DNA of 64,000 nt from Gemmatimonadales bacterium (GCA_019637315.1 JAHBVU010000004.1:62001-126000), one strand, 5' to 3'; shown: positions 1 to 64,000, counted from the first letter of the stretch. Translations and numbers: made by a program. The notes: a model not told the origin generated them from the sequence alone.

Positions 1-2050
1 TCGCAACATTGCCGCCCTGCTGGACGGTGGCGTGACCGACGACGGTCGACCGTACTTCGTAATGGAGTACATCGAGGGTCAGCCGATTGCGCGGTACTGC
101 AACGAGCGGCGTCTCGCCCCGCGGGATCGCCTCGCGTTGTTCCGACAGGTGTGCACGGCCGTCGACCACGCCCATCGGAACCTGGTGGTGCACCGCGACC
201 TCAAGCCAGGCAACATTCTGGTGGCCAGCGATGGCACCGTCAAGCTGCTCGACTTCGGTATTGCCAAGATTCTGGGCGACGAGGATGATCCGGAGCAGGC
301 GCCGCTGACCCGTGGTGGCATGCGAGCACTGACACCGGAGTACGCCAGCCCGGAAATGGTGGCGGGTCGCCCGCTATCTGTCGCGACCGACATCTACTCC
401 CTGGGCGTCGTGCTGTTCGAGCTGCTGACCGGCCAGCGACCGTTCCGGTTCGACGACCTCACGCTCGCCAGTGTCGAGCGCGTCATCCTGGAGGCGCCGG
501 CCCCGGCGCCGAGCGCCGCCGCAACCGAAGTTCACGCCGCGAACTCGGACCAGCGAAGCCTTGCCGCGCTCCGCCGGGCCCTGAGCGGCGAAGTCGACGC
601 CATCGTACTGACAGCGCTCCGCAAAGAGCCGGAGCGCCGTTACCGATCCGTCGATGCCTTGTCGGAGGACATCAAGCGCCTCCTCGACGGGCTCCCGGTC
701 ACGGCCGAGCGCGACTGGGTCGGCTACCGGGCCCGTAAGTTCGTCACGCGGCACCGGATCCCGGTCGGCATCGCGTCGCTGCTGCTCGTCTCGCTAATCG
801 GAGGCATCGTGATCAGCACCGCTCAGGCTCGCCGGGCCGACCGCGAGCGGCGCCGCGCGGAGCTGGTGTCCGGCTACCTGGGTTCGATGCTCGCGGCTCC
901 CAACCCCGCCGCTCATGGCCGCGACATCACCGTCGCCGAAGTTCTCGATACGGCCGCTGCGCAAGCGCGCCGCGATCTCGCCGGAGAGCCTGAAGTGGAA
1001 GCGCTGGTTCAGACCACCCTCGGCCACACCTATCACAGCCTCGGCCGGTACGAAGCGAGCGAGACAGCGTTTCAGGCCGCGCTGGAGGCCAGGCACCGCG
1101 CCCGGAGCACCCCGGAGGAGATTGCGACTGCCCTGATGAACCTCGGCTCGGCTGCGCTGCGCAATGCCCGGCTCGATCGGGCCGACTCGCTGCTTCGGGT
1201 GGCCCTGAACATTCACAACCGGAATCGCCGCGGCAGTGACAGTACCCGCGCGGCGATCCTCGACAACCTCGGTGCCGTTGCCGAGGAGGCGGGGCACGTC
1301 GATTCCTCGGAGCAGTACCATCGCGAGGCTCTGTCGATTCGGCGCCGGCTCTTCCCGGGCGATCACGACCTGGTGGCGCGGACCATCAACAACGTGGCAG
1401 TCGCGCTCGGTATGCAAGGGCAGTTCGCGCCAGCCGAATCGCTGCACCGTGAAGCGGCCGAGATGCTGGTGAGGATCCACGGCGAGTATCATCCGTCCGC
1501 CGCGACAGTGCTCAACACCCTGGCGACCATTCTCGACTTCCAGGGCAAGGACGAAGCCGAGACGCTTTACCGTCGTGTCATTGCGATTCGATCGAAGGTG
1601 CTGGGCACCAATCACCCGGACTACGCCTGGACCCTCTCGAACTACGCGGCCTGGCTGCTCAATCACGACCGACCCGGCGACGCGCTGCCGTTGTCACGCG
1701 AGATCATCGCGCTGCGCGGCAAGGGCCTCGACGACACGCACCCGGTTCTGGCCAGTGCGTATATCTCCCTGGGACGCTCCCTGGTGGGCGTCGGTCAGTT
1801 CGGACCGGCCGAAGCGGCGGTCAAGGAGAGCATCGCGCTGCGACGCGCCACCCTGCCCCACGATCACTGGACCATCGCATCGAGTCAGGTCGCGCTAGCC
1901 GAGGTGTATCTCGCCGACGGGCGGGCCGGACGGGCGGAGCCGCTGCTCAGAACGGCCCTGACGCGCCTCCGCGCAACCGTCGGCCCGGACCACCCCCGCA
2001 CCCGCACCGCCGAGCAGCTTCTCGCGAACATCCGCGCGTCTGCGCAGTGA
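1..2050 (+). CDS. Ser/Thr protein kinase with membrane segment and C-terminal TPR repeats (5' partial)
   Basis: Membrane-anchored Hanks-type kinase. The reading frame is open from base 2, so the N-terminus with the glycine-rich loop and catalytic Lys lies outside the window. Visible parts are the HRDLKPGN catalytic loop (near 191-214), DFG (251-259), YASPE (near 341) and subdomain IX DIYSLGVVLFELLTG. A hydrophobic stretch near 764-825 looks like one membrane span. Past about 1000 come tetratricopeptide repeats with the NLG, YxxA and LxxRRxLxGxxHP pattern. The kinase would be cytoplasmic and the TPR half across the membrane. It is clearly paralogous to the kinase at 43106-45655, whose first 180 or so residues show what is missing here. 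A PP2C phosphatase follows on the same strand. The family is clear; the substrate is unknown. Confidence 0.95.
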   Translation, partial: RNIAALLDGGVTDDGRPYFVMEYIEGQPIARYCNERRLAPRDRLALFRQVCTAVDHAHRNLVVHRDLKPGNILVASDGTVKLLDFGIAKILGDEDDPEQAPLTRGGMRALTPEYASPEMVAGRPLSVATDIYSLGVVLFELLTGQRPFRFDDLTLASVERVILEAPAPAPSAAATEVHAANSDQRSLAALRRALSGEVDAIVLTALRKEPERRYRSVDALSEDIKRLLDGLPVTAERDWVGYRARKFVTRHRIPVGIASLLLVSLIGGIVISTAQARRADRERRRAELVSGYLGSMLAAPNPAAHGRDITVAEVLDTAAAQARRDLAGEPEVEALVQTTLGHTYHSLGRYEASETAFQAALEARHRARSTPEEIATALMNLGSAALRNARLDRADSLLRVALNIHNRNRRGSDSTRAAILDNLGAVAEEAGHVDSSEQYHREALSIRRRLFPGDHDLVARTINNVAVALGMQGQFAPAESLHREAAEMLVRIHGEYHPSAATVLNTLATILDFQGKDEAETLYRRVIAIRSKVLGTNHPDYAWTLSNYAAWLLNHDRPGDALPLSREIIALRGKGLDDTHPVLASAYISLGRSLVGVGQFGPAEAAVKESIALRRATLPHDHWTIASSQVALAEVYLADGRAGRAEPLLRTALTRLRATVGPDHPRTRTAEQLLANIRASAQ

Positions 2051-2330
2051 GCCGGTTCTGACCGGTTCTGCGCGTAGCAGGAGTGACGGGTCGCCCCGTC
2101 GTCACGTCCTGGAGGCGCCATGGAGCGGAGCGTACTGCGACACCTGACCCGATCGAGGTCCGGACGAGTTGAGGCGCTTCCCACCCGGGCGCTCGGCCAC
2201 GTCCCGTCCACCGCCCGCTGACGCGCCCCCTCGCGTGCCCAGGCAATGGCCGTCGGATCTGTTTGCCCGCTTGCGCGGAGCCCAGAGCCAAGACGCCAGC
2301 TCGGCAGTGCCGATCGTGAGGCCCGATTCA
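2051..2330. other. Intergenic region between kinase and PP2C phosphatase
   Basis: This 280-bp gap starts with a direct repeat of CCGGTTCTG (2052-2060 and 2062-2070). A short hairpin follows: GACGGG (2085-2090) pairs with CCCGTC (2095-2100) across a 4-base loop, with no T-tract. The phosphatase frame stays open back through much of the gap (TTG at 2169, GTG at 2238), so a longer proline/arginine-rich N-terminus cannot be excluded. I see no convincing promoter. Confidence 0.4.
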
Positions 2331-3071
2331 ATGCGGGGTGCCGTCGCTACCGACCGAGGGCGGGTTCGACCAACCAATCAGGACGCCATAGCCCTCTTCA
2401 ACCCCTCGGATCCGACCGTCCGGGCGCGTGACGGGGTGGTCCTGGTGGTGGCGGACGGCATGGGGGGCCACGCCGGGGGAGACATTGCCAGTCGGGTGGC
2501 AGTGGAAACCGTGATCGGGAGCTATGCGGCCGACAATCAGGACCCGGGAGCGGCACTGGTCCGAGCCGTCCGAGCCGCCAACGCCGCCATCTACAGCGAA
2601 AGCGCCCGCAGCCCCCACCACATCGGCATGGGAACGACCTGTACGGCCGTACTGTTCCGACAAGGCTTTGCCTACTGTGCCCACGTCGGCGACAGCCGGC
2701 TCTACCTGATCCGCGATGGCATCGCGATGCAGATGACCGACGACCACAACGCGGTGTTCGACCGGGTCAGACGCGGAACCCTCGATCGGGACAGCGCCCG
2801 TCATCACCCTGACCGCCACCTGCTCGTCAGATCGCTCGGCACCCGCCCGGAAGTCCGAATCGACGCCTGGCCGGCACCCCTGTTCGTCCGGCTCGATGAC
2901 CGATTCGTCGTGTCCTCGGATGGCCTGCACGACCTGGTCTCGGACGACGAGCTGACGGACATCGTCACCTCTGGCCCGCCCGAAGTGGCTTGCCAGCGCC
3001 TCATCGAAGCGGCGTTGTCCCGTGGTGGACCTGACAATATCTCGGCAGGCGTGATTCACGTCAGTCGCTGA
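2331..3071 (+). CDS. PP2C-family Ser/Thr protein phosphatase (Stp/PrpC-like)
   Basis: Metal-dependent phosphatase of 246 residues, expected to reverse phosphorylation by Hanks-type kinases such as its upstream neighbour. The PP2C motifs occur in order: the start TDRGRVRPTNQD, the metal site DGMGGHAGGD, GMGTTCTAV, HVGDSRLYLI, SDGLHDLV and the closing GGPDNIS. ATG 2331 was chosen because the fold starts directly there and GAGG lies 9 bases upstream; a TTG at 2169 would add 54 low-complexity residues. There is no membrane segment, so it should be cytoplasmic. A strong hairpin follows the stop. The class is certain; pairing with the upstream kinase is inferred from adjacency. Confidence 0.93.
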   Translation: MRGAVATDRGRVRPTNQDAIALFNPSDPTVRARDGVVLVVADGMGGHAGGDIASRVAVETVIGSYAADNQDPGAALVRAVRAANAAIYSESARSPHHIGMGTTCTAVLFRQGFAYCAHVGDSRLYLIRDGIAMQMTDDHNAVFDRVRRGTLDRDSARHHPDRHLLVRSLGTRPEVRIDAWPAPLFVRLDDRFVVSSDGLHDLVSDDELTDIVTSGPPEVACQRLIEAALSRGGPDNISAGVIHVSR

Positions 3072-3085
3072 CCCCGCGACGAACA

Positions 3086-3111
3086 ACAGCCTGACCGTCC
3101 GGTCAGGCTGT
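3086..3111. terminator. Bidirectional hairpin terminator candidate
   Basis: A perfect 11-bp stem, ACAGCCTGACC (3086-3096) with GGTCAGGCTGT (3101-3111) and loop GTCC, lies between the convergent phosphatase and amidohydrolase genes. Flanking sequence is AT-richer than the surroundings, but there is no long T-run on either strand. Position and stem strength support termination for both genes. Confidence 0.65.
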
Positions 3112-3159
3112 CATATAAGACTATGCTATCGAACGACTTGTAAGCGGACAGCGGACTGT

Positions 3160-4833
<1,674 letters not shown>

Positions 4834-4842
4834 GGGTGAGTT

Positions 4843-4890
4843 CCGGACAGAGGAATGAGACGCGGACAGGTGAAAATCTGACCGACATGG
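4843..4890 (-). promoter_or_regulatory. Conserved upstream block, copy A
   Basis: Three blocks read on the plus strand as CCGGACAGAG, CAGGTGAAA and GACCGACATGG end 9 bp from the amidohydrolase start. The same blocks in the same order and at nearly the same distance precede the S9 peptidase (11037-11074). Reading toward the gene, the element starts with an ATG opening an out-of-frame upstream ORF. Whether it acts as DNA (promoter or operator) or as leader RNA cannot be told from sequence. Confidence 0.55.
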
Positions 4891-4942
4891 GAGGACCGCA
4901 AGGTCTCTGTTCTAACAGCGGCGGAGGCGATACGATTGACGC

Positions 4943-6481
4943 ATGCGGCAGCTTGCGACCGTTCGACGTGCATGGTGCTTCGCCGGCATCGTCCTGTTGG
5001 GATGTGGCGGCGATCGTGTCATGGCGCCGCCGCCGGACGAGCTGTTCAGCGAGACGACGGCCGAAGCACCTCCTCCGTTGCCGCCCACGATCGTCAACGT
5101 ACCCTTGCTGGTCGATCTCGACACCGCGATCGAACTGCTCGAAGAGGCGCTGCCCACCCGGTTCGGTAACATCAATCGCAAACAGCCGATTCCGGGCAAC
5201 CGCCGGGCCAGCTTTGCGTTTGCGGTGCGTCGAGATCCGTTTCGTGTGACCGTGAGCGGCGACACCTTCAACATCGCCACCACGATCCACTACCAGGGAC
5301 GAGGCTGGTTCAAACCACCGATTGCTCCGGAGATCAGCGGGTCCTGCGGCATCGATGGGCAGCGTCCCCGCGCCCGGCTGGCCATCTCGGTCCGTCCGCA
5401 GATCGATCGCGACTGGCAGCTGGTTGCCCGCCCGCGCCTCAGCTACCTCGGACCGGCAACACGCACCGAGCGTGATCAGTGCGAAGTCACCTTTCTCAAA
5501 CTCGACGTGACCGGGCGCGTCATCGATGCCGCTCGGAGCGCCGTGCGGGCCCAGCTACCACGAGTCGCGACCAGGCTGGCCACGCTGGATGTGCGCAGCG
5601 AGATCGAGAAGATCTGGAACGAAATCCAGGAGCCGATTCGTCTCACCGACAGCGTCTGGCTGCTGCTTCAACCTGAGGCGGTCCGCCTGGGGCAGCTGTC
5701 CGGCACTCGCCGAATCCTGGGTGGAACCATCGGCATCAGCGCCTATCCCAAGATCGAAACGGGCCCCAAGCCGCCCGTTGCCCTCAAGCCGCTACCCGCG
5801 CTGGGCGAGGCCGATTCGAGCACCGGCCTCAATCTGCTGGTGCAGGCCCGATTCGAGTATTCCCTGATCGGCGCTTCATTGACCGAAGAGTTGTCGGGCA
5901 CCCGGATCGACACCCCGGGCGGGACGGTCCGGATCCAGGAGTTGGCCGCATTCGGAATCGGGGGCGGACGCCTTGCCCTCGGAGTCAGGTTCGGCGGCAC
6001 TACATCCGGCCTGATCTACTTCGTCGGCACTCCCACGTACGATCCTGCCACCGGGCGGGTGTCGGTACCTGACCTCGACTACGATGCTTCGACCACGCCG
6101 CTCCTGGTCAAGGGCCTCGCCTGGCTGAAAGCCGACCAGATCCGTGATTACCTCCGAAGCAAAGCGACCTTCCCATCGGCCGATGCCATGCAGCGACTGA
6201 CCGACCTAGCGGAGCAGGGAATGAACCGCGAGCTGACACAGGGCGTCCACCTGAACGCCTCCCTCGCTTCGACCGACGTGATCCGAATCCTGCCTCGGCG
6301 CGATGCCTTGTATCTTCAGGGGCACGCAACCGGCCAGGCCGCGCTCCATGTCACTGACCGGTTCTTCGCCAAGTTCGACGAGCCGGAGGACTCTGCGGCT
6401 GTCCCGGACTCGAACCCCAAACCGCCATCGCCGACAGCTTCCGCCCCTGCGCCTTCAACCGTCGCACCCAGAACCCCATGA
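4943..6481 (+). CDS. DUF4403 family lipoprotein
   Basis: A 512-residue exported protein. The start CFAGIVLLGCGG is a lipobox-type signal, followed by a proline-rich linker (APPPLPP). The body matches my memory of DUF4403: a start with VNVPLLVDLDTAIELLE, then repeated long amphipathic beta segments in two lipid-binding-like halves. There are no catalytic motifs. It probably sits on the periplasmic side of a membrane. The stop overlaps the start of the next gene by ATGA, so the two are translationally coupled. GGAGG is 15 bases from the ATG, which is long, and a -10-like TACGAT (4931-4936) lies only 6 bases upstream, so a leaderless message is possible. Function is unknown. Confidence 0.75.
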   Translation: MRQLATVRRAWCFAGIVLLGCGGDRVMAPPPDELFSETTAEAPPPLPPTIVNVPLLVDLDTAIELLEEALPTRFGNINRKQPIPGNRRASFAFAVRRDPFRVTVSGDTFNIATTIHYQGRGWFKPPIAPEISGSCGIDGQRPRARLAISVRPQIDRDWQLVARPRLSYLGPATRTERDQCEVTFLKLDVTGRVIDAARSAVRAQLPRVATRLATLDVRSEIEKIWNEIQEPIRLTDSVWLLLQPEAVRLGQLSGTRRILGGTIGISAYPKIETGPKPPVALKPLPALGEADSSTGLNLLVQARFEYSLIGASLTEELSGTRIDTPGGTVRIQELAAFGIGGGRLALGVRFGGTTSGLIYFVGTPTYDPATGRVSVPDLDYDASTTPLLVKGLAWLKADQIRDYLRSKATFPSADAMQRLTDLAEQGMNRELTQGVHLNASLASTDVIRILPRRDALYLQGHATGQAALHVTDRFFAKFDEPEDSAAVPDSNPKPPSPTASAPAPSTVAPRTP

Positions 6482-6951
6482 GCGAAATCTTTCGCCGTCT
6501 CCTGCTGCCAAGTGCCCTGACCTGCGCCGCGTTCGCGGCACCCCTCTCCGCTCAGACCGAGGACGCGCGTGCCGCGGTCGTCGTGGTCGAGCGGATGTTC
6601 GACGCCCTGGCCCGCGGGGATACCGCTGGGATGCGCGCGACCTTCGTTCCTGAAGGGCGCGTGGTCCAAACCGGCACGCGTGAAGGACAGCCGTTCTACC
6701 GGGTCAACAGTATCGACGACTTCCTCCGGTCGATCGGTTCGGCCGCCGGGCGGAAGCTCGAGGAGAAGATTTTCGAGGTGGAGTCGCGCGTCGAGGACAA
6801 TCTTGCCGTGGTTTGGTCACGTTACGACTTCTTTGTCAACGGCGCCAAATCGCATTGCGGAGTCGACAGCTATCAGCTGGTTCGAGTCGGCGCCGAATGG
6901 AAGCTGCTCCACATCGTGGATACCCAGCAGCGTCCCTGCCCTACGCCCTGA
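6478..6951 (+). CDS. Exported NTF2-like (SnoaL/DUF4440-type) protein
   Basis: A 157-residue protein with a Sec signal peptide (about residues 1-25, ending FAAPLSAQ). The NTF2-like cone fold is suggested by the opening helix VVERMFDALARGDTAGMRATF, then VVQTGTREGQ, LAVVWSRYDFFVNG and the closing strand VGAEWKLLHIVDTQQ. Such proteins bind small ligands or are uncharacterised periplasmic proteins; no catalytic residue set is evident. The ATG overlaps the DUF4403 stop by four bases, indicating a two-gene operon and possibly a shared envelope role. It converges on the next gene with 9 bp between stops and no obvious terminator hairpin. Confidence 0.75.
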   Translation: MSEIFRRLLLPSALTCAAFAAPLSAQTEDARAAVVVVERMFDALARGDTAGMRATFVPEGRVVQTGTREGQPFYRVNSIDDFLRSIGSAAGRKLEEKIFEVESRVEDNLAVVWSRYDFFVNGAKSHCGVDSYQLVRVGAEWKLLHIVDTQQRPCPTP

Positions 6952-6960
6952 CACGGCTCT

Positions 6961-7536
6961 TCAGAACGTTCGACTCACAATCGTGACCGGCGAGGGGTAG
7001 CTCATCGGTCCAATCGGCGTATCGACCGTGGGCACGGCGCGCAGGCTGACCTTGGCAGGGTCGGCCTGTTGCCCGGCAATCGACAGCGCGAGGTTGGCGA
7101 GCGACTGAGCCGAGCCGTCGAAGAACTCGAGCAGGTCGAGCCGCATCCGCATGGGAATCAGCCCCGGGTCACCGGGAACCAGCACTATGGTCGTATCGAG
7201 CAGGCCCGAAATCGTTTCGCGATCATCGAGATGCAGCGACCACGCCAATCGGATCATTCGTGCGGAGACCGTGTTCTCAGCGGGGTTCAGGGCGCGCACG
7301 TTGACGAGGAACTCGAAGGGGAGCTCACGCCGACCAAGCGCCAAGGCAATCCGACCGGCATCGACCGCAGTCAGGCTCGAATAGTCCCGGATCCGCCCGA
7401 GTTCAACCCCGGCGAGCCGGCCGTTCTGCACGCTCGCAATCGAAAAATCCACGTTGCGAAGGGCTGCCAGCTGTTGCAGTGCCGCACATCCGACCAGCCC
7501 AAACAGCAGACCGACTGCGATGACGATTCGCTTCAT
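6961..7536 (-). CDS. LEA type-2-like lipoprotein
   Basis: A 191-residue exported protein. ATG 7536 was chosen because it gives a clean lipoprotein signal (LLFGLVGCAAL); longer readings add an unlikely arginine-rich head. The mature part looks like a single beta-sandwich of the LEA-14/WHy kind: VDFSIASVQNGRLAGVELGR, FEFLVNVRALNP, IRLAWSLHLDDRE and TTIVLVPGDP. In that family the fold binds hydrophobic ligands or helps desiccation tolerance; the role here is unknown. A -10-like TATCTT lies about 30 bp upstream (7566-7571 on the reverse strand). It is divergent from the rho gene. Confidence 0.7.
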   Translation of the reverse strand: MKRIVIAVGLLFGLVGCAALQQLAALRNVDFSIASVQNGRLAGVELGRIRDYSSLTAVDAGRIALALGRRELPFEFLVNVRALNPAENTVSARMIRLAWSLHLDDRETISGLLDTTIVLVPGDPGLIPMRMRLDLLEFFDGSAQSLANLALSIAGQQADPAKVSLRAVPTVDTPIGPMSYPSPVTIVSRTF

Positions 7537-7665
7537 ATCCCGGGCTCCGAATGGCGACCATCCCCAAGATACACTGCGCGCCGCCGACGCCGCCCGGTGC
7601 TGCGGGAATCGCCGGACGTCGTTAGGATTCATCCTCTCCTTCCTCCCGACACCGATGCGTCTCAC

Positions 7666-8755
<1,090 letters not shown>

Positions 8756-8778
<23 letters not shown>

Positions 8779-11026
8779 CCGCCGGGCCGGCCGCCGGCTC
8801 CTCGAGCGTCTCGAGGAGCTGGCGCCAGGTAAACCAGTCCTTGCCCCGAATCCACTTTTCGAACCACTGGAACTCCGAGACCGCCTTGACCAGCTGGTTG
8901 CGCGGCGCGGTGATGCCGTGGGTGTCGCCCGGATAGACGAAGTACTCGACCGGCACGCCCAGCTGGCGCAGCGCCATGTGCAACTCGTCCGACTGGGCCC
9001 GAGGCACCCGCGGATCGCCGTCGACGACATGGATCAGGGTCGGCGTCCTGGCGTTCTTGATGTATCGGAGCGGCGAGACGGTCCAGTACGCTTCGAAGTT
9101 GTCGTAGGGAAGGTCGCCACCCATGTACCACTGACGGTTCCGCTGGATATCGCTCTGCGCATACATCGAAATCCAGTTCATGGTGCCGGCACCGCTGGAG
9201 ATGGCCTTGAACCGATTGGTCTGGGTCATGATCCAGTTGGAGTAGTGCCCGCCCGCACTCCAACCCATGGCGCCGAGACTGTCCGGGTGCACCAGACCCT
9301 GAGCGATCAGATGATCGACGCCGGTCATGATATCCTCGTAACCGCGGCGGAAGTAGCGGCCCACGCCGGCGGTCTCCATCCGGTGCCGCTCACCATAGTT
9401 CGAGGAGCCTCGGTAGTTCGGCAGGAGAACTGCGTAGCCGGCCCCGGCATACACCTGCGACCCGTAGCCTGTGTTGAAGCGAAGCAGGTCGGCCGCGGCC
9501 GGGCCCCCGTGGATCTGCACCACCAGTGGATACCGCCGACCTTCCTGATACCCGACCGGCTTGACCAGCACCCCGCCGATGAGCCGCCCATCGCGTGACT
9601 TCCAGGTAATCTCTTCGGAGCTGCCGAGGGCGAGCGCTTCGAGTTCGGGATTGACGTTGGTAAGGCGGACCCAGGTATTCCGGTTGGCCAGGTCCGCCTC
9701 GGATCGGGCCAGGTAGATCGACGGCGCGGTGACGGGGTCCGTATAGCTGACGAGAAGCAGCCCCGAGGCCTCGTCACGAGATGCCATCACGGTCGCAGCC
9801 CCGGTGGTGACCTGGGACACCCGACCCGAGGCAACGTCGACAGAAAAAGTATGCATGGTGGCTTTGGCGCCGGTCGTGAAGAGGATCGACCGGCCGTCCG
9901 GAGCCCACCACCCCGCCGATAGCGGGCCATCGAAGTCCGCGCCGAGCTTGCGCAGCGACCCGCCACGGTCCGTGGTGGCGCGGAGGTAGAGCTTCGGATC
10001 GCGGGCGTACACGAAGTCGTTGGGCGCCGAGAACGCCATCCACCGACTGTCGGGCGAGAAGAGGATGTTCGACTCGCCCGCTTCGGCGTTGTTGGTAATC
10101 CGCTCGACCCCGCCGCTGGCGACCTCGATGAGGTAAAGATCGTCGTAGGTTCCGGACTCGGTCACGGTCCGACGGTAACGATCGTCCGGCGAGCCGCGCA
10201 CGCCGGCCCACTTGCCGTCAGGAGAGATCGACACGCTGGCCACGCTGAAATCGCGGCCGCCGCTGAGCCGGCGTTCCCGATGACCATCGAGGTCGAGGAC
10301 CCAGAGGTGACGGATGGCCGGATTCTCGTTCCGGATCCGGACATCGAAGCGCTTCTCCATCCGTGCCTTGCCGTCCGCATCGACCGTGTCAGGCGAGACA
10401 AAGAAGATCTGGCGGCTGTCATCCGCCACCTGCCACCAGCCGATCGGCGTGGCGCGCTTCGTCAGTTGGACCGGGGCAACCTCACGGCCGGCCGCCAGCG
10501 CAGTCACGTCGAGCGACCAGAGCTGCCGCTCGTCGGCCTTGCCGGCCGCGAAGACGAGACGCTTGCCGTCCTTGGTGAAGGTGAACTGACTCACGCCATC
10601 TTTGGCGTCCGTAATCCGGCGCGCCTCGCCACCGTCGGCTCGCATGGCGTAGAGCTGCGCAGGGGCAGCAGGACCCACACCGTCGCGATTCGAGCTGAAC
10701 ACAAAGAACGAGCCGTCCCGCGCCCATTGGGGGTCGGTCTCGTTCTTATCGCGGGTAAAGGTCAACTGGCGTGCCGACGACGTCCCGGTCGCGGTCGAAA
10801 CGATCCAGATATCGGTGAACCGGCGCGCCTCTTTCCAATCGGGCGCTGACAGGGTGTACAGCATCCAGCGACCATCAGGCGACAGCGCGGTCTCGTTGAC
10901 CTGATTCATTCGCTGCATGTCCATGAACGTCATCGGCCGCCTGGCCTGTCCCGACAAGGCGCCGACTGTCGCAACCGCACCGACCACTCCGAGCGCCAAC
11001 GAGGCGCGAAACCCTGACTCAAACAC
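8756..11026 (-). CDS. Secreted S9 family (prolyl oligopeptidase-type) serine peptidase
   Basis: A 756-residue exported peptidase. It has a signal peptide (LALGVVGAVATVGALSGQA), then a TolB/DPP-like beta-propeller with repeated SPDGRW and ARDGSFFVFSSNRDG blades, then an alpha/beta hydrolase. The catalytic triad is Ser590 in GWSAGGHYS, Asp671 in DGDPRVP and His703 in GDTHGI. It should cleave short peptides in the periplasm or outside. GTG 11026 was chosen because it places the signal peptide at the terminus and GGAG lies 8 bases upstream. The leader carries the conserved block at 11037-11074. It lies downstream of the MATE gene on the same strand with a 142-bp gap. Confidence 0.93.
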
Positions 11027-11036
11027 AGCGTGGACT

Positions 11037-11074
11037 CCAGACAGAGAGGGAGACAGGTGAAACGACCGACATGG
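11037..11074 (-). promoter_or_regulatory. Conserved upstream block, copy B
   Basis: The second copy of the element at 4843-4890: plus-strand blocks CCAGACAGAG, CAGGTGAAA and GACCGACATGG, ending 10 bp from the peptidase GTG. Reading toward the gene it opens a 17-codon upstream ORF (ATG at 11072, stop at 11019) that overlaps the peptidase start in another frame. Copy A opens its upstream ORF in the same relative frame. Confidence 0.55.
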
Positions 11075-11168
11075 CGAAGGCGATCGGCCCGGACCTGCAC
11101 CATGGTACACTGCCGCCGGACTGCGGGACAGGGTTACCCCCGCCCCGTATGCCGGTCCCTCGGCCGAA

Positions 11169-12596
11169 TCAGACGGCGCGACGCTTCCAGGTGCCGCGCT
11201 TGAAGAGCATCGCACTTACCAACGCGAATGTCGAGAAGGCCACCGGAATGGCGATGAACGCTCCGGTCGGGCCGTAGCCGGCCACCTTGGCAAGCATGAA
11301 CGCCAGCGGAATTTCCCAAAGCCAGAAGCAGAAGAAGTTGAGCAGCGTCGGCGTCCGGGTGTCGCCGGCCCCGTTGAAGGCATTGGACATCACCATGCCG
11401 TAGGCGTAGAACGGGAAGCCGGCGCTGATGATCCGCAAGCCAAGCACCGCGTAGCGTGATACCTCGGGATCGGTCGTGAAGATGGCAACGATTGCCGGTG
11501 AGGCAATCACGAACAGGAGCCCGAGCGAGCCGAGGAACCAGAGGTTGAGACGGCCCGCCCGCCAGACAGCCTCCTCCGCGCGCTCCGGTTTCCCGGCGCC
11601 GAGCGACTGGCCTACCATGGTGGCGGCGGCGTTGCTCAAGCCCCACGACGGCAGCAGCGCAAAGAGCACCACGCGAATCGCGATCGTGTATCCGGCGACG
11701 GCCTCGGCTCCAAAGGTGGCCACGATACGAACCAGGCCGATCCAGCTCGCCGTGCCGATCAGGATCTGACCGATGCCCGTGCTCGACAACCGGAACAGCC
11801 TGACGATCAGGGCCGGATCGATCCGCAGGTGGCGGCGCTCGATGGTGAACCGGCGGTCGGCGCCCCGCAGACGATGCAGCTGGTACAGCACGCCGATGCC
11901 GCGCCCGATCGTGGTGGCCACTGCGGCACCCTCGACGCCGAGTTCGGGAAACGGACCGACCCCGAAGATGAGGAGCGGGTCGAGAACCAGATTACAGAGG
12001 TTGGCAATCCAGAGGCAGCGCATGGCGACCGCAGCGTCGCCCGCGCCACGGAAGATCGCATTGATCAGGAACAGCAGCAGAATCGCGGCGTTGCCGATGA
12101 ACATGATCCGGGCAAACCCGGTGCCCCGCTCCGCGGTCTCGGGACTGGCCCCCATCAGTCGCAGTAGATCGGTCGCGAAGAGACCGCCGACGACCGCAAT
12201 TGGGATCGACACCAGGACACCAATCACGATGGCCTGCACCGCCGTTCGCGAGGCGGCCTCGGGGTCCTTCTCGCCAATCCGCCGCGCCACCATGGCCGTA
12301 GCGCCGATGCCAAGACCCATGCCGAGTGCGTAGATCACGCTCAGCATGGCCTCGGTCAGCCCGACGATGGCCACCGCCTCCGCACCGAGTCGGTTGACCC
12401 AGAACATGTTGACGACGGCGAAGACAGACTCGAGCGCCACCTCGAGCACCATCGGAATCGCCAGCAGCAGGAGCGCGGGGCGAATGGGACCCGAGGTAAA
12501 GTCTTTCCCCTCCGCGCCCGACAGAGCGTCGCGGACGGTGTGCCACCAGCCGGGCTTACCCTCCTCCGGCGAGGGCGATATTGATGTGGACGTCAT
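11169..12596 (-). CDS. MATE family efflux transporter
   Basis: A 475-residue multidrug/toxic-compound exporter of the NorM/DinF type, driven by a Na+ or H+ gradient in the inner membrane. About 12 hydrophobic segments fall in two homologous halves. The first opens with RPALLLLAIPMVLEVALES and contains FWVNRLGAEAVAIVGL. The second contains ATFGAEAVAGYTIAIR and GAGKPERAEEAVWRAGRL, all typical of MATE. A short polar N-terminal tail (about 35 residues) precedes the first span. Upstream lie a 12-bp palindrome (12633-12644) and a hairpin-rich region behind a promoter-like sequence, so expression may be controlled by a repressor or by RNA structure. The substrate is unknown. Confidence 0.93.
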   Translation of the reverse strand: MTSTSISPSPEEGKPGWWHTVRDALSGAEGKDFTSGPIRPALLLLAIPMVLEVALESVFAVVNMFWVNRLGAEAVAIVGLTEAMLSVIYALGMGLGIGATAMVARRIGEKDPEAASRTAVQAIVIGVLVSIPIAVVGGLFATDLLRLMGASPETAERGTGFARIMFIGNAAILLLFLINAIFRGAGDAAVAMRCLWIANLCNLVLDPLLIFGVGPFPELGVEGAAVATTIGRGIGVLYQLHRLRGADRRFTIERRHLRIDPALIVRLFRLSSTGIGQILIGTASWIGLVRIVATFGAEAVAGYTIAIRVVLFALLPSWGLSNAAATMVGQSLGAGKPERAEEAVWRAGRLNLWFLGSLGLLFVIASPAIVAIFTTDPEVSRYAVLGLRIISAGFPFYAYGMVMSNAFNGAGDTRTPTLLNFFCFWLWEIPLAFMLAKVAGYGPTGAFIAIPVAFSTFALVSAMLFKRGTWKRRAV

Positions 12597-12632
12597 AGCA
12601 GATCCGATCGACGGTTGATTGCCGTTCGGAGG

Positions 12633-12644
12633 GCCTGATCAGGC
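12633..12644. promoter_or_regulatory. 12-bp palindrome upstream of MATE gene
   Basis: A perfect palindrome, GCCTGATCAGGC, is centred about 42 bp upstream of the MATE start codon, a plausible place for a repressor operator. No regulator gene is adjacent. Confidence 0.4.
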
Positions 12645-12659
12645 AAGGAGTCGCTGGCT

Positions 12660-12846
12660 TGGACAGTGGAAGAGTCGCAAGGAATGCGGTCTCGAGCGCG
12701 GATCAGTCCCTCGTCTGGGATTCGAGCGCCTCGAGACCACCCCGACCAAACGGGGACGGTACGGGAAGGCGCTCAGTGTGAGACGATTCGCATCCGCATC
12801 GATCGGTCCTTGCTGAAGATTGGACCGGCTGGAGCCGGCCACAGCC
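12660..12846 (-). ncRNA. Candidate structured RNA (5' leader of MATE gene or small RNA)
   Basis: The 296-bp gap between the SDR and MATE genes has no convincing protein gene but several stems downstream (minus strand) of the promoter at 12851-12879. These are CCGGCT/AGCCGG (12825-12838); CGGTCC/GGACCG (12804-12827), which shares three bases with the first so the two exclude each other; CCCCG/CGGGG with a 6-base loop (12740-12755); and a long hairpin (12688-12738) with 12 paired positions, one bulge and an inner TCCC/GGGA stem. I could not match it to 6S, SRP, RNase P, tmRNA or a riboswitch class I know. Boundaries are approximate. Confidence 0.4.
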
Positions 12847-12850
12847 TTTT

Positions 12851-12879
12851 ATTGTAACACTGAAATATCGTGGGCTCAA
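12851..12879 (-). promoter_or_regulatory. Sigma70-type promoter candidate
   Basis: On the minus strand, -35 TTGAGC (12879-12874) is followed after exactly 17 bases by -10 TACAAT (12856-12851), which matches five of six consensus bases. It sits in a distinctly AT-rich patch just past the SDR stop. It would start an RNA near 12845 with about 250 nt of leader before the MATE gene. Confidence 0.55.
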
Positions 12880-12892
12880 GCACGGGCCTGGG

Positions 12893-13660
12893 CTACGCCG
12901 TTGCGCCGCCGTCGACCACCATGACATGCCCGGTTACGAACGAGGCCTGATCGCTGGCCAGGTAGAGCGCCGCCGAGGCGACTTCTTCGGGTTGACCAAG
13001 GTGATGGAGCGGCTGGTCGCCAGCCAGTTCCTTGGCCCGTTCAGGGTCCTTCCAGTAGTACTCGCTGAAGTCGGTCTGGATCAAGCCGGGGCAGATCGCG
13101 TTGACGCGAATCCCCTTGGGGCCGAGTTCGCGCGCCCAGCTGCGGGTCATCATGATGAGCCCCGCCTTGGTGAAGCTGTAAAGCATCCCGCCCGGCTGCG
13201 GCTTGAGTCCCGAAATGGACGCGATGTTGATGATCGACCCGGGCGCACCTCGCGCAATCATCCGCGGCGCGACCAGGTTGACGAGGCGGAACGCGGCCAG
13301 CACGTTGACCTCGACCATCTTGACGAGCATTTCATCTGTCAGCGCGAGAATATCATCGTTCTGACCGATGTTGGTGGCGCTGTTGTTGACCAGGATATCG
13401 ATCGGACCCACCTCCGATTCGGTACTGGCCACCACCCGCTCGAGATCCTCCTTCTTCCCGACGTGGCAAACCATCGGCACGACCCGTCCCGGCAGGTGCG
13501 CAAGCGCGGCGGCGGTCGCATCGAGCACATCCCGCTTGCGTGAGGCGATCACGACAGACGCGCCCGCAGCGGCCAGCGCCGCGGCGATACCGCGACCGAT
13601 CCCGCGGCCGCCGCCGGTGACCAGCGCCGTGCGCCCGGCCAGAGAAATCGAAACGCTCAT
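12893..13660 (-). CDS. SDR family NAD(P)-dependent oxidoreductase (FabG-like)
   Basis: A classical short-chain dehydrogenase of 255 residues. It has the cofactor motif [10 protein letters not shown] near the N-terminus, NNSATNIG (the NNAG equivalent), catalytic Ser in NIASISG and YSFTK as the YxxxK motif, and ends in [11 protein letters not shown]. The substrate is unknown: FabG-like ketoacyl, sugar or alcohol substrates are all possible. The start overlaps the upstream SDR stop by ATGA (13657-13660), so the two are co-translated. The upstream partner lacks catalytic residues, so this one probably supplies the activity if they form a mixed oligomer, which is inference. Confidence 0.9.
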
Positions 13661-14349
13661 AGAGGTGCCGGCTCCGTGGTTGTGCGAGGGTGGAGGTCGG
13701 TGGCATCCGCGACCCGTTGCAGCTCAGCGAGGAACAGGGCGGCAACGCCATCAGGGTGGACTGGCCGCTCGCCATGCTGCTTGGTTGGTACGCCAGGCGA
13801 CCCGAGAGCCGGGGGTGCCAGCGCCAGGGTCCGGAGGCCGCGGACGCCGTAGTGGTCACCCAGCCACCGGGTCAGCGCGGCTACCGCGTCTCCGATCACG
13901 GCCAGGGTCGCGGGCGGGGCGGATGGCGCTCGCCAGGCATCCCAGGCCGCGACGCTGACCAGCCAGCCCTGGCCCCGCCGGATCATATCGGGTACCACCA
14001 GGCGGGTCAGGCCGAGGTAGGCCAGGAAGCTGGCGTTCAGCTCGTCCCGCCAGGCCGCATCGGGAAGGTCGATGCCACCGGGCTCGATGGCAGGCGCGTT
14101 CCAGCAGACCAGGTCGATTGGCCCGACGCGCTGCTCGACGTGGGCGACCAGGGCGGTGGCATCACGCGGCTCCCGCAGGTCGGACCGGAAGGCCACCCCG
14201 CCCAGCTCCGCGACCAGCGCCTCGGCGCTCTCGCCGGCAACGTCGGTGGCGACGAGATGAACTCCCTGTCGGGCCAGACGACGGCAAATGGCCCGCCCCA
14301 CCAGGGAGGAGGCGCCGGTTACCAGGCAGACTCGATGGGCCAGGTCCAT
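13657..14349 (-). CDS. SDR-fold protein lacking the YxxxK catalytic motif
   Basis: A 230-residue Rossmann protein with [19 protein letters not shown] at the N-terminus and a DVAG acidic turn after beta-2. Where classical SDRs carry Ser...YxxxK, this has [20 protein letters not shown], with no Tyr or Lys at the expected spacing. It may bind nucleotide without the usual hydride chemistry, or act as a partner of the downstream SDR, to which it is coupled by ATGA. ATG 14349 was chosen over an upstream TTG because the fold begins there. The frame is intact, so this is not an obvious pseudogene. Confidence 0.75.
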
Positions 14350-14472
14350 AGAATGCTCAGGATGGAGGGGCGCCGACGGCAGCTGCAACGGGTCGGGTCG
14401 ATCGCTACCGATGCCGGCGTTAGTTTAGGCAGGTTTCGTGGATCCTGCCATCTCCTTCATCGTGAGCCATCT

Positions 14473-15408
14473 TTGGCATTCTCGACCTACACCAGCTTTT
14501 CCCGAGAGGACTGGGCCGCGCTGCGGTTCAATACGCCGATGACCCTCGCGGAGCCCGACCTTGCCGAGTTGCGAGGCACCAACGAGGCTCTCTCGATGGT
14601 CGAGGTCGAAGAGGTCTACCTGCCGCTCTCGCGATTCCTCAACCTGCACGTTGCAGCCTCTCGAGACCTGGCGCGCGTTACCGATGTTTTCCTGGGACGC
14701 ACGGCAGGCCGGCCACCGTACGTGATCGGTATCGCGGGCAGTGTCGCGGTCGGCAAAAGCACCACGGCCCGGGTCATGCGCGCGCTGCTGGCCCGGTGGC
14801 CCGACCACCCGACGGTCGACCTCGTCACGACGGACGGGTTCCTCTACCCGAATGCGGTGCTCGAGGAGCGCGGACTGATGCATCGCAAGGGATTCCCCGA
14901 AAGCTACGACGTCCGACGCCTGGTTCAGTTCGTCGCGGACGTCAAAGCCGGGGTCCGCGAGGTGGCCGCGCCGGTCTATTCGCATCTCGTGTACGACGTG
15001 GTGGAAGGTGGGGTCCAGGTCGTTGATCAGCCTGACGTCCTGATTCTCGAAGGGCTCAACGTCCTCCAGGGCGGCGACGGCCGCGGAGCCGATCGGGACC
15101 GGCCCTTCGTCTCCGACTTCTTCGATTTCTCGATCTATGTGGATGCCGACGAGGAGGCGATCCGCCAGTGGTTTCTCGGCCGGTTCCGTCGCCTCAGGGA
15201 AACCGCCTTCCGCGACCCCAAGTCCTTCTTTCGGCGGTACGCAGAGATGGCGGAGCCGGACGCGATTGCCTACGCCAATCGGGTCTGGGACGAAATCAAC
15301 GGCCAGAACCTCCGGGACAATATCGAGCCCACCAAGGAAAGGGCCCACCTGATCCTGGAGAAGGGGCCTTCACACGAGGTGCGGGGAGTCAAGCTCCGTC
15401 AACTGTGA
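14473..15408 (+). CDS. coaA: Type I pantothenate kinase
   Basis: Phosphorylates pantothenate with ATP, the first committed step of coenzyme A synthesis. At 311 residues it is close to E. coli CoaA (316) and aligns along its whole length: [17 protein letters not shown], the P-loop GSVAVGKST (residues 89-97), [48 protein letters not shown] and [17 protein letters not shown] 14473 was chosen because homology begins right there and GTGAG is 6 bases upstream; the frame is open much further upstream but that stretch is the antisense of the SDR gene. It is divergent from the SDR pair. The class is certain. Confidence 0.95.
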
Positions 15409-15487
15409 ACAGGTCGTTCCTGGCTGAAACCGGGAGGGCGGGGGTACCGTACTTGACCTGTTCGAGCCCAAACTTGGAGGGGGTGCC

Positions 15488-15901
15488 ATGCGAGTCGTTC
15501 TACTTACCGCCGCCGCCATCGCGACGAGCGGCCTTGTCGTTCCTGTACTGGTAGCCCAATCGGCCACGGTTGCGGTCGCGGCCAGCAATCCGAAGCTGGT
15601 GGGTACCTGGACCGGGAACTACACCACCGATGGACCATCGGGTCCGATGTCACTCGTCATCAGCAAGCCAGCCGAATGGGCGGTCAAGGTCGAACTGAGC
15701 GGCGACGTCCCCACCCCGGGCGAGCCGACGGACGTTTCTGTCGTTGGTGACAAGGTGACCTGGCGGCAGACCTACGGCGAGTTCGATGTCACCTTTGTGG
15801 CCACCATGAGCGAGGACGGCACTCGGCTCACCGGCACGCTGGAGGCAAAGCAGGGCGGCAGTTACGCAGCTGGTGGAAACTTCGCCCTGACGAAAAACTA
15901 G
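15488..15901 (+). CDS. Small exported hypothetical protein
   Basis: A 137-residue protein with an N-terminal signal peptide (about residues 1-24, ending VLVAQS). The mature part looks like one small beta-barrel: LVGTWTGNYTTDGPSGPMSL, VKVELSGDV, DKVTWRQTYGEFDVTF and GTRLTGTLEAKQGG. Similar small barrels of unknown function occur as C-terminal or stand-alone domains in secreted proteins. The Shine-Dalgarno GGAGG lies 9 bases upstream of the ATG. It stands alone between coaA and a convergent gene, with a strong hairpin after the stop. Function is unknown. Confidence 0.75.
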   Translation: MRVVLLTAAAIATSGLVVPVLVAQSATVAVAASNPKLVGTWTGNYTTDGPSGPMSLVISKPAEWAVKVELSGDVPTPGEPTDVSVVGDKVTWRQTYGEFDVTFVATMSEDGTRLTGTLEAKQGGSYAAGGNFALTKN

Positions 15902-15913
15902 CCGATTGGCGGG

Positions 15914-17977
15914 TCAGCGGGTCGAGAGCACCTCGACCCGCCGCATCACGTCGCCCTCCGCAATCCGGTCGACGACGTCCATTCCGTCGGTCACGCGTCC
16001 CCAGACCGTGTAGTTGAAATCGAGCCGCAGATTGTCGACCAGATTGACGAAGATCTGGGCATCGCCGGTATCGCGCCCGCGGGTCGAGATGCCAAGGGTG
16101 CCGCGTTCGTGCGAGGTCGCGCTGACTTCATCCCGCATGTAGGGGCCGTCGCCAACATATTCGTTGGCGCCCGGGCTGCCACCCTGAATCACGAAGTTCG
16201 GCACGATTCGGTGGAACGTGAGGCCATCGTAGTAGCCTTCCCGGGCGCGTGTGACGATGCGCAGTACGGTGGCGGGCGCCAGCTCGGGATACAGGGTGAC
16301 CTCGAACTGCTCAGAGCGGCCGGCAGCTCCCATCATGGTGATGCGCAGCCGGGCACCCCTGAGCGCGTCGGCTGCGGCAACCGACACCGGCGCGGGCGCC
16401 GCGCGGGCCGGGTTGGCCGCAACGGTACGGCCCGACCACCGTGTCAGAATGGCCGCGGCCCGCTCGGCGATGACGGGGTCGAAGTCGGTGAGGTACGGCC
16501 GCAACGCTGCGCTATCGGCCGGTTGCCCCAGTTCATTCAGCCGATCCATCAGTGCCACTCGCGGGTCTCTCGAGGTGTCCTTTCCTTCGGCCGAGATCCG
16601 ACGCAGCGCAGCGAGCGCGGCGTCGACCGTGGCCCGGGGTGCCGGACTGCCTGCCAGTGCCCGCGCGGCGGTCTGAACCAGCTGATAGTCGGGACGGCCC
16701 AACTGGGCGCGATAGATCGAGTCAGCCGCAGGCCCGGCAACAGCGACGAGCGCGGTGATCGCGGCCTCACGGACGTTATCGTGCTCATCGGCGGCGAGCG
16801 CCCGCAGCAGCGTCTCGTCCTTAAGTGATGTTGCCGCCCGCGCGGCGTACATCCGCAGGTGCCAACGGCTCGAGCGGGCCATCGTCGGGACGGCCTGGCC
16901 TGCCCGATCCGGATCGAGCGCAGCGAGCGAAAGCAGGGCCCTCGCGCCGCGGTGCCAGGCCAGAGGGCCGGCAGCACGATCGGCCGCGACCAGTGAGTCG
17001 ACCAGCGTGCCCAGCAGCTGTGCCACAGCGGCGCGATCAGGACAGCTCGCATCGATGGCCCCGATGGCCTCGAGAGCAACGGACAGTTCGGGATCGCGCG
17101 CCGCGGCCAGCAGCGGGGCGCAATCGAGGGCGCGCCGCTGACGGCTCCAGCTGCGGACGGCCTCGATCCGAACCATCGTGGCCGGATCCGCCATCAGGCG
17201 CAGCAGCAGGCCGCGCTGATCGTCGATGGCCGCGCTGTCGGCCGCCCACAACGTCGCCAGCCGCCGCACCCCGGGATCGACGTCGAGGGCCAGGAGCGAC
17301 AGCACCGTTGGATTTCGGGCGCCGGCATGAAGCAGTGTTTGCGCAGCGGCTCGACGGATTGCCGGAGCTGCCGTTGGTCCGTGGTATGCGGTCAACGCTT
17401 CCAGTCTGGCAATCGTCGCCGGTCGTTGCCCGGCGCCGCGTCCTGCCAGTCGCGCAAACGACTCGGCGGCCCGGGTCACCTCGAGCACGTAATCGGCGGG
17501 GCCGTCCTGACGCAGCAGCCCGTCGAGCGCATCGGAGATCCGGCTGCGTAGCACCGGATCACGGAGCGGCAAACGTGCCAGCGATCTGGCGAGGGCAGCC
17601 TGGACGCTGAGGTCCGTATTCAGGGCGAGCCGATCGAGGAGGATGGTGGCCACTGTTGGCGCGGCGGCACTGTCCTGGCCCAGTTGTCCCAGAGCCCAGA
17701 TTGCCTCGATGCGCACCAGAGGCCTCGAGTCATCGAGCGCCGGAACCACCCGCGCCACCAGGGTACCGCGTTCGAACCGTCCGAGTCCGCGCAGTGCCGC
17801 CACCGCCACGGCTTCGTTCGGGCTTCGAAGCCCGTTCAACAGGGGAGCCAGATCTGCTTCGGCCATGCTGCGCCGGTCTTCGGCTGACAGCATTGCCTGC
17901 CGCGAGGGCTCTTGCGCGGCAAGGCCGCCTGGCGCTGCCAGCACCGCGAGCAGCAGGACCCCCCGGGCGGCGGTCAT
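15914..17977 (-). CDS. Exported HEAT-repeat protein fused to a cyclophilin peptidyl-prolyl isomerase
   Basis: A 687-residue exported protein. It begins with a signal peptide (LLLAVLAAPGGLAAQ). About 480 residues of HEAT/armadillo-like helical repeats follow (for example ALRGLGRFERG, VRIEAIWALGQLGQDS, VREAAITALVAVAG). The last 150 residues are a cyclophilin with FHRIVPNFVIQGG carrying the Arg, Phe and Gln of the active site, plus DAQIFVNLVDN and FNYTVWGRVTDGMDVVD. The isomerase would catalyse proline isomerisation during folding in the periplasm, with the repeats as a client-binding arm (inference). It is coupled by ATGA to the amidohydrolase upstream. The class is certain; the role of the fusion is not. 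Confidence 0.92.
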   Translation of the reverse strand: MTAARGVLLLAVLAAPGGLAAQEPSRQAMLSAEDRRSMAEADLAPLLNGLRSPNEAVAVAALRGLGRFERGTLVARVVPALDDSRPLVRIEAIWALGQLGQDSAAAPTVATILLDRLALNTDLSVQAALARSLARLPLRDPVLRSRISDALDGLLRQDGPADYVLEVTRAAESFARLAGRGAGQRPATIARLEALTAYHGPTAAPAIRRAAAQTLLHAGARNPTVLSLLALDVDPGVRRLATLWAADSAAIDDQRGLLLRLMADPATMVRIEAVRSWSRQRRALDCAPLLAAARDPELSVALEAIGAIDASCPDRAAVAQLLGTLVDSLVAADRAAGPLAWHRGARALLSLAALDPDRAGQAVPTMARSSRWHLRMYAARAATSLKDETLLRALAADEHDNVREAAITALVAVAGPAADSIYRAQLGRPDYQLVQTAARALAGSPAPRATVDAALAALRRISAEGKDTSRDPRVALMDRLNELGQPADSAALRPYLTDFDPVIAERAAAILTRWSGRTVAANPARAAPAPVSVAAADALRGARLRITMMGAAGRSEQFEVTLYPELAPATVLRIVTRAREGYYDGLTFHRIVPNFVIQGGSPGANEYVGDGPYMRDEVSATSHERGTLGISTRGRDTGDAQIFVNLVDNLRLDFNYTVWGRVTDGMDVVDRIAEGDVMRRVEVLSTR
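15917..15941. terminator. Hairpin between convergent genes
   Basis: A perfect 10-bp stem, GCGGGTCGAG (15917-15926) with CTCGACCCGC (15932-15941) and loop AGCAC. It overlaps the last codons of the cyclophilin-fusion gene and lies 16 bp past the small exported protein's stop. There is no T-tract; it may end transcription from the plus side or protect the message. Confidence 0.5.
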
Positions 17978-19389
17978 CGCACGCCAACCTGTCCTGCAAC
18001 CGAGGCAACCAGCTTGGCGCTGTCGTAGCCGACCCCGTCGCGGAAGACCCAGCGTACGCTGCCGAGCGCGGTCGGATCGGCCATCGGGTTCCGATCCAGC
18101 ACCACCAGATCCGCCCGTTTACCGGCCTCGATCGTTCCGTACTGATCGGCTTCTCGCAGCACCGTAGCACCGTTGGCGGTGACGATGCGAATCGCCATTT
18201 CGGGGCTGAACCCCGCTTCGACCAGTAGTTCGAAGTTGCGGTGACTGCCGTAGCCCGGCAGCATACCGTTGCCCCACGGATCGACACCGGCGGCCAGAAG
18301 TCCACCTGCCGCGACCCAGCGACGCTCGAACTGCATCATCTTCTGGAACAGGAGCGGCGGCACAAAGCCCTGCCCCGAGTTGACCTGCTGGATCGCCGCC
18401 TCGACGGAATCCCGGACTCGCGGCGACAGTGCAGCCCGAGCCGGCTGGCTCAGCCGGGCACGCCCGGGAACGAACAGCTCATACACAGCAAGCGTCGACG
18501 TCAGCGACACGCTGTGGGCCAGCAGGTCCCGGATGGTGGAATCGACGGCGGCACTTTCGACATCGACGGTGACCTGATGCCTCATGTTATCAGGAGAGCA
18601 TCGATCGGGCTGCCGGTTTGGAACGTAGTCGCTGTTGGTAATGAATCCGTGCTCCAGATTGTTGATGCCGAGCGCCGCCGCTTCCCGGAAGCTGACCGAG
18701 CAGAGATGGCCGGTGACGCCCATGCCGTTGCGATGAGCTTCCTCGATCGCGGCGCCCAGTACTTCGCGCGAAACGTTGCCCGAGAACTTGAGCCAGGTGG
18801 CGCCTTCGGACGCCCAGTAGCTGATGACCCGGCGAGCTTCATCGGCGGTCTCGAGCCGCCGGCTGCGCGCCGGGCCGGCCCCGGGACCGTCGAGATAGGG
18901 TCCGCTGATGTGCATCCGGGGACCGGGAGCCAAGCCGCGGTCGATGTCGCGCTTGGTGTTGATCTCATCGTACGGCATCTGCCCTCCAGCCGTCCGGATG
19001 GTGGTGACACCCAGGCCGAGGTACAGTCGCGGGGCGGTCACAGGCATCTGGGCGAGGCCGGCAGACGAATTGAAGTACTGGTGACCGTGCAGGTCGACCA
19101 GGCCAGGGATGACCGTTGTGCCCGCCAGGTCGTGCACCTTGGCCCCGGCCGGAATCGCGACCTCGCCGGTACGACCCACCGCGGCGATCTGTCCGTCCCG
19201 AATCACGATCGTCTGATTCTCTCGCGCAGCGGATCCGGTACCGTCGACGACCCGGACACCGCGGAGAGCGATTACCGGGGCATCTTCGACGATGAACTCG
19301 CGCACCAGCGACGAGAAGACAGGCCGCGGCTGGGCGTTTGCCACGCTGGCGAAGATCGTGAGGCAGGCAATCAGGCGAACTGCGAACAT
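17974..19389 (-). CDS. Exported metal-dependent amidohydrolase
   Basis: A 471-residue enzyme of the imidazolonepropionase/prolidase-like branch. ATG 19389 gives a clean signal peptide (LIACLTIFASVANAQ) with AGGG upstream. Metal-site elements are HxH in GLVDLHGHQYF, the Lys in TWLKFSGNVS, His in GVTGHLCSVSF and NLEHGFITNSD, and Asp in AAGVDPWGNG. It ends with the usual KRADLVVLDRNPMADP strap. Relatives hydrolyse dipeptides such as Xaa-Pro or Xaa-Arg, or cyclic amides. It sits between an acyl-CoA ligase (31 bp upstream, same strand) and the cyclophilin fusion (ATGA overlap), forming a probable three-gene operon. The substrate is unknown. Confidence 0.9.
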   Translation of the reverse strand: MFAVRLIACLTIFASVANAQPRPVFSSLVREFIVEDAPVIALRGVRVVDGTGSAARENQTIVIRDGQIAAVGRTGEVAIPAGAKVHDLAGTTVIPGLVDLHGHQYFNSSAGLAQMPVTAPRLYLGLGVTTIRTAGGQMPYDEINTKRDIDRGLAPGPRMHISGPYLDGPGAGPARSRRLETADEARRVISYWASEGATWLKFSGNVSREVLGAAIEEAHRNGMGVTGHLCSVSFREAAALGINNLEHGFITNSDYVPNRQPDRCSPDNMRHQVTVDVESAAVDSTIRDLLAHSVSLTSTLAVYELFVPGRARLSQPARAALSPRVRDSVEAAIQQVNSGQGFVPPLLFQKMMQFERRWVAAGGLLAAGVDPWGNGMLPGYGSHRNFELLVEAGFSPEMAIRIVTANGATVLREADQYGTIEAGKRADLVVLDRNPMADPTALGSVRWVFRDGVGYDSAKLVASVAGQVGVR

Positions 19390-19420
19390 CGGAACCCTGG
19401 CTTTCGTTAATGGCTGCTGA

Positions 19421-21079
19421 CTACGCCGTCCGAACGTCGGCGGCTCCTTCAAGCGCGAGTTCCCGAATCGAGACCTCGCGCATCTCAACTTTGCGGACCT
19501 TCCCGGTGACCGTCATGGGAAATCCATCGGAGAATCGGATGTACCTGGGGATCTTGAAGGTGGCAATCTGTCCTCGGCAGAAGGCGCGGATCTCCTCGGC
19601 CGTGACGTCTGCTCCGGGCTTGAGAATCACCCAGGCGCAGAGCTCTTCGCCGTACTTCTCATCTGGCACACCGATGACCTGGACGTCCTGTATTCGCGGG
19701 TGGCGATAGAGAAACTCTTCGACCTCCCTCGGGAAGATATTCTCGCCGCCGCGGATCACCATATCCTTGATGCGTCCGATGATGTTGACGTAGCCGTCCT
19801 CTCGCATCACCGCGAGGTCGCCGGTGTGCATCCAGCCGGCGGCATCGATCGAGGAGCTGGTGGCGCTCTCATCGTCCCAATACCCGAGCATGACGAGGTA
19901 GCCTCGGCTGAGCAGCTCACCGGCGTGTCCGCGCGGCACGCAGAGCCCGGTCTCCGGGTCGACCACCTTGCATTCCACGTGCGGGTGCACCGCTCCGACC
20001 GTGCCGGTACGTCGGTCGAGATCGTCGCTGGCAAGGGTCTGAAAGGATACGGGCGAGGTTTCGGTCATTCCGTAGCAGATCGTCACGTCGCGCATGTGCA
20101 TCCGCCCGATGACCTGTTTCATCACCTCGACGGGGCAAGGCGACCCCGCCATGATTCCGGTACGCAGACTGGCGAGATCGTAGCGGGCGAACTCCGGGTG
20201 CTCGAGGGCGGCAATGAACATGGTCGGCACCCCGTAGAGCGAGGTACAGCGCTCCCCCTCGACCGCCTCCAGCGTTGCGGTCGGATCGAAGGCGGCCGCG
20301 GGATAGACGACCGAGGCGCCATGGGTCAGCGCGGCCAGGTTCCCCATGACCATGCCGAAGCAGTGATAGAGCGGCACCGGCACGCAGATCCGGTCCTCGG
20401 CCGTGTAGCCGCAACCCTGGCCGACGAAGTACCCGTTGTTGAGGATGTTGTGATGCGAGAGCGTGGCCCCTTTGGGGAACCCGGTCGTCCCAGAGGTGTA
20501 CTGGATGTTGACCGGATCATCGAAGTCGAGCGCCGCCTCCCGCTGACGCACCCGGTCCGCATAGCGGCCGGTGCCGAGAGCAAGAAACTCCTCCCACCCC
20601 TGCATGCCCGATGCGCCTTCACCGATCAGAACGACCGAATCCATTCCCGGCAGTTCGGGCACCACGGAGCGCAGCAGCTCCAGGTAATCGGTTTGTCGAA
20701 ATGCCCGAGCGGCGACCAGGACGGACACGCCCGATTTGCCGAGCGCATAGTGCAGTTCGTGCCGGCGGTAGGCGGGGTTCACATTGACGAGAATCGCGCC
20801 AACCTTGGCCGCCGCATACTGTACCACCAGCCACTCGACGCAGTTTCCCGACCAGATGCCGACTCGGTCGCCCTTGGCAACGCCCAGGGCCATCAGCGCC
20901 CGGGCGGCCCGATCGGTGACGTCCCGAAGCTCTGCATAGGTCAGGCGGACCCCCTGGTGGCGGCTCACCACGGCCAGCGCATCGGGCATCCCGGTCGCCA
21001 CGCGGTCGAGTTCCTCGCCGATGGTACGGCCCAGCAGGGGGACGGTCGAGGGACCACTGACATACGAACGAAGCGACAT
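19421..21079 (-). CDS. Acyl-CoA synthetase (AMP-forming, fatty-acid ligase type)
   Basis: A 552-residue adenylate-forming ligase: carboxylate plus ATP plus CoA gives acyl-CoA. Motifs are the P-loop [61 protein letters not shown] and the C-terminal catalytic Lys in [11 protein letters not shown]. The overall pattern fits medium- to long-chain or branched acyl substrates, but chain length cannot be read. ATG 21079 has GAGG upstream. A -10-like TAGATT (reverse strand, 21117-21112) lies 33 bp upstream in a region with repeated TTTCCC motifs shared with the divergent SWIB gene. Likely lead gene of the operon running to 15914. Confidence 0.93.
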
Positions 21080-21111
21080 CCTAACCTCGCGGTCGAGGGT
21101 TTCCCGGGGAG

Positions 21112-21117
21112 AATCTA
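21112..21117 (-). promoter_or_regulatory. -10-like box TAGATT for acyl-CoA ligase
   Basis: TAGATT on the minus strand, 33 bp before the ligase ATG and oriented toward it. The same hexamer precedes at least five other inferred starts in this window. Confidence 0.45.
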
Positions 21118-21173
21118 GGTCCTTCCCTGGGAAAATCACCCCTTTCCCTATTGTTCTCCCGAGAGGGATTTCT

Positions 21174-21179
21174 TAGATT
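21174..21179 (+). promoter_or_regulatory. -10-like box TAGATT for SWIB gene
   Basis: TAGATT on the plus strand, 60 bp before the SWIB ATG, followed by a purine-rich ribosome site (AAGGAGAA) next to the start. Confidence 0.45.
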
Positions 21180-21239
21180 TTCCCTCGACAGTCAGTCCCG
21201 CTGGACCTGCAGTACACCAATTCTCCAAGGAGAAGTTCG

Positions 21240-21599
21240 ATGGCCGCAAAGAAAAAGGCTGCAAAGAAGGCGACCAAGAAGGTCGCCAAGAAGCCGGCCG
21301 CCAAGAAGGCTGCCAAGAAGCCCGCCGCGAAAAAGGCCACCAAGAAGCGGACGCCGTCTGCGGCCTTCATGAAGGCGTTGAACCCGACGCCGGCGCTTGC
21401 TGCGGTGGTGGGCGACAAGGCGCTTCCGCGCACCGAAGTCACCAAGCGACTCTGGGCTTACATCAAGAAGCACAAGCTCCAGGACGCCAAGAACCGCCGC
21501 AACATCAATGCGGATGCGAACCTGAAGGCCGTCTTCGGTGGCAAGAGCACGGTCAACATGTTCGAGATGACCAAGCTGGTCAACAAGCACTTGAAGTAA
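21240..21599 (+). CDS. SWIB/MDM2-domain protein with histone H1-like lysine-rich N-terminus
   Basis: A 119-residue protein in two parts. Residues 1-40 are almost only Lys and Ala with some Pro (AKKKAAKKATKKVAKK-type repeats), like the tails of histone H1 and bacterial Hc1/AlgP proteins that coat DNA. Residues 45-119 are a SWIB fold: PTPALAAVVGDKALPRTEV, TKRLWAYIKKHKLQDAKNRR, NINADANLKAVFGGKSTVN and MFEMTKLVNKHL. It should be an abundant nucleoid-binding protein. A strong Shine-Dalgarno (AAGGAGAA) and a strong terminator support high, single-gene expression. Bacterial SWIB domains are known, notably in Chlamydia, but their role is not settled. Confidence 0.93.
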   Translation: MAAKKKAAKKATKKVAKKPAAKKAAKKPAAKKATKKRTPSAAFMKALNPTPALAAVVGDKALPRTEVTKRLWAYIKKHKLQDAKNRRNINADANLKAVFGGKSTVNMFEMTKLVNKHLK

Positions 21600-21624
21600 G
21601 CTCAGCAGTCCTGTACTGCACGAG

Positions 21625-21650
21625 AAGAGGCCGGACGTCTCCGGCCTCTT
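21625..21650. terminator. Rho-independent terminator
   Basis: A perfect 11-bp stem, AAGAGGCCGGA (21625-21635) with TCCGGCCTCTT (21640-21650) and loop CGTC, followed on the plus strand by TGCTTTCCCC. It lies 26 bp past the SWIB stop and 30 bp from the convergent PaaK stop, and can serve both. Confidence 0.85.
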
Positions 21651-21679
21651 TGCTTTCCCCCCGGTCGAGCATTCCGAAT

Positions 21680-23005
21680 CTACCGCAGGTCGACGACCCG
21701 TTTTGCTTTGCCCGCCGAGCGCGGAACCCCGCCTGGTGGTTCGTGTCGAACCGTGACCGACACGCCGACCATCGTCTTGATCCGATGCACCAGGGTGTGC
21801 GCAGCATGCGTCAGGACCTCCGTCGACACTCCGTCATCCCGGGGCTCGACGACAACGGCAAGCGTGTCGAGGCGACCCTCCCGACGGAGCTCCAGCAGAT
21901 AGTGCGGGGCGTAGATCTCGGCCTCGAGAATCAGCCCCTCGAGCTGCGAGGGAAACAGGTTGACTCCACGTACGATCAGCATGTCATCCGAACGTCCGCC
22001 GATGCGCCCCAGCCGGCGCATGCTGCGCGCGGTACCGGGCAGCAGGACCGAGAGATCACGAGTTCGGTAGCGTACCACCGGCATGGCTTCCTTGGTGAGC
22101 GAGGTAAAGACCAGCTCACCTGGCGATCCGTCGGGAAGCACCGCTCCGGTGTCGGGATCGATGATTTCCGGATAGAAATGGTCTTCCCAGACGACGAGGC
22201 CGTCCTTGGCCTCGACGCATTCCGAAGCAACGCCCGGGCCCATCACCTCGGACAGGCCGTAGATGTCCAAGGCATCCATCGCGAAGCTTGTCTCGATCTC
22301 GCTGCGCATGGCCTCGGTCCACGGCTCGGCGCCGTGGATACCGATTGCAAGCGACGACCCTGACGGATCGATGCCCAGCCTTCGAAACTCGTCGGCAATC
22401 ACCAGCGCATACGAAGGCGTACACATCAGGATGTCGGGGCGGAGTTCCCGGATGAACTGCACCTGCTTCTCCGTCTGACCGCCCGACATCGGCACCACGG
22501 TGCAGCCCAGCCGCTCGGCGCCGTAGTGCGCACCGAGGCCACCGGTAAAGAGCCCGTAGCCGTAGGCCACCTGGACCAGATCGCCGGCGCGACCACCTGC
22601 CGCCCGAATCGAGCGGGCCACCAAGTCGGCCCAATGGTCGAGATCCCGCCTGGTGTACCCCACCACGGTGGGCGTGCCCGTGGTTCCCGACGAGGCATGG
22701 AGCCGGGCCACCTGTTCCCTCGGCACGGCAAACATCCCGTACGGGAAGGTGTCGCGGAGATCGGCTTTGGCGGTAAACGGGAACCGGGCCAGGTCGTCCA
22801 GGGTGCGACAATCGTCCGGATGGACCCCCGCGGCCTCGCACTTGGCCCGATAGTGGGGTACCTGATCGTAGCTCTGCTTCAGCGTCGACCGGAGGCGCTC
22901 GAGTTGCAGCGCTGCAATCTCGTCACGGCTGGCGATTTCGATCGGGTCGAGACTGCTGCGGGGTGATGCGCCCCGCCGGGGCTTCCCGCTACGAGGCACG
23001 GTCAC
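21680..23005 (-). CDS. Phenylacetate-CoA ligase family protein (PaaK-like)
   Basis: A 441-residue adenylate-forming aryl-CoA ligase. Motifs are SSGTTGTPTVVGYTRRD (P-loop), YGYGLFTGGLGAHYGAERLG, IYGLSEVMGPGVASEC, YRTRDLSVLLPG, GRSDDMLIVRGVNLFPSQ and a C-terminal GKAKRVVDLR. PaaK converts phenylacetate to phenylacetyl-CoA, and relatives use other aromatic acids; no other paa genes are in the window. The GTG start at 23005 overlaps the amidase stop as GTGA, with GGGGGAA just upstream. It is the last gene of a four-gene operon with amidase, propeller-amidohydrolase and gamma-glutamyltransferase, so the acid it activates may be released by the upstream amidase (inference). Confidence 0.9.
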   Translation of the reverse strand: MTVPRSGKPRRGASPRSSLDPIEIASRDEIAALQLERLRSTLKQSYDQVPHYRAKCEAAGVHPDDCRTLDDLARFPFTAKADLRDTFPYGMFAVPREQVARLHASSGTTGTPTVVGYTRRDLDHWADLVARSIRAAGGRAGDLVQVAYGYGLFTGGLGAHYGAERLGCTVVPMSGGQTEKQVQFIRELRPDILMCTPSYALVIADEFRRLGIDPSGSSLAIGIHGAEPWTEAMRSEIETSFAMDALDIYGLSEVMGPGVASECVEAKDGLVVWEDHFYPEIIDPDTGAVLPDGSPGELVFTSLTKEAMPVVRYRTRDLSVLLPGTARSMRRLGRIGGRSDDMLIVRGVNLFPSQLEGLILEAEIYAPHYLLELRREGRLDTLAVVVEPRDDGVSTEVLTHAAHTLVHRIKTMVGVSVTVRHEPPGGVPRSAGKAKRVVDLR

Positions 23006-24504
23006 ACTTCCCCCCGGGCCAGCGGCGCCAGGCGATCGAACCAGGGTCGAGCCTGTTCCAGCTGGCCTGCCAGTCGGTACAGCGTGCCCTCCTCGCCGAG
23101 TCGGGCAACACACTGGATCCCGATCGGGAGGCCCTCACCGTTCCAGGCGAGTGGCACGCTCATCCCAGGCTGGCCCGTAGCGTTGAACAAAGGGGTGTAG
23201 GGAATCGCATCGAACACCTGCCCTGCCATTTGCTCGAGCAGACCGGCGGCCCGAATCAGTCGACCGGAGCCCAGCTTACCCAGCACCTCCACCAAGCTGC
23301 GCTCCCATGGCTTCGGCTGCAGCGCGCCGATCGGGAACGGAGGCACAGCCAGGGTTGGAGTCACCAGCACATCATACCGTTCGAAAAACCGCCCCACGGT
23401 CCGTGCCGTCGTGCCGAGGTGCCGCAGGGCTCGCGACAGCTGCTCAGCCGTGATGGCGCCGCCAAGCAGGGTCAGGGCCCATGTCTCGGGCTCCAGTTCA
23501 CTGGAGGAGGCGCGTCGCCCCAGTTCGACCTCTGCTTCGCGAAGCTCCGCAGCGGTCTCGGCTGCCACCATCGAGAGAAACGCCAGCGAAAAGGCTCGGC
23601 CATCGATGTCCGGGGCATCCTCGGTCACCTGATGGCCGAGATCCGCCAGGAGGCGGGCGGCGTCCTCGAGCGCGGCCCGGCAGTCCGGATGGACCGACCC
23701 GCCGAGGAACGGGTGCGCTGTCACGGCAATCCGCAGCTGACCCGGATCCCGCGAGACTTCTTCGAGATAGGGCCGTTCGGGATCGGTGATGAGATAGGGC
23801 GCCCCCGGATCAGCGCCGTGAATCGCGTCGAGCACCGCCGCGCTGTCGCGCACCGAGCGGGTCAGCACGTGCTCAACGACCGCTCCGTGCCAGTACTCAC
23901 CGGCATCGGGACCGGTCGGGATCCGGCCCCGCGATGGCTTGAGGCCAAAGAGCCCGCAACATGAGGCGGGAATCCGAATCGACCCGCCGCCGTCACCGCC
24001 GCTCGCGATCGGCACGATGCCCGCCGCAACCGCCGCCGCCGATCCTCCACTCGAACCGCCGCTGGTCCGCGACAAGTCCCACGGATTCCGCGTCGGACCG
24101 AACAGCATCGGCTCGGTGTAGGGCGTCAAGCCAAATTCGGGTGTGTTCGTCTTGCCCATCGTGACGAACCCGGCACGGCGATACCGCCGCATCAGCTCCG
24201 AATCGTGGTCGGACACATAGTCGGCCAGGAACCGACTTCCGGCGCGCATCCGTTCGCCCTGAACCGTTTGTCCCAGGTCTTTGACCAGAAAGGGTACCCC
24301 GCCAAAGGGGCCACCGCGGTTGGGGGCGGCTGCCTCGGCGCGGGCCGACGACTCCATCCGGTGGATGACCGCATTGACCACGGGGTTGAGCGCATCGAGG
24401 CGCGAAAGCGCGAACTCGAGCAACTGCTCCGCCGAGACCTGCCGCGCCTCGACCAGCTGCGCCAGACCAAGCCCGTCGTAGGACAGATATTCCGCCAGAT
24501 TCAT
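23002..24504 (-). CDS. Amidase (amidase signature family)
   Basis: A 500-residue amidase signature enzyme with a Ser-cisSer-Lys triad: Lys in [12 protein letters not shown], the signature [15 protein letters not shown], and the nucleophile region [19 protein letters not shown] followed by [12 protein letters not shown]. Family members hydrolyse amides to acid and ammonia or amine; aryl amides, acylamino acids and 6-aminohexanoate oligomers are among known substrates. There is no signal peptide, so it is cytoplasmic. It lies 14 bp after the propeller-amidohydrolase and overlaps the PaaK-like ligase by 4 bases. The order amidase then aryl-CoA ligase suggests sequential release and activation of a carboxylic acid. 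The family is certain. Confidence 0.93.
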
Positions 24505-24518
24505 CCGCAGCGCCCCGC

Positions 24519-27500
24519 CTAGTGTCGGTCAATCTGCGCCGAGCCCGTCGAACTGCCGCGCATCCGGTACTGGATGCCTGGCGGCTGCGGATCGGGATGG
24601 ACCCGGCCGGCATCACTGCCGCGGTACAACACGCCGTTGAGCATCACCATGTCGATGGTCTTGGCATGCCGGATGTCGTCGAGCGGGTTCTGATTCAGGA
24701 TGACGAGGTCCGCCAGCTTGCCCACCTCGATCGAACCGATCTGCGCGCCGAGCCCGAGATACCGGGCGCTGGCGATGGTCGCGGTCTCGAGGATCTCGAG
24801 GGGTGTGAAGCCACCGCGCGCCAACAGCTCCATCTCCCAGTGCTTGTCGAGACCGTGCATCTGGCCGTGTCCACTGACGTGAATCGAGACCCCTGCCTGT
24901 CGGAGGCGCCGGATCTCGCGAGCCATCTCCTCGGCGTAAATGTCGTCTTCGAAGTATCGGGTCGGCCGACGGAAGCGAATCAAATCGTTCTTTGGAAAGA
25001 AGGTGAGCAGCTTCGGATCCTCCCAGAGCCGGTCTCGCTGATGAAATGCGGTCTCTCCCTGCGGCCCGTTGTAGGAGACGATCAGCGTGGGAGTGTTGCC
25101 GGCTCCGGTCGCTGCCCACAGGCGATGAACATCCGCGTACATCGGGGTCATGCCGACGGTGTGCTCGAGTCCGGTCACGCCGTCCATCAGCATCGTCATA
25201 CTCATCTGGAAGTCTGCGGCGGTCTCGGAGACCACGTTGAGGCCCGCTCGCCGCGCGGCCTCGTAGAGCCAGACACGGGATGAGCGGTCGAAGTGAACGT
25301 AGTCTTTGAGGGCCGCGGCTCCGTAGGCCTTGTTGAACGCAACGACCTCGTCGGCATCCTCCTGAGAACGGATCGGTCGGTACGATTTGGGCCGGAAGTA
25401 GCGCAGACCGTAGATCGGTGGGCCGGTCGAGAGCAGCCGGGAACCCGTAATGGCACCGGCACGCTGGAGGTCGGCAACCTGGAAATCTTTCACATGGTTG
25501 CCGTACACCTCGTATACCGTGGTCGTGCCATACGCCAGGTTGGCAAGCAGACCGACATGCTCCTGCTCGATCACGCCCAAGGTGGCCGCGTCGGGATTAT
25601 AGTGGCCATGCGCGTCGACGATCCCCGGCATGACGGTCTTACCGCGCAGATCAAAGACGCGAGCACCTGCAGGCGCCGCGACACCGACCCCGACCTGCTC
25701 GATCCGGTTGTTCCGCACGACGATCGTCGCGTTGTCGAGCACCTGTCGAGTACCATCCATGGTAATGACCCTGGCGTTGGTCAACGCCACCACGCCGGAC
25801 GGCACCGCCACCTGGTATTCGAAGGACACGTCGGTGGCCCGTGACCCGGGCCGCGAGGCCAGAATGTCGGCCAGTGACTTCTGATGCAGCATGGCGCCGC
25901 GAGACCAGAACAACTCCTTGCTGTCAGGGCTCCAGTCGACGTACTCACCGTCGTCCCGGTCGACTCGGATGGCGGTTCCCTGCCGGTCGAAGCCAGACAC
26001 GGTCAACATCTTACCTGCATCGTTCATCGGTACGAGATAGGTCCGGAAGTACTCTCGCAGCGCTATCCAGCGCAGATCAGGCGACACCACCGCCCGTGCG
26101 CCGTGGGGAAACGCAAAGAGCGTCCGTTTACCCTGGCCATCGAGCCGGACCTCACGGAGAAAGAGCGTGTCCCGCTCGAGTTCGTTTACGAGAAGGCGGT
26201 CGCCGGCAGGATTGAACCGGATGGCTGGCGCAACCCGTACCGCCAGCGGGTTCGAAGGTCGCCAAACGAGGGTCGTTACCTCGCGCTCGGTCCGATCGGG
26301 CCCCATGACGAGCAAGGTGAACTCGCTTTGTTGCTCCAGCGCAGCGCCGCGATTGAGGTCGCCGGCGCCCCGCAGATAGGCGAGCGTCTTCCCGTCCGCC
26401 GAGAGCGTGAGTCCACCATACGAGGCTGCAACCGTAGTGAGCCGAGCCGGAACACGACGGGTTCCAGCAAGCGGAAGTGACCAGACGCTGCCCAGGCTGT
26501 CATCGGACCAGCTGGCGTAGTAGACCGTTTTGGTTGCGGGATCGTAGGCAGGGCTCGACTCGAACGCTCGAGAGCGGGTCAGGTTGGTGACCTGCCCGCC
26601 GCTCCCGAGGTGGATGTCGCCCAGGGCCTCCGATAGAACCCCCTGATCGGTCGGCTGGATCCAGCGGTGTACCCGGGTGCGCACCTTCCCATCGACCGGC
26701 AGGGGCACTTCGAAGGCGAGGCGGTCGACGATCGGCCGCCTGACCGGGGCGCTGAAGGGAATGGCGCGCACGGCACCCGTCGCCAGCTCGACCGAGTTGA
26801 GCTTGCCGCCTGAGGAGAAGACGATTGCTTTGCCGTCGGGCGTCCAGCTCATCAGGGGATAGACGCCGTAGGTGCCGCCGGGTCCGGACTCCATCCGATC
26901 GTGGTCGAGCTTCGACACGAGGACCCGCTCCCGCTGCGTCGCCAGGTCGTGGAGCACCAGTACCGTTTCGAGGTCAGCGCGATGCACGTAGGCCAGCCAG
27001 TTGCCATCGGGAGACACCAGCGGACTGGCTGCGCCACCGGGCCGTTCGATGTACGTGCTGACTGCACCGGTGGTCAGATCGTAAGTCCTGATCCGATAGC
27101 CCGACTGGTACAGCGGCCCGGCTGCTTCCGCGAAGTAGACCTTGCCGTTGTTGGGATGCTCGGAGAAGTGAGAGGCAATCCCGAAGATCGCGTTGCTGAG
27201 CAAGGTAACTCGCGATCCGTGGCGATCGACCCGGGTGGCGCCGAACCTGGCGCCGAGATCCATGGTGCCGGCGTAGGCATAGCGTCCATCACGAGACCAG
27301 CTTCCCAGAAACGTGCGGCTGTCGAACGAGGCAAACCGATACACCGAGTCGGTGCCGCGCACCAGCAACCAGAGCTCCTCTTTCCCGCCGCGATCGGAGG
27401 TGAAAAGAATCTGGCGTCCGTCGGGACTGTAACGCGGGAGGTGATTGAACGAGCGGCCCTGCGTCAGAGCGACGGCGTTGCCGCCCTCGATCGGCATCTC

Positions 27501-27710
27501 ATAGAGATGTCCAAGCAGATCGAACACGACTCGGCGCCCGTCGGGTGAGACGTCGGCACTGATCCAGGTTCCTTCCGTGGCCGTAAACTCCAGCAGCCGG
27601 GTCGGCGTCTTGAGTGAGTCGATGTGGAACGGCGCCGGGCCTCCATCCTGCGCGGCAAGCGGTGCGACTGCGGCCAGCGAGATCGATACGACCAGGTTGC
27701 GAATCGTCAT
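24519..27710 (-). CDS. Exported TolB-type beta-propeller fused to amidohydrolase
   Basis: A 1063-residue exported protein. It begins with a signal peptide (SISLAAVAPLAAQ), then about 600 residues of TolB/WD40-like blades (SPDGRRVVFDLLGHLYEM, YSPDGRQILFTSDRGGKEE). A C-terminal amidohydrolase follows from about residue 640, with HxH in GIVDAHGHYNPD, later His in LEHTVGMTP and SGHGQMHGLDKH, and the LADLVILNQNPL strap. It probably cleaves peptide-like or cyclic amides in the periplasm, with the propeller controlling access, by analogy to S9 peptidases. It is a close paralogue in layout of the protein at 46429-49866. It starts 3 bp after the gamma-glutamyltransferase stop. Confidence 0.92.
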   Translation of the reverse strand: MTIRNLVVSISLAAVAPLAAQDGGPAPFHIDSLKTPTRLLEFTATEGTWISADVSPDGRRVVFDLLGHLYEMPIEGGNAVALTQGRSFNHLPRYSPDGRQILFTSDRGGKEELWLLVRGTDSVYRFASFDSRTFLGSWSRDGRYAYAGTMDLGARFGATRVDRHGSRVTLLSNAIFGIASHFSEHPNNGKVYFAEAAGPLYQSGYRIRTYDLTTGAVSTYIERPGGAASPLVSPDGNWLAYVHRADLETVLVLHDLATQRERVLVSKLDHDRMESGPGGTYGVYPLMSWTPDGKAIVFSSGGKLNSVELATGAVRAIPFSAPVRRPIVDRLAFEVPLPVDGKVRTRVHRWIQPTDQGVLSEALGDIHLGSGGQVTNLTRSRAFESSPAYDPATKTVYYASWSDDSLGSVWSLPLAGTRRVPARLTTVAASYGGLTLSADGKTLAYLRGAGDLNRGAALEQQSEFTLLVMGPDRTEREVTTLVWRPSNPLAVRVAPAIRFNPAGDRLLVNELERDTLFLREVRLDGQGKRTLFAFPHGARAVVSPDLRWIALREYFRTYLVPMNDAGKMLTVSGFDRQGTAIRVDRDDGEYVDWSPDSKELFWSRGAMLHQKSLADILASRPGSRATDVSFEYQVAVPSGVVALTNARVITMDGTRQVLDNATIVVRNNRIEQVGVGVAAPAGARVFDLRGKTVMPGIVDAHGHYNPDAATLGVIEQEHVGLLANLAYGTTTVYEVYGNHVKDFQVADLQRAGAITGSRLLSTGPPIYGLRYFRPKSYRPIRSQEDADEVVAFNKAYGAAALKDYVHFDRSSRVWLYEAARRAGLNVVSETAADFQMSMTMLMDGVTGLEHTVGMTPMYADVHRLWAATGAGNTPTLIVSYNGPQGETAFHQRDRLWEDPKLLTFFPKNDLIRFRRPTRYFEDDIYAEEMAREIRRLRQAGVSIHVSGHGQMHGLDKHWEMELLARGGFTPLEILETATIASARYLGLGAQIGSIEVGKLADLVILNQNPLDDIRHAKTIDMVMLNGVLYRGSDAGRVHPDPQPPGIQYRMRGSSTGSAQIDRH

Positions 27711-27713
27711 TGG

Positions 27714-29393
27714 TCAGTGCCCCGCCGCCATGCCGTCTTTGCGCGGATCGGAGGCTGCGGCGTAGCCTCGATCCAGCCGAATGATTGCCTGCGCCCCTCC
27801 GGCCGAGCCCCGGACCAGGTCGATCACGTCATGCCCGCGTCGCTTGAGCTCGGCCCGAACCGACTCCGGAATGGGCCATTCGAGGCCAACCCGCACGCCA
27901 GTGAAATGCCGGAACCTTGCCTGGTCGAGCGCGTCCTGCAGTTCCATGCCGAAGGTGAGCAGGTTGAGCAGGACCTGGACATGTCCCTGCGCCTGGATCG
28001 CGCCACCCATGACACCATAACTCATCCACGGTGTCTCAACGCCATTCGCGCCGATCTTGGTCACAAAGGCGGGAATGATGGTATGAAACGGGCGGATGTT
28101 CGGGGCAAACGTGTTAGGCAGTCCCTCATCGAGCGTAAACCCGCCGCCACGGTTGTGCAGGATGATGCCCGTACCCGGAACGACGACGCCGGAACCGAAC
28201 AGGGAGTAGATGCTGTTGATGAACGACACCATGTTGCCGTCGCGATCCGCAGTGGTGAGGTAGATCGTCTCACTCGAGGTCAGGGCAGGACCAGGATCGA
28301 CTTGCGTCGACGCGCGGGCGGGATCGAGCCGAGACCTGCGCTGCGCGATGAACCCGTCCGACAAGAGATACTCGGCCGGTACCTTCATGGTCTTGGGATC
28401 GCCGACGAACTGGGCCAAGTCGGCATAGGCCAGTTTCTTGGCTTCGATCAGGTGATGGAGATAGTCGGCGGAGTTGTGCCCCATGGCCGCCAGATCATAG
28501 GGCTCCAGGATGCGCAGCATCTCCAGCGCCGCGATGCCCTGGCCGTTCGGCGGCAGCTCGTAGAGTCGGTGCCCCTTGAACGGCACCGACATCGGGGTCA
28601 CCCAATCGTTGGTATGACGCTTCAGGTCGTCGACGGTGATGAACCCGCCCAGATCCTGCACCCGCCGAGCGATCTGCGCACCGAGAGAACCGCCGTAGAA
28701 GACACCGATTCCTTCCTTGGCAATCAACCGGTAGCTGCGCGCCAGGTCGGGGACCGTCATCCACTCGCCGGCTTTTGGGGCAACCCCGCCAGGCAGGTAG
28801 GCTGCCCGCCCCGCTTCGTCGAGGGTACTGGCCGACTCGGCCCAGTCTTCCGCAATGATCGGGGTGACGGGAAAGCCCTGCTCGGCAATCCTGATCGCGG
28901 GCGCGAGCGCCTCGGCGAGGGTTAGCGTCCCATGTTTGGCAAGGAGGTCCTGCCAACCGGCCAGCGCTCCGGGCACCGTCACGAGCTCGGCACCGGAAGC
29001 CGGCATTGCCTTGTGGCCGCGGTCCAGCATGGTCTTTCGCGACGCCAGTGACCCCGAACGCCCGCTGGCGTTGAGGCCGACGAGCCGGCCCTCCTTGGCC
29101 GACCAGAACAGCGCGAACAGGTCGCCGCCCGCACCCGTCATCATCGGCTCGACGACCGTCAGGACGGCGGCGGCCGTAACGGCCGCGTCGATGGCGTTGC
29201 CACCTCGTTCGAGCACAGCGAGGCCGGCCGCGGTCGCCAGCGGTTGGCTGGTGGCCACCGCGCCATTGGGAGCATAGACGGTCGATCGGCCGGCGAGCGA
29301 CGGCTTCGGCGCTTGAGCCGCGGCGCCAGTCGGGTCACCGAGCAGCATAAGACCTCCTACCGCGAGGCAGCAGAGATGTCGGACGTGACGCAT
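27714..29393 (-). CDS. ggt: Gamma-glutamyltransferase
   Basis: A 559-residue exported Ntn-hydrolase precursor. It has a signal peptide (CCLAVGGLMLLGDPTGAAAQ), a large-subunit start with GAVATSQPLATAAGLAVLERG and VVEPMMTGAGGDLF, and SSETIYLTTADRDGNMVSF, where the Thr after Glu is the likely autocleavage and catalytic residue. GGGFTLDEGLPN then follows. It transfers or hydrolyses gamma-glutamyl groups from glutathione and similar peptides in the periplasm. Lead gene of a four-gene operon (ggt, propeller-amidohydrolase, amidase, PaaK-like), with a TAGATT box 27 bp upstream and AAGGAG near the start. The class is certain; whether the substrate is glutathione is not. Confidence 0.93.
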   Translation of the reverse strand: MRHVRHLCCLAVGGLMLLGDPTGAAAQAPKPSLAGRSTVYAPNGAVATSQPLATAAGLAVLERGGNAIDAAVTAAAVLTVVEPMMTGAGGDLFALFWSAKEGRLVGLNASGRSGSLASRKTMLDRGHKAMPASGAELVTVPGALAGWQDLLAKHGTLTLAEALAPAIRIAEQGFPVTPIIAEDWAESASTLDEAGRAAYLPGGVAPKAGEWMTVPDLARSYRLIAKEGIGVFYGGSLGAQIARRVQDLGGFITVDDLKRHTNDWVTPMSVPFKGHRLYELPPNGQGIAALEMLRILEPYDLAAMGHNSADYLHHLIEAKKLAYADLAQFVGDPKTMKVPAEYLLSDGFIAQRRSRLDPARASTQVDPGPALTSSETIYLTTADRDGNMVSFINSIYSLFGSGVVVPGTGIILHNRGGGFTLDEGLPNTFAPNIRPFHTIIPAFVTKIGANGVETPWMSYGVMGGAIQAQGHVQVLLNLLTFGMELQDALDQARFRHFTGVRVGLEWPIPESVRAELKRRGHDVIDLVRGSAGGAQAIIRLDRGYAAASDPRKDGMAAGH

Positions 29394-29419
29394 GGGGGGC
29401 TTCTCCTTGAGGTCCGTCC

Positions 29420-29425
29420 AATCTA
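29420..29425 (-). promoter_or_regulatory. -10-like box TAGATT for ggt operon
   Basis: TAGATT on the minus strand, 27 bp before the ggt ATG and within the 65-bp gap to the divergent epimerase gene. On the plus side the only -10-like sequence is TATCGT, 6 bases before ATG 29459, which would give a nearly leaderless message. Confidence 0.45.
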
Positions 29426-29458
29426 CATCGCGCCGAGAGGAGCGACTATCGTTCCTGG

Positions 29459-30472
29459 ATGGCCGACGAGACCGCGCTGGAATGTGAGCTGTCCGAGCCG
29501 ACCCCGGATCTGATCGAGGCGATGCGCCGGATCGAGGGCGACATCGTCATTCTGGGCGCCGGCGGCAAGATGGGGCCGACCTTAGCGCAGCTGGCGGTTC
29601 GGGCTTCGGATGCCTCCGGCAATCGGCGACAGATCGTGGCCGTCGCGCGTTTCAGCGATCCCGGCGCACGCTTGGCCATCGAGGCCGCGGGAGCCCGATG
29701 CATCAGGGCCGACCTGCTCGACACCGATCTGAACGGTCTGCCCGACGCCCCCAACGTGATCTTCATGGCCGGACAGAAGTTCGGCACCACGGGCGACACC
29801 GCGCGCACCTGGGCGGTCAATGCCCTGCTCCCCGGCCTGGTGGTCACCCGCTACCGGGGAGCGCGCCTGGTGGTGTTCTCGACGGGTAATGTCTATCCGT
29901 TCTGGCCCCTGGAGAGTGAGGGGCCGACCGAGAGCGATCCGGTCGGCCCGGTCGGCGAGTATGCCCAGTCCGCGCTCGCGCGAGAGCGGATTTTCGAGTA
30001 TGCTGGCGAGAGGCACGGCACCCGGTCCGCGATCCTTCGCATCAACTACGCGATCGAGCCGCGTTACGGGGTGCTCCGGGACATTGCCGATCGGGTCCGT
30101 CGCCGGGAACCGATCAGCCTCGCCATGGGTCGCGTCAACGTGATCTGGCAGCGGGACGCCAATGCCATCGCGCTTCGGGCGCTCGAGTATGTGGCGGCAC
30201 CGCCGTTCGTCATCAACGTCACCGGACGACCGGCCCTGTCGGTTCGCTCGCTGGCGGAGCGCTTCGGCGCCCGGTGGGGCGTTGACCCCGTCTTCAGGGG
30301 TGCGGAAGAGCCCTCGGCGCTGTTGTCGAATGCGTCACTCATGGAACGTGTGTTCGGACCGCCCTCGGTCGACGTCGAAGCCATGGTCGACCGGATCGTC
30401 CGGTGGGTCGACAGCGGCGGGCGCTCGCTTGGCAAGCCGACCCGTTTTGAAGAACGGAGGGGCGCATTTTGA
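29459..30472 (+). CDS. NAD-dependent epimerase/dehydratase-like protein (extended SDR)
   Basis: A 337-residue extended SDR. The nucleotide motif is GDIVILGAGGKMGPTLAQL, then VIFMAGQKFGTTG, VFSTGNVYPFWP and GEYAQSALARERIFEYAGER. At the YxxxK position it reads YAQSA, so the catalytic Lys is replaced by Ala. Later segments (RINYAIEPRYGVL, VNVIWQRDANAIALRALE) follow the epimerase layout. It probably binds a nucleotide cofactor and a sugar derivative, but epimerase chemistry is doubtful without the Lys. The next gene (DapA-like) starts 10 bp after its stop. It converges with the sugar-catabolism run, of which it is probably part. Confidence 0.85.
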   Translation: MADETALECELSEPTPDLIEAMRRIEGDIVILGAGGKMGPTLAQLAVRASDASGNRRQIVAVARFSDPGARLAIEAAGARCIRADLLDTDLNGLPDAPNVIFMAGQKFGTTGDTARTWAVNALLPGLVVTRYRGARLVVFSTGNVYPFWPLESEGPTESDPVGPVGEYAQSALARERIFEYAGERHGTRSAILRINYAIEPRYGVLRDIADRVRRREPISLAMGRVNVIWQRDANAIALRALEYVAAPPFVINVTGRPALSVRSLAERFGARWGVDPVFRGAEEPSALLSNASLMERVFGPPSVDVEAMVDRIVRWVDSGGRSLGKPTRFEERRGAF

Positions 30473-30482
30473 TGCGCAAGGT

Positions 30483-31541
30483 ATGTCAAACCGCATAGCC
30501 GAGGTTCGCGCTGCGCTGCTCGAAGGTGGTGTGATTCCAGCCCATCCCCTGGCGCTGACCCGGACCGGCAAGCTCGACGAGCGCCGCCAGCTGGCGCTGA
30601 CTCGATACTATCGTGACGCTGGGGCGGCAGGCGTGGCGGTCGGTGTACACACGACACAGTTCGCGATTCGGCGACGTGGAATCGACCTCTACGGTCCGGT
30701 CCTTTCTCTTGCCGCGGATGTGATCCGACGCCGGAAGCAGGCGGGCCGCTTCATCGGCATCGCCGGTATCGTGGGCGATACCCGCCAGGCCCTCCACGAG
30801 GCGACCGTGGCCCGAACCCTCGGCTACGATGCCGGGCTGCTCAGCCTTGGCGGACTCGACGATTGGACCGATTCGGCACTGATCCGGCATGCGCGCGCTG
30901 TGGGCGAGGCCCTACCGCTCGTCGGCTTCTATCTGCAACCGGCGGCAGGTGGCCGCCAGCTGGGCTACCGTTTCTGGCGACGGTTCGCCGAGCTCGAGGC
31001 CGTGGTTGCCATCAAGGTCGCTCCGTTCGATCGGTACGCGACCCTCGATGTGGTGCGCGCGGTGGTCGAGTCGGGCCGAGCCGCGGAGATCGCGCTGTAC
31101 ACGGGTAACGATGACAATATCGTTGCCGACCTGACAACGCCCTTCTGGCTCCGGGATGACCAGGGCGAGTGGCGCACCGTCCGGATGGTGGGTGGCCTGC
31201 TTGGTCATTGGGCATACTGGACCCGCCGAGCGGTCCAGCTCGTCGAGCGATGCCGCGCGGCCGTCGACGGGATCCCTGCCGACCTCCTCGCACTCAGCGC
31301 CGCGACGACGGACGTGAATGCGGCCATCTTCGATGCTGCCAACGGCTACCGCGGCTGCATTCCCGGCATCCATGAGGTCCTGCGCCGCCAGGGCCTCCTC
31401 GCCACCACCCGATGCCTCGACGAACGGGAACGCCTGTCACCCGGCCAGAGTCGCGAAGTCGACCGCGTACTCGCAGCGTATCCGTTTCTCAATGACGACG
31501 AGTTTGTGGCGGAGGGGCTCGATCGCTGGCTCGATCATTGA
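30483..31541 (+). CDS. Dihydrodipicolinate synthase/N-acetylneuraminate lyase family protein
   Basis: A 352-residue class I (Schiff-base) aldolase or dehydratase. The likely Schiff-base Lys is in VVAIKVAPFDRY, and the proton-relay Tyr may be in LPLVGFYLQPAAGG. The N-terminus GVIPAHPLALTRTGKLDE replaces the usual GVxTALxTPF. Family members split or dehydrate keto-sugar acids (Neu5Ac, KDG, ketodeoxyglucarate) or make dihydrodipicolinate. No lysine-pathway genes are nearby, so a catabolic lyase for a sugar acid is more likely. ATG 30483 lies 10 bp past the epimerase stop. The 3' end overlaps the convergent amidohydrolase by 7 bp. Confidence 0.88.
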   Translation: MSNRIAEVRAALLEGGVIPAHPLALTRTGKLDERRQLALTRYYRDAGAAGVAVGVHTTQFAIRRRGIDLYGPVLSLAADVIRRRKQAGRFIGIAGIVGDTRQALHEATVARTLGYDAGLLSLGGLDDWTDSALIRHARAVGEALPLVGFYLQPAAGGRQLGYRFWRRFAELEAVVAIKVAPFDRYATLDVVRAVVESGRAAEIALYTGNDDNIVADLTTPFWLRDDQGEWRTVRMVGGLLGHWAYWTRRAVQLVERCRAAVDGIPADLLALSAATTDVNAAIFDAANGYRGCIPGIHEVLRRQGLLATTRCLDERERLSPGQSREVDRVLAAYPFLNDDEFVAEGLDRWLDH

Positions 31542-32308
31542 CGCTGAAAGCGCCGTGCGTTGCCCCCGTCGATTGTCTGACGGGTTTCGTGCGGAAGGTC
31601 CAGCAACTCGAGCTTGGCAACGCTCGACTCGGGAATCCGAAGGGGCATCCCGGTCCCGAAACAGAATCGGTCCGGCCCGATGGTGCGCACCAGGTGCTCG
31701 AGGTCGTCCTGGGGTGGCCCCCAGAGCCAGCAGATGTCCCAGAGCACCCGTGCCGCCTCGTCTGGCGTCGAACCGTAGTGAACCTGCTCGACGCAGTCCC
31801 GATCGGCGTGCGTGACGATGAACCGAGCGCGTTCATCCAAGCGGACCAGTCCCCTGATCACCGCCGATGTCAGGTCGGCGCTGCCATCGTTGGGATGCCG
31901 TTGCCGCCCGTCCTCCAGCTTGACAGCCAGGACCAAGGGCAGGCCGAGCCGACCGGCCTCGGTCGCCACCGCCGCCATCTCCGGACCAAGCGGAGCGATA
32001 CCGTAGAAGAGCGGGTCGACTCGCACCGCCGGAGCACCCCGGTCGGCAGCCTCCGCCAGCACCTCCCGCCAGCCGTCGAGGCCGGGGTGCACAGCAGGCA
32101 TCGGCTTCAGGCGGTCGTGTGCAGCGGCGATCCGGTACAGCGTTTCGTTGCCTTCGGTCGGGTCACGCCAGAATACGGCGGGCAGGTTGCCAACCCAGGC
32201 CTGATCGATCTCGACGCGATCCATGGCAGCGAGCAGTTGCTCCGGTGCACCGCCTTCGACGCGCCGAAACGGGTAGTGCCCGACGAAGGCGTTGACGTCG
32301 ATCCGCAT
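31535..32308 (-). CDS. Amidohydrolase-2-fold protein with degenerate metal site
   Basis: A 257-residue TIM-barrel protein of the ACMSD/amidohydrolase-2 group. The N-terminal HxH is replaced (IDVNAFVGHYPFRR), and the C-terminal metal Asp of FGTDWP is replaced in FGTGMPLR. A His remains in FIVTHADRDC. It therefore probably does not bind the usual zinc and may be a pseudoenzyme, a lactonase using other residues, or a partner of the intact homologue just upstream (32311-33108, 2 bp between genes). It is the last of six genes in the minus-strand run. ATG 32308 was chosen because the fold begins there. Confidence 0.82.
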   Translation of the reverse strand: MRIDVNAFVGHYPFRRVEGGAPEQLLAAMDRVEIDQAWVGNLPAVFWRDPTEGNETLYRIAAAHDRLKPMPAVHPGLDGWREVLAEAADRGAPAVRVDPLFYGIAPLGPEMAAVATEAGRLGLPLVLAVKLEDGRQRHPNDGSADLTSAVIRGLVRLDERARFIVTHADRDCVEQVHYGSTPDEAARVLWDICWLWGPPQDDLEHLVRTIGPDRFCFGTGMPLRIPESSVAKLELLDLPHETRQTIDGGNARRFQRQ

Positions 32309-32310
32309 CG

Positions 32311-33108
32311 TCAGACTCCGAAGCTGCCGGGTGGAAAGATGCTCGCGGCATTGCGCCAGGTGATCCGCTCGACCTGATCGGGCAGCAGCCAATGCTGGAG
32401 GTACCGCAGCTTGGCCCAGCCGGTGCACAGGGTCAGGTCCGCACCCCAGAGCAACCGGTCAGCGCCGACCGATCGAACGCACGCCTCGAGCATCCCGCTG
32501 TCGACGCCGCTGCCGGACAGGTCGACCATGACGTTGGACAGCGCGCGAACGGCATGTAAGCTGTGCAGCCAGTCACCCCCGCCGCCGATGTGCGCCAGAA
32601 TGAAGGTCGCGGCGGGATGGCGCCGCGCCAGGCGCGCGAGCTCGGCGGCATCTGACGCTTCCTGACCGGGCCAGTCTCGCCGGCGATTCTGCCAGATGTG
32701 GTGGAGCACAGGCAAGCCGCGGCGCGCTGCCTCATGCGCGATCGGATCGAGCAGCGGATCGTCCGCACGGCGACTGGCCGCGAGCTTGATGCCGATCATA
32801 CCGGCGGCCGCGCAACGATCGATCGAGGTCAGGGCGTGATCCGTATAATTCGGATTGAGGCAGACGTACCCCTTGATCCGGGTCGGATGGGCTCGCGTCA
32901 GGTCGAGCAGGGTCTCGTTGGCCGTGTCGAGATCGTCAGGCGACGGAAAGTACGTCGGCGAAGTGTGTCCCCAGCTACCCAGCACCGAGGCAACATGCCA
33001 GCTGATCCCGATGCGCTCACCGGCGGCCAGCCGACTCGCGTTACGCGCCGGGCCGTCGAGACGGCCCGACTCACGATGATAGAAGTGCGCGTGAACGTCG
33101 ATCAGCAT
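32311..33108 (-). CDS. Metal-dependent hydrolase or decarboxylase, amidohydrolase-2 (ACMSD-like)
   Basis: A 265-residue TIM-barrel enzyme with a full ligand set: HxH in LIDVHAHFYH, His in LPVLHHIWQN, His in FILAHIGGGGDW and Asp in LLWGADLT. Relatives include lactonases for sugar lactones (fuconolactone, rhamnonolactone), ACMSD and gamma-resorcylate decarboxylase. In this setting a sugar lactone or keto-acid substrate is plausible (inference). There is no signal peptide. It sits 7 bp after the aminotransferase stop and 2 bp before its degenerate homologue, in the same operon. The fold is certain; the substrate is not. Confidence 0.88.
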   Translation of the reverse strand: MLIDVHAHFYHRESGRLDGPARNASRLAAGERIGISWHVASVLGSWGHTSPTYFPSPDDLDTANETLLDLTRAHPTRIKGYVCLNPNYTDHALTSIDRCAAAGMIGIKLAASRRADDPLLDPIAHEAARRGLPVLHHIWQNRRRDWPGQEASDAAELARLARRHPAATFILAHIGGGGDWLHSLHAVRALSNVMVDLSGSGVDSGMLEACVRSVGADRLLWGADLTLCTGWAKLRYLQHWLLPDQVERITWRNAASIFPPGSFGV

Positions 33109-33115
33109 GGCAGTC

Positions 33116-34276
33116 TCAGCTCGCCCGTTCGTCCAGAATCGCAGCGACGACCGTCAGGCACCGATCGATGTCAGCCTCGGCGTGCGCCAGCGTGACGAAG
33201 TTGTACGCGGTGCGCTTGAACAGCAGGCCCCGCCGTGCCGCCTCGATGGCGACCTCCGCACCAACGGCTGGGTCGTGCCAGGCGAGATAACACATCTCCG
33301 GAATGCCGCGTACCCCAGCTACCAGACCGGGATGCCGGGTCGCGATGGCCGCAAGCCCGTCGTAGAGACGTTGGCCCAGCCGGCCGAGGATCGCGGGAAG
33401 CCCGACTCGAACCGACTCATCGACGGCCGCGCGAGCGGCTGCGAGTGAAACGTACTCCGTGGCCAGGGTCGACGAGATCCAGGTGCGGCCGACCTGATCC
33501 ATGACCCTGCCGACTCCCCCGACCGCGGCGATGGGGAACCCATTGCCGAGTGCCTTGCCATAGACTGCCAGGTCGGGAACGACTCCCCAGCGCTCGGCCG
33601 CCCCTCCCAGCGCGACCCGAAAGCCGGTTTTGATCTCGTCGTAGATGAGGACAGCTCCGACCTGAGCCGTTTCGTCTCGAAGGACACGAAGCCACTCGAC
33701 CGAGGGCGCCCCATCCACGACCGGCTCGATGACCACCGCTGCCAGGGCATTGCCGCTCTTCCGAATCAAGTGTCGCGCTGCCTCGGAGTCGTTGAAGGGC
33801 AGTCGCCGAAAACCGCGTTGCACAGCTGCCGGAACCCCCGGGGCATCGCTGGTCAGGTCGAGCCATCCGTGATAGCCTGCCCCCAGCACAAGGTCGCGCC
33901 CGGTGGCTGCCCGCGCCAGTCGTACTGCAGCAGCCACGGCTTCGGCACCTGTCTTGAGGAAGCGAACCTGCTCGAGCCAGGGAATGGTCTCGACGAGACG
34001 GGCGGCCAGCGCCTCTTCATCACGCGGGGCCAGCGAGCCGACAGTGCCCCGCGCCACGGCGTCCTGCGCCGCGGCCACGACAGCCGGATGCGCATAGCCG
34101 AGTGAGACGGCGCCAAGCGCGGCGATAAAGTCGAGATAGGTGCGGCCATCCTCCGCAACGACCTGCGCATCATAGCTGCGAATCATCCGAATCGGCAGGT
34201 CGCTCGGAGCAGCCGCCCCGTACAACGCCTCGGGTCGCTTGCTTCCGGTCGAAGTCCCGCCGGCAAGACGCGTCAC
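33116..34276 (-). CDS. Class III aminotransferase (glutamate-1-semialdehyde aminomutase-like)
   Basis: A 386-residue PLP enzyme. PLP-site elements are FLKTGAEAVAAAVRLARAATG, GAGYHGWLD, VLIYDEIKTGFR (Asp to the pyridine nitrogen) and VYGKALGNGFPIAAVGG, with the Schiff-base Lys. It lacks the length and context of HemL; no haem genes are nearby. It more likely moves an amino group to or from a keto sugar or semialdehyde. The GTG start at 34276 overlaps the heparinase stop as GTGA. It belongs to the six-gene minus-strand run and hints that the substrate is, or becomes, an amino compound. Confidence 0.9.
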   Translation of the reverse strand: MTRLAGGTSTGSKRPEALYGAAAPSDLPIRMIRSYDAQVVAEDGRTYLDFIAALGAVSLGYAHPAVVAAAQDAVARGTVGSLAPRDEEALAARLVETIPWLEQVRFLKTGAEAVAAAVRLARAATGRDLVLGAGYHGWLDLTSDAPGVPAAVQRGFRRLPFNDSEAARHLIRKSGNALAAVVIEPVVDGAPSVEWLRVLRDETAQVGAVLIYDEIKTGFRVALGGAAERWGVVPDLAVYGKALGNGFPIAAVGGVGRVMDQVGRTWISSTLATEYVSLAAARAAVDESVRVGLPAILGRLGQRLYDGLAAIATRHPGLVAGVRGIPEMCYLAWHDPAVGAEVAIEAARRGLLFKRTAYNFVTLAHAEADIDRCLTVVAAILDERAS

Positions 34277-36975
34277 GCCAGACTCAACAGGCCCCAGAAG
34301 GCTTCGGCGCGTCGGTCGCCGCGGAGATAGACCCAGCCGCCGCCACCACCCCACACCAGCTGGCCCGCGCGTCGGATCCGGCCCTCGCGCATCTCGTTGA
34401 CACAGATATCGAAGTCCATGGTTGCACGTTCGGGAGCCGCGCTCAAACCTTCACAAGGCAAGGCAACCGTCACGACATAGCCATCCTCAGTACGCTCCGA
34501 GGCGCCGGTCAGCTCCACCAGCTGCGATGCGGAACCCGGAATCGGCCGCGCCAGAATGCCCCCACTCTCGGTCGGCCGGATCAGATACGCATGCGCCGTA
34601 CCGGTCGAGGTCCGATAGTACACCTGGATACCGTCGGAATGGATATCGTCCTGCTCGTTGTCGAGATCGAGCGGCGGCGCATCCGCACCGCGAACCAGGA
34701 AGTCCGGCTTCGTCACTACGACCGCGAGGTAGAGCCGCTCCAAGTCCGAGTTGACATACGCAGTTGCGCTGAACTGCTCGGGATCCTGATAGGGCTCTTC
34801 GCTGCGGAAGTAGTGTCCCTCATCACCCATCTCGAGCGGAGCACTGGTTTCGAACCCGTCGAGCGTGCCGTCCAGCGCCGGGGCGGCATCGATGTGAATC
34901 ACATGGCCATCGGCGCGGAGCGGTCGCTGCGCCATCAAAGGCTTTGCCGAAGGCGGATTCGAGACGCTGCCGGCCAGCGCTATCCCTCCGCCGGGAGACT
35001 CGATCGTGACCGAGCCTGAAGCGAGACGAATCGTCGTGGCTCCTGCAGGCTGGACCACGACTGCCCGATCGGGGCCGACCCGCACCTCCTGGACTGCACC
35101 GCTCAGATCCACCAGGGCGGCAAGCCGCGTACTGGCGCCGCGACCGCGCACCAAGTAGAACACCCGTTCCGCCTGGCCCGGGAGGCCCGGCGCCGTTGCC
35201 CGCACCACCTCGCCACCGATCAGGTGGAGCCGAAGCGTACGGCCGCCCTGGCTTGCCGCAACGACGGTGTCGGTTCCATGAGCCACGACGAATCGCTCCG
35301 GATTGCGCACGAACTCGTGCTGCCAGTCGACGGACTCCCACTGACCGGATGTCTCGACCCGGGTGTCGCCCCCGAGATGCCACGGCAACCAGAGGTCACG
35401 CTCGTCCGATCCGGTGAGGTCGACCAGATCGAGAATCCAATCCGGTCCCGACACCACCGTGCGACGAAGCGACCGGTATTCGGCCGCGATCCAACCCCAC
35501 TCGCCCTTGTCCTCGAAGGCGGCGCACCGGGCATCGCCCGTCTGCTGCGACTGTCCATCGAGCAGCGGGGCATTGTGCGCCAGCGTCGACCGATACCAGA
35601 ACAGGTCTCTGGTGACATAGGACCCGGTGCCAGGATCAGCCAGCCAGTGTATCCCATCGGCGTGCAGGGTCAGATGCAGCCGGTCAGGATGGTCATGCCC
35701 TCCCGCGAATCGGCCGCACTCGAGCGCCAGGTAGCGGACGCCCCGCCTGAGTACCGCGACGCCCTGCTGCCTCAGCAGGCCGCTGGTCGACTCGAAAGGA
35801 TCCACCGCCGGCAACGTCGGCGTCATACTCCACAGCATCCACCACGACAGGTCGGCACGCCCCGTCAGCTCCCGCGCTGGCTCGCCGGCATCGTGAAGGT
35901 ACGCATCGTACGTCAGGGCTGCGCTGTGCGGCAGGCGGTACAGGGTCGCCAGCCACGCAGGCAGCGCCTCGGGCGCATCCTCACCGAGCAGGGAAAGCCC
36001 CATTTCCCAGCATTCGAGATAGGCTGGGTGGGCCAGCGAGACGCCGAACCGCGAATCCTTGCGCGCGGGAAACGTGAAATCCGGCAACGCCGTTGCTGCC
36101 GGCGCCATCAGGGCGCGGCCCAGCTGAGCCCGAAGTCTCGGATCCTCGAGGAGATCGGCGCCGAGCACCTGAGCCCAGAACAACCCGGTCAGCAGGCCGC
36201 GCACGGCAAAGAGGTGATAGTTCTCTCCCTCGGTCCACATGCCGTCGTCACCGAAACCGTCGGTCAGGTGGCCGAGAATGCCCGTACGGCCAGTAATGGC
36301 GGACTGGGCCAGCTCTTCATCGCCGAACCAGACGGCAATCGCGACGAGGGCGGCGCTGTTCCAGACCTGGCGATTGCTGCCGCCCTCGTCGAACTCGCCG
36401 ATCAGCTGCGCTGCCTCGTCCGCAATCGCGCCGACCGCTTCGATCTCCTCGTCGCTGAGCCAGCCCTTCTCTCTGAGAATGAAGGCTGCAGCGAGGTAGT
36501 TGAGCACCCAGATCGACTCGAGGTAGGTCGAGAAGAAAAGATGGCTCGGGCCGAGCACGTTGTCGCGATTGGGAAAAGCGTGGTAACGGTCGAAGTAGTG
36601 CGCCAGCAACTCGCGGGCGCGGTCGGCCGCACGCTCGTCATCCGTGAAGGAGGCGACAGTAGCAAGGTGCGCAGCACGTTCCGCGACCCACAGGTGCTGG
36701 GCCCGAGCCCAGTGAGCGTGATGCCGCTCTCCGCTGGCCACTCGACCGGAGCCGAAGGCCCGGTGCTCGTGCGGGCGATAGGGATCGAACTCGAGCTGCT
36801 CGCCAGTCTCGGGGTGAACCCCGCCAGAGGCGGACATCGTCGCCTTGATCTCGGGCAGCGGGGGCAGGCGGTCGATCAGCGGTTGCGCGCGTTCGATCAG
36901 CCGAGCCTTGAGTGCGGCAAGGTCTCCGGCATCAGCAAGGGCGCGGCGCGCCTCGAGGGTCTCGATCGTTACCAC
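34273..36975 (-). CDS. Cytoplasmic heparinase II/III-like lyase with CBM9-like C-terminal domain
   Basis: A 900-residue protein. Residues about 50-380 form an alpha/alpha toroid (HWARAQHLWVAERAAHLA, DNVLGPSHLFFSTYLESIW, GGSNRQVWNSAALVAIA, MWTEGENYHLFAVRGLL). The central part is the heparinase II/III beta domain with FAGGHDHPDRLHLTLHADG, ADPGTGSYVTRD and RSTLAHNAPLLDGQSQ. The last 200 residues resemble a family 9 carbohydrate-binding/DOMON-like sandwich (ALDGTLDGFETSAPLEMG, DDIHSDGIQVYYRT, VALPCEGLSA). There is no signal peptide, unlike most polysaccharide lyases, so it would act on imported oligosaccharides by beta-elimination. GTG 36975 overlaps the kinase stop by 7 bases. The fold is confident; the substrate is unknown. 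Confidence 0.85.
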   Translation of the reverse strand: MVTIETLEARRALADAGDLAALKARLIERAQPLIDRLPPLPEIKATMSASGGVHPETGEQLEFDPYRPHEHRAFGSGRVASGERHHAHWARAQHLWVAERAAHLATVASFTDDERAADRARELLAHYFDRYHAFPNRDNVLGPSHLFFSTYLESIWVLNYLAAAFILREKGWLSDEEIEAVGAIADEAAQLIGEFDEGGSNRQVWNSAALVAIAVWFGDEELAQSAITGRTGILGHLTDGFGDDGMWTEGENYHLFAVRGLLTGLFWAQVLGADLLEDPRLRAQLGRALMAPAATALPDFTFPARKDSRFGVSLAHPAYLECWEMGLSLLGEDAPEALPAWLATLYRLPHSAALTYDAYLHDAGEPARELTGRADLSWWMLWSMTPTLPAVDPFESTSGLLRQQGVAVLRRGVRYLALECGRFAGGHDHPDRLHLTLHADGIHWLADPGTGSYVTRDLFWYRSTLAHNAPLLDGQSQQTGDARCAAFEDKGEWGWIAAEYRSLRRTVVSGPDWILDLVDLTGSDERDLWLPWHLGGDTRVETSGQWESVDWQHEFVRNPERFVVAHGTDTVVAASQGGRTLRLHLIGGEVVRATAPGLPGQAERVFYLVRGRGASTRLAALVDLSGAVQEVRVGPDRAVVVQPAGATTIRLASGSVTIESPGGGIALAGSVSNPPSAKPLMAQRPLRADGHVIHIDAAPALDGTLDGFETSAPLEMGDEGHYFRSEEPYQDPEQFSATAYVNSDLERLYLAVVVTKPDFLVRGADAPPLDLDNEQDDIHSDGIQVYYRTSTGTAHAYLIRPTESGGILARPIPGSASQLVELTGASERTEDGYVVTVALPCEGLSAAPERATMDFDICVNEMREGRIRRAGQLVWGGGGGWVYLRGDRRAEAFWGLLSLA

Positions 36976-37958
36976 ACCCGGACTCCTTCTACTGCCCAGC
37001 TGACTGGCAAATAGGTTACGCCCTGAACCGTCGTGCGCGCAGCCGCGGCCCGGGCCGGCGTATCGAAGACAAAGAACATCGTTCCTCCCGCACCCGATCC
37101 GGCGGCCTTGCCGCCCAGGGCACCCGCATCACGCATCGCCTGTTCAAGCGCGGCCATTGTCGGCGTGCACATACCCTCGTCCAGGTCCTGCTGGAGGGAC
37201 CAGTTGCGCTGAACGAGGCGGGCCACGTCGGCCAGGCTGCCTCCCTCCAGCCCTGCCACGAGGAGGTCAGCCACCTCGACCATCCCGCGCAGGGCGCCGA
37301 CGACTTCGGCATTGCCTGCTGCGTATCGGGACATCACGCGCGCGATGGTCCGCCCTGACAACCGGGATTCACCCGTGTAGCAGAGCAGAATCGACTGCGC
37401 CAAGTGATCGGCAAAACCGGCGGGCAGCGCAATCGGAACGGCAGCCACCTCGTTGCCCGAAAACGTCAGATGATGGAAGCCACCGAGGGCAGCCGCAAAC
37501 TGATCCTGTTTGCCTCCCGGTATGCCCAGCTGTCGGGCCTCGAGGTCCCAGGCACGATGGGCCAGCTCGGCCGGCGATGGAAATCGGCCCAGCCCGCGCT
37601 CCAGCGCCGCGACCAGCGCGACGTCCAGCGCTCCGGATCCACCAAGGCCACCGCCCTGGGGGGCGTCAGACCGGGTCTGCAATCGGCAGGGACCCGGCCG
37701 GTACATCCGCACTGCCGCCTTGAGCAGGTCGAGATCACCGTTCAGCGTCAGTGTCGCCATGTTGGGGATCTCGACCGACCGTCCCGTTTCGAGCGACTCG
37801 AGTCGGAAGCCCTCACCGCCCAGTTGCAGCGTGACCTCGGCGCGGAGCTCGATAGCGGCGTTAACGACGGCGCCGCGCTCCTGATCGGTGAAAGGCGCCA
37901 CGTCGGTCCAGCCGCCGGCGAAATCGAGCCGAACCGGCGCCGAGCTTCGGATCGTCAT
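36969..37958 (-). CDS. GHMP-family sugar kinase (heptose-7-phosphate/fucose kinase-like)
   Basis: A 329-residue GHMP kinase. Motif 1 is SSAPVRLDFAGGWTDVAPF, motif 2 is APQGGGLGGSGALDVALV and motif 3 is GGKAAGSGAGGTMFFVF; GGKQDQFAAALGGFHHLTF matches the HddA (D-glycero-D-manno-heptose-7-phosphate kinase) and fucokinase pattern. It would phosphorylate C1 of a sugar. ATG 37958 was chosen because it overlaps the upstream lipoprotein stop as ATGA; ATG 37970 would add 4 residues. The heparinase gene begins within its last codons. A sugar kinase next to a lyase and importer supports a sugar-derivative pathway. Confidence 0.9.
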   Translation of the reverse strand: MTIRSSAPVRLDFAGGWTDVAPFTDQERGAVVNAAIELRAEVTLQLGGEGFRLESLETGRSVEIPNMATLTLNGDLDLLKAAVRMYRPGPCRLQTRSDAPQGGGLGGSGALDVALVAALERGLGRFPSPAELAHRAWDLEARQLGIPGGKQDQFAAALGGFHHLTFSGNEVAAVPIALPAGFADHLAQSILLCYTGESRLSGRTIARVMSRYAAGNAEVVGALRGMVEVADLLVAGLEGGSLADVARLVQRNWSLQQDLDEGMCTPTMAALEQAMRDAGALGGKAAGSGAGGTMFFVFDTPARAAAARTTVQGVTYLPVSWAVEGVRVW

Positions 37959-39382
37959 CGCAACCGCCATTGCATCAGGGTGGCGAGCTCGCCTCGCAGG
38001 TCCATCCGCACTCCGGTGATCCGACGATTCATGCCCTGGACTCCGCGCGCATGATACAGAAAGGTTGCCGGCACCGAATCGGCGTAGATCGGCAGCAGGG
38101 CGGCGCCGCTTCCCGCGGCAGTCACACCGGACAAGTCGAGCAGCGATCGAAGGTAGCCCAGTTGCAGATCGCCCGAAATACCCATCACCGCGGCATCGAA
38201 GTCACGCGCACCCTGGACCCGTTCGAGGAAGGTTGCGAGTTCGAGCTGGCGGATGGTCACCTGGATCTGGATCCGACCAAGCTGCTGCTGAATCAGCTGC
38301 TCCAGCGCCGCCTCGCCGCTGCCCACGGTCAGCAGCTCGAACCGAAGGGTGTCGCCGAGCAGGACGCGGGCACGACCCGGCGCATAGAGGGCGGGAACCT
38401 GATCGGGATCGAGCTCCGGCGGAAGCGGACCGGCGGCCGGGCTTGCGAATCCGAATGTGTAACCGTCCACAATCGCGGCTCGGTCGACCGCCATCGCAAT
38501 TGCGCGCCGAATCTCGACCCGATCGAATGGCGCTCGGCGCGCATTGAAGACCAGTGCCTGACTGAAGAGCAAGGGGTAGTCCAGCACCTCGAGATCCGGA
38601 TTCCGCCGCACGAACTCAGCATGAGCCGGTTGGATCCCGGCAAAGTCCAGCTCGGTCGAGGCCAGCGCGGCCAGCTTGGTCATCGGTTCGTCGACCACGG
38701 CCACCACCAGCCGATCGATTCCCGGCCGGCCACCGAGCGCTGGCGGAAAGGCCGGATTGGCCTCGAAAACCCAGCGTCGGTTGGGCTCATGGCGTACGAA
38801 TCGAAACGGCCCGTTCCCGATCGGTCGCCGATTCCAGTCGGCCCGGCGCATCTCGGCTGGAAGGGTCCCGGCCAGCAGGTGCTCGGGCAGAATGGCCAAA
38901 TCGGTCAGGACATCCGGAATCCGAGCCTGCGGCCGGTCGAACTCCAGCGACAGCGTGGTGTCGTCGAGGGCAACCGCATCGATCAGCTCGCGAAGGTCAC
39001 TGCGTCGAGGGTACCCGGTGGTCGAGTCCTGCGCCACCATGATCGTAAACGCGGCATCGTTGGCCGTGGTCGGGCGCCCATCGTGCCACTTGAGGTGCGG
39101 ATAGAGGAAGAATGTCAGGGTCGTCCCCCCTGCCGACCACTGCCAGCGCCGCGCCAGGTAGGGCTCGACCGCCATGGCGCTGTCGTAGCGGACCAGGGTC
39201 GTCAGCAGGACATAGCGTTGCACCTGCCGTGCAAAAGGGTGGCTCGTCACCACCGCATTCATACTCTGGAGGTCGGCCCCGGACGCCATGATGACCGTCC
39301 CCGGACGACGCGATTCAGACGAACCGCATCCCGCGAGGGTCAGGGCCAGGAAGACGGTGGGAACCAGGGCGCGAGGGGGCAC
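37955..39382 (-). CDS. ABC transporter substrate-binding lipoprotein (SBP_bac_5, peptide/nickel type)
   Basis: A 475-residue exported lipoprotein with lipobox LTLAGCGSS. The fold follows the DppA/OppA cluster-C pattern: LLTTLVRYDSAMAVEPYLA, LTFFLYPHLKWHDGRP, ELDFAGIQPAHAEFVRRNPD, YPLLFSQALVFNARRAPF and IRRAIAMAVDRAAIVDGY. Such proteins deliver peptides but also oligosaccharides or nickel to a two-permease ABC importer. The permeases are divergent, starting 21 bp away. GTG 39382 is forced by an in-frame stop three codons upstream and by the signal peptide. It leads the six-gene minus-strand run. No ATPase gene is in the window. Confidence 0.92.
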   Translation of the reverse strand: MPPRALVPTVFLALTLAGCGSSESRRPGTVIMASGADLQSMNAVVTSHPFARQVQRYVLLTTLVRYDSAMAVEPYLARRWQWSAGGTTLTFFLYPHLKWHDGRPTTANDAAFTIMVAQDSTTGYPRRSDLRELIDAVALDDTTLSLEFDRPQARIPDVLTDLAILPEHLLAGTLPAEMRRADWNRRPIGNGPFRFVRHEPNRRWVFEANPAFPPALGGRPGIDRLVVAVVDEPMTKLAALASTELDFAGIQPAHAEFVRRNPDLEVLDYPLLFSQALVFNARRAPFDRVEIRRAIAMAVDRAAIVDGYTFGFASPAAGPLPPELDPDQVPALYAPGRARVLLGDTLRFELLTVGSGEAALEQLIQQQLGRIQIQVTIRQLELATFLERVQGARDFDAAVMGISGDLQLGYLRSLLDLSGVTAAGSGAALLPIYADSVPATFLYHARGVQGMNRRITGVRMDLRGELATLMQWRLR

Positions 39383-39403
39383 GCCTTGAATTTAGATTCC
39401 TTC
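39383..39403. promoter_or_regulatory. 21-bp divergent region with two back-to-back -10-like boxes
   Basis: The only bases between two divergent start codons. On the plus strand TAGATT (39393-39398) ends 5 bases before ATG 39404. On the minus strand TAAATT (39394-39389) ends 6 bases before GTG 39382. At normal -10 spacing both RNAs would begin at or next to the start codon, so both messages would be leaderless, with -35 regions inside the opposite gene. Confidence 0.55.
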
Positions 39404-40366
39404 ATGCCGCGAGGCCTCCAGTTCGGCATGATCCGCGCCCCGCTCGTCGTTCTGGGCGTCGTCACGCTGACATTCGTCCTGCTCAGGGTGGCGCCGGGTG
39501 ACCCGGTTGCCCACCTGCTTGGCCCCAATGCAACGCCGGCAGAACTCGCAGCCGTCCGGAGTTCGATGGGGCTCGACCGCCCGATCGGGGAGCAGTACAT
39601 CCGATGGGTCGGCCGGGCCGTCCGCGCCGACTTCGGCACCAGCCTGGCCACCGGCCGACCGGTGGGGCGGATGATCTGGGACGCCTGGCCGGCAACGGCC
39701 ATTCTGGTCGGCCTCTCCATTCTGCTCAGCTACCTGATCGGCATTGCCGTCGCAGCGATTCAGGCGACCACCACCCGGCGTGCCGTCGACGGCTTCTGGT
39801 CCTGGGTGTCGATCGTGCTGGCCGCGCTTCCCGGCTACTGGCTAGCATTCGTGTTGATCATGGTCTTTACCTATGCGCTGGGCTGGCTGCCCGCGTTCGG
39901 CGCGGCGGGACTCGACGCCGACTTCCTGTCCCCAGGGGCGCGCCTGGCCGATCGGCTCAATCACCTGATTCTTCCGCTTGCCACGCTGACGCTGATCGGA
40001 ATCGGTACCACGGCCCGCTATACCCGCGGTACGCTCCGCGCCGTGGCAACCGAACCGTACCTGATGCTGGCCCGGGCCAAAGGTGCCGGGTTCTGGCGGG
40101 TGCTGTTGCGTCATCACCTGCGTAACGGACTGATTCCGGTCGTGACACTGCTCGGCCTGTCGCTTCCAGCCTTGTTTTCGGGCGCCGTGTTCGTCGAGGG
40201 GGTCTTTGCCTGGCCCGGGATCGGATCGGTCCTGATCCAGGCGGTACAGGCGCGCGACTATCCTGTCGTCATGGCGGCCACCACCATCAGCGCCATCATG
40301 GTGGTCCTGGGTAGCGTCGCCGCCGAGGTGCTGCTCCACCGGGTCGACCCCAGGGCACGCGCATGA
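39404..40366 (+). CDS. ABC transporter permease (DppB-like)
   Basis: A 320-residue inner-membrane permease of the peptide/nickel class. It has the first span APLVVLGVVTLTFVLLRVAPGDP, the typical IGEQYIRWVGRAVRADFGTS segment, about six membrane spans, and the EAA-like ATPase contact loop around EPYLMLARAKGAGFWRVLLR, then VVTLLGLSLPALFSGAVFVEG. It pairs with the next gene (ATGA overlap) and presumably with the divergent binding lipoprotein. ATG 39404 was chosen; ATG 39428 would still keep span 1. There is no room for a Shine-Dalgarno before 39404. The class is certain; the substrate is not peptide by necessity. Confidence 0.93.
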   Translation: MPRGLQFGMIRAPLVVLGVVTLTFVLLRVAPGDPVAHLLGPNATPAELAAVRSSMGLDRPIGEQYIRWVGRAVRADFGTSLATGRPVGRMIWDAWPATAILVGLSILLSYLIGIAVAAIQATTTRRAVDGFWSWVSIVLAALPGYWLAFVLIMVFTYALGWLPAFGAAGLDADFLSPGARLADRLNHLILPLATLTLIGIGTTARYTRGTLRAVATEPYLMLARAKGAGFWRVLLRHHLRNGLIPVVTLLGLSLPALFSGAVFVEGVFAWPGIGSVLIQAVQARDYPVVMAATTISAIMVVLGSVAAEVLLHRVDPRARA

Positions 40367-41187
40367 CGACGGGAGCCCGGGTCGGGACAGCCATCCTCGC
40401 CATCTTCGTGACCGGGGCACTCTTCGCGCCTTGGATCACGCCGGTCGGTCCCTCGGACGTGACCGATGTCGTCGCCACCCGGTTTCTCGCCCCGCTGACC
40501 GTCGATCAGTTCGGCGTCTTTCACTTGCTGGGCACTGACAGACTGGGCCGCGACGTCTGGAGCCGCCTCGTCCACGGCGCGCGAATGTCGCTGCTGGTCG
40601 CCGCGCTGGCCACGGCAGTCTCCCTGATCCTTGGGGTCATCATGGGTGGGCTTGCTGCGATCCTGCGTGGCTGGCCAGCCAGGCTGGTCCTGGGTGTCAC
40701 GGATTTTGCCCTGGCGCTCCCTCGCGTGGTCATTCTGCTCTTGCTTGCGGCCCTTTGGCAGCCCAGCGCCACCCTGGTCGTCCTGACCCTCGGCCTGACC
40801 GGCTGGATGCCGATTGCGCGGCTGACCTACGGCGAGGCACTGGTGCAGCTCAAGCGTCCCTACACCGAAAGCGCCCGGGCACTCGGCGCCAGCCGCGCAC
40901 GGGTGTTTGCCCGGCACGTGCTCCCGAACGCCGCTTCCCCTCTCCTGGCGGCCGCGACGCTCGGCATCGGGAACGCAATCACCCTCGAGGCCGGACTCTC
41001 GTTCCTTGGGCTCGGCGTTCAGCCGCCGGTCAGTTCGTGGGGAACCCTGATTGCCTCGGGGCGCGACACCATCGTCAACGCTCCCTGGGTTGGACTGGTT
41101 CCGGGAGTGGCGCTGGTAACGGTGGTCGTGGCAGCGACGCTGGTGGCCAACTGGTTCGAGCTCGATCGGACCCGCACCGCCAGCTGA
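40363..41187 (+). CDS. ABC transporter permease (DppC-like)
   Basis: A 274-residue second permease of the importer. Features are HLLGTDRLGRDVWSRLVHGARMSL (the DppC hallmark), about six spans, the EAA loop RPYTESARALGASRARVFARHVLPN and EAGLSFLGLGVQPPVSSWGTLI. The start overlaps dppB-like by ATGA. The two permease genes form a complete plus-strand unit; the next gene is convergent, so the usual following ATPase genes (DppD/DppF type) are absent. The importer must borrow an ATPase from elsewhere or be regulated separately. Confidence 0.94.
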   Translation: MTTGARVGTAILAIFVTGALFAPWITPVGPSDVTDVVATRFLAPLTVDQFGVFHLLGTDRLGRDVWSRLVHGARMSLLVAALATAVSLILGVIMGGLAAILRGWPARLVLGVTDFALALPRVVILLLLAALWQPSATLVVLTLGLTGWMPIARLTYGEALVQLKRPYTESARALGASRARVFARHVLPNAASPLLAAATLGIGNAITLEAGLSFLGLGVQPPVSSWGTLIASGRDTIVNAPWVGLVPGVALVTVVVAATLVANWFELDRTRTAS

Positions 41188-41261
41188 GCCCCGTTCCCCA
41201 TCAGGACATTCGCGGCCAGCTCGCTCCAGTCACCCCCGAGGCCGGAGGTCCGCCACCAGCA

Positions 41262-41612
41262 TCAGGGCGATGACGGCCGTTCGCGGATCCGGACGATATC
41301 GACGATCGGCCCCACCATACCGATCGAGACCATGTCGTCCCGCTGAAGCCCCTCCGCCTCGACGGCTTTCCCATCGACGCGGAAGCCTCCTGGAAGGTTC
41401 GTCGGGTTGTAGTTGATTCCCTCCGAGTTCGTGATCACATAGAGGCCGCCCTCGAGGTCGAGATGTCGAACAGTCCCGACAATCGTCACGGCCTGGCCCG
41501 CGCCATCCGGCGGTGGCTCGATCACAACCCACTCGGCGGCAGGCGACCTGGCACCGCAGGCAGCGATCAGCACCGTCGCGATCAGCGCGCTTGCCCTCCA
41601 GCTCCATTGCAT
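41262..41612 (-). CDS. Small lipoprotein with OB-fold-like domain
   Basis: A 116-residue protein. ATG 41612 gives a signal ending in VLIAACGA (lipobox). The mature part is one small beta domain: VTIVGTVRHLDLEGGLYVI, GINYNPTNLPGGFRVDGKAV and MVSIGMVGPIVDIVRI. The pattern of a strand, a Tyr-x-Pro-x-Asn-Leu-Pro turn and a closing MVGP strand is seen in small OB-like lipoproteins of unknown function. It lies 31 bp after the DUF6265 gene on the same strand, so the two are probably co-transcribed. Convergent with the permease gene. Confidence 0.75.
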   Translation of the reverse strand: MQWSWRASALIATVLIAACGARSPAAEWVVIEPPPDGAGQAVTIVGTVRHLDLEGGLYVITNSEGINYNPTNLPGGFRVDGKAVEAEGLQRDDMVSIGMVGPIVDIVRIRERPSSP

Positions 41613-41643
41613 CGAGCGTTGGTTCCTTTCTACCGGGTTGGCG

Positions 41644-42186
41644 TCAGGGTAGGCCGCCATCGCGCGAAGGCAAGGAGGGGCCCACCGTCCGCACTGCAAC
41701 GGAGCATCCAGTCCGAGCCATCGGCACGTTGAACCCTCGCGTGCCGCCGCCAGGCGCCGGACCCTCGACCCGGGCCACCACCGAATCGGCACCCGCGCGT
41801 CGATAGGCGATTCGCTGCGGAAAATCGTGCTCGGGATTCTCGAAGACGACCAGCGTATCCGACAGGTGCGTCGACGGAAAGGCCGTTTCGCGCTGACCTG
41901 AAGGTATTGCGACATACACCAGCCGTGTGCCGTCAGCTCGAATCCGAAGGTGTTCGAACGATCGGGCTACACCACCGACCACCGTCCGCGCGCCGCCCAC
42001 CATCAGCCCCCCGGATGGCATCATCCAGGTTTCCGTGGTGACCCGGTTACCCGACCGAGCCTCCCAGCACCCCGCCAGCCAGCCGATCCGGGCCAGCGGA
42101 TCATCCTGCGCCGGCAAGTCTGCTCCAGCCCAACCGAAAACTATCACCGCTACGGCCGCCCACCGGGCATCGCGCAGGTCAGACAT
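41644..42186 (-). CDS. DUF6265 family exported protein
   Basis: A 180-residue protein with an N-terminal signal (about residues 10-26, ending GADLPAQ). It matches the DUF6265 pattern: IGWLAGCWEARSG, TTETWMMPSGGLMVGGART, FEHLRIRADG, LVYVAIPSGQRET and FENPEHDFPQRIAY. This looks like a small calycin-type barrel; function is unknown. A -10-like TATGAT lies 26 bp upstream on the minus strand (42217-42212), without an obvious -35. It is followed by the OB-like lipoprotein. Gene reality is secure from the strong family pattern. Confidence 0.85.
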   Translation of the reverse strand: MSDLRDARWAAVAVIVFGWAGADLPAQDDPLARIGWLAGCWEARSGNRVTTETWMMPSGGLMVGGARTVVGGVARSFEHLRIRADGTRLVYVAIPSGQRETAFPSTHLSDTLVVFENPEHDFPQRIAYRRAGADSVVARVEGPAPGGGTRGFNVPMARTGCSVAVRTVGPSLPSRDGGLP

Positions 42187-42267
42187 GCTTCCCTCGGATC
42201 AAATGGTCGGCATCATAGTACGGTCCGAGGCAGTTCTCGTCTTGGACAAATGCGACATCACGGCGGC

Positions 42268-43077
42268 TCATGCGTCCTGATCGTAGCCCATGAAGAAGCA
42301 GGCCATCTCGGACCTGCCGCCGAAGAACTGCTGCGGAGCAACCCCCGCAAAGCGGCGAAACTCGCGGATCAGATGTGCCTGATCATAGTAACCGCATGTC
42401 GCCGCCACCCGAGCCCAGCCACTTCCGGCTCGATCCAGCATCGCGAAGGTGCGCCGAAACCGAAGCACCCGGCGCAGAGGTGCTGGGGCGAGCCCCGTGG
42501 CAAGCCCGACCCGCCGTTCCAGCGTGCGCAGAGTGACACCAAGATGCTGCGCCACCTCACTAACCGTCGGTGCCCCACGGTCGTTCAGGGCACGGACCGC
42601 GGCAAGCGCCAGCGGATCGAGCCGTGAACGCCAGGCGCGGCCGATCACTGCCGACAGCGCTGCGACCCGGGCATCGATGTCGGCCGAACTCTCCGCGGCC
42701 GCAGTCAACGACACCGCAAGCGAACGATCACAGTCGGCCAGGGCGACGACCCGGTCAGTCAGCTCGACGATTGGTACGCCGAGCAGGGCTGGTGCGGCGG
42801 CCGTCCGAAACCGGATGCCAATGATGTCGATGATCCCGGTCGGCTGGAGCTGCAGGGGCGCGGTCATCTGCCCCGCAACCAGCGTGCGGGGCTGAAGTTC
42901 GGTCGATCCGTCAGGCGAGCACCGCAGAAAGGGGTCAGCCAGATGGAGGACGACCTCACAGCGACCGTCCGCAACGACCGGCTGCACCGACCCGTGGGTG
43001 TACTCCCCCCGCATGAACCAGAAACAGCGAATCACGCTATCGAGCGGCGGAGGGGCGGAGCGTTCGGTATAGTACAT
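42268..43077 (-). CDS. AraC-family transcriptional regulator
   Basis: A 269-residue DNA-binding regulator. The N-terminal half (SVIRCFWFMRGEY, VVADGRCEVVLHLADPF, VAGQMTAPLQLQPTG) is the ligand or oligomerisation part seen in DUF6597-type AraC proteins. The C-terminal 100 residues hold the double helix-turn-helix: APTVSEVAQHLGVTLRTLERRV and WARVAATCGYYDQAHLIREFRRFAGVAPQQF. ATG 43077 was chosen; it lies 28 bp after the kinase stop, so the regulator is probably expressed with the kinase. Its target is unknown; downstream genes 41644-42186 and 41262-41612 are candidates. Confidence 0.9.
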   Translation of the reverse strand: MYYTERSAPPPLDSVIRCFWFMRGEYTHGSVQPVVADGRCEVVLHLADPFLRCSPDGSTELQPRTLVAGQMTAPLQLQPTGIIDIIGIRFRTAAAPALLGVPIVELTDRVVALADCDRSLAVSLTAAAESSADIDARVAALSAVIGRAWRSRLDPLALAAVRALNDRGAPTVSEVAQHLGVTLRTLERRVGLATGLAPAPLRRVLRFRRTFAMLDRAGSGWARVAATCGYYDQAHLIREFRRFAGVAPQQFFGGRSEMACFFMGYDQDA

Positions 43078-43105
43078 CAGCGAATCCGAAGCAGGAGGCC
43101 AGCCA

Positions 43106-45655
43106 TTACGATCCCGGACCTCGAGCCGCTCGCGCGTAATTGGTCTCCCACTCCGCGACCTCGGCGGGCTTGCCCCAGGCCCGATACAGATCAACGAGCC
43201 GCTTTCGGGCATCAGCCACGACCGGAGCGGTCTCGCCGCGCAGTTCGACCAGTCGGCGCTCACTCGCAAGGAGCAGTTGCTCGGCCTCAGCGTACTTGCC
43301 CGCAAGGCCCAGGTGCTCGCCCAGGATGCTCTCGCTCGATGCAATCAGCCAATGGCCTTCGGGAAGATGTGCCCTCCGAAGGGCCAGGCTCTCGCGCAGC
43401 CAGCGTTCGCCCGCAGCGAGCGAGTCGAGTCGGTCCAGTGCTCGTCCCAGGACCCCCATCGACGCCGCAACCAGGGGGTGCGCTTCGCCGAGCGACCGGT
43501 GTCGCAAAGCGATCACCTCTCGAGCGTGAAAGGCGGCCTCAGAATCTCGCGTCGCGCGCAGCAGGAAGTCGGCGTAGCTGTACAGCGTCCAGGCATACTC
43601 AGGATGCTCGGTACCAAGCAACTGGCGTCGCATATCGAGAGTGGCCCGAAAGGTCGAATCAGCCAGCTCGAACGTCGCGGTGCGCTCTCGGATCGACGCC
43701 AGGGGTGACAGGACGGCCGCGACCAGCGGGTGCACCTCGCCGTGGGCGCGACGCGCCGTTTCGACCGCCAACACGAGCAGGCTCTCTGCCCGGACGTCCT
43801 GCCCCAGTTCGCCGGCAGCTACACCCAGATTGGCATACGCATAGGCGAGGACCGAATCGTTGCCCGCCGCGTGCCGCTGATACAGCTCGAGGGCCCGCGC
43901 CAGCAGCGGCTCGGCCTCGCCGAGATTCCCCAGCCGAAGCAGGATCCGGCCACGACTGTCGGCGTGATTGGCGGCGGCAAGACCCTCATCGCGATCGAGC
44001 GGATAGATTGCGAGCGCCACGCGATGCATCGAATCAGCCTCGCCGTAACGACCCTGAAGCTCGACCGCAGTGGCCAGCTGGACCACCGCGAGCGCCGTCT
44101 CACGCGGATCATCCGGAACCATTCGCTGCCGCGCAGCTAGCGCGGCGAGGAACTGACCCTCGGCTGCGGCGAATTCGCCGAGACCGAGGTAGGTGCCGCC
44201 GATGATACCACGGATGTCGGCTTCCAGCTCGGGCCGCTGGCGCAGGGTATCGGCCCGAACGGCGGCGGTGTCCAGCACCGCGCGCATCGTGACATCACGG
44301 CCCAGGGAGGCTGGATTCGCAGCAACCAGCATCGTGGTCAGAAATCCTTTTACTTCCGTAGCCAGCGCCCGCTCTCGCTCCGCCTCGCGGGCCTTGAGCG
44401 TCGTGGCAATCAGGCCACCGATCAGGAACAGCCCAGCCAGCCCCAGTGCGGCGGCCTCGGCTCGATGCCGGCGGACCAGCTTGCGGAGGCGATACCCGAA
44501 ACTCTCCGGCCGCGCTGTGACCGGCAGGCCGTCGAGATAGTGCCCAATGTCCCGTGCCAGATGCTCGACCGAGCCGTAGCGGCGTTCCGGCTCCTTCCGG
44601 AGCGCCATCAGGACAATGGCGTCCAGATCGCCCTCGAGCCGAGCCCGGCCGCGACGGGTGGAGCGCTCGCCCAGTGCGTCGAGTCGCGCTTCATTCAGCA
44701 CAGCGCTCGGTTTCGACGGGGTAGCTTCGGAAAGAAGGCGCTCCGCTTCGATGGCGCTCTTACCGCGCAGATCGAAGGGGCGGCTCCCGGTCAGCAGTTC
44801 GAACAGCACAACGCCTAACGAATAGACGTCCGAAGGGGTACCCACCGGGTGACCAAGCACCTGCTCCGGCGAGGCATAATCGGGAGTGAAGGCACGGGTG
44901 TCGGCCGCCGTTGCAGGCGACGCCTCGAAACCCTCGTCCGTTGCCAGCAGCTTTGCAATCCCAAAGTCGAGCAGCTTGACCTGCCCGTCTGACGTCACCA
45001 GGATGTTGCCCGGCTTGAGGTCGCGGTGGACGACGAGGCCCTGGTGAGCGTACTGCACGGCACGGCATACCTGCAGGAACAGCAGCAGGCGTTGCCGTAC
45101 GGACAGCCGTCGCTGATCGGCCCATCGACTGATCGGCTCACCCTCGACGTACTCCATCACGATGTAGGGTTGTCCGTCTGGCGTGACGCCGCCGTCGAGC
45201 AGGCTCGCGATGTTGGGGTGATTCAGGTTCGCCAGGATCTGCCGCTCAGCCCGGAAGCGACGCCGAAGGCCGTCATCATCGCTGTAGCGATGCAGAAACT
45301 TGATGGCAACCCGCTTCTGGTATTCCTCGTCTGCGCGGGCGGCTTCATAGACGCTGCCCATGCCACCGACGCCGATCCGGCGGACCACCTGATAGACCCC
45401 AACACGCGCACCGGACCACGGGTCGGCCAAGGCGGCCGCAGCCCGCCGCAGCGCCTCGCCTGACGCATCCGTATCGAAACCGGTGCCCTCATGCTGATCG
45501 AGCAACGACTGGACCTCTTCCGCAAGCTCGGCATCCTGGATCCGGAGCTGTTGGAGATGGGCGGTGCGCTGATCGGCGGGCAGGTCGACCGCGTGGTCGA
45601 AGTGGTCTTTGATGACCTGAAGACGAGCGGGCGTCAGTGGTCCATCGGAAGACAT
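43106..45655 (-). CDS. Ser/Thr protein kinase with membrane segment and C-terminal TPR repeats
   Basis: An 849-residue Hanks-type kinase. A helical N-terminal extension (about 80 residues) leads to the kinase domain: RRIGVGGMGSVYEA (glycine loop), VAIKFLHRY (ATP Lys), HRDLKPGN, LLDFGIAKLL, YASPEQ and DVYSLGVVLFELLTG. One span (EAAALGLAGLFLIGGLIATTL) follows, then a long TPR region of about 10 repeats. TPR input outside the membrane probably tunes kinase output. It is paralogous to the kinase at the left edge, including the LLDGGVTPDGQPYIVMEYV segment. An AraC-type regulator follows at 28 bp. The substrate is unknown. Confidence 0.95.
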   Translation of the reverse strand: MSSDGPLTPARLQVIKDHFDHAVDLPADQRTAHLQQLRIQDAELAEEVQSLLDQHEGTGFDTDASGEALRRAAAALADPWSGARVGVYQVVRRIGVGGMGSVYEAARADEEYQKRVAIKFLHRYSDDDGLRRRFRAERQILANLNHPNIASLLDGGVTPDGQPYIVMEYVEGEPISRWADQRRLSVRQRLLLFLQVCRAVQYAHQGLVVHRDLKPGNILVTSDGQVKLLDFGIAKLLATDEGFEASPATAADTRAFTPDYASPEQVLGHPVGTPSDVYSLGVVLFELLTGSRPFDLRGKSAIEAERLLSEATPSKPSAVLNEARLDALGERSTRRGRARLEGDLDAIVLMALRKEPERRYGSVEHLARDIGHYLDGLPVTARPESFGYRLRKLVRRHRAEAAALGLAGLFLIGGLIATTLKAREAERERALATEVKGFLTTMLVAANPASLGRDVTMRAVLDTAAVRADTLRQRPELEADIRGIIGGTYLGLGEFAAAEGQFLAALAARQRMVPDDPRETALAVVQLATAVELQGRYGEADSMHRVALAIYPLDRDEGLAAANHADSRGRILLRLGNLGEAEPLLARALELYQRHAAGNDSVLAYAYANLGVAAGELGQDVRAESLLVLAVETARRAHGEVHPLVAAVLSPLASIRERTATFELADSTFRATLDMRRQLLGTEHPEYAWTLYSYADFLLRATRDSEAAFHAREVIALRHRSLGEAHPLVAASMGVLGRALDRLDSLAAGERWLRESLALRRAHLPEGHWLIASSESILGEHLGLAGKYAEAEQLLLASERRLVELRGETAPVVADARKRLVDLYRAWGKPAEVAEWETNYARAARGPGS

Positions 45656-45778
45656 CCCGGCGGAACCTCGGGAAGGGGAACCGGCCGCCGCCGGGCCGAC
45701 GGATTCAAGCTGGGGTGAAACCAAGCTTAGGGCGCGGGCAGGAGGCGGTCAAGCGAGTCTCAACAGCCGAACTGGTTC

Positions 45779-46225
45779 TCACCGTTTGCCGAACCCGTCC
45801 TCGCGACCGACGATCAAGTCGGCACCGGACAGCCGCTGCGAACCCCGAGGCGGCCAAGCCCGGGCCCCGATGGCGCCACCGACCAGCAGGCCCCCGCCCA
45901 GGACCACCGCAACCGACACCAAGAGCGGCCAGGCGCTCCAAATGCCCAGAGCCAGCGCGCCCATAGCGAGAAAGGCGGAGGCCGTGGCTGCGCCGAGCAG
46001 GGCACCGGCAGCGCGGCTGCGAGTCCGGGGCCAGCCCCAGTGCAACAGGAGCCCGGCAAGCAGCCCGACCACCCCGATGAACACAGCCGTCAGGATCAGC
46101 GCCGTCAGCGCCGGACGGATCGGTTCCCCCCCAGGCGTCGTCAACCCAAGGCGGGCAGCCTTGAGAAGAAGAATGCCTCCGGTCGCCATCAGCGACCGGA
46201 CCATCAGGTTTGGCGCCTTGCTCAT
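45779..46225 (-). CDS. Small integral membrane protein, hypothetical
   Basis: A 148-residue protein, rich in Gly and Ala. It has three clear hydrophobic spans (about ALTALILTAVFIGVVGLLAG, ALLGAATASAFLAMGALALG and PLLVSVAVVLGGGLLVGGAIG), an amphipathic start (MVRSLMATGGILLLKAARLG) and a charged C-terminal tail. I recognise no family. ATG 46225 is divergent from the propeller-amidohydrolase gene, and the TPR kinase starts 123 bp downstream on the same strand. It is likely real because hydrophobic periodicity is preserved throughout, but it is less certain than its neighbours. Confidence 0.6.
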   Translation of the reverse strand: MSKAPNLMVRSLMATGGILLLKAARLGLTTPGGEPIRPALTALILTAVFIGVVGLLAGLLLHWGWPRTRSRAAGALLGAATASAFLAMGALALGIWSAWPLLVSVAVVLGGGLLVGGAIGARAWPPRGSQRLSGADLIVGREDGFGKR

Positions 46226-46351
46226 CTCGCCACATCCGTGTGCAGGCCCCGCCCGTCGCTCGCCCCGCGTTCATAGCGGCGGTGCGAATCGTGGCCGAGA
46301 ATTGGACCCCGACGGCGTCGATCGCTCAACAATTTCAGGTCTCCGACCGTA

Positions 46352-46364
46352 GTGATTCTATCAC
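46352..46364. promoter_or_regulatory. Inverted repeat upstream of propeller-amidohydrolase
   Basis: GTGAT-TCT-ATCAC, 65 bp before ATG 46429, in a locally AT-rich patch within the 203-bp divergent region. The centre includes TTCTAT, a weak -10-like box. It could be an operator over a promoter. Confidence 0.35.
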
Positions 46365-46428
46365 CATTGCCACCCGGGTGCCTCGCCAGGCGCTCGATCC
46401 CCATCGCAAACCGGTCTCCCGGAGCATC

Positions 46429-49400
46429 ATGACTCACTCATCAGCCCGCCTCTGGCCCGTTGCTGTCGCGGCGGCGGTCTTCGCCTCGTCGCTTGCGGCA
46501 CAGCCAGCTGCGCGGAGACCCGACCTTCCGCTGACGCCGGCTCGGACCGCTGCTTTTACCACGACAACGGGCTCCTGGATGTCTCTGGACGTCAGTCCAG
46601 ACGGCCAAACCATCGTCTTCGATCTGCTGGGTGACCTGTACACCCTGCCGATCAGTGGTGGCAAAGCAACCCGGCTTACCAGCGGCTTACCCTTCGATGC
46701 CCAGCCCCGGTTCAGTCCCGACGGGAAGCGGATCGCGTTTGTGTCCGATCGGAGCGGAGGCGACAACCTCTGGATCATCTCACTCGACCGACGCGACACC
46801 GTCCAGGTTACCCGGGGAAACAACAACACGTACGTCTCGCCCGAGTGGACCCCTGACGGCAAGTATCTCGTCGCGTCACGGACCAGTGGCGGCCCGGCCG
46901 GCCCGCCCAAGCTCTGGCTGTTCCACGTCGACGGCGGCACCGGCCTCCCGCTCATCACCGCGCCGCAACCGCTCAAGACCGTCGGCGCCGCCTTCGGCAA
47001 CGATGGACGGTACATCTGGTACGCCTCCCGTACCGGCGACTTCAGCTACAACGTGATCTTCCCTGCGTACCAACTGCATGTGTACGACCGGGAAACGGGC
47101 CATCAGTCCCGCATGAGCTCGCGATACGGATCGGCCTTCCGGCCGGCGCTGTCGCCCGACGGCAAGTGGCTGGTCTACGGCACCCGCGAGAAGACCGAAA
47201 CCGGCCTCCGGATTCGCGACCTGGCCACCGGTGAAGAGCGCTGGCTGGCCTATCCGGTACAGCGGGATGAGCAGGAGTCGCGCGCATCGCTCGACGTGCT
47301 GCCCGGCTATTCCTTCACGCCGGACAGCCGGGCAGTGATCGTTTCGTACGGCGGCGAAATCTGGCGGGTCGGCATCGACGGCGGTCCTGCCACGAAGATT
47401 CCGTTTACCGCCGACGTGTCGGTCGACGTCGGGCCTCATGTGAAGTTCACCAATCGAGTCGACACGACAACGACATTCCATGCCCGTCAAATTCGCGACA
47501 TCACGCCGTCACCCGACGGCAAGCGCATTGCCTTTACCGCACTCGGCCGGGTCTATGTCGCCGACTATCCCGCCGGAACACCGCAGCGACTGACAGATCA
47601 GGACATCGGCGAGCACTCGCCGGTCTGGGCGCCGGACGGAAGCGCCATTGCCTTCGCGACCTGGTCGGACGCGGCGGGTGGCCATCTGATGCGGGCGCCG
47701 GTCGTGCGCGGCGGCAGGGCCCGGGCCGTTCGCCTGAGCGACGTGCCCGGCAGCTACGACGAACTGGTTTGGGCCCCGAACGGTCGCATCGTGGCAGTCC
47801 AGCGCGCCACTCGCGACCTCCAGGATCTCGGCGCGTCGTCCTTCCTCGGCGCCAGCGGTGCCGCCAACCTGATCTGGGTTCCAGCAACCGGCGGCGCCGT
47901 GGCATTGATCGCACCAAGCGCCGGCCGAAGCCGCCCGCACTTTGCCGGCGATGCGGAGCGGATCTACGCCTACAGCCGTACCGACGGCCTGGTATCGTTC
48001 CGCTGGGATGGCACCGATCAGCGCTCGCACCTCAAGGTGACAGCCCCGACCGGACCGGCCGGCGCCGCACCGGACTTCGAAACGATGCTGCGCATGGCAG
48101 GGAACCCCTCATCGGACCTTCCGCAGCTTGGCTTGCACCCGGACCCAACCGAAACCGGCGCGCCGGCACCGCCGGCCGGCCTCGTGATCATGGCCCCCTC
48201 AGGCGACCAGGCACTTGCCTACGTCGGAATGGATCTCTACCTGGTCACCGTGCCACAGGTCGGGGGTACCACCCCAACCGTGTCGCTGAACTCGCCGGAC
48301 AACGCAGCCGTGCCCGTCAAGCGGATCAACGACATCGGCGGGCAGTTCCCGACCTGGAACCACGACGGCACCGCGGTCTTCTGGTCGATTGGCAACGCCG
48401 CCCTGCGCTACGACCTGGCCCGGGCGCGCGCCGTCGACGACAGCCTCAAGCTGGCGGCTCGGCAGACCGCGGCCGATACCGCTGCGCGGGCCGACTCCAC
48501 CCGACGTCAGGCGGCGGCCAGGGCGGGGTACCGACCGGACGAGCATCGCATCCTGGTGGCGATCACGCGCGATACGCCGCGCGGCGTCGCGGTGCTTCGT
48601 GGCGGCCGCGCCGTGACGATGAAGGGCCGAGAGATCATCGACAATGCGGATATCGTGGTGCGCGACAACCGTATCATCGCCATCGGACCGCGGGGTCAGG
48701 TCAACATTCCCGCCGGAGCGCGCGAGATCGACGTCTCAGGCAAGACCGTGATCCCCGGCTTCGTCGACATCCACTACCACCCCCAGTGGCTAGTGCCGAA
48801 CGTGCACACCAACCAGGTCTGGCAGTATCTTGCGACGCTGGCCTATGGCACCACGACGACTCGCGACCCGCAAACCGCCGTCACCGACGTGCTGACCTAT
48901 CAGGACCGGGTCGAGACCGGCGAGATGATCGGGCCGCGGATCTACCACACAGGCCCTGGCGTGTTCAGCGGTGAACGGATCCGCGACCTGGACCACGCCC
49001 GAAACGTGCTGCGCCGATACTCAGACTACTACGGGGTCACGACCCTCAAGATGTACGGCGCCGGCAACCGCCAGCAGCGCCAGTGGATCATCATGGCCGC
49101 CAAGGAACTCGGCATCATGCCGACGACCGAGGGCTCGCTCGATATCCGGCTCAATCTGACCCACGCAATCGACGGCTACCCGGGTATCGAGCACAACTTG
49201 CCGGTGGCGCCCTTATTCAAGGACGTGGTTGAGCTCTTCAAGACCTCGCAGACCACCAGCACGCCGACGCTCGTGGTGACCTACGGCGGCCCCTGGGGCG
49301 AGCAGTACTTCTACACCAACGAGAACCCTGGCGCCGACCCCAAGCTGCAGCGCTTTACGCCGCAGTCGGAACTCGACTACAAGGTCCGTCGTCGCGGCGC

Positions 49401-49866
49401 GGGTAACGGACCGGGTGCCGCGGGTTGGTTTGCGCCGGAGGAGTACGCCATGCACCGGCACGGCGCCTTCATCAAGGACCTGATCGAGAATGGCGGCCGG
49501 GCCGGTGTCGGCAGCCATGGTCAGCTCCAGGGACTCAGCGTCCACTGGGAGATCTGGGCCATGCAGAAGGGCGGCCTCAACAACCACGACATGCTCCGCG
49601 TCGCGACGATCTACGGCGCCGAGGCGATCGGAATGGAGATGGACATCGGCACGCTCGAAGCCGGCAAGATGGCAGATATCCTGGTCCTCGACCGCAACCC
49701 GCTCGATGACATTCGCAACACCAATAGCATCCGCTACGTCATGAAGGACGGCCGTCTCTACGAGGCAGATACGCTGAACGAGATTTACCCGCGGCAGCGC
49801 CCGCTGCCGACGCAGTGGTGGATGAACGGGTCACAGTCGCCCCGAAACACACCCGGACTGCAGTAG
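46429..49866 (+). CDS. Exported TolB-type beta-propeller fused to amidohydrolase (second copy)
   Basis: A 1145-residue exported protein with the same layout as the one at 24519-27710. It has a signal peptide (VAVAAAVFASSLAAQ), then propeller blades (LDVSPDGQTIVFDLLGDLY, FSPDGKRIAFVSDRSGGDN, TPDGKYLVASRTSGG). The amidohydrolase from about residue 720 has HxH in GFVDIHYHPQWL, His in GIEHNLPVAP and GSHGQLQGLSVHWE, and the strap KMADILVLDRNPLDDIRN. It probably hydrolyses peptide-like amides outside the cytoplasm. GGAG is 4 bases before the ATG. The tandem serine hydrolases follow on the same strand after a strong hairpin, so they need not be co-transcribed. Confidence 0.92.
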   Translation: MTHSSARLWPVAVAAAVFASSLAAQPAARRPDLPLTPARTAAFTTTTGSWMSLDVSPDGQTIVFDLLGDLYTLPISGGKATRLTSGLPFDAQPRFSPDGKRIAFVSDRSGGDNLWIISLDRRDTVQVTRGNNNTYVSPEWTPDGKYLVASRTSGGPAGPPKLWLFHVDGGTGLPLITAPQPLKTVGAAFGNDGRYIWYASRTGDFSYNVIFPAYQLHVYDRETGHQSRMSSRYGSAFRPALSPDGKWLVYGTREKTETGLRIRDLATGEERWLAYPVQRDEQESRASLDVLPGYSFTPDSRAVIVSYGGEIWRVGIDGGPATKIPFTADVSVDVGPHVKFTNRVDTTTTFHARQIRDITPSPDGKRIAFTALGRVYVADYPAGTPQRLTDQDIGEHSPVWAPDGSAIAFATWSDAAGGHLMRAPVVRGGRARAVRLSDVPGSYDELVWAPNGRIVAVQRATRDLQDLGASSFLGASGAANLIWVPATGGAVALIAPSAGRSRPHFAGDAERIYAYSRTDGLVSFRWDGTDQRSHLKVTAPTGPAGAAPDFETMLRMAGNPSSDLPQLGLHPDPTETGAPAPPAGLVIMAPSGDQALAYVGMDLYLVTVPQVGGTTPTVSLNSPDNAAVPVKRINDIGGQFPTWNHDGTAVFWSIGNAALRYDLARARAVDDSLKLAARQTAADTAARADSTRRQAAARAGYRPDEHRILVAITRDTPRGVAVLRGGRAVTMKGREIIDNADIVVRDNRIIAIGPRGQVNIPAGAREIDVSGKTVIPGFVDIHYHPQWLVPNVHTNQVWQYLATLAYGTTTTRDPQTAVTDVLTYQDRVETGEMIGPRIYHTGPGVFSGERIRDLDHARNVLRRYSDYYGVTTLKMYGAGNRQQRQWIIMAAKELGIMPTTEGSLDIRLNLTHAIDGYPGIEHNLPVAPLFKDVVELFKTSQTTSTPTLVVTYGGPWGEQYFYTNENPGADPKLQRFTPQSELDYKVRRRGAGNGPGAAGWFAPEEYAMHRHGAFIKDLIENGGRAGVGSHGQLQGLSVHWEIWAMQKGGLNNHDMLRVATIYGAEAIGMEMDIGTLEAGKMADILVLDRNPLDDIRNTNSIRYVMKDGRLYEADTLNEIYPRQRPLPTQWWMNGSQSPRNTPGLQ

Positions 49867-49879
49867 CTTTCGCAACCGG

Positions 49880-49910
49880 TGCCGGCAGAGTCCGCAACCA
49901 TCTGCCGGCA
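49880..49910 (+). terminator. Hairpin after propeller-amidohydrolase gene
   Basis: A perfect 10-bp stem, TGCCGGCAGA (49880-49889) with TCTGCCGGCA (49901-49910) and an 11-base loop, 14 bp past the stop. There is no T-tract; it could be a Rho-independent-like terminator or a message-stabilising stem. Confidence 0.5.
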
Positions 49911-49974
49911 TCGCGCATCGGTGAGCGCATCGGAGCGACAGCACTTGAAGGTTCAAACCTGGAACGAGACAACA

Positions 49975-51081
49975 ATGATTTCCCGCGCCCGCTTTCTTAT
50001 CCTGACTGCTGCCTTGGCGGCGGCACCCCTCTTCGGTTCGACCCTGGCTGCGCAGCGCCACTTCCCATCCGATGCGGCGATCCGCGCCATTCTCGATGAT
50101 CAGGTGACCAGCAAGGGTACCGTCGGACTAGTCCTTGGCGTAATGGAAGCCGACGGCAGCACCCGCATCTTTACGGCAGGGCGGTCCGGCAGTACCGCGA
50201 CACTGGATGGCAACACCGTGTTCGAGATCGGTTCGATCACCAAAGTCTTCACTACCGGCCTGCTGGCAGACATGGCTTCGCGGGGCGAGGTCGCCCTCGA
50301 CGATCCGGTCCAGAAGTACCTGCCGAACGGCGTCACCGTTCCGACCCGCAACGGCAAGCAGATCACCCTGACCAACCTGGCCGCCGTCAACTCGGGACTG
50401 CCGCGGACCCCGACCAACTTCCGCCCCGCGGACCGGTCCAACCCCTTTGCCGACTACACGGTGGCGCAGCTGTACGAGTTCCTGAACGGCTACACCCTGC
50501 CCCGGGATATCGGCGCCGAGTACGAGTACTCCAATGTCGGCATGGGGCTGCTGGGGCACGCACTGGGATTGCGGCTTGGCAAGAGCTACATCGATGCCGT
50601 CGATGAGCGGATCCTGACACCGCTCGGCATGCGCAGCACAGCCATCACGTTGACACCCGCCATGCAGCAGCATCTCGCACCCGGGCACAACCGCGAGGGC
50701 GCCATCGTGCCCAACTGGGATATCCCGACCCTGGCCGGGACCGGCGCCATCCGCTCGACGGTGAACGACATGCTGAAGTTCCTGGCCGCCAATCTGGACC
50801 CGTCATCAAAGCCCCTTGGTGCGATCCTGGCCACGACCCATGCTGCCCGGACGCAGACGAGTTCCCCCGCGATGTCGGTCGGGCTGGGCTGGCACATTCG
50901 CAACGCACCAAGCGGACCGATCGTCTGGCACAACGGCGGTACCGGAGGGTATCGGGCCTTCATGGGTTTCGATCCGGCCACCAAGGTGGGTGTCGTACTG
51001 CTCACCAATACGGCCGTGTCGGCGGATAACATCGGCTTCCACCTGATCAAGCCGGAGCTGCCGCTCACCGCGGCTCGGTAG
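49975..51081 (+). CDS. Beta-lactamase-family serine hydrolase, tandem copy 1
   Basis: A 368-residue exported class C beta-lactamase/DD-peptidase-fold hydrolase. It has a signal peptide (LILTAALAAAPLFGSTLAAQ) and nucleophile Ser87-Ile-Thr-Lys90 in FEIGSITKVFT. Tyr185-Ser-Asn187 in YEYSNVGMGLLG is the second motif, and HNGGTGGY is the third. It ends soon after FHLIKPELPL, without the small C-terminal domain present in copy 3. Members include esterases, D-aminopeptidases and lactamases; the activity is unknown. It shares long stretches with the two genes that follow (RHFPSD start, GLVLG, NGxQITL, FLxxYTLPRxIGA), showing tandem duplication. Confidence 0.92.
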   Translation: MISRARFLILTAALAAAPLFGSTLAAQRHFPSDAAIRAILDDQVTSKGTVGLVLGVMEADGSTRIFTAGRSGSTATLDGNTVFEIGSITKVFTTGLLADMASRGEVALDDPVQKYLPNGVTVPTRNGKQITLTNLAAVNSGLPRTPTNFRPADRSNPFADYTVAQLYEFLNGYTLPRDIGAEYEYSNVGMGLLGHALGLRLGKSYIDAVDERILTPLGMRSTAITLTPAMQQHLAPGHNREGAIVPNWDIPTLAGTGAIRSTVNDMLKFLAANLDPSSKPLGAILATTHAARTQTSSPAMSVGLGWHIRNAPSGPIVWHNGGTGGYRAFMGFDPATKVGVVLLTNTAVSADNIGFHLIKPELPLTAAR

Positions 51082-51103
51082 GCGCGACCGCTCTCGCCGA
51101 CTC

Positions 51104-51154
51104 CGTTGCACCGACGACGGGCTCAGGACGTTTTGGAGCCCGTCGTTCGCAACG
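51104..51154 (+). terminator. Strong extended hairpin after serine hydrolase 1
   Basis: An 11-bp stem, ACGACGGGCTC (51114-51124) with GAGCCCGTCGT (51136-51146), is extended after a small internal loop by CGTTGC (51104-51109) with GCAACG (51149-51154), 17 pairs in total. It lies between hydrolase copies 1 and 2, just before the TAGATT box of copy 2, and so probably separates two transcription units. Confidence 0.65.
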
Positions 51155-51162
51155 CAGCGCAT

Positions 51163-51168
51163 TAGATT
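51163..51168 (+). promoter_or_regulatory. -10-like box TAGATT for serine hydrolase 2
   Basis: TAGATT ends 11 bases before ATG 51180. There is no Shine-Dalgarno between them (CCGTCGTTATC), so the leader would be only a few bases or absent. Confidence 0.45.
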
Positions 51169-51179
51169 CCGTCGTTATC

Positions 51180-52298
51180 ATGCCTTCTCACTCCACTGCC
51201 GCCATCTCGTTTGGGCTGCTCGCAGCCGTCCTCGTTACCGCTGGACCATTGCGGGCGCAACTTCACTTTCCGTCGGATGATGCCATTCAGGCCATCCTGG
51301 ATGGACAGGTCACTGCAAAGCGGACCGTTGGCCTGGTCATCGGTCTAATCGAGACCGACGGAACCCGGCGGATCTTCACGGCAGGGCAATCCGGCCATCC
51401 GGGGCTACCCTTGAATGGGAAGACCGTCTTCGAGATCGGCTCGATTACCAAGGTGTTCACCACGGGACTGCTGGCGGAGATGGTGAGCCGCAGCGAAGTC
51501 GAGCTGAGCGACCCGGTCCAGAAGTTCCTTCCCGCCGGCGTTACGATGCCATCGCGGAATGGACGGCAGATCACCCTCCGGGATCTCGCCATCGTCCACT
51601 CGGGATTGCCCGATATGCCAAGCACATTCAAGCCGGTCGACTCGAGCAACCCGTACGCTGGTTTCACCGTGAAGGAGATGTACGAGTTTCTCAGCGCCTA
51701 CACGCTGCCGCGGGACATAGGTGCGCACTACGAGTACTCCGACCTGGGCATGGGATTGCTTGGTCATGTACTGGGGCTGCGGCATGGGATGGGCTATTTC
51801 CAGGCGATCTATGAACGGATCCTCCAGCCGCTTGGCATGCGTGACACGAGAATCGACCTGACGCCGTCGATGCAGACACGCCTTGCCCAGGGTCACGATG
51901 CTGACGGGACACCCGTGCCCACCTGGGATGCGCCGGCGCTGGAGGGTGCCGGCGCGCTGCGATCGACCGTGGATGACATGCTTCTCTTCCTTGCCGCCAG
52001 CACCCACCCGGCCTCTACGCCGTTAGGCAGGATCTTGGCCAGCACTCATGCTCCCCAGGCAGCGACCGGATTCCCGCACTTGTCCGTTGGCTTGGGCTGG
52101 CACCTGCTCACTCGCCCTTCAGGATCCATCGTCTGGCACAATGGCGGCACTGGCGGCTACCGGACCTTCCTGGGCTTCGATCCCGCTCGGAGGGTCGGAG
52201 TCGTCATCCTCAGCAACTCGGCCATCGGTGCCGACGACGTCGGTTTTCACCTGATCGACCCGACGTTTCCGCTATCCGAGCCAGCGACGCGCTTCTGA
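51180..52298 (+). CDS. Beta-lactamase-family serine hydrolase, tandem copy 2
   Basis: A 372-residue exported hydrolase. It has a signal peptide (FGLLAAVLVTAGPLRAQ), Ser88-x-x-Lys91 in FEIGSITKVFT and HNGGTGGYRTF. The second motif reads YSD (YEYSDLGMGLLG) where copies 1 and 3 have YSN. This occurs in esterase-like members of the fold and may mean a different substrate. Like copy 1 it stops after FHLIDPTFPL and lacks the C-terminal domain of copy 3. The TAGATT box and strong upstream hairpin suggest its own promoter. It is closest to copy 3 in sequence (AGVTMPSRNGRQITL vs AGVTMPTRNGRQITL). Confidence 0.92.
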   Translation: MPSHSTAAISFGLLAAVLVTAGPLRAQLHFPSDDAIQAILDGQVTAKRTVGLVIGLIETDGTRRIFTAGQSGHPGLPLNGKTVFEIGSITKVFTTGLLAEMVSRSEVELSDPVQKFLPAGVTMPSRNGRQITLRDLAIVHSGLPDMPSTFKPVDSSNPYAGFTVKEMYEFLSAYTLPRDIGAHYEYSDLGMGLLGHVLGLRHGMGYFQAIYERILQPLGMRDTRIDLTPSMQTRLAQGHDADGTPVPTWDAPALEGAGALRSTVDDMLLFLAASTHPASTPLGRILASTHAPQAATGFPHLSVGLGWHLLTRPSGSIVWHNGGTGGYRTFLGFDPARRVGVVILSNSAIGADDVGFHLIDPTFPLSEPATRF

Positions 52299-52307
52299 GA
52301 CTCCACG

Positions 52308-52403
52308 AAGGTAGGGACCCCGAACGCCCGACGCCCGTCCATTCTCGAGCGTAAGATTCAGAGCGGGACGGCAACCTACCTTTCAACGGGGTACTTCACC
52401 CCG
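52308..52403 (+). repeat. Hairpin-rich spacer between serine hydrolases 2 and 3
   Basis: Three pairings are nested or in series: AAGGTAGG (52308-52315) with CCTACCTT (52375-52382), enclosing CCGTCC (52335-52340) with GGACGG (52366-52371), then CGGGGT (52387-52392) with ACCCCG (52398-52403) and a 5-base loop. It could be a terminator for copy 2, a structured leader for copy 3, or both. No gene fits in this 153-bp gap. Confidence 0.45.
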
Positions 52404-52451
52404 GCCGGCACCGAGGAGCGGTTGCCGGACCCTCTCTCGACAGGTTGAACC

Positions 52452-53843
52452 ATGCCACGCCTTGCTCCCACTCGCTTCTCGCTGACCTTACTGGCCACCA
52501 TCCTCGCGGGGTCCGGCGCACTGGAGGCCCAGCGACACTTCCCATCGGATGAAGCGATTCAGGCCATCTTGAACGAGCAGGTCACCGCCAAGCGGACGAC
52601 GGGCCTAGTCCTTGGCCTGCTCGAGGCGGACGGCAGCCACCGGATCTTCACGGCCGGACGATCGGGCAACCCCTCGGTTGCGCTCAACGGGCAGACGGTC
52701 TTCGAGATCGGTTCGATTACCAAAGTCCTGACTACGGAACTGCTGGCTGAGATGGTGAGCCGGGGCGAGGTTGCGCTGAACGATCCGGTCCAGAAATTCC
52801 TCCCGGCCGGAGTTACGATGCCGACACGGAACGGGCGGCAGATCACGCTCCAGGACCTGGCCACCGTCAACTCCGGCCTGCCCGGCATGCCGAGCAACTT
52901 CAAGCCGGGTGACATGACCAATCCGTATGCCGACTATTCTGTGAATGAGATGTACGAGTTTCTGAGCAGCTACACCCTGCCGCGGGAGATTGGCGCGCAG
53001 TACGAGTACTCCAACCTCGGCATGGGACTGCTCGGCCATGTGCTGGCGCTGCGGCTGGGCAAGAGCTATTTCGACGCCATCGATGAGCGGATTCTGCAGC
53101 CGCTGGGCATGCGCGAAACCCGGATCGATCTCTCTGCCTCGATGCGAGCCCGCCTCGCTCCCGGCCACAACGCAGGGGGAAGCGCGGTTCCCAACTGGGA
53201 CATTCCGACACTCGCGGGCGCGGGCGCCCTGCGATCGACGGTGGACGACATGCTCCGGTTCCTTGCCGCCAATGCCAACCCCGCGTCGACACCGTTAGGC
53301 AGGATCTTCGAGAGCACCCACGCGCCGCGGGCGTCGACCGGATCGCCCGCCATGTCGGTTGGACTGGGCTGGCACCTCCTCAACCGGCCGATCGGGCCCA
53401 TCGTCTGGCACAATGGCGGCACGGGTGGCTACCGGGCGTTCCTGGGATTCGACCCGGCCAAACGAGTCGGCGTGGTCCTGCTCACCAACTCGGCCATTAC
53501 CGCCGACGACGTTGGCTTCCATCTGATCGACCCGAAGTTTCTGCTCTCCAAGCCGCCAGTCGTTCGGACCGCTGTTGCCGTGGATCCGGCCACGCTGCCG
53601 CAGTACGCCGGGACCTACGCCTTGACGGCAGATTTCACTATCGTCGTCACGGTCGAACAGGGCGCACTCTGGCTCGAGCCGACCGGGCAGTCAAAATTCA
53701 AGGTTGCGGCATCGGCTGAGAACGAGTTCTTCCTGAATGAGGCGGATCTGACCATCCTGTTCATCAAAGACGGTAGCGGCACCGTCACCGGCCTTCGACT
53801 GACGCAGGGTGGCGCCGTCACACCAGCCAAGAAGATCAAGTAG
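52452..53843 (+). CDS. Beta-lactamase-family serine hydrolase, tandem copy 3, with DUF3471-like C-terminal domain
   Basis: A 463-residue exported hydrolase. It has a signal peptide (LTLLATILAGSGALEAQ), Ser88-x-x-Lys91 in FEIGSITKVLT, YSN in YEYSNLGMGLLG and HNGGTGGYRAF. After residue 370 comes a roughly 90-residue beta domain absent from copies 1 and 2 (ATLPQYAGTYALTADFTIVV, LWLEPTGQSKFKV, NEADLTILFIKDGSGTVTG) that resembles DUF3471, common at the C-terminus of this family. Copies 1 and 2 therefore look like shortened duplicates, or copy 3 keeps the ancestral form. The substrate is unknown. Confidence 0.92.
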   Translation: MPRLAPTRFSLTLLATILAGSGALEAQRHFPSDEAIQAILNEQVTAKRTTGLVLGLLEADGSHRIFTAGRSGNPSVALNGQTVFEIGSITKVLTTELLAEMVSRGEVALNDPVQKFLPAGVTMPTRNGRQITLQDLATVNSGLPGMPSNFKPGDMTNPYADYSVNEMYEFLSSYTLPREIGAQYEYSNLGMGLLGHVLALRLGKSYFDAIDERILQPLGMRETRIDLSASMRARLAPGHNAGGSAVPNWDIPTLAGAGALRSTVDDMLRFLAANANPASTPLGRIFESTHAPRASTGSPAMSVGLGWHLLNRPIGPIVWHNGGTGGYRAFLGFDPAKRVGVVLLTNSAITADDVGFHLIDPKFLLSKPPVVRTAVAVDPATLPQYAGTYALTADFTIVVTVEQGALWLEPTGQSKFKVAASAENEFFLNEADLTILFIKDGSGTVTGLRLTQGGAVTPAKKIK

Positions 53844-53913
53844 CCTGCGACTGCAGCCTCGAGATCCTCGCCAACGCACTGCATCCTGACGCCCATCCGC
53901 TGCCAGCGCGCGT

Positions 53914-53952
53914 GGCTGCCCCAACCTGCGCAGCGCGCATCCGACGGCAGCC
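53914..53952. terminator. Nested hairpin between convergent genes
   Basis: GGCTGCC (53914-53920) pairs with GGCAGCC (53946-53952), enclosing TGCGC (53927-53931) with GCGCA (53935-53939) and a 3-base loop, with symmetric 6-base internal loops. It lies between the convergent serine hydrolase 3 and M28 peptidase genes, suiting termination from both sides. Confidence 0.5.
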
Positions 53953-53955
53953 TGT

Positions 53956-55602
53956 CTAGGGCGCCGGCACCCGCGTTGCCGGGGTGCCGAAGCGGTCGCC
54001 GAAGAAGTCGCCTGGGCGCCAGGTGGGGCGACTGGACGCGTTGGCGACGCGTTCACCCACTCGAAAGGCGACTTCGGCATACTTGGCGCCCGATTCGTAG
54101 TGCATCGGCTGATCCAGATCGTCCTTCGGGGTGTGGTACACGGTGCCCAGCCAGTTCATCAGGATGGCGCCGCCATCGACGGTCGAGTCGCTGCTGCGAG
54201 TTCCGTTGACGAAGAACAAGGCGGGAACCCCCTTCTTGATGAAGGGATACTGATCGCTCCGGATAAAGAATGCCTGTTCGGGCATCAACTCGGTCTCGAG
54301 CTCGACGCCGGACGCATTGGCGGCCACGGCGGCATCATCAGCCAGGGTTGAATGCTCCGCTCCGAGAGCAACGATACTTCGGGTCGGGAACAGCATGTGG
54401 TTGCCATCCATATTGAGGTTGGCAACCACGGAACCAATCGGTACGGTCGGGTACTCGGCGTAGAACTCCGCACCGAGCAGGCCCTTCTCCTCTGCTGCGG
54501 TGGCGATGAACAGGATTGACCGCTTGGGCCGTTGCTTCCGCTCCGAAAACGCCCGGGCAACCTCCAGCAGCGCAGCAACCCCCGACGCATTGTCGATCGC
54601 GCCGTTGTAGATCGAATCACCGTTGAAGGCGGCACCAATACCGTCATGGTCGAGGTGCGCAGTATAGACCACATACTCCTCGGCAAGGACCGGATCCGAA
54701 CCGGCCAGCTTGGCAACCACGTTGGGCGCGGTCAAATCGCGATGAAGGTTTGCCTTGCGTACATGAATCTCACCGGGGAGCGCGAACGCCTGCGGTTTGC
54801 CCTGCCGCGCGGTCTCCAGCACCGTGTTCCATGCTGCCGAGGATCCGAAGAGTCGGGCCGAAGCAGCCGGGCTCAGCACCACACCCGCCAGCAGCGAGGA
54901 CACCTCCGCAGGAAGCGATCCGTCCGGCGCCAGCCAGACCATGCCGGTCCGGTGCGAGAGTCGCTCCATGAACGACCACGGCGCTGTCCGCTCGGCGTCC
55001 TCGGTCCAGAGGGTAATTACGCCGCGAGCCCCGCGCGCCACTGCTGTCTTGGTCTTCTCCGCACCGGAAAAGTGAGCCCGCGGATTGGGAGGCAGTGACG
55101 ACGGCGCGCCGAACAGAACCACGACCACCTTGTCCTTTACATCGATGCTGGCGTAGTCGTCGTACTGGAATTCGGGCGCGCTGACCCCATAGCCGGCAAA
55201 GACCATCGCTCCTCCGAAGGTTGTCAGAGTGTCGCGTGGATCACTCGACGCTACGAAGTCGACACCAGGTGTCAGATTTGTTGCCCGCGGACCGGTGACC
55301 CGCACCGACGCGCTGCCGGGCACGAGACCCGTTTCCCGGAACCGAACGGGCTGGAGATAGCTGCCATCCGACATGCCTGGAGCCAGCCCATACCGCTTGA
55401 ACTGCTCCGCCACGTAGGCTGCCGCCTTGTCATAGCCGCGGTGCCCGGTGCCGCGTCCCTCGAGCGAGTCGTGGGCGAGCACCGAGACATGCTGTCTGAT
55501 CCCGTCAACCGAGATCATCGGCATATCGGAACGGCTCCCGGTGCTGCAGGCAGCGGAGAACAGAACGCTCAGCACCAGAATTGTGACACGCAGACGGGAC
55601 AT
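53956..55602 (-). CDS. M28 family metallopeptidase with PA domain, lipoprotein
   Basis: A 548-residue exported zinc aminopeptidase. The N-terminus ILVLSVLFSAACS is a lipobox. The two-zinc site is His in YTAHLDHDG, Asp in YNGAIDNASGVAALLE, Glu-Glu in ATAAEEKGLLGAEFY, Asp in NLNMDGNHM and His in TVYHTPKDD. A protease-associated insert (about residues 130-260; MVFAGYGVSAPEFQYDD, VKDKVVVVLFG, ARGARGVITLW) lies before the catalytic part. It trims N-terminal residues from peptides in the periplasm. ATG 55602 has GAGG 9 bases upstream. It is divergent from pabB. The class is certain. Confidence 0.94.
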   Translation of the reverse strand: MSRLRVTILVLSVLFSAACSTGSRSDMPMISVDGIRQHVSVLAHDSLEGRGTGHRGYDKAAAYVAEQFKRYGLAPGMSDGSYLQPVRFRETGLVPGSASVRVTGPRATNLTPGVDFVASSDPRDTLTTFGGAMVFAGYGVSAPEFQYDDYASIDVKDKVVVVLFGAPSSLPPNPRAHFSGAEKTKTAVARGARGVITLWTEDAERTAPWSFMERLSHRTGMVWLAPDGSLPAEVSSLLAGVVLSPAASARLFGSSAAWNTVLETARQGKPQAFALPGEIHVRKANLHRDLTAPNVVAKLAGSDPVLAEEYVVYTAHLDHDGIGAAFNGDSIYNGAIDNASGVAALLEVARAFSERKQRPKRSILFIATAAEEKGLLGAEFYAEYPTVPIGSVVANLNMDGNHMLFPTRSIVALGAEHSTLADDAAVAANASGVELETELMPEQAFFIRSDQYPFIKKGVPALFFVNGTRSSDSTVDGGAILMNWLGTVYHTPKDDLDQPMHYESGAKYAEVAFRVGERVANASSRPTWRPGDFFGDRFGTPATRVPAP

Positions 55603-55717
55603 GGATTGACCTCGGGAGGGATGACGAACGGTACGAGCCCGTCGGTAGGGCGACAAGGGGCGGGTACCAAATCAGGGCGAAACTCCTAGTTTAGAGTCGC
55701 CAACGATCCGAGAAGGC

Positions 55718-57121
55718 ATGGCGCCGCCTGAGCCCAAGCACCAAGCAGACGCTGTTCGAACCACTCCCCAGGGCAGTCCGCTGGTCGGCCGGCCAATCCA
55801 TCAGGAAATTCCCTACGGGAGTGCCTGGAACGCGGTACGCCGCCTGGCTGATCAATCCGGGCTCGTCTTCCTCGACAGCGCGATGAGCCATCAGGAGGTC
55901 GGCCGATACAGCTTCGTCGCCGCCGATCCGGTTGCCACGATATCGAGCCTCGACGGGCTGCGGGACGCGATGGCCCGGTTCCCCCTGCAGCATGTCGAGG
56001 GCATTCCTCCCTTTCAAGGTGGCGCCGCAGGCTATCTGAGCTATGAGGCGGCGCGGTCGCTCGAGCCGCGGCTGGCCGAGCGCATGCCGCCGCCACAGAT
56101 TCCGGCAGTCGACTTCCGGATCTACGACCGCGTCGTCGCCTTCGACCATCTGGAGGAGCGAGCCTTTGTTGTCTCGACCGGCTATCCCGAGCAGAATGAG
56201 ACGGCCCGCGTGGCACGGGCTGCGCATCGCCTCGAGGAGCTGCTCCGCCAGCTGGGCGTCGTTGCCGCGCCAAGGTCGGGCCACGGGATCATCCGCAACT
56301 GGCGGTCCAGCTTTTCCCGGAGCGAGTACGAGGCCGCGGTTCGCCGAACCGTCGAGTACATCCTCGACGGCGACATCTTCCAGGCCAACATCACCCAACG
56401 CTTCTCGGCGCCAGTGCCAGACGGGTTTGATCCCCTGCGCTTCTACGAGACCCTTCGGCGACGCAATCCGGCGCCGTTTGCCGCGTACCTCGACTTTGGC
56501 GACGTCGTCGTGGCCTCGAGCTCGCCGGAGCGCCTGGTTCGTTTCGACGGGCTGACCGCGGAGGCCCGACCCATCAAAGGCACCCGCCGACGGGACCAGG
56601 ATCCTGGCAAGGATGCGGAACACAAAGAAGCGCTGCTGGGCAGTCGCAAGGATCGCGCGGAGAACGTGATGATCGTCGACCTGCTGCGCAACGATCTGTC
56701 CCGCGTCTGCGACCCCGGTTCGATCGAAGTGCCCGTGCTATGCGGCCTCGAGTCCTATGCCTCGGTGCACCATCTCACGTCCGTGATCACCGGCCGGCTG
56801 GCAGCCGCCTACTCGGCCATCGATCTGGTCGACGCCGTGTTCCCGGGAGGGTCGATCACCGGCGCGCCCAAGCTCCGGGCAATGGAGATCATCGCCGAGC
56901 TCGAGCGAGCCCCGCGCAATCTGTACTGTGGCTCACTCGGCTACCTCGGCTTCTCGGGGCGAATGGATCTCAACATCTGCATTCGGACCGCGCTGTTCCA
57001 CCAGGGAATTGCCACTGTCGAAACTGGCGGAGGCATCACGCGACGTTCGGATCCCGCAACCGAGTATGACGAATCGCTGGACAAGATTGCGCCGATCCTT
57101 CAGGCCTTCGAGGAGCCATGA
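55718..57121 (+). CDS. pabB: Aminodeoxychorismate synthase component I
   Basis: Makes 4-amino-4-deoxychorismate from chorismate and ammonia for p-aminobenzoate and folate; 467 residues. The chorismate-binding core has RPIKGTRRRDQDPGKD, ENVMIVDLLRNDLSRVCDPG, LESYASVHHLTSVITG, FPGGSITGAPKLRAMEII and CGSLGYLGFSGRMDLNICI. The Lys of PIKGT marks PabB, where anthranilate synthase TrpE has PIAGT. The N-terminal FLDSAMSHQEVGRYSFVAADP also fits PabB. GAGAAGG precedes the ATG. The glutaminase partner follows with an ATGA overlap. No pabC is in the window. Confidence 0.92.
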   Translation: MAPPEPKHQADAVRTTPQGSPLVGRPIHQEIPYGSAWNAVRRLADQSGLVFLDSAMSHQEVGRYSFVAADPVATISSLDGLRDAMARFPLQHVEGIPPFQGGAAGYLSYEAARSLEPRLAERMPPPQIPAVDFRIYDRVVAFDHLEERAFVVSTGYPEQNETARVARAAHRLEELLRQLGVVAAPRSGHGIIRNWRSSFSRSEYEAAVRRTVEYILDGDIFQANITQRFSAPVPDGFDPLRFYETLRRRNPAPFAAYLDFGDVVVASSSPERLVRFDGLTAEARPIKGTRRRDQDPGKDAEHKEALLGSRKDRAENVMIVDLLRNDLSRVCDPGSIEVPVLCGLESYASVHHLTSVITGRLAAAYSAIDLVDAVFPGGSITGAPKLRAMEIIAELERAPRNLYCGSLGYLGFSGRMDLNICIRTALFHQGIATVETGGGITRRSDPATEYDESLDKIAPILQAFEEP

Positions 57122-57675
57122 TCCTCGTCGTCGACAACTACGACAGCTTCGTCCACAACGTTAGCCGCTACCTCCACGAGCTGGGTGAAGAGACCATCAC
57201 GGTGCGCAACGATGCGCTGGTCGGCGTGCCGGAGGGTACAACGGCAATCGTGCTGTCGCCGGGCCCCTGCACGCCCGACCTCGCCGGGATCTCGCTCGAA
57301 CTCGTCCGGCGAATGTCCGGCCACCTGCCGATTCTGGGCATCTGTCTTGGCCATCAGTGTATTGGGCAGGCGTTCGGCGGGCGGGTCACGCGTGCGCGAG
57401 AGCCGCTTCATGGTGAAGCATCACCAGTGCGTCACACCGGCCGGGGCATTCTGCGCGGCTTACCGGATCGCTTCCAGGGTGGGCGTTACCACTCGCTGAT
57501 CGTCGAACTTCCGGAGGCCTCGCCCCTCGATGTGACTGCCAGGTCCGACATCGGCGAGATCATGGCGATCGAGCACCGAGAGCATCCGACCTACGGCGTT
57601 CAGTTTCACCCCGAGTCCGTCCTGACGGAACATGGCCACGATCTGCTGCGGAACTTCCTGGCCTGTCGGCGTTGA
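57118..57675 (+). CDS. pabA: Aminodeoxychorismate synthase component II (glutamine amidotransferase)
   Basis: A 185-residue class I glutaminase that supplies ammonia to PabB. Motifs are VVDNYDSFVHNVSRYLHELG at the N-terminus, the oxyanion segment LSPGPCTPDLAG, nucleophile Cys in LGICLGHQCIGQAFGG, and the His-Glu pair in YGVQFHPESVLTEHG. It could also serve anthranilate synthase, as in bacteria that share PabA/TrpG, but its translational coupling to pabB (ATGA) makes the folate role the main one. The last 116 bp overlap the convergent mannosidase gene in antisense. Confidence 0.93.
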   Translation: MILVVDNYDSFVHNVSRYLHELGEETITVRNDALVGVPEGTTAIVLSPGPCTPDLAGISLELVRRMSGHLPILGICLGHQCIGQAFGGRVTRAREPLHGEASPVRHTGRGILRGLPDRFQGGRYHSLIVELPEASPLDVTARSDIGEIMAIEHREHPTYGVQFHPESVLTEHGHDLLRNFLACRR

Positions 57676-59974
57676 GCGAACTGCTCGCCATTCGATACCA
57701 GCGCCGCACCGGCGCCCGAGACACCGGCTCCACACCGACTGCCATCGACACCAGGTGACGCCCCGACTCCGTTCCGTCCGGCGTCGGGACGGTCCACCCG
57801 GCGTGGCCCCGACGGGTCCTCAGGGTGTCCTTCGAGAGCGCACCAATGGCTCGAAGCAGGGTGACGAGCACGTCGCCCTGATCGGTCAGCTCATACTCGA
57901 AGAATCCGGGCAAGTCGAGCCGGAACCCCGCTCCGGGTTCCGCTGACGCCAGCCAGTCGTGGGCGGGAGCCGTCGGCAACCCAGCCTCGTCCGGCCATGA
58001 GGTGTCGAGCCTCCCGGCCTGCCGTCGTTCCGCACCAAACGGCGATCCGACCGCAACGCCATCTCTCAGGCCCAGGGGAAGTCGAAACCGCAAGCGAGCG
58101 TTCTCTGCCCAGTTGTCGAACTCGACCAGGATCCGCAGCGTCGGCTCGCCGGCATGGAGCGAGAGCAGAGTCCTGCCGCGAATCACACCGCCGCTTGCCG
58201 GCTCGACGGTCCAGGTCAGCTCCAGCGCACCGACCAGGGGCCCGGTGGCGATCTCTCGGACCGCGACGACCCGCGCCGTACGCAACCCGGCCCGGTCGAT
58301 ATCGGGCGTGTAGAGGTCGCCGCCGTCCGGCTCCGACTCGATCACGCCTATGCCGCGAACGATGCGGCCAGATCGAAGGTCGCGAATCATGATGCGACCG
58401 CGGCGATCGACGACCGCTTCGATCCGGTCGTTCCGAAGCGAGCGGGGCCTGGTGCGCACCGAGTCCGGAGCGGACGGCGGCCCTGGCGCCAGGCCGAGGC
58501 AGGCCGCCAGAACCATCGGCCGACCGGGAGGCAGGTCGCGGACGCGAAATGCGATCCACACCTCATCCACCAGATCGAGATCCGGGTAGTGCTCGAGAGC
58601 ATCGACCCGTTCGGTCGACTCGGCAATCCGCATGACCTGGACTGGAACATCCTCCCCAGCCTGGGTGCGCAGGTGAAACGGCTGGTATCCGGATCCGATT
58701 CGCGGGACGCGGCCTCCGGGCGGACCGACCAGCACGTCGCGCCTGAACCAGGACGTTCTGGCCAGCACAACCCCTCTGAACGGCTCCGCACCTCCGTGCC
58801 ACAGCACCAGCGCCGGGCGAGTTGATTCAGGGTGCCGTCGCGCAACGTCGGGATCGTAGCCGATCAGCCGATCGATGGCTGCAGTTGCGAGTTCCCGCGC
58901 AATCGTGGCTGCCGCATCGAGCCGGACCTGCTGTTCTCGTGCAACGCCGTCAGCCGCGCACCCTGCGATCGTGTCGTGGAACTGAGACTGTACCAGCAGT
59001 CGCCAGGCCTGATCCAGCAGGGCCGGCCGGGGCTGACCGGCTGGAGCGACCAGGGGCTCGACCACGTCGAGCAGCTTCGATTCGACCTCCGCATGGCGGC
59101 GCTTCATGCGCAGTCGTGTCGAGTGCACGCCCTGCAGCGACCAGACGTAACCGGTTGAGTTTCGCAGCTCCCCTTGCAGCGACGCGACCTGGGGCTTGGC
59201 ACTCTCGACGGCCCGGAAGAACTCGTCGAACCCGCTGAACCGAACGGTTGCATCCGGTTCCAGGGCGCCAATCCGATCGGCGAGAGCCGGCAGCTCGCGC
59301 GATGGAGTATGGTGATCCGCGCCAACCAGGATGGCAACATGCTGGGACACGGCGCCCGCTGTCATCCGTCGCCGCAGATCCCGCCACTGTGCCGGCAGGT
59401 CCGCACCGGCCGTCACGAGGCCGATGCCCATTTCGTACCCCTCGGGCGGCAGGTGGTATACGAGCACCGACCCGCCTCGGGGGCCGGTCCAGCGGTACAG
59501 GTCCTGCAAGCGTCCGCCGACCCGGCCGAGCCCGCGCCACAGTACGGCCCACGGCAGCCCGAACTGCGCGGCAAGATCAGGCAAGCCCGCAGGATGACCA
59601 AAGGCATCCGGGCTGTAGAGAACCCGGGCGTGACCGCCCAACTCCGCTGCGGCCGCAATCCCAAGCTCGAGATTCCGCTGCAGCGATGCTCCACGCGGAA
59701 TCAGTTCGTCAGCCAGGACATACCAGGGGCCGAGCGCGAGCTGTCCTCGCAGCACGGCGGCCCGGAGACGGGCTCGCCGATCCGGAGCAACCGACAGGTA
59801 GTCCTCGGCGATGATCGTCTGCCCGTCGAGATGGAAACGGAGGGCTGGATGGGCATCGAGCAGATCGAGGGTACGGTCCAGCATCGGCAACAGCCGGGCC
59901 AGAAAGCCGTGCCGAGTAAGGTACCACTCCCGATCCCAGTGGACGTGCGGGATCAGATGGAAGGTCAGCCTCAT
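57560..59974 (-). CDS. Glycoside hydrolase family 38 alpha-mannosidase
   Basis: An 804-residue cytoplasmic alpha-mannosidase that removes terminal mannose with retention. GH38 hallmarks are the metal-binding start HLIPHVHWDREWYLTRHG, LHLDGQT-like FHLDGQTIIAEDYL, RGQLALGPWYVLADEL, nucleophile Asp in VLYSPDAFGHPAGLPDLA, and the middle helical domain with LRMKRRHAEVESKLLDVVEP. Lacking a signal peptide, it would act on imported oligosaccharides. ATG 59974 overlaps the ferritin-like gene stop as ATGA. The 3' end runs 116 bp into pabA on the opposite strand, giving an arginine-rich tail of about 40 residues that may be a recent read-through. Confidence 0.9.
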   Translation of the reverse strand: MRLTFHLIPHVHWDREWYLTRHGFLARLLPMLDRTLDLLDAHPALRFHLDGQTIIAEDYLSVAPDRRARLRAAVLRGQLALGPWYVLADELIPRGASLQRNLELGIAAAAELGGHARVLYSPDAFGHPAGLPDLAAQFGLPWAVLWRGLGRVGGRLQDLYRWTGPRGGSVLVYHLPPEGYEMGIGLVTAGADLPAQWRDLRRRMTAGAVSQHVAILVGADHHTPSRELPALADRIGALEPDATVRFSGFDEFFRAVESAKPQVASLQGELRNSTGYVWSLQGVHSTRLRMKRRHAEVESKLLDVVEPLVAPAGQPRPALLDQAWRLLVQSQFHDTIAGCAADGVAREQQVRLDAAATIARELATAAIDRLIGYDPDVARRHPESTRPALVLWHGGAEPFRGVVLARTSWFRRDVLVGPPGGRVPRIGSGYQPFHLRTQAGEDVPVQVMRIAESTERVDALEHYPDLDLVDEVWIAFRVRDLPPGRPMVLAACLGLAPGPPSAPDSVRTRPRSLRNDRIEAVVDRRGRIMIRDLRSGRIVRGIGVIESEPDGGDLYTPDIDRAGLRTARVVAVREIATGPLVGALELTWTVEPASGGVIRGRTLLSLHAGEPTLRILVEFDNWAENARLRFRLPLGLRDGVAVGSPFGAERRQAGRLDTSWPDEAGLPTAPAHDWLASAEPGAGFRLDLPGFFEYELTDQGDVLVTLLRAIGALSKDTLRTRRGHAGWTVPTPDGTESGRHLVSMAVGVEPVSRAPVRRWYRMASSSLNADRPGSSAADRGHVPSGRTRGETERRRSDALGARSP

Positions 59975-61353
59975 TCAGCCAGAATGTCGTGGCTGATCCG
60001 GCGCTCGGGCGGTACCGCACTGGGCTTGCCGAGCACCTGACGCACAAAGTCATCCCACCAGTCGACCTGCGGCTCACGATCCCGGTACTGCGCCAGGGCT
60101 TCCCAGGTGCGGAGATGAATCACCGCGGCTCGCTTGGCCGCCTCCGCGCCGTCGACGCCCTCGTGCTTGAGCCAGCGCCGACCGATCTGTGTGTGCAGCA
60201 CTTCGTCGGCCCAGTCAAAATCGTGGAAGTGGGCCGACAGGTCGTCGCCAGCGTCGATAGCGGTCCGGTACTCGAAGCGTTTCCCGGTGTCACCCGGCAT
60301 CAGCGACTGCTCGATGGCAAACAGGAGAATCTGCCGCTCGAGCGGGGTGGCGTGCCGATTGAGCCGCAGACCAAAGCCGACGTTGAGCGGAATCCTGGTC
60401 CAATCGACGCCCTTGGCCTCGAACGCCACGGTTCCCATCATCGCGTGGCGCGCCTCGTCCCAGAGTTGGCGGGCATACTCGAGGTGGAACTCCCAGGGCA
60501 AGTCGGTCCGCTCGACCAGCACGGACGCCATCATCTCCGGCACGTCCATCTCGAGCGTGCGCTTGGCAAGCAATGCCAGGTTCCGCTCGTCGGCCGGCGC
60601 CGCAGGGTCGTTGTACACCGCATGCGGCGGAAACTCGAAGTTGTACTGACCGGCAAACCGCCCATCGCGCACCGGTGTCTGGTCCGGCATGAACGGCGCC
60701 GTGGCCCGAGCCGTAGGCAGGGTACGCTCAGGCACCGGATCGCTGCCCGAGACCCAGCCGGCGGCGGCGAGGTACTCGCGCAGGTGGCGGCCCCATTCAG
60801 CTGCGCACGCCGCGTCCTCCGCCGACCGGGCCGTCATCAGAGCGATGGCCTCCTCACCCCAATGCAACAGGTCCTCGAGCTCGATCAAGGCGTGGCGGAC
60901 CACTCGGCGAGATGGATGGTCCACCAGGAGATTGGCCTGGCGAAGATAGGCGCGGTACTCCTCGACCAGCGCCCGAATCGTAACATCGTATATCCCGGTC
61001 ACGACCTCGATGGACCCAGCCGACCGCAGCAACTCACTGGTATATCGGTCGAGCAGCGGGTCCGGCGTGGCGTCGAGGGCGGGCACGGGGTGACGCATCT
61101 CCCCGATTCGCTGCCGGATCGCCTCCACGTGCTGGGCAGTGTACCAGGGCGCCAGAGCCAGGGCACATTTGACCTCCCACTCCGGCGTTCCAGCAAGGTG
61201 CGCAATCGCCGTCCGCATGACCGCGCGTTCGAGCCACTGGAATCGGAGCAAGCGCCGGACCGTATCCTCGACCGAGTAGCCGATCCGCGCCGCGTCCCGG
61301 TAGCTGCCAAGCCCGGCCAGCTCCGGGACACCAATCGACGGTGCGTACGACAC
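59971..61353 (-). CDS. Ferritin-like four-helix-bundle protein, unknown function
   Basis: A 460-residue cytoplasmic protein. The C-terminal half has a ferritin-like di-iron pattern: EMDVPEMMASVLVERTDLPW, FHLEYARQLWDEARHAMMGT (ExxxH) and WADEVLHTQIGRRWLKHEG (ExxH). The N-terminal half looks like a second, more degenerate bundle (LRFQWLERAVMRTAIAHL, WYTAQHVEAIRQRIGEMRH, DHPSRRVVRHALIELEDLLH). GTG 61353 was chosen, 14 bp past the peptidase stop; a GTG at 61401 would overlap the peptidase. It is coupled by ATGA to the mannosidase, which is hard to explain biochemically. It could be an oxygenase, hydroxylase or iron protein. I do not know a characterised relative. Confidence 0.75.
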   Translation of the reverse strand: MSYAPSIGVPELAGLGSYRDAARIGYSVEDTVRRLLRFQWLERAVMRTAIAHLAGTPEWEVKCALALAPWYTAQHVEAIRQRIGEMRHPVPALDATPDPLLDRYTSELLRSAGSIEVVTGIYDVTIRALVEEYRAYLRQANLLVDHPSRRVVRHALIELEDLLHWGEEAIALMTARSAEDAACAAEWGRHLREYLAAAGWVSGSDPVPERTLPTARATAPFMPDQTPVRDGRFAGQYNFEFPPHAVYNDPAAPADERNLALLAKRTLEMDVPEMMASVLVERTDLPWEFHLEYARQLWDEARHAMMGTVAFEAKGVDWTRIPLNVGFGLRLNRHATPLERQILLFAIEQSLMPGDTGKRFEYRTAIDAGDDLSAHFHDFDWADEVLHTQIGRRWLKHEGVDGAEAAKRAAVIHLRTWEALAQYRDREPQVDWWDDFVRQVLGKPSAVPPERRISHDILAE

Positions 61354-61367
61354 GGTAGCCGCCGGCC

Positions 61368-63332
61368 TCAGGTCGTGGGGTCGAACTGCTGAGCAATCCA
61401 CTCCATCCAGCGGCGGCGGACATCCCGCTGATGAACCGGATCGGGCGGAAAATGTCCGCCGGTCGGATACGCGATGAACTGGACCGGTGTACCGTTGTCT
61501 TTGAGGGCGTAGTAGAGCTTGTACGACTGCGTTACCGTTACCCGAGGATCACCGGTGGTCGAGAGGATCAGGGTCGGCGTCTTGATCTTGTGGGCATACG
61601 CCATCGGGGATTGTCGCCAGTAGTTCGCAGCGTTGTCGTTGAGCCAGGGCGACCCGCCCAGCCCGAAGCCCGACCAGGTATTCATGTCGGCCAAGGTGTA
61701 CCAGTCGAACCAGTCCGTGACCGCCGCGCCCGCAACCGCCGCCTTCCAGACCTGATAGTGCGCGGTCAGCCAGGCGGTCATGTAGCCGCCGTACGACCAG
61801 CCGGAGACGGCCATCTTGGACTCGTCGATCAAGCCTCGTTGCTTGAGCGCTTCGACCCCGGACATCACATCCCGGCCAGGCCCATCGCCCGCGTCGTTGA
61901 TGACGGCACTCTGGAACTTGTCGCCCTGATTGTTGCTGCCGCGGTAGTTCGGACTGAAGACGATCCACCCCTGCGCAGCGAGCAGCTGATTCGGCGCCGA
62001 CCAACCCTCGGCCGAGGTGCCCATCGGGCCGCCATGGATACTGAGCACCATCGGATACTTGCGACCGGCAGTATACCCGGGTGGATACGTAATGACGCCG
62101 TTCTGGGTGAACCCGTCCGGCCCCTGCCAGGTGATGGTTTCGATCCTGCCGGTCTCGATTGCTGCGAAGGCACGGTTCAGCTCGGTAATCCGGCGGGGGG
62201 CCACCGTCAGCGAGGCGGCGTAATAGATCTCACTCGGCCGGTTGGGTTCGCGCCCGACGAAGGCGTATGCGCCTGAACGGCTCAGGTTCAGATCCGACGG
62301 GTCGACGTTGCCGAGATCGAGCTGGCGAATCCTGCCCTCGAGCGGCTGCACCCAGATCCGGAAGCGGGTCAGATCGGGACCAGTACCCACGATGGCACGG
62401 CTGTCGGGAGTCCACTGAATTCCACCGAAGTTACGATCGAGCGATGCGGTGACGTCACGAGCATCTCCGCCCTCGAGCGGAGCCACCAGCACACCACTGA
62501 CTCTAAAGCCGATTTCCGGCCCCCGGCTCGCGGTCCACGCCACCGAACGCCCGTCGGGCGACACAATGCCCGCGACGCCGAACCCCTTCCGACCCGAGAT
62601 CGTGCGCTCGGCTCCGGTCGCGAGGTCACGCAGCACTAGCGTACCGTTGATCGCCTCGCCCGAATGCGGCTTGGGCCAGACACCGAGCACCACCCGCCGT
62701 CCGTCCGGCGTCCACGACACCGACGCAACGTGGCGCACCCCGGACGTGATCCGGGTCGCTGCGCCGCCATCCGCCGGCACAGTCCACAGATGGGTCGGCA
62801 AGGTGGCCGCCTGGTCGAGGAAGCTGCTGTTGCCGACTTCGAATGACTTGTTGTGGCGCTCCTCGCCAGTCCGCTCCGGCGCCTCGTCACGGGTCAGGAT
62901 GGCAAAGGACTCACCATCGGGACGCCAGGAGTAGCTGCTAACGCCATGCTTGAATGAGGTAATCCGGCGAGCCTCCCCGCCGCCGAGCGGCAGAACATAG
63001 AGCTGCGTTTCCTTCCCCTCCTCGCGATCGAGAAAGGCCAGCCGATCACCGCTCGGCGACCATTCCGGCGAGCCGATGTTGCGGCGGCCCGGGGCCAGCT
63101 CGCGTGAGCGACCAGTAGCGGCATCGATCAGCACCAGCGAGCGCTCGAAGCGGTTGTCGGCGTAGTTGGTCCGACTCAGCACGGCTGCGACCTGCTGTCC
63201 GTCCGGAGAGACCCGCACGCCGGAGACCGTGACCTCGAGACCAAGATCGTTGAGTTCGAACCGCCGCTGCTGTCCGCCCGCCGCCGCGGTCCAGGTCAAC
63301 AGTAGGATCAGGGCTCCCGTAGCAGCACGCAT
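61368..63332 (-). CDS. Secreted S9 family peptidase (DPP IV/acylaminoacyl-peptidase type)
   Basis: A 654-residue exported serine peptidase. It has a signal peptide (ALILLLTWTAAAGGQ), a beta-propeller (VRVSPDGQQVAAVLSRTNY, EWSPSGDRLAFLDREEGKE, SWTPDGRRVVLGVWPK) and an alpha/beta hydrolase. The triad is Ser513 in SGWSYGGYMTAW, Asp595 in TTGDPRVTV and His627 in PTGGHFPPD. It should release dipeptides or acylated residues from peptides outside the cytoplasm. ATG 63332 was chosen for the signal peptide, with AGGAG upstream. A TAGATT box lies 41 bp upstream. It follows the oligopeptidase B gene (69-bp gap) and precedes the ferritin-like gene by 14 bp. Confidence 0.93.
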   Translation of the reverse strand: MRAATGALILLLTWTAAAGGQQRRFELNDLGLEVTVSGVRVSPDGQQVAAVLSRTNYADNRFERSLVLIDAATGRSRELAPGRRNIGSPEWSPSGDRLAFLDREEGKETQLYVLPLGGGEARRITSFKHGVSSYSWRPDGESFAILTRDEAPERTGEERHNKSFEVGNSSFLDQAATLPTHLWTVPADGGAATRITSGVRHVASVSWTPDGRRVVLGVWPKPHSGEAINGTLVLRDLATGAERTISGRKGFGVAGIVSPDGRSVAWTASRGPEIGFRVSGVLVAPLEGGDARDVTASLDRNFGGIQWTPDSRAIVGTGPDLTRFRIWVQPLEGRIRQLDLGNVDPSDLNLSRSGAYAFVGREPNRPSEIYYAASLTVAPRRITELNRAFAAIETGRIETITWQGPDGFTQNGVITYPPGYTAGRKYPMVLSIHGGPMGTSAEGWSAPNQLLAAQGWIVFSPNYRGSNNQGDKFQSAVINDAGDGPGRDVMSGVEALKQRGLIDESKMAVSGWSYGGYMTAWLTAHYQVWKAAVAGAAVTDWFDWYTLADMNTWSGFGLGGSPWLNDNAANYWRQSPMAYAHKIKTPTLILSTTGDPRVTVTQSYKLYYALKDNGTPVQFIAYPTGGHFPPDPVHQRDVRRRWMEWIAQQFDPTT

Positions 63333-63372
63333 CGTCGATTCTCCTGTGGTGGCATTGCAGCGTTCTCCTTCC

Positions 63373-63378
63373 AATCTA
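63373..63378 (-). promoter_or_regulatory. -10-like box TAGATT for S9 peptidase
   Basis: TAGATT on the minus strand, 41 bp before ATG 63332, in the 69-bp gap after oligopeptidase B. It suggests the downstream peptidase, ferritin-like and mannosidase genes can be transcribed separately from oligopeptidase B. Confidence 0.45.
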
Positions 63379-63401
63379 TTCGCCTTCCGCAAAACGGCGA
63401 C

Positions 63402-64000
63402 TCACCCTGCGAGACCGACCCGCCACAGCACGTAGGCATAGTCCGTGGCAATCTCCCGCAGTCGATCGTATCGACCGGATGCCCCGGAATGACCGGCGTC
63501 GAGATTGGTGAGCAAGATCACCGGCCGCGGGTCGGTATCGATTGTGCGCAGCTTGGCCACATACTTGGCCGGCTCCCAGTACATCACCTGACTGTCATTC
63601 AGGGAACTCCGTATCAGCAGAGCGGGATACGAACCTGAACGCAGATTGGTGTACGGACAGTAGCTCCGGATCCAGCGGAACTGCTCCTCGATGTCCGGAT
63701 TGCCCCATTCCTCGTACTCGCCCACCGTCAGTGGAAGCGTCGGGTCGCGCATGGTATTCAGAACATCGACGAACGGGACCTGCAGAATGGCGGCGCTCGC
63801 CAGATCCGGTCGGGCGTTGATGACCGCGCCCATCAGCAGCCCGCCGGCGCTGCCTCCTTCGATCACGAGTTGCGACGGCGTGGTTCGCCCGACGGCCGCG
63901 AGATGATCGGCGACGGCAATGAAGTCAGTGAACGAATTAGACTTCTGTCCCAGCTTGCCGGCGTCGTGCCAGGGTCGGCCCAGCTCGCCACCGCCCCGGA
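63402..64000 (-). CDS. ptrB: Oligopeptidase B (S9A), C-terminal part (5' partial)
   Basis: The frame is open to the right edge, so only about the last 199 residues are visible. They match oligopeptidase B: RGGGELGRPWHDAGKLGQKS, NSFTDFIAVADHLAAVG, nucleophile Ser in IEGGSAGGLLMGAVINARPD, EWGNPDIEEQFRWIRSYCPY, the Asp region SLNDSQVMYWEPAKYVAKLR and catalytic His in NLDAGHSGASGRYDR. The enzyme cleaves small peptides after Lys or Arg. Whether it carries a signal peptide cannot be seen. It is upstream of, and on the same strand as, another S9 peptidase. Confidence 0.92.
   Translation of the reverse strand, partial: RGGGELGRPWHDAGKLGQKSNSFTDFIAVADHLAAVGRTTPSQLVIEGGSAGGLLMGAVINARPDLASAAILQVPFVDVLNTMRDPTLPLTVGEYEEWGNPDIEEQFRWIRSYCPYTNLRSGSYPALLIRSSLNDSQVMYWEPAKYVAKLRTIDTDPRPVILLTNLDAGHSGASGRYDRLREIATDYAYVLWRVGLAG

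Follow-up and report, generated by a model that had tools for sequence, protein, structure and literature searches.

What compound does a bacterium take up, and how does it break that compound down, with an Opp/Dpp-type importer encoded beside a heparinase-like lyase, a sugar kinase, an aminotransferase, two amidohydrolase-2 proteins and a DapA-like lyase? This question is raised by positions 29459-41187 of the window analyzed here, that is, a stretch of 64,000 nucleotides from a Gemmatimonadales bacterium (GCA_019637315.1, JAHBVU010000004.1:62001-126000) to which all coordinates below refer. The genome containing the window is 3.9 Mb in size and 95% complete, and its close relatives, which are represented by MAGs, are Gemmatimonadota without exception. 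The original prediction was that ten adjacent genes form one cassette for the import of an oligosaccharide or sugar acid. All ten genes were found where they had been placed, and their domain families were as described. The genes are real and clustered, but they make up two modules and not one: eight genes at 31535-41187, and an SDR-DapA pair at 29459-31541.

The eight-gene module consists of two divergent Opp-type permease genes, PMB and PMC, on the plus strand and one compact minus-strand operon of six genes in the order SBP-KIN-HEP-AT3-AHb-AHa. The measured junctions confirmed that these six genes overlap or nearly touch. SBP and the kinase gene KIN overlap by 16 bp, KIN and the lyase gene HEP by 7 bp, and HEP and the aminotransferase gene AT3 by 4 bp; the gaps between AT3 and AHb and between AHb and AHa are 7 bp and 2 bp, respectively. 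The start codons of the divergent permease and operon genes lie about 20-45 bp apart, and the SDR and DAPA genes on the plus strand converge on the 3' end of the operon. No structured RNA exceeded the Rfam thresholds within the window. The block is flanked by complex III genes (ActA/B-like) and Lgt, which we judged from their sequences to be housekeeping background.

To see how far this arrangement is kept, the kinase, the lyase and the DapA-like protein were used as queries against 60 relatives, and 40 neighbourhoods were taken and all of their genes mapped. Gene order was counted in 80 loci of named Gemmatimonadota, some of which represent the same genomes, and the adjacency fractions given here count the loci with room to tell. 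The gene order is shared by three sampled families of one Gemmatimonadota order: the block PMC-PMB / SBP-KIN-HEP-AT3-AHb-AHa is kept in families f1 and f3, and family f2 has a version without KIN. SBP was followed by KIN or HEP in 73 of 73 loci, KIN by HEP in 59 of 61, HEP by AT3 within 1.5 kb in all 69, and AHb by AHa in 47 of 48. Since dozens of genomes show the order SBP-KIN-HEP-AT3-AHb-AHa, the grouping is more than chance. That is, the genes are adjacent in the relatives and not scattered, as the block order in the three families and the 80 loci shows, and the proposal that the six minus-strand genes form one transcription unit is supported; they are conserved as a cassette. In the literature searched, we found no description matching this gene set, in agreement with the prediction that no described pathway has it. 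The operon is a variant of the known systems for the import and lyase cleavage of acidic glycans, and a conserved and apparently undescribed one.

Two observations bear on how such conservation is to be read. In many relatives, a gene for a SpoU/TrmJ-type tRNA methyltransferase (assigned by reading its sequence) stands between HEP and AT3, where the present genome has none; adjacency alone is therefore no proof of a common pathway. In addition, a member of the same genus (G003) is without AHb and AHa, and its SBP, kinase and aminotransferase genes are broken. An MR/MLE-like gene downstream of the operon in relatives was considered as a sugar-acid dehydratase, but it passes the cut-off for MenC (o-succinylbenzoate synthase) and was therefore dropped as evidence.

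The gene that says most about the substrate is HEP (34273-36975; PF07940 and PF05426), which encodes a PL17-like lyase with a C-terminal CBM9-like domain. In profile searches against the PDB, HEP matched PL17 (5e-21) and CBM9 (4e-5). Its AlphaFold model (pLDDT 89) matched the PL17 structure 7bjt in Foldseek with an E value of 2e-21 and a TMt of 0.69, and the C-terminal domain matched the CBM9 structure 1i82 with a TMt of 0.77. Like the PL17 oligoalginate lyases Alg17c (4nei) and that of Zobellia (7bjt), HEP combines an (alpha/alpha) toroid with a heparinase II/III-like beta-sandwich. The catalytic residues of Alg17c are Asn201, Tyr258 and His413, with Tyr450 as an alternative base (PMC12088678, PMC4765187). 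These four residues align with Asn201, Tyr253, His427 and Tyr453 of HEP, all of which are invariant in 27 sequences. The beta-elimination type of cleavage assumed for the cytoplasmic lyase is thus supported by the PL17 fold and the catalytic residues, as far as sequence and model comparison can tell.

In contrast, HEP is only 14-16% identical to these enzymes, carries the extra CBM9 domain, and has no signal peptide that could be seen by sequence inspection. It also differs next to the catalytic Asn. In Alg17c, His200, the neutralising histidine at this place, has been linked to alginate activity (PMC12088678), and HEP has an invariant Ser200 in place of His200 and an invariant Arg202 in place of His202. 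We think that HEP is probably a competent uronate lyase and not an alginate lyase. Because it has lost the histidines that mark alginate activity, its substrate would contain units of the glucuronate or galacturonate type rather than alginate. The predicted series of import, lyase cleavage, phosphorylation and aldol cleavage is borne out in its importer, its lyase and its kinase, while the class of substrate, probably a uronate, is taken from the lyase alone.

Catabolic loci for alginate and glycosaminoglycans share with the present locus the import of an oligosaccharide, a lyase, an SDR of the reductase type, a kinase and a lyase of the aldolase type. These loci have DEH reductase or KduI/KduD, KdgK and KDPG aldolase, and the present operon differs from them by its GHMP kinase, DapA-like lyase, aminotransferase and amidohydrolase pair. 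In contrast to those systems, KduI, KDPG aldolase, UxaC and GH88 had no match in the present genome (95% complete). The absence of KduI, KDPG aldolase and UxaC means either that uronates are degraded here by a different route or that the operon does not serve uronates. A different route would fit the presence of the DapA-like lyase, the aminotransferase and the amidohydrolase pair. On the other hand, the cell could simply not use uronates, which would speak against the uronate reading. Weighing these points, we put the probability at about one half that the operon serves to degrade, in the cytoplasm, an imported uronate oligosaccharide other than alginate along an undescribed route, for which both the substrate and the order of reactions are deduced.

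The importer is made up of the solute-binding lipoprotein SBP (37955-39382; SBP_bac_5, PF00496, 205 bits; lipobox LAGC by reading) and the permeases PMB (39404 or 39428 to 40366; PF00528 and PF19300) and PMC (40363-41187; PF00528). These are two of the parts of an Opp/Dpp-type ABC importer, and all three proteins are of that family. Some importers of this type carry sugars. The predicted importer thus has its lipoprotein and both permeases but is without an ATPase of its own, for which the cassette holds no gene. The only two ATPases of the family type, with the oligo_HPY C-terminal domain, that were found in the genome both belong to another Opp operon that is complete in itself, so the importer must share ATPases or use those of another type. 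Since peptides are the usual cargo of SBP_bac_5 proteins and Opp permeases, and since genes for a gamma-glutamyltranspeptidase, an amidase and an amidohydrolase lie just upstream in the window, the importer might take up a peptide-like compound that is degraded by AT3, AHb and these neighbours. We consider this very unlikely, because the gamma-glutamyltranspeptidase gene adjoins the cassette in only 1 of 80 relatives (L065) and because peptide metabolism has no place for a uronate-type lyase, a CBM9 domain, a GH38 enzyme or a sugar kinase.

KIN (36969-37970; PF00288 and PF08544) is a GHMP sugar kinase over nearly its full length, resembling HddA and fucokinase, and its best PDB matches were 3k85 and 4n3o. 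HddA proteins are its closest solved relatives, KIN is the sole match to such a kinase in the genome, and a GmhA-like protein is encoded elsewhere; it could thus be argued that KIN is the D-glycero-D-manno-heptose-7-phosphate kinase of the cell, made for the synthesis of surface heptose and merely riding in the operon. However, KIN reached 138 bits against the NCBIfam HddA equivalog cut-off of 600, and two further cassette kinases reached 121 and 166 bits. The GmhA-like gene is found on a different contig with unrelated genes around it, its match is below its own cut-off, and those of its neighbours that could be assigned are no heptose genes. No link of KIN to GmhA, GmhB or HddC was found, and its context in the operon is a lyase and an importer. 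Moreover, KIN was coupled to HEP in nearly all loci, as described above, and a relative of the kinase lies beside DAPA and GH38 in three loci (L123, L136 and L139). We therefore think it improbable that KIN is HddA, and we found no specific support for heptose, which had been suggested as a substrate. As for the predicted phosphorylation, a sugar kinase is present, but this step lies outside the invariant core because KIN is absent from the operon of family f2.

AT3 (33116-34276; PF00202, 157 bits) encodes a HemL-like class III PLP aminotransferase in which Lys224 and Asp196 are invariant in the alignment. It scored 202 bits against a cut-off of 398 for the HemL-type NCBIfam model.

The most surprising part of the operon is the pair of AHb (32311-33108; PF04909, 83 bits) and AHa (31535-32308), the latter starting most likely at 32308 rather than at 32428. 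The metal site of AHb is complete, with H6, H8, H137, H173 and D224 all invariant, and its nearest solved structures are ACMSD and related decarboxylases. In contrast, AHa has lost all five metal-site positions in 17 sequences and shows DVNAF where DxHxH is expected. In a wider set, HxH was present in 0 of 75 AHa proteins and DxHxH in 77 of 79 AHb proteins. AHa nevertheless retains an ACMSD-type fold (AlphaFold pLDDT 92; best Foldseek match ACMSD, 2hbv), and its residues E132, D133, R135, Q136 and R137 are invariant. Thus, both amidohydrolase-2 proteins of the prediction are members of the fold, but AHa is a partner without a metal site and not a second metal enzyme.

By script, AHb was adjacent to AHa in 107 of 111 cases. 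The exceptions were L181 and three loci (L025, L062 and L045) in which the neighbourhood maps show AHb adjacent; there the script missed AHb because the stop-to-stop frames overlap. Strong-score matches to AHa were confined to this one order of Gemmatimonadota, and matches were found in 132 of 298 genomes of the phylum when weak ones were included. In a Gemmatimonadota branch outside this class, the two occur as a two-domain protein in which the metal-free half precedes the intact one. Only five records of the plasmid collection matched AHa, all of them haloarchaeal, and in each AHa was fused behind AHb. Because the genes are linked and because fusions occur in both orders, AHb and AHa very likely form one functional pair. 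Compared with the group of ACMSD and gamma-resorcylate decarboxylase, the metal site and fold of AHb and the fold of AHa are similar, but the present enzyme would differ in pairing two unlike subunits, one of them metal-free. As judged from its title, a report on a solved ACMSD structure describes an essential arginine contributed by the neighbouring subunit, and ACMSD may thus serve as a precedent for catalysis across subunits in AHb-AHa. We tentatively propose, at somewhat less than even odds, that AHb is the active and AHa the degenerate subunit of a new two-part enzyme of the amidohydrolase fold, found in bacteria and archaea as separate proteins or fused in either order, and that this enzyme would provide the signature step of a pathway for uronate glycans that is undescribed and makes no use of the KduI/KDPG chemistry.

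The haloarchaeal fusions also allow their surroundings to be compared with the operon. The AHb-AHa fusions of Halomontanus share their plasmid stretch with genes for sulfatases, for a heparinase II/III protein and a class III aminotransferase, and for an Opp-type importer that has two ATPases; the SDR family of the operon's neighbour is encoded there as well. The aminotransferase near the haloarchaeal fusion is 32% identical to AT3; the Halomontanus heparinase matched HEP weakly, with a probability of 46%. A tblastn search of the plasmids with HEP gave partial heparinase matches at 23-26% and no cassette. Degradation of glycosaminoglycans in haloarchaea has been described with PL8 and the canonical KduI-KdgK-KdgA route (PMC13260240). 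We regard the Halomontanus context as supporting rather than decisive for our reading of the operon.

The remaining two genes, SDR (29459-30472, plus strand; Epimerase, PF01370, 36 bits) and DAPA (30483-31541, plus strand), had been counted as part of the cassette. The SDR resembles the extended SDRs but, unlike the classical ones, lacks the Lys of the YxxxK motif (YAxSA/C/V): it is replaced by A or C in 8 aligned members, and a further 11 members, which come from other lineages, have C or V there. DAPA was assigned to the class I lyases of the DapA/NanA superfamily by profile searches against the PDB (DHDPS, 1e-8; NanA, 6e-6) and by alignment; its score against Pfam DHDPS (PF00701), 15.5 bits, is below the gathering cut-off of 22.1. 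K178, Y150, T57 and T58 are invariant in 7 aligned sequences, and we take them to be the Schiff-base Lys of a class I aldolase, the active-site Tyr and the Thr-Thr pair, respectively. Full-length homologues of DAPA, 51-60% identical, occur in Bacillota, Planctomycetota, Actinomycetota and Alphaproteobacteria; their usual partner there is a member of the SDR family, and the contexts vary. In nine plasmid records of other phyla, the SDR family lies beside DapA-like genes, and the Lys is absent in all of them. SDR-DapA is a separate pan-bacterial module that joins the operon in few genomes, and the pair does not belong to the cassette in the way predicted.

Whether this contact has a meaning is a closer question. 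Many bacteria have the pair but not the operon, and in family f2 (L052, L055, L056, L058 and L061) the pair stands by itself, so that it might be unrelated to the operon and adjacent by chance in this genus; we hold this to be possible but not quite an even bet, and it is compatible with the best explanation of the other eight genes. Against chance, the pair adjoins the operon in the window and at least in L022/L065, L066, L067 and L103, and DAPA is near the operon in the same three loci that hold the kinase relative. Furthermore, the SDR family recurs near the AHb-AHa fusions of two haloarchaea, again without the Lys of YxxxK. Finally, in many other genomes a different DapA-like gene, C10, lies directly behind AHa. 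DAPA was present in 7 and C10 in 27 of 80 loci, and both in none, although the DAPA loci are few and some loci are short. Since they were never found together, DAPA and C10 appear to replace one another, which suggests, with a small sample for DAPA, that they substitute for each other in one role.

A probable accessory gene lies 16 kb from the cassette, inside the window. This is a GH38 alpha-mannosidase-like gene (57560-59974, minus strand; PF01074 and PF09261), present as a single copy in the genome. Of the 46 cassette loci that exceed 18 kb, 37 had a GH38 gene, and in many relatives the orthologues are found close to the permeases. With both the lyase and the mannosidase cytoplasmic, with no secreted CAZyme seen among the cassette genes, and with an HddA-like kinase beside a transporter, the operon could be taken to salvage fragments of the cell's own acidic surface glycans instead of an environmental polysaccharide. 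The conservation, which is syntenic, order-wide and apparently vertical, is indeed more typical of housekeeping or envelope recycling than of a patchy catabolic island. However, some close relatives, such as G003, lack the cassette or have it in eroded form, so that it is dispensable, and similar sets that include sulfatases on haloarchaeal plasmids look catabolic. We consequently regard such recycling as unlikely, though less so than the peptide and heptose explanations.

If the operon does serve the catabolism of an imported uronate oligosaccharide, the reactions may proceed as follows. SBP would capture the oligosaccharide, and PMB and PMC would import it with an ATPase pair borrowed from elsewhere. 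In the cytoplasm, HEP, as an exo-type enzyme like the PL17 relatives that yield monomers, would cut beside a uronate by beta-elimination and free an unsaturated uronate; this chemistry is suggested by the conserved Asn201, Tyr253 and His427, and the class of substrate is presumed. GH38, where present, may take off alpha-mannosyl units; in the families having KIN, this kinase may phosphorylate the freed sugar. AHb with its metal site and AHa as a metal-free structural or substrate-binding partner would act as a two-subunit enzyme, a pairing that is well supported, and this enzyme may open a lactone or decarboxylate the acid formed. AT3 and a lyase of the DapA superfamily, which would be DAPA with its SDR partner here and another DapA-like gene elsewhere, may then finish the conversion to central metabolites. 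Because KduI and KDPG aldolase were not found in the genome, this last part would bypass the KduI-KDG-KDPG route.

The hosts of the operon are soil and freshwater Gemmatimonadota. If our reading holds, a soil phylum that is abundant and little cultured would use units of acidic glycans by a conserved and so far undescribed route, one that works with an ATPase-sharing importer and without the enzymes that are standard for uronates. AHb-AHa would then be a clear case of an amidohydrolase copy that has turned into a metal-free partner, linked to or fused with its intact counterpart in two domains of life.

In the window, the divergent start codons of the SBP_bac_5 lipoprotein gene (SBP) and the permease gene are separated by only about 20-45 bp (39382-39428), and therefore there is little room for a promoter between them. 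Just past permease C, a DUF6597-AraC regulator gene and a TPR Ser/Thr protein kinase gene are located at 42268-45724; no DUF6597-AraC regulator was seen beside the cassette among the relatives mapped. Genes for an amidase, a PD40-amidohydrolase and a gamma-glutamyltranspeptidase form a row upstream of the SDR gene (23002-29393), and the last of these genes also adjoins the cassette in L022/L065.

The SDR of the window (29459-30472) and its homologues in L142-L156 belong to a family whose members consistently carry C, A or V at the lysine position of YxxxK. This family was found across Bacteria and Archaea, and the partner of its bacterial members is usually a DapA-like gene.

The genes of the PL17-like lyase and the class III aminotransferase are separated in relatives (L029, L032-L035, L037, L041-L044, L051 and others) by a TrmJ/SpoU-type methyltransferase gene, which is absent from the window and overlaps the aminotransferase gene in a manner resembling translational coupling (median -19). 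Downstream of C10, the alternative DapA-like gene, 25 loci keep C14 (L030:12962-14101 and orthologues), whose product of about 380 aa is weakly DHOD-like and showed no match in the Pfam comparison.

Two-domain amidohydrolases of about 540-680 aa occur in haloarchaea and other Gemmatimonadota (L151:7302-8927, L156:4698-6740 and L195-L200). In the subset read, the metal-free half precedes the intact half.

In a genome of the same genus, the cassette is eroded (L024, G003:C7:55000-74999). That is, SBP and the aminotransferase remain as fragments, the GHMP kinase match is split into two pieces, and a search of this locus found neither the intact amidohydrolase AHb nor its metal-site-less partner AHa. 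The cassette is therefore dispensable inside the genus.
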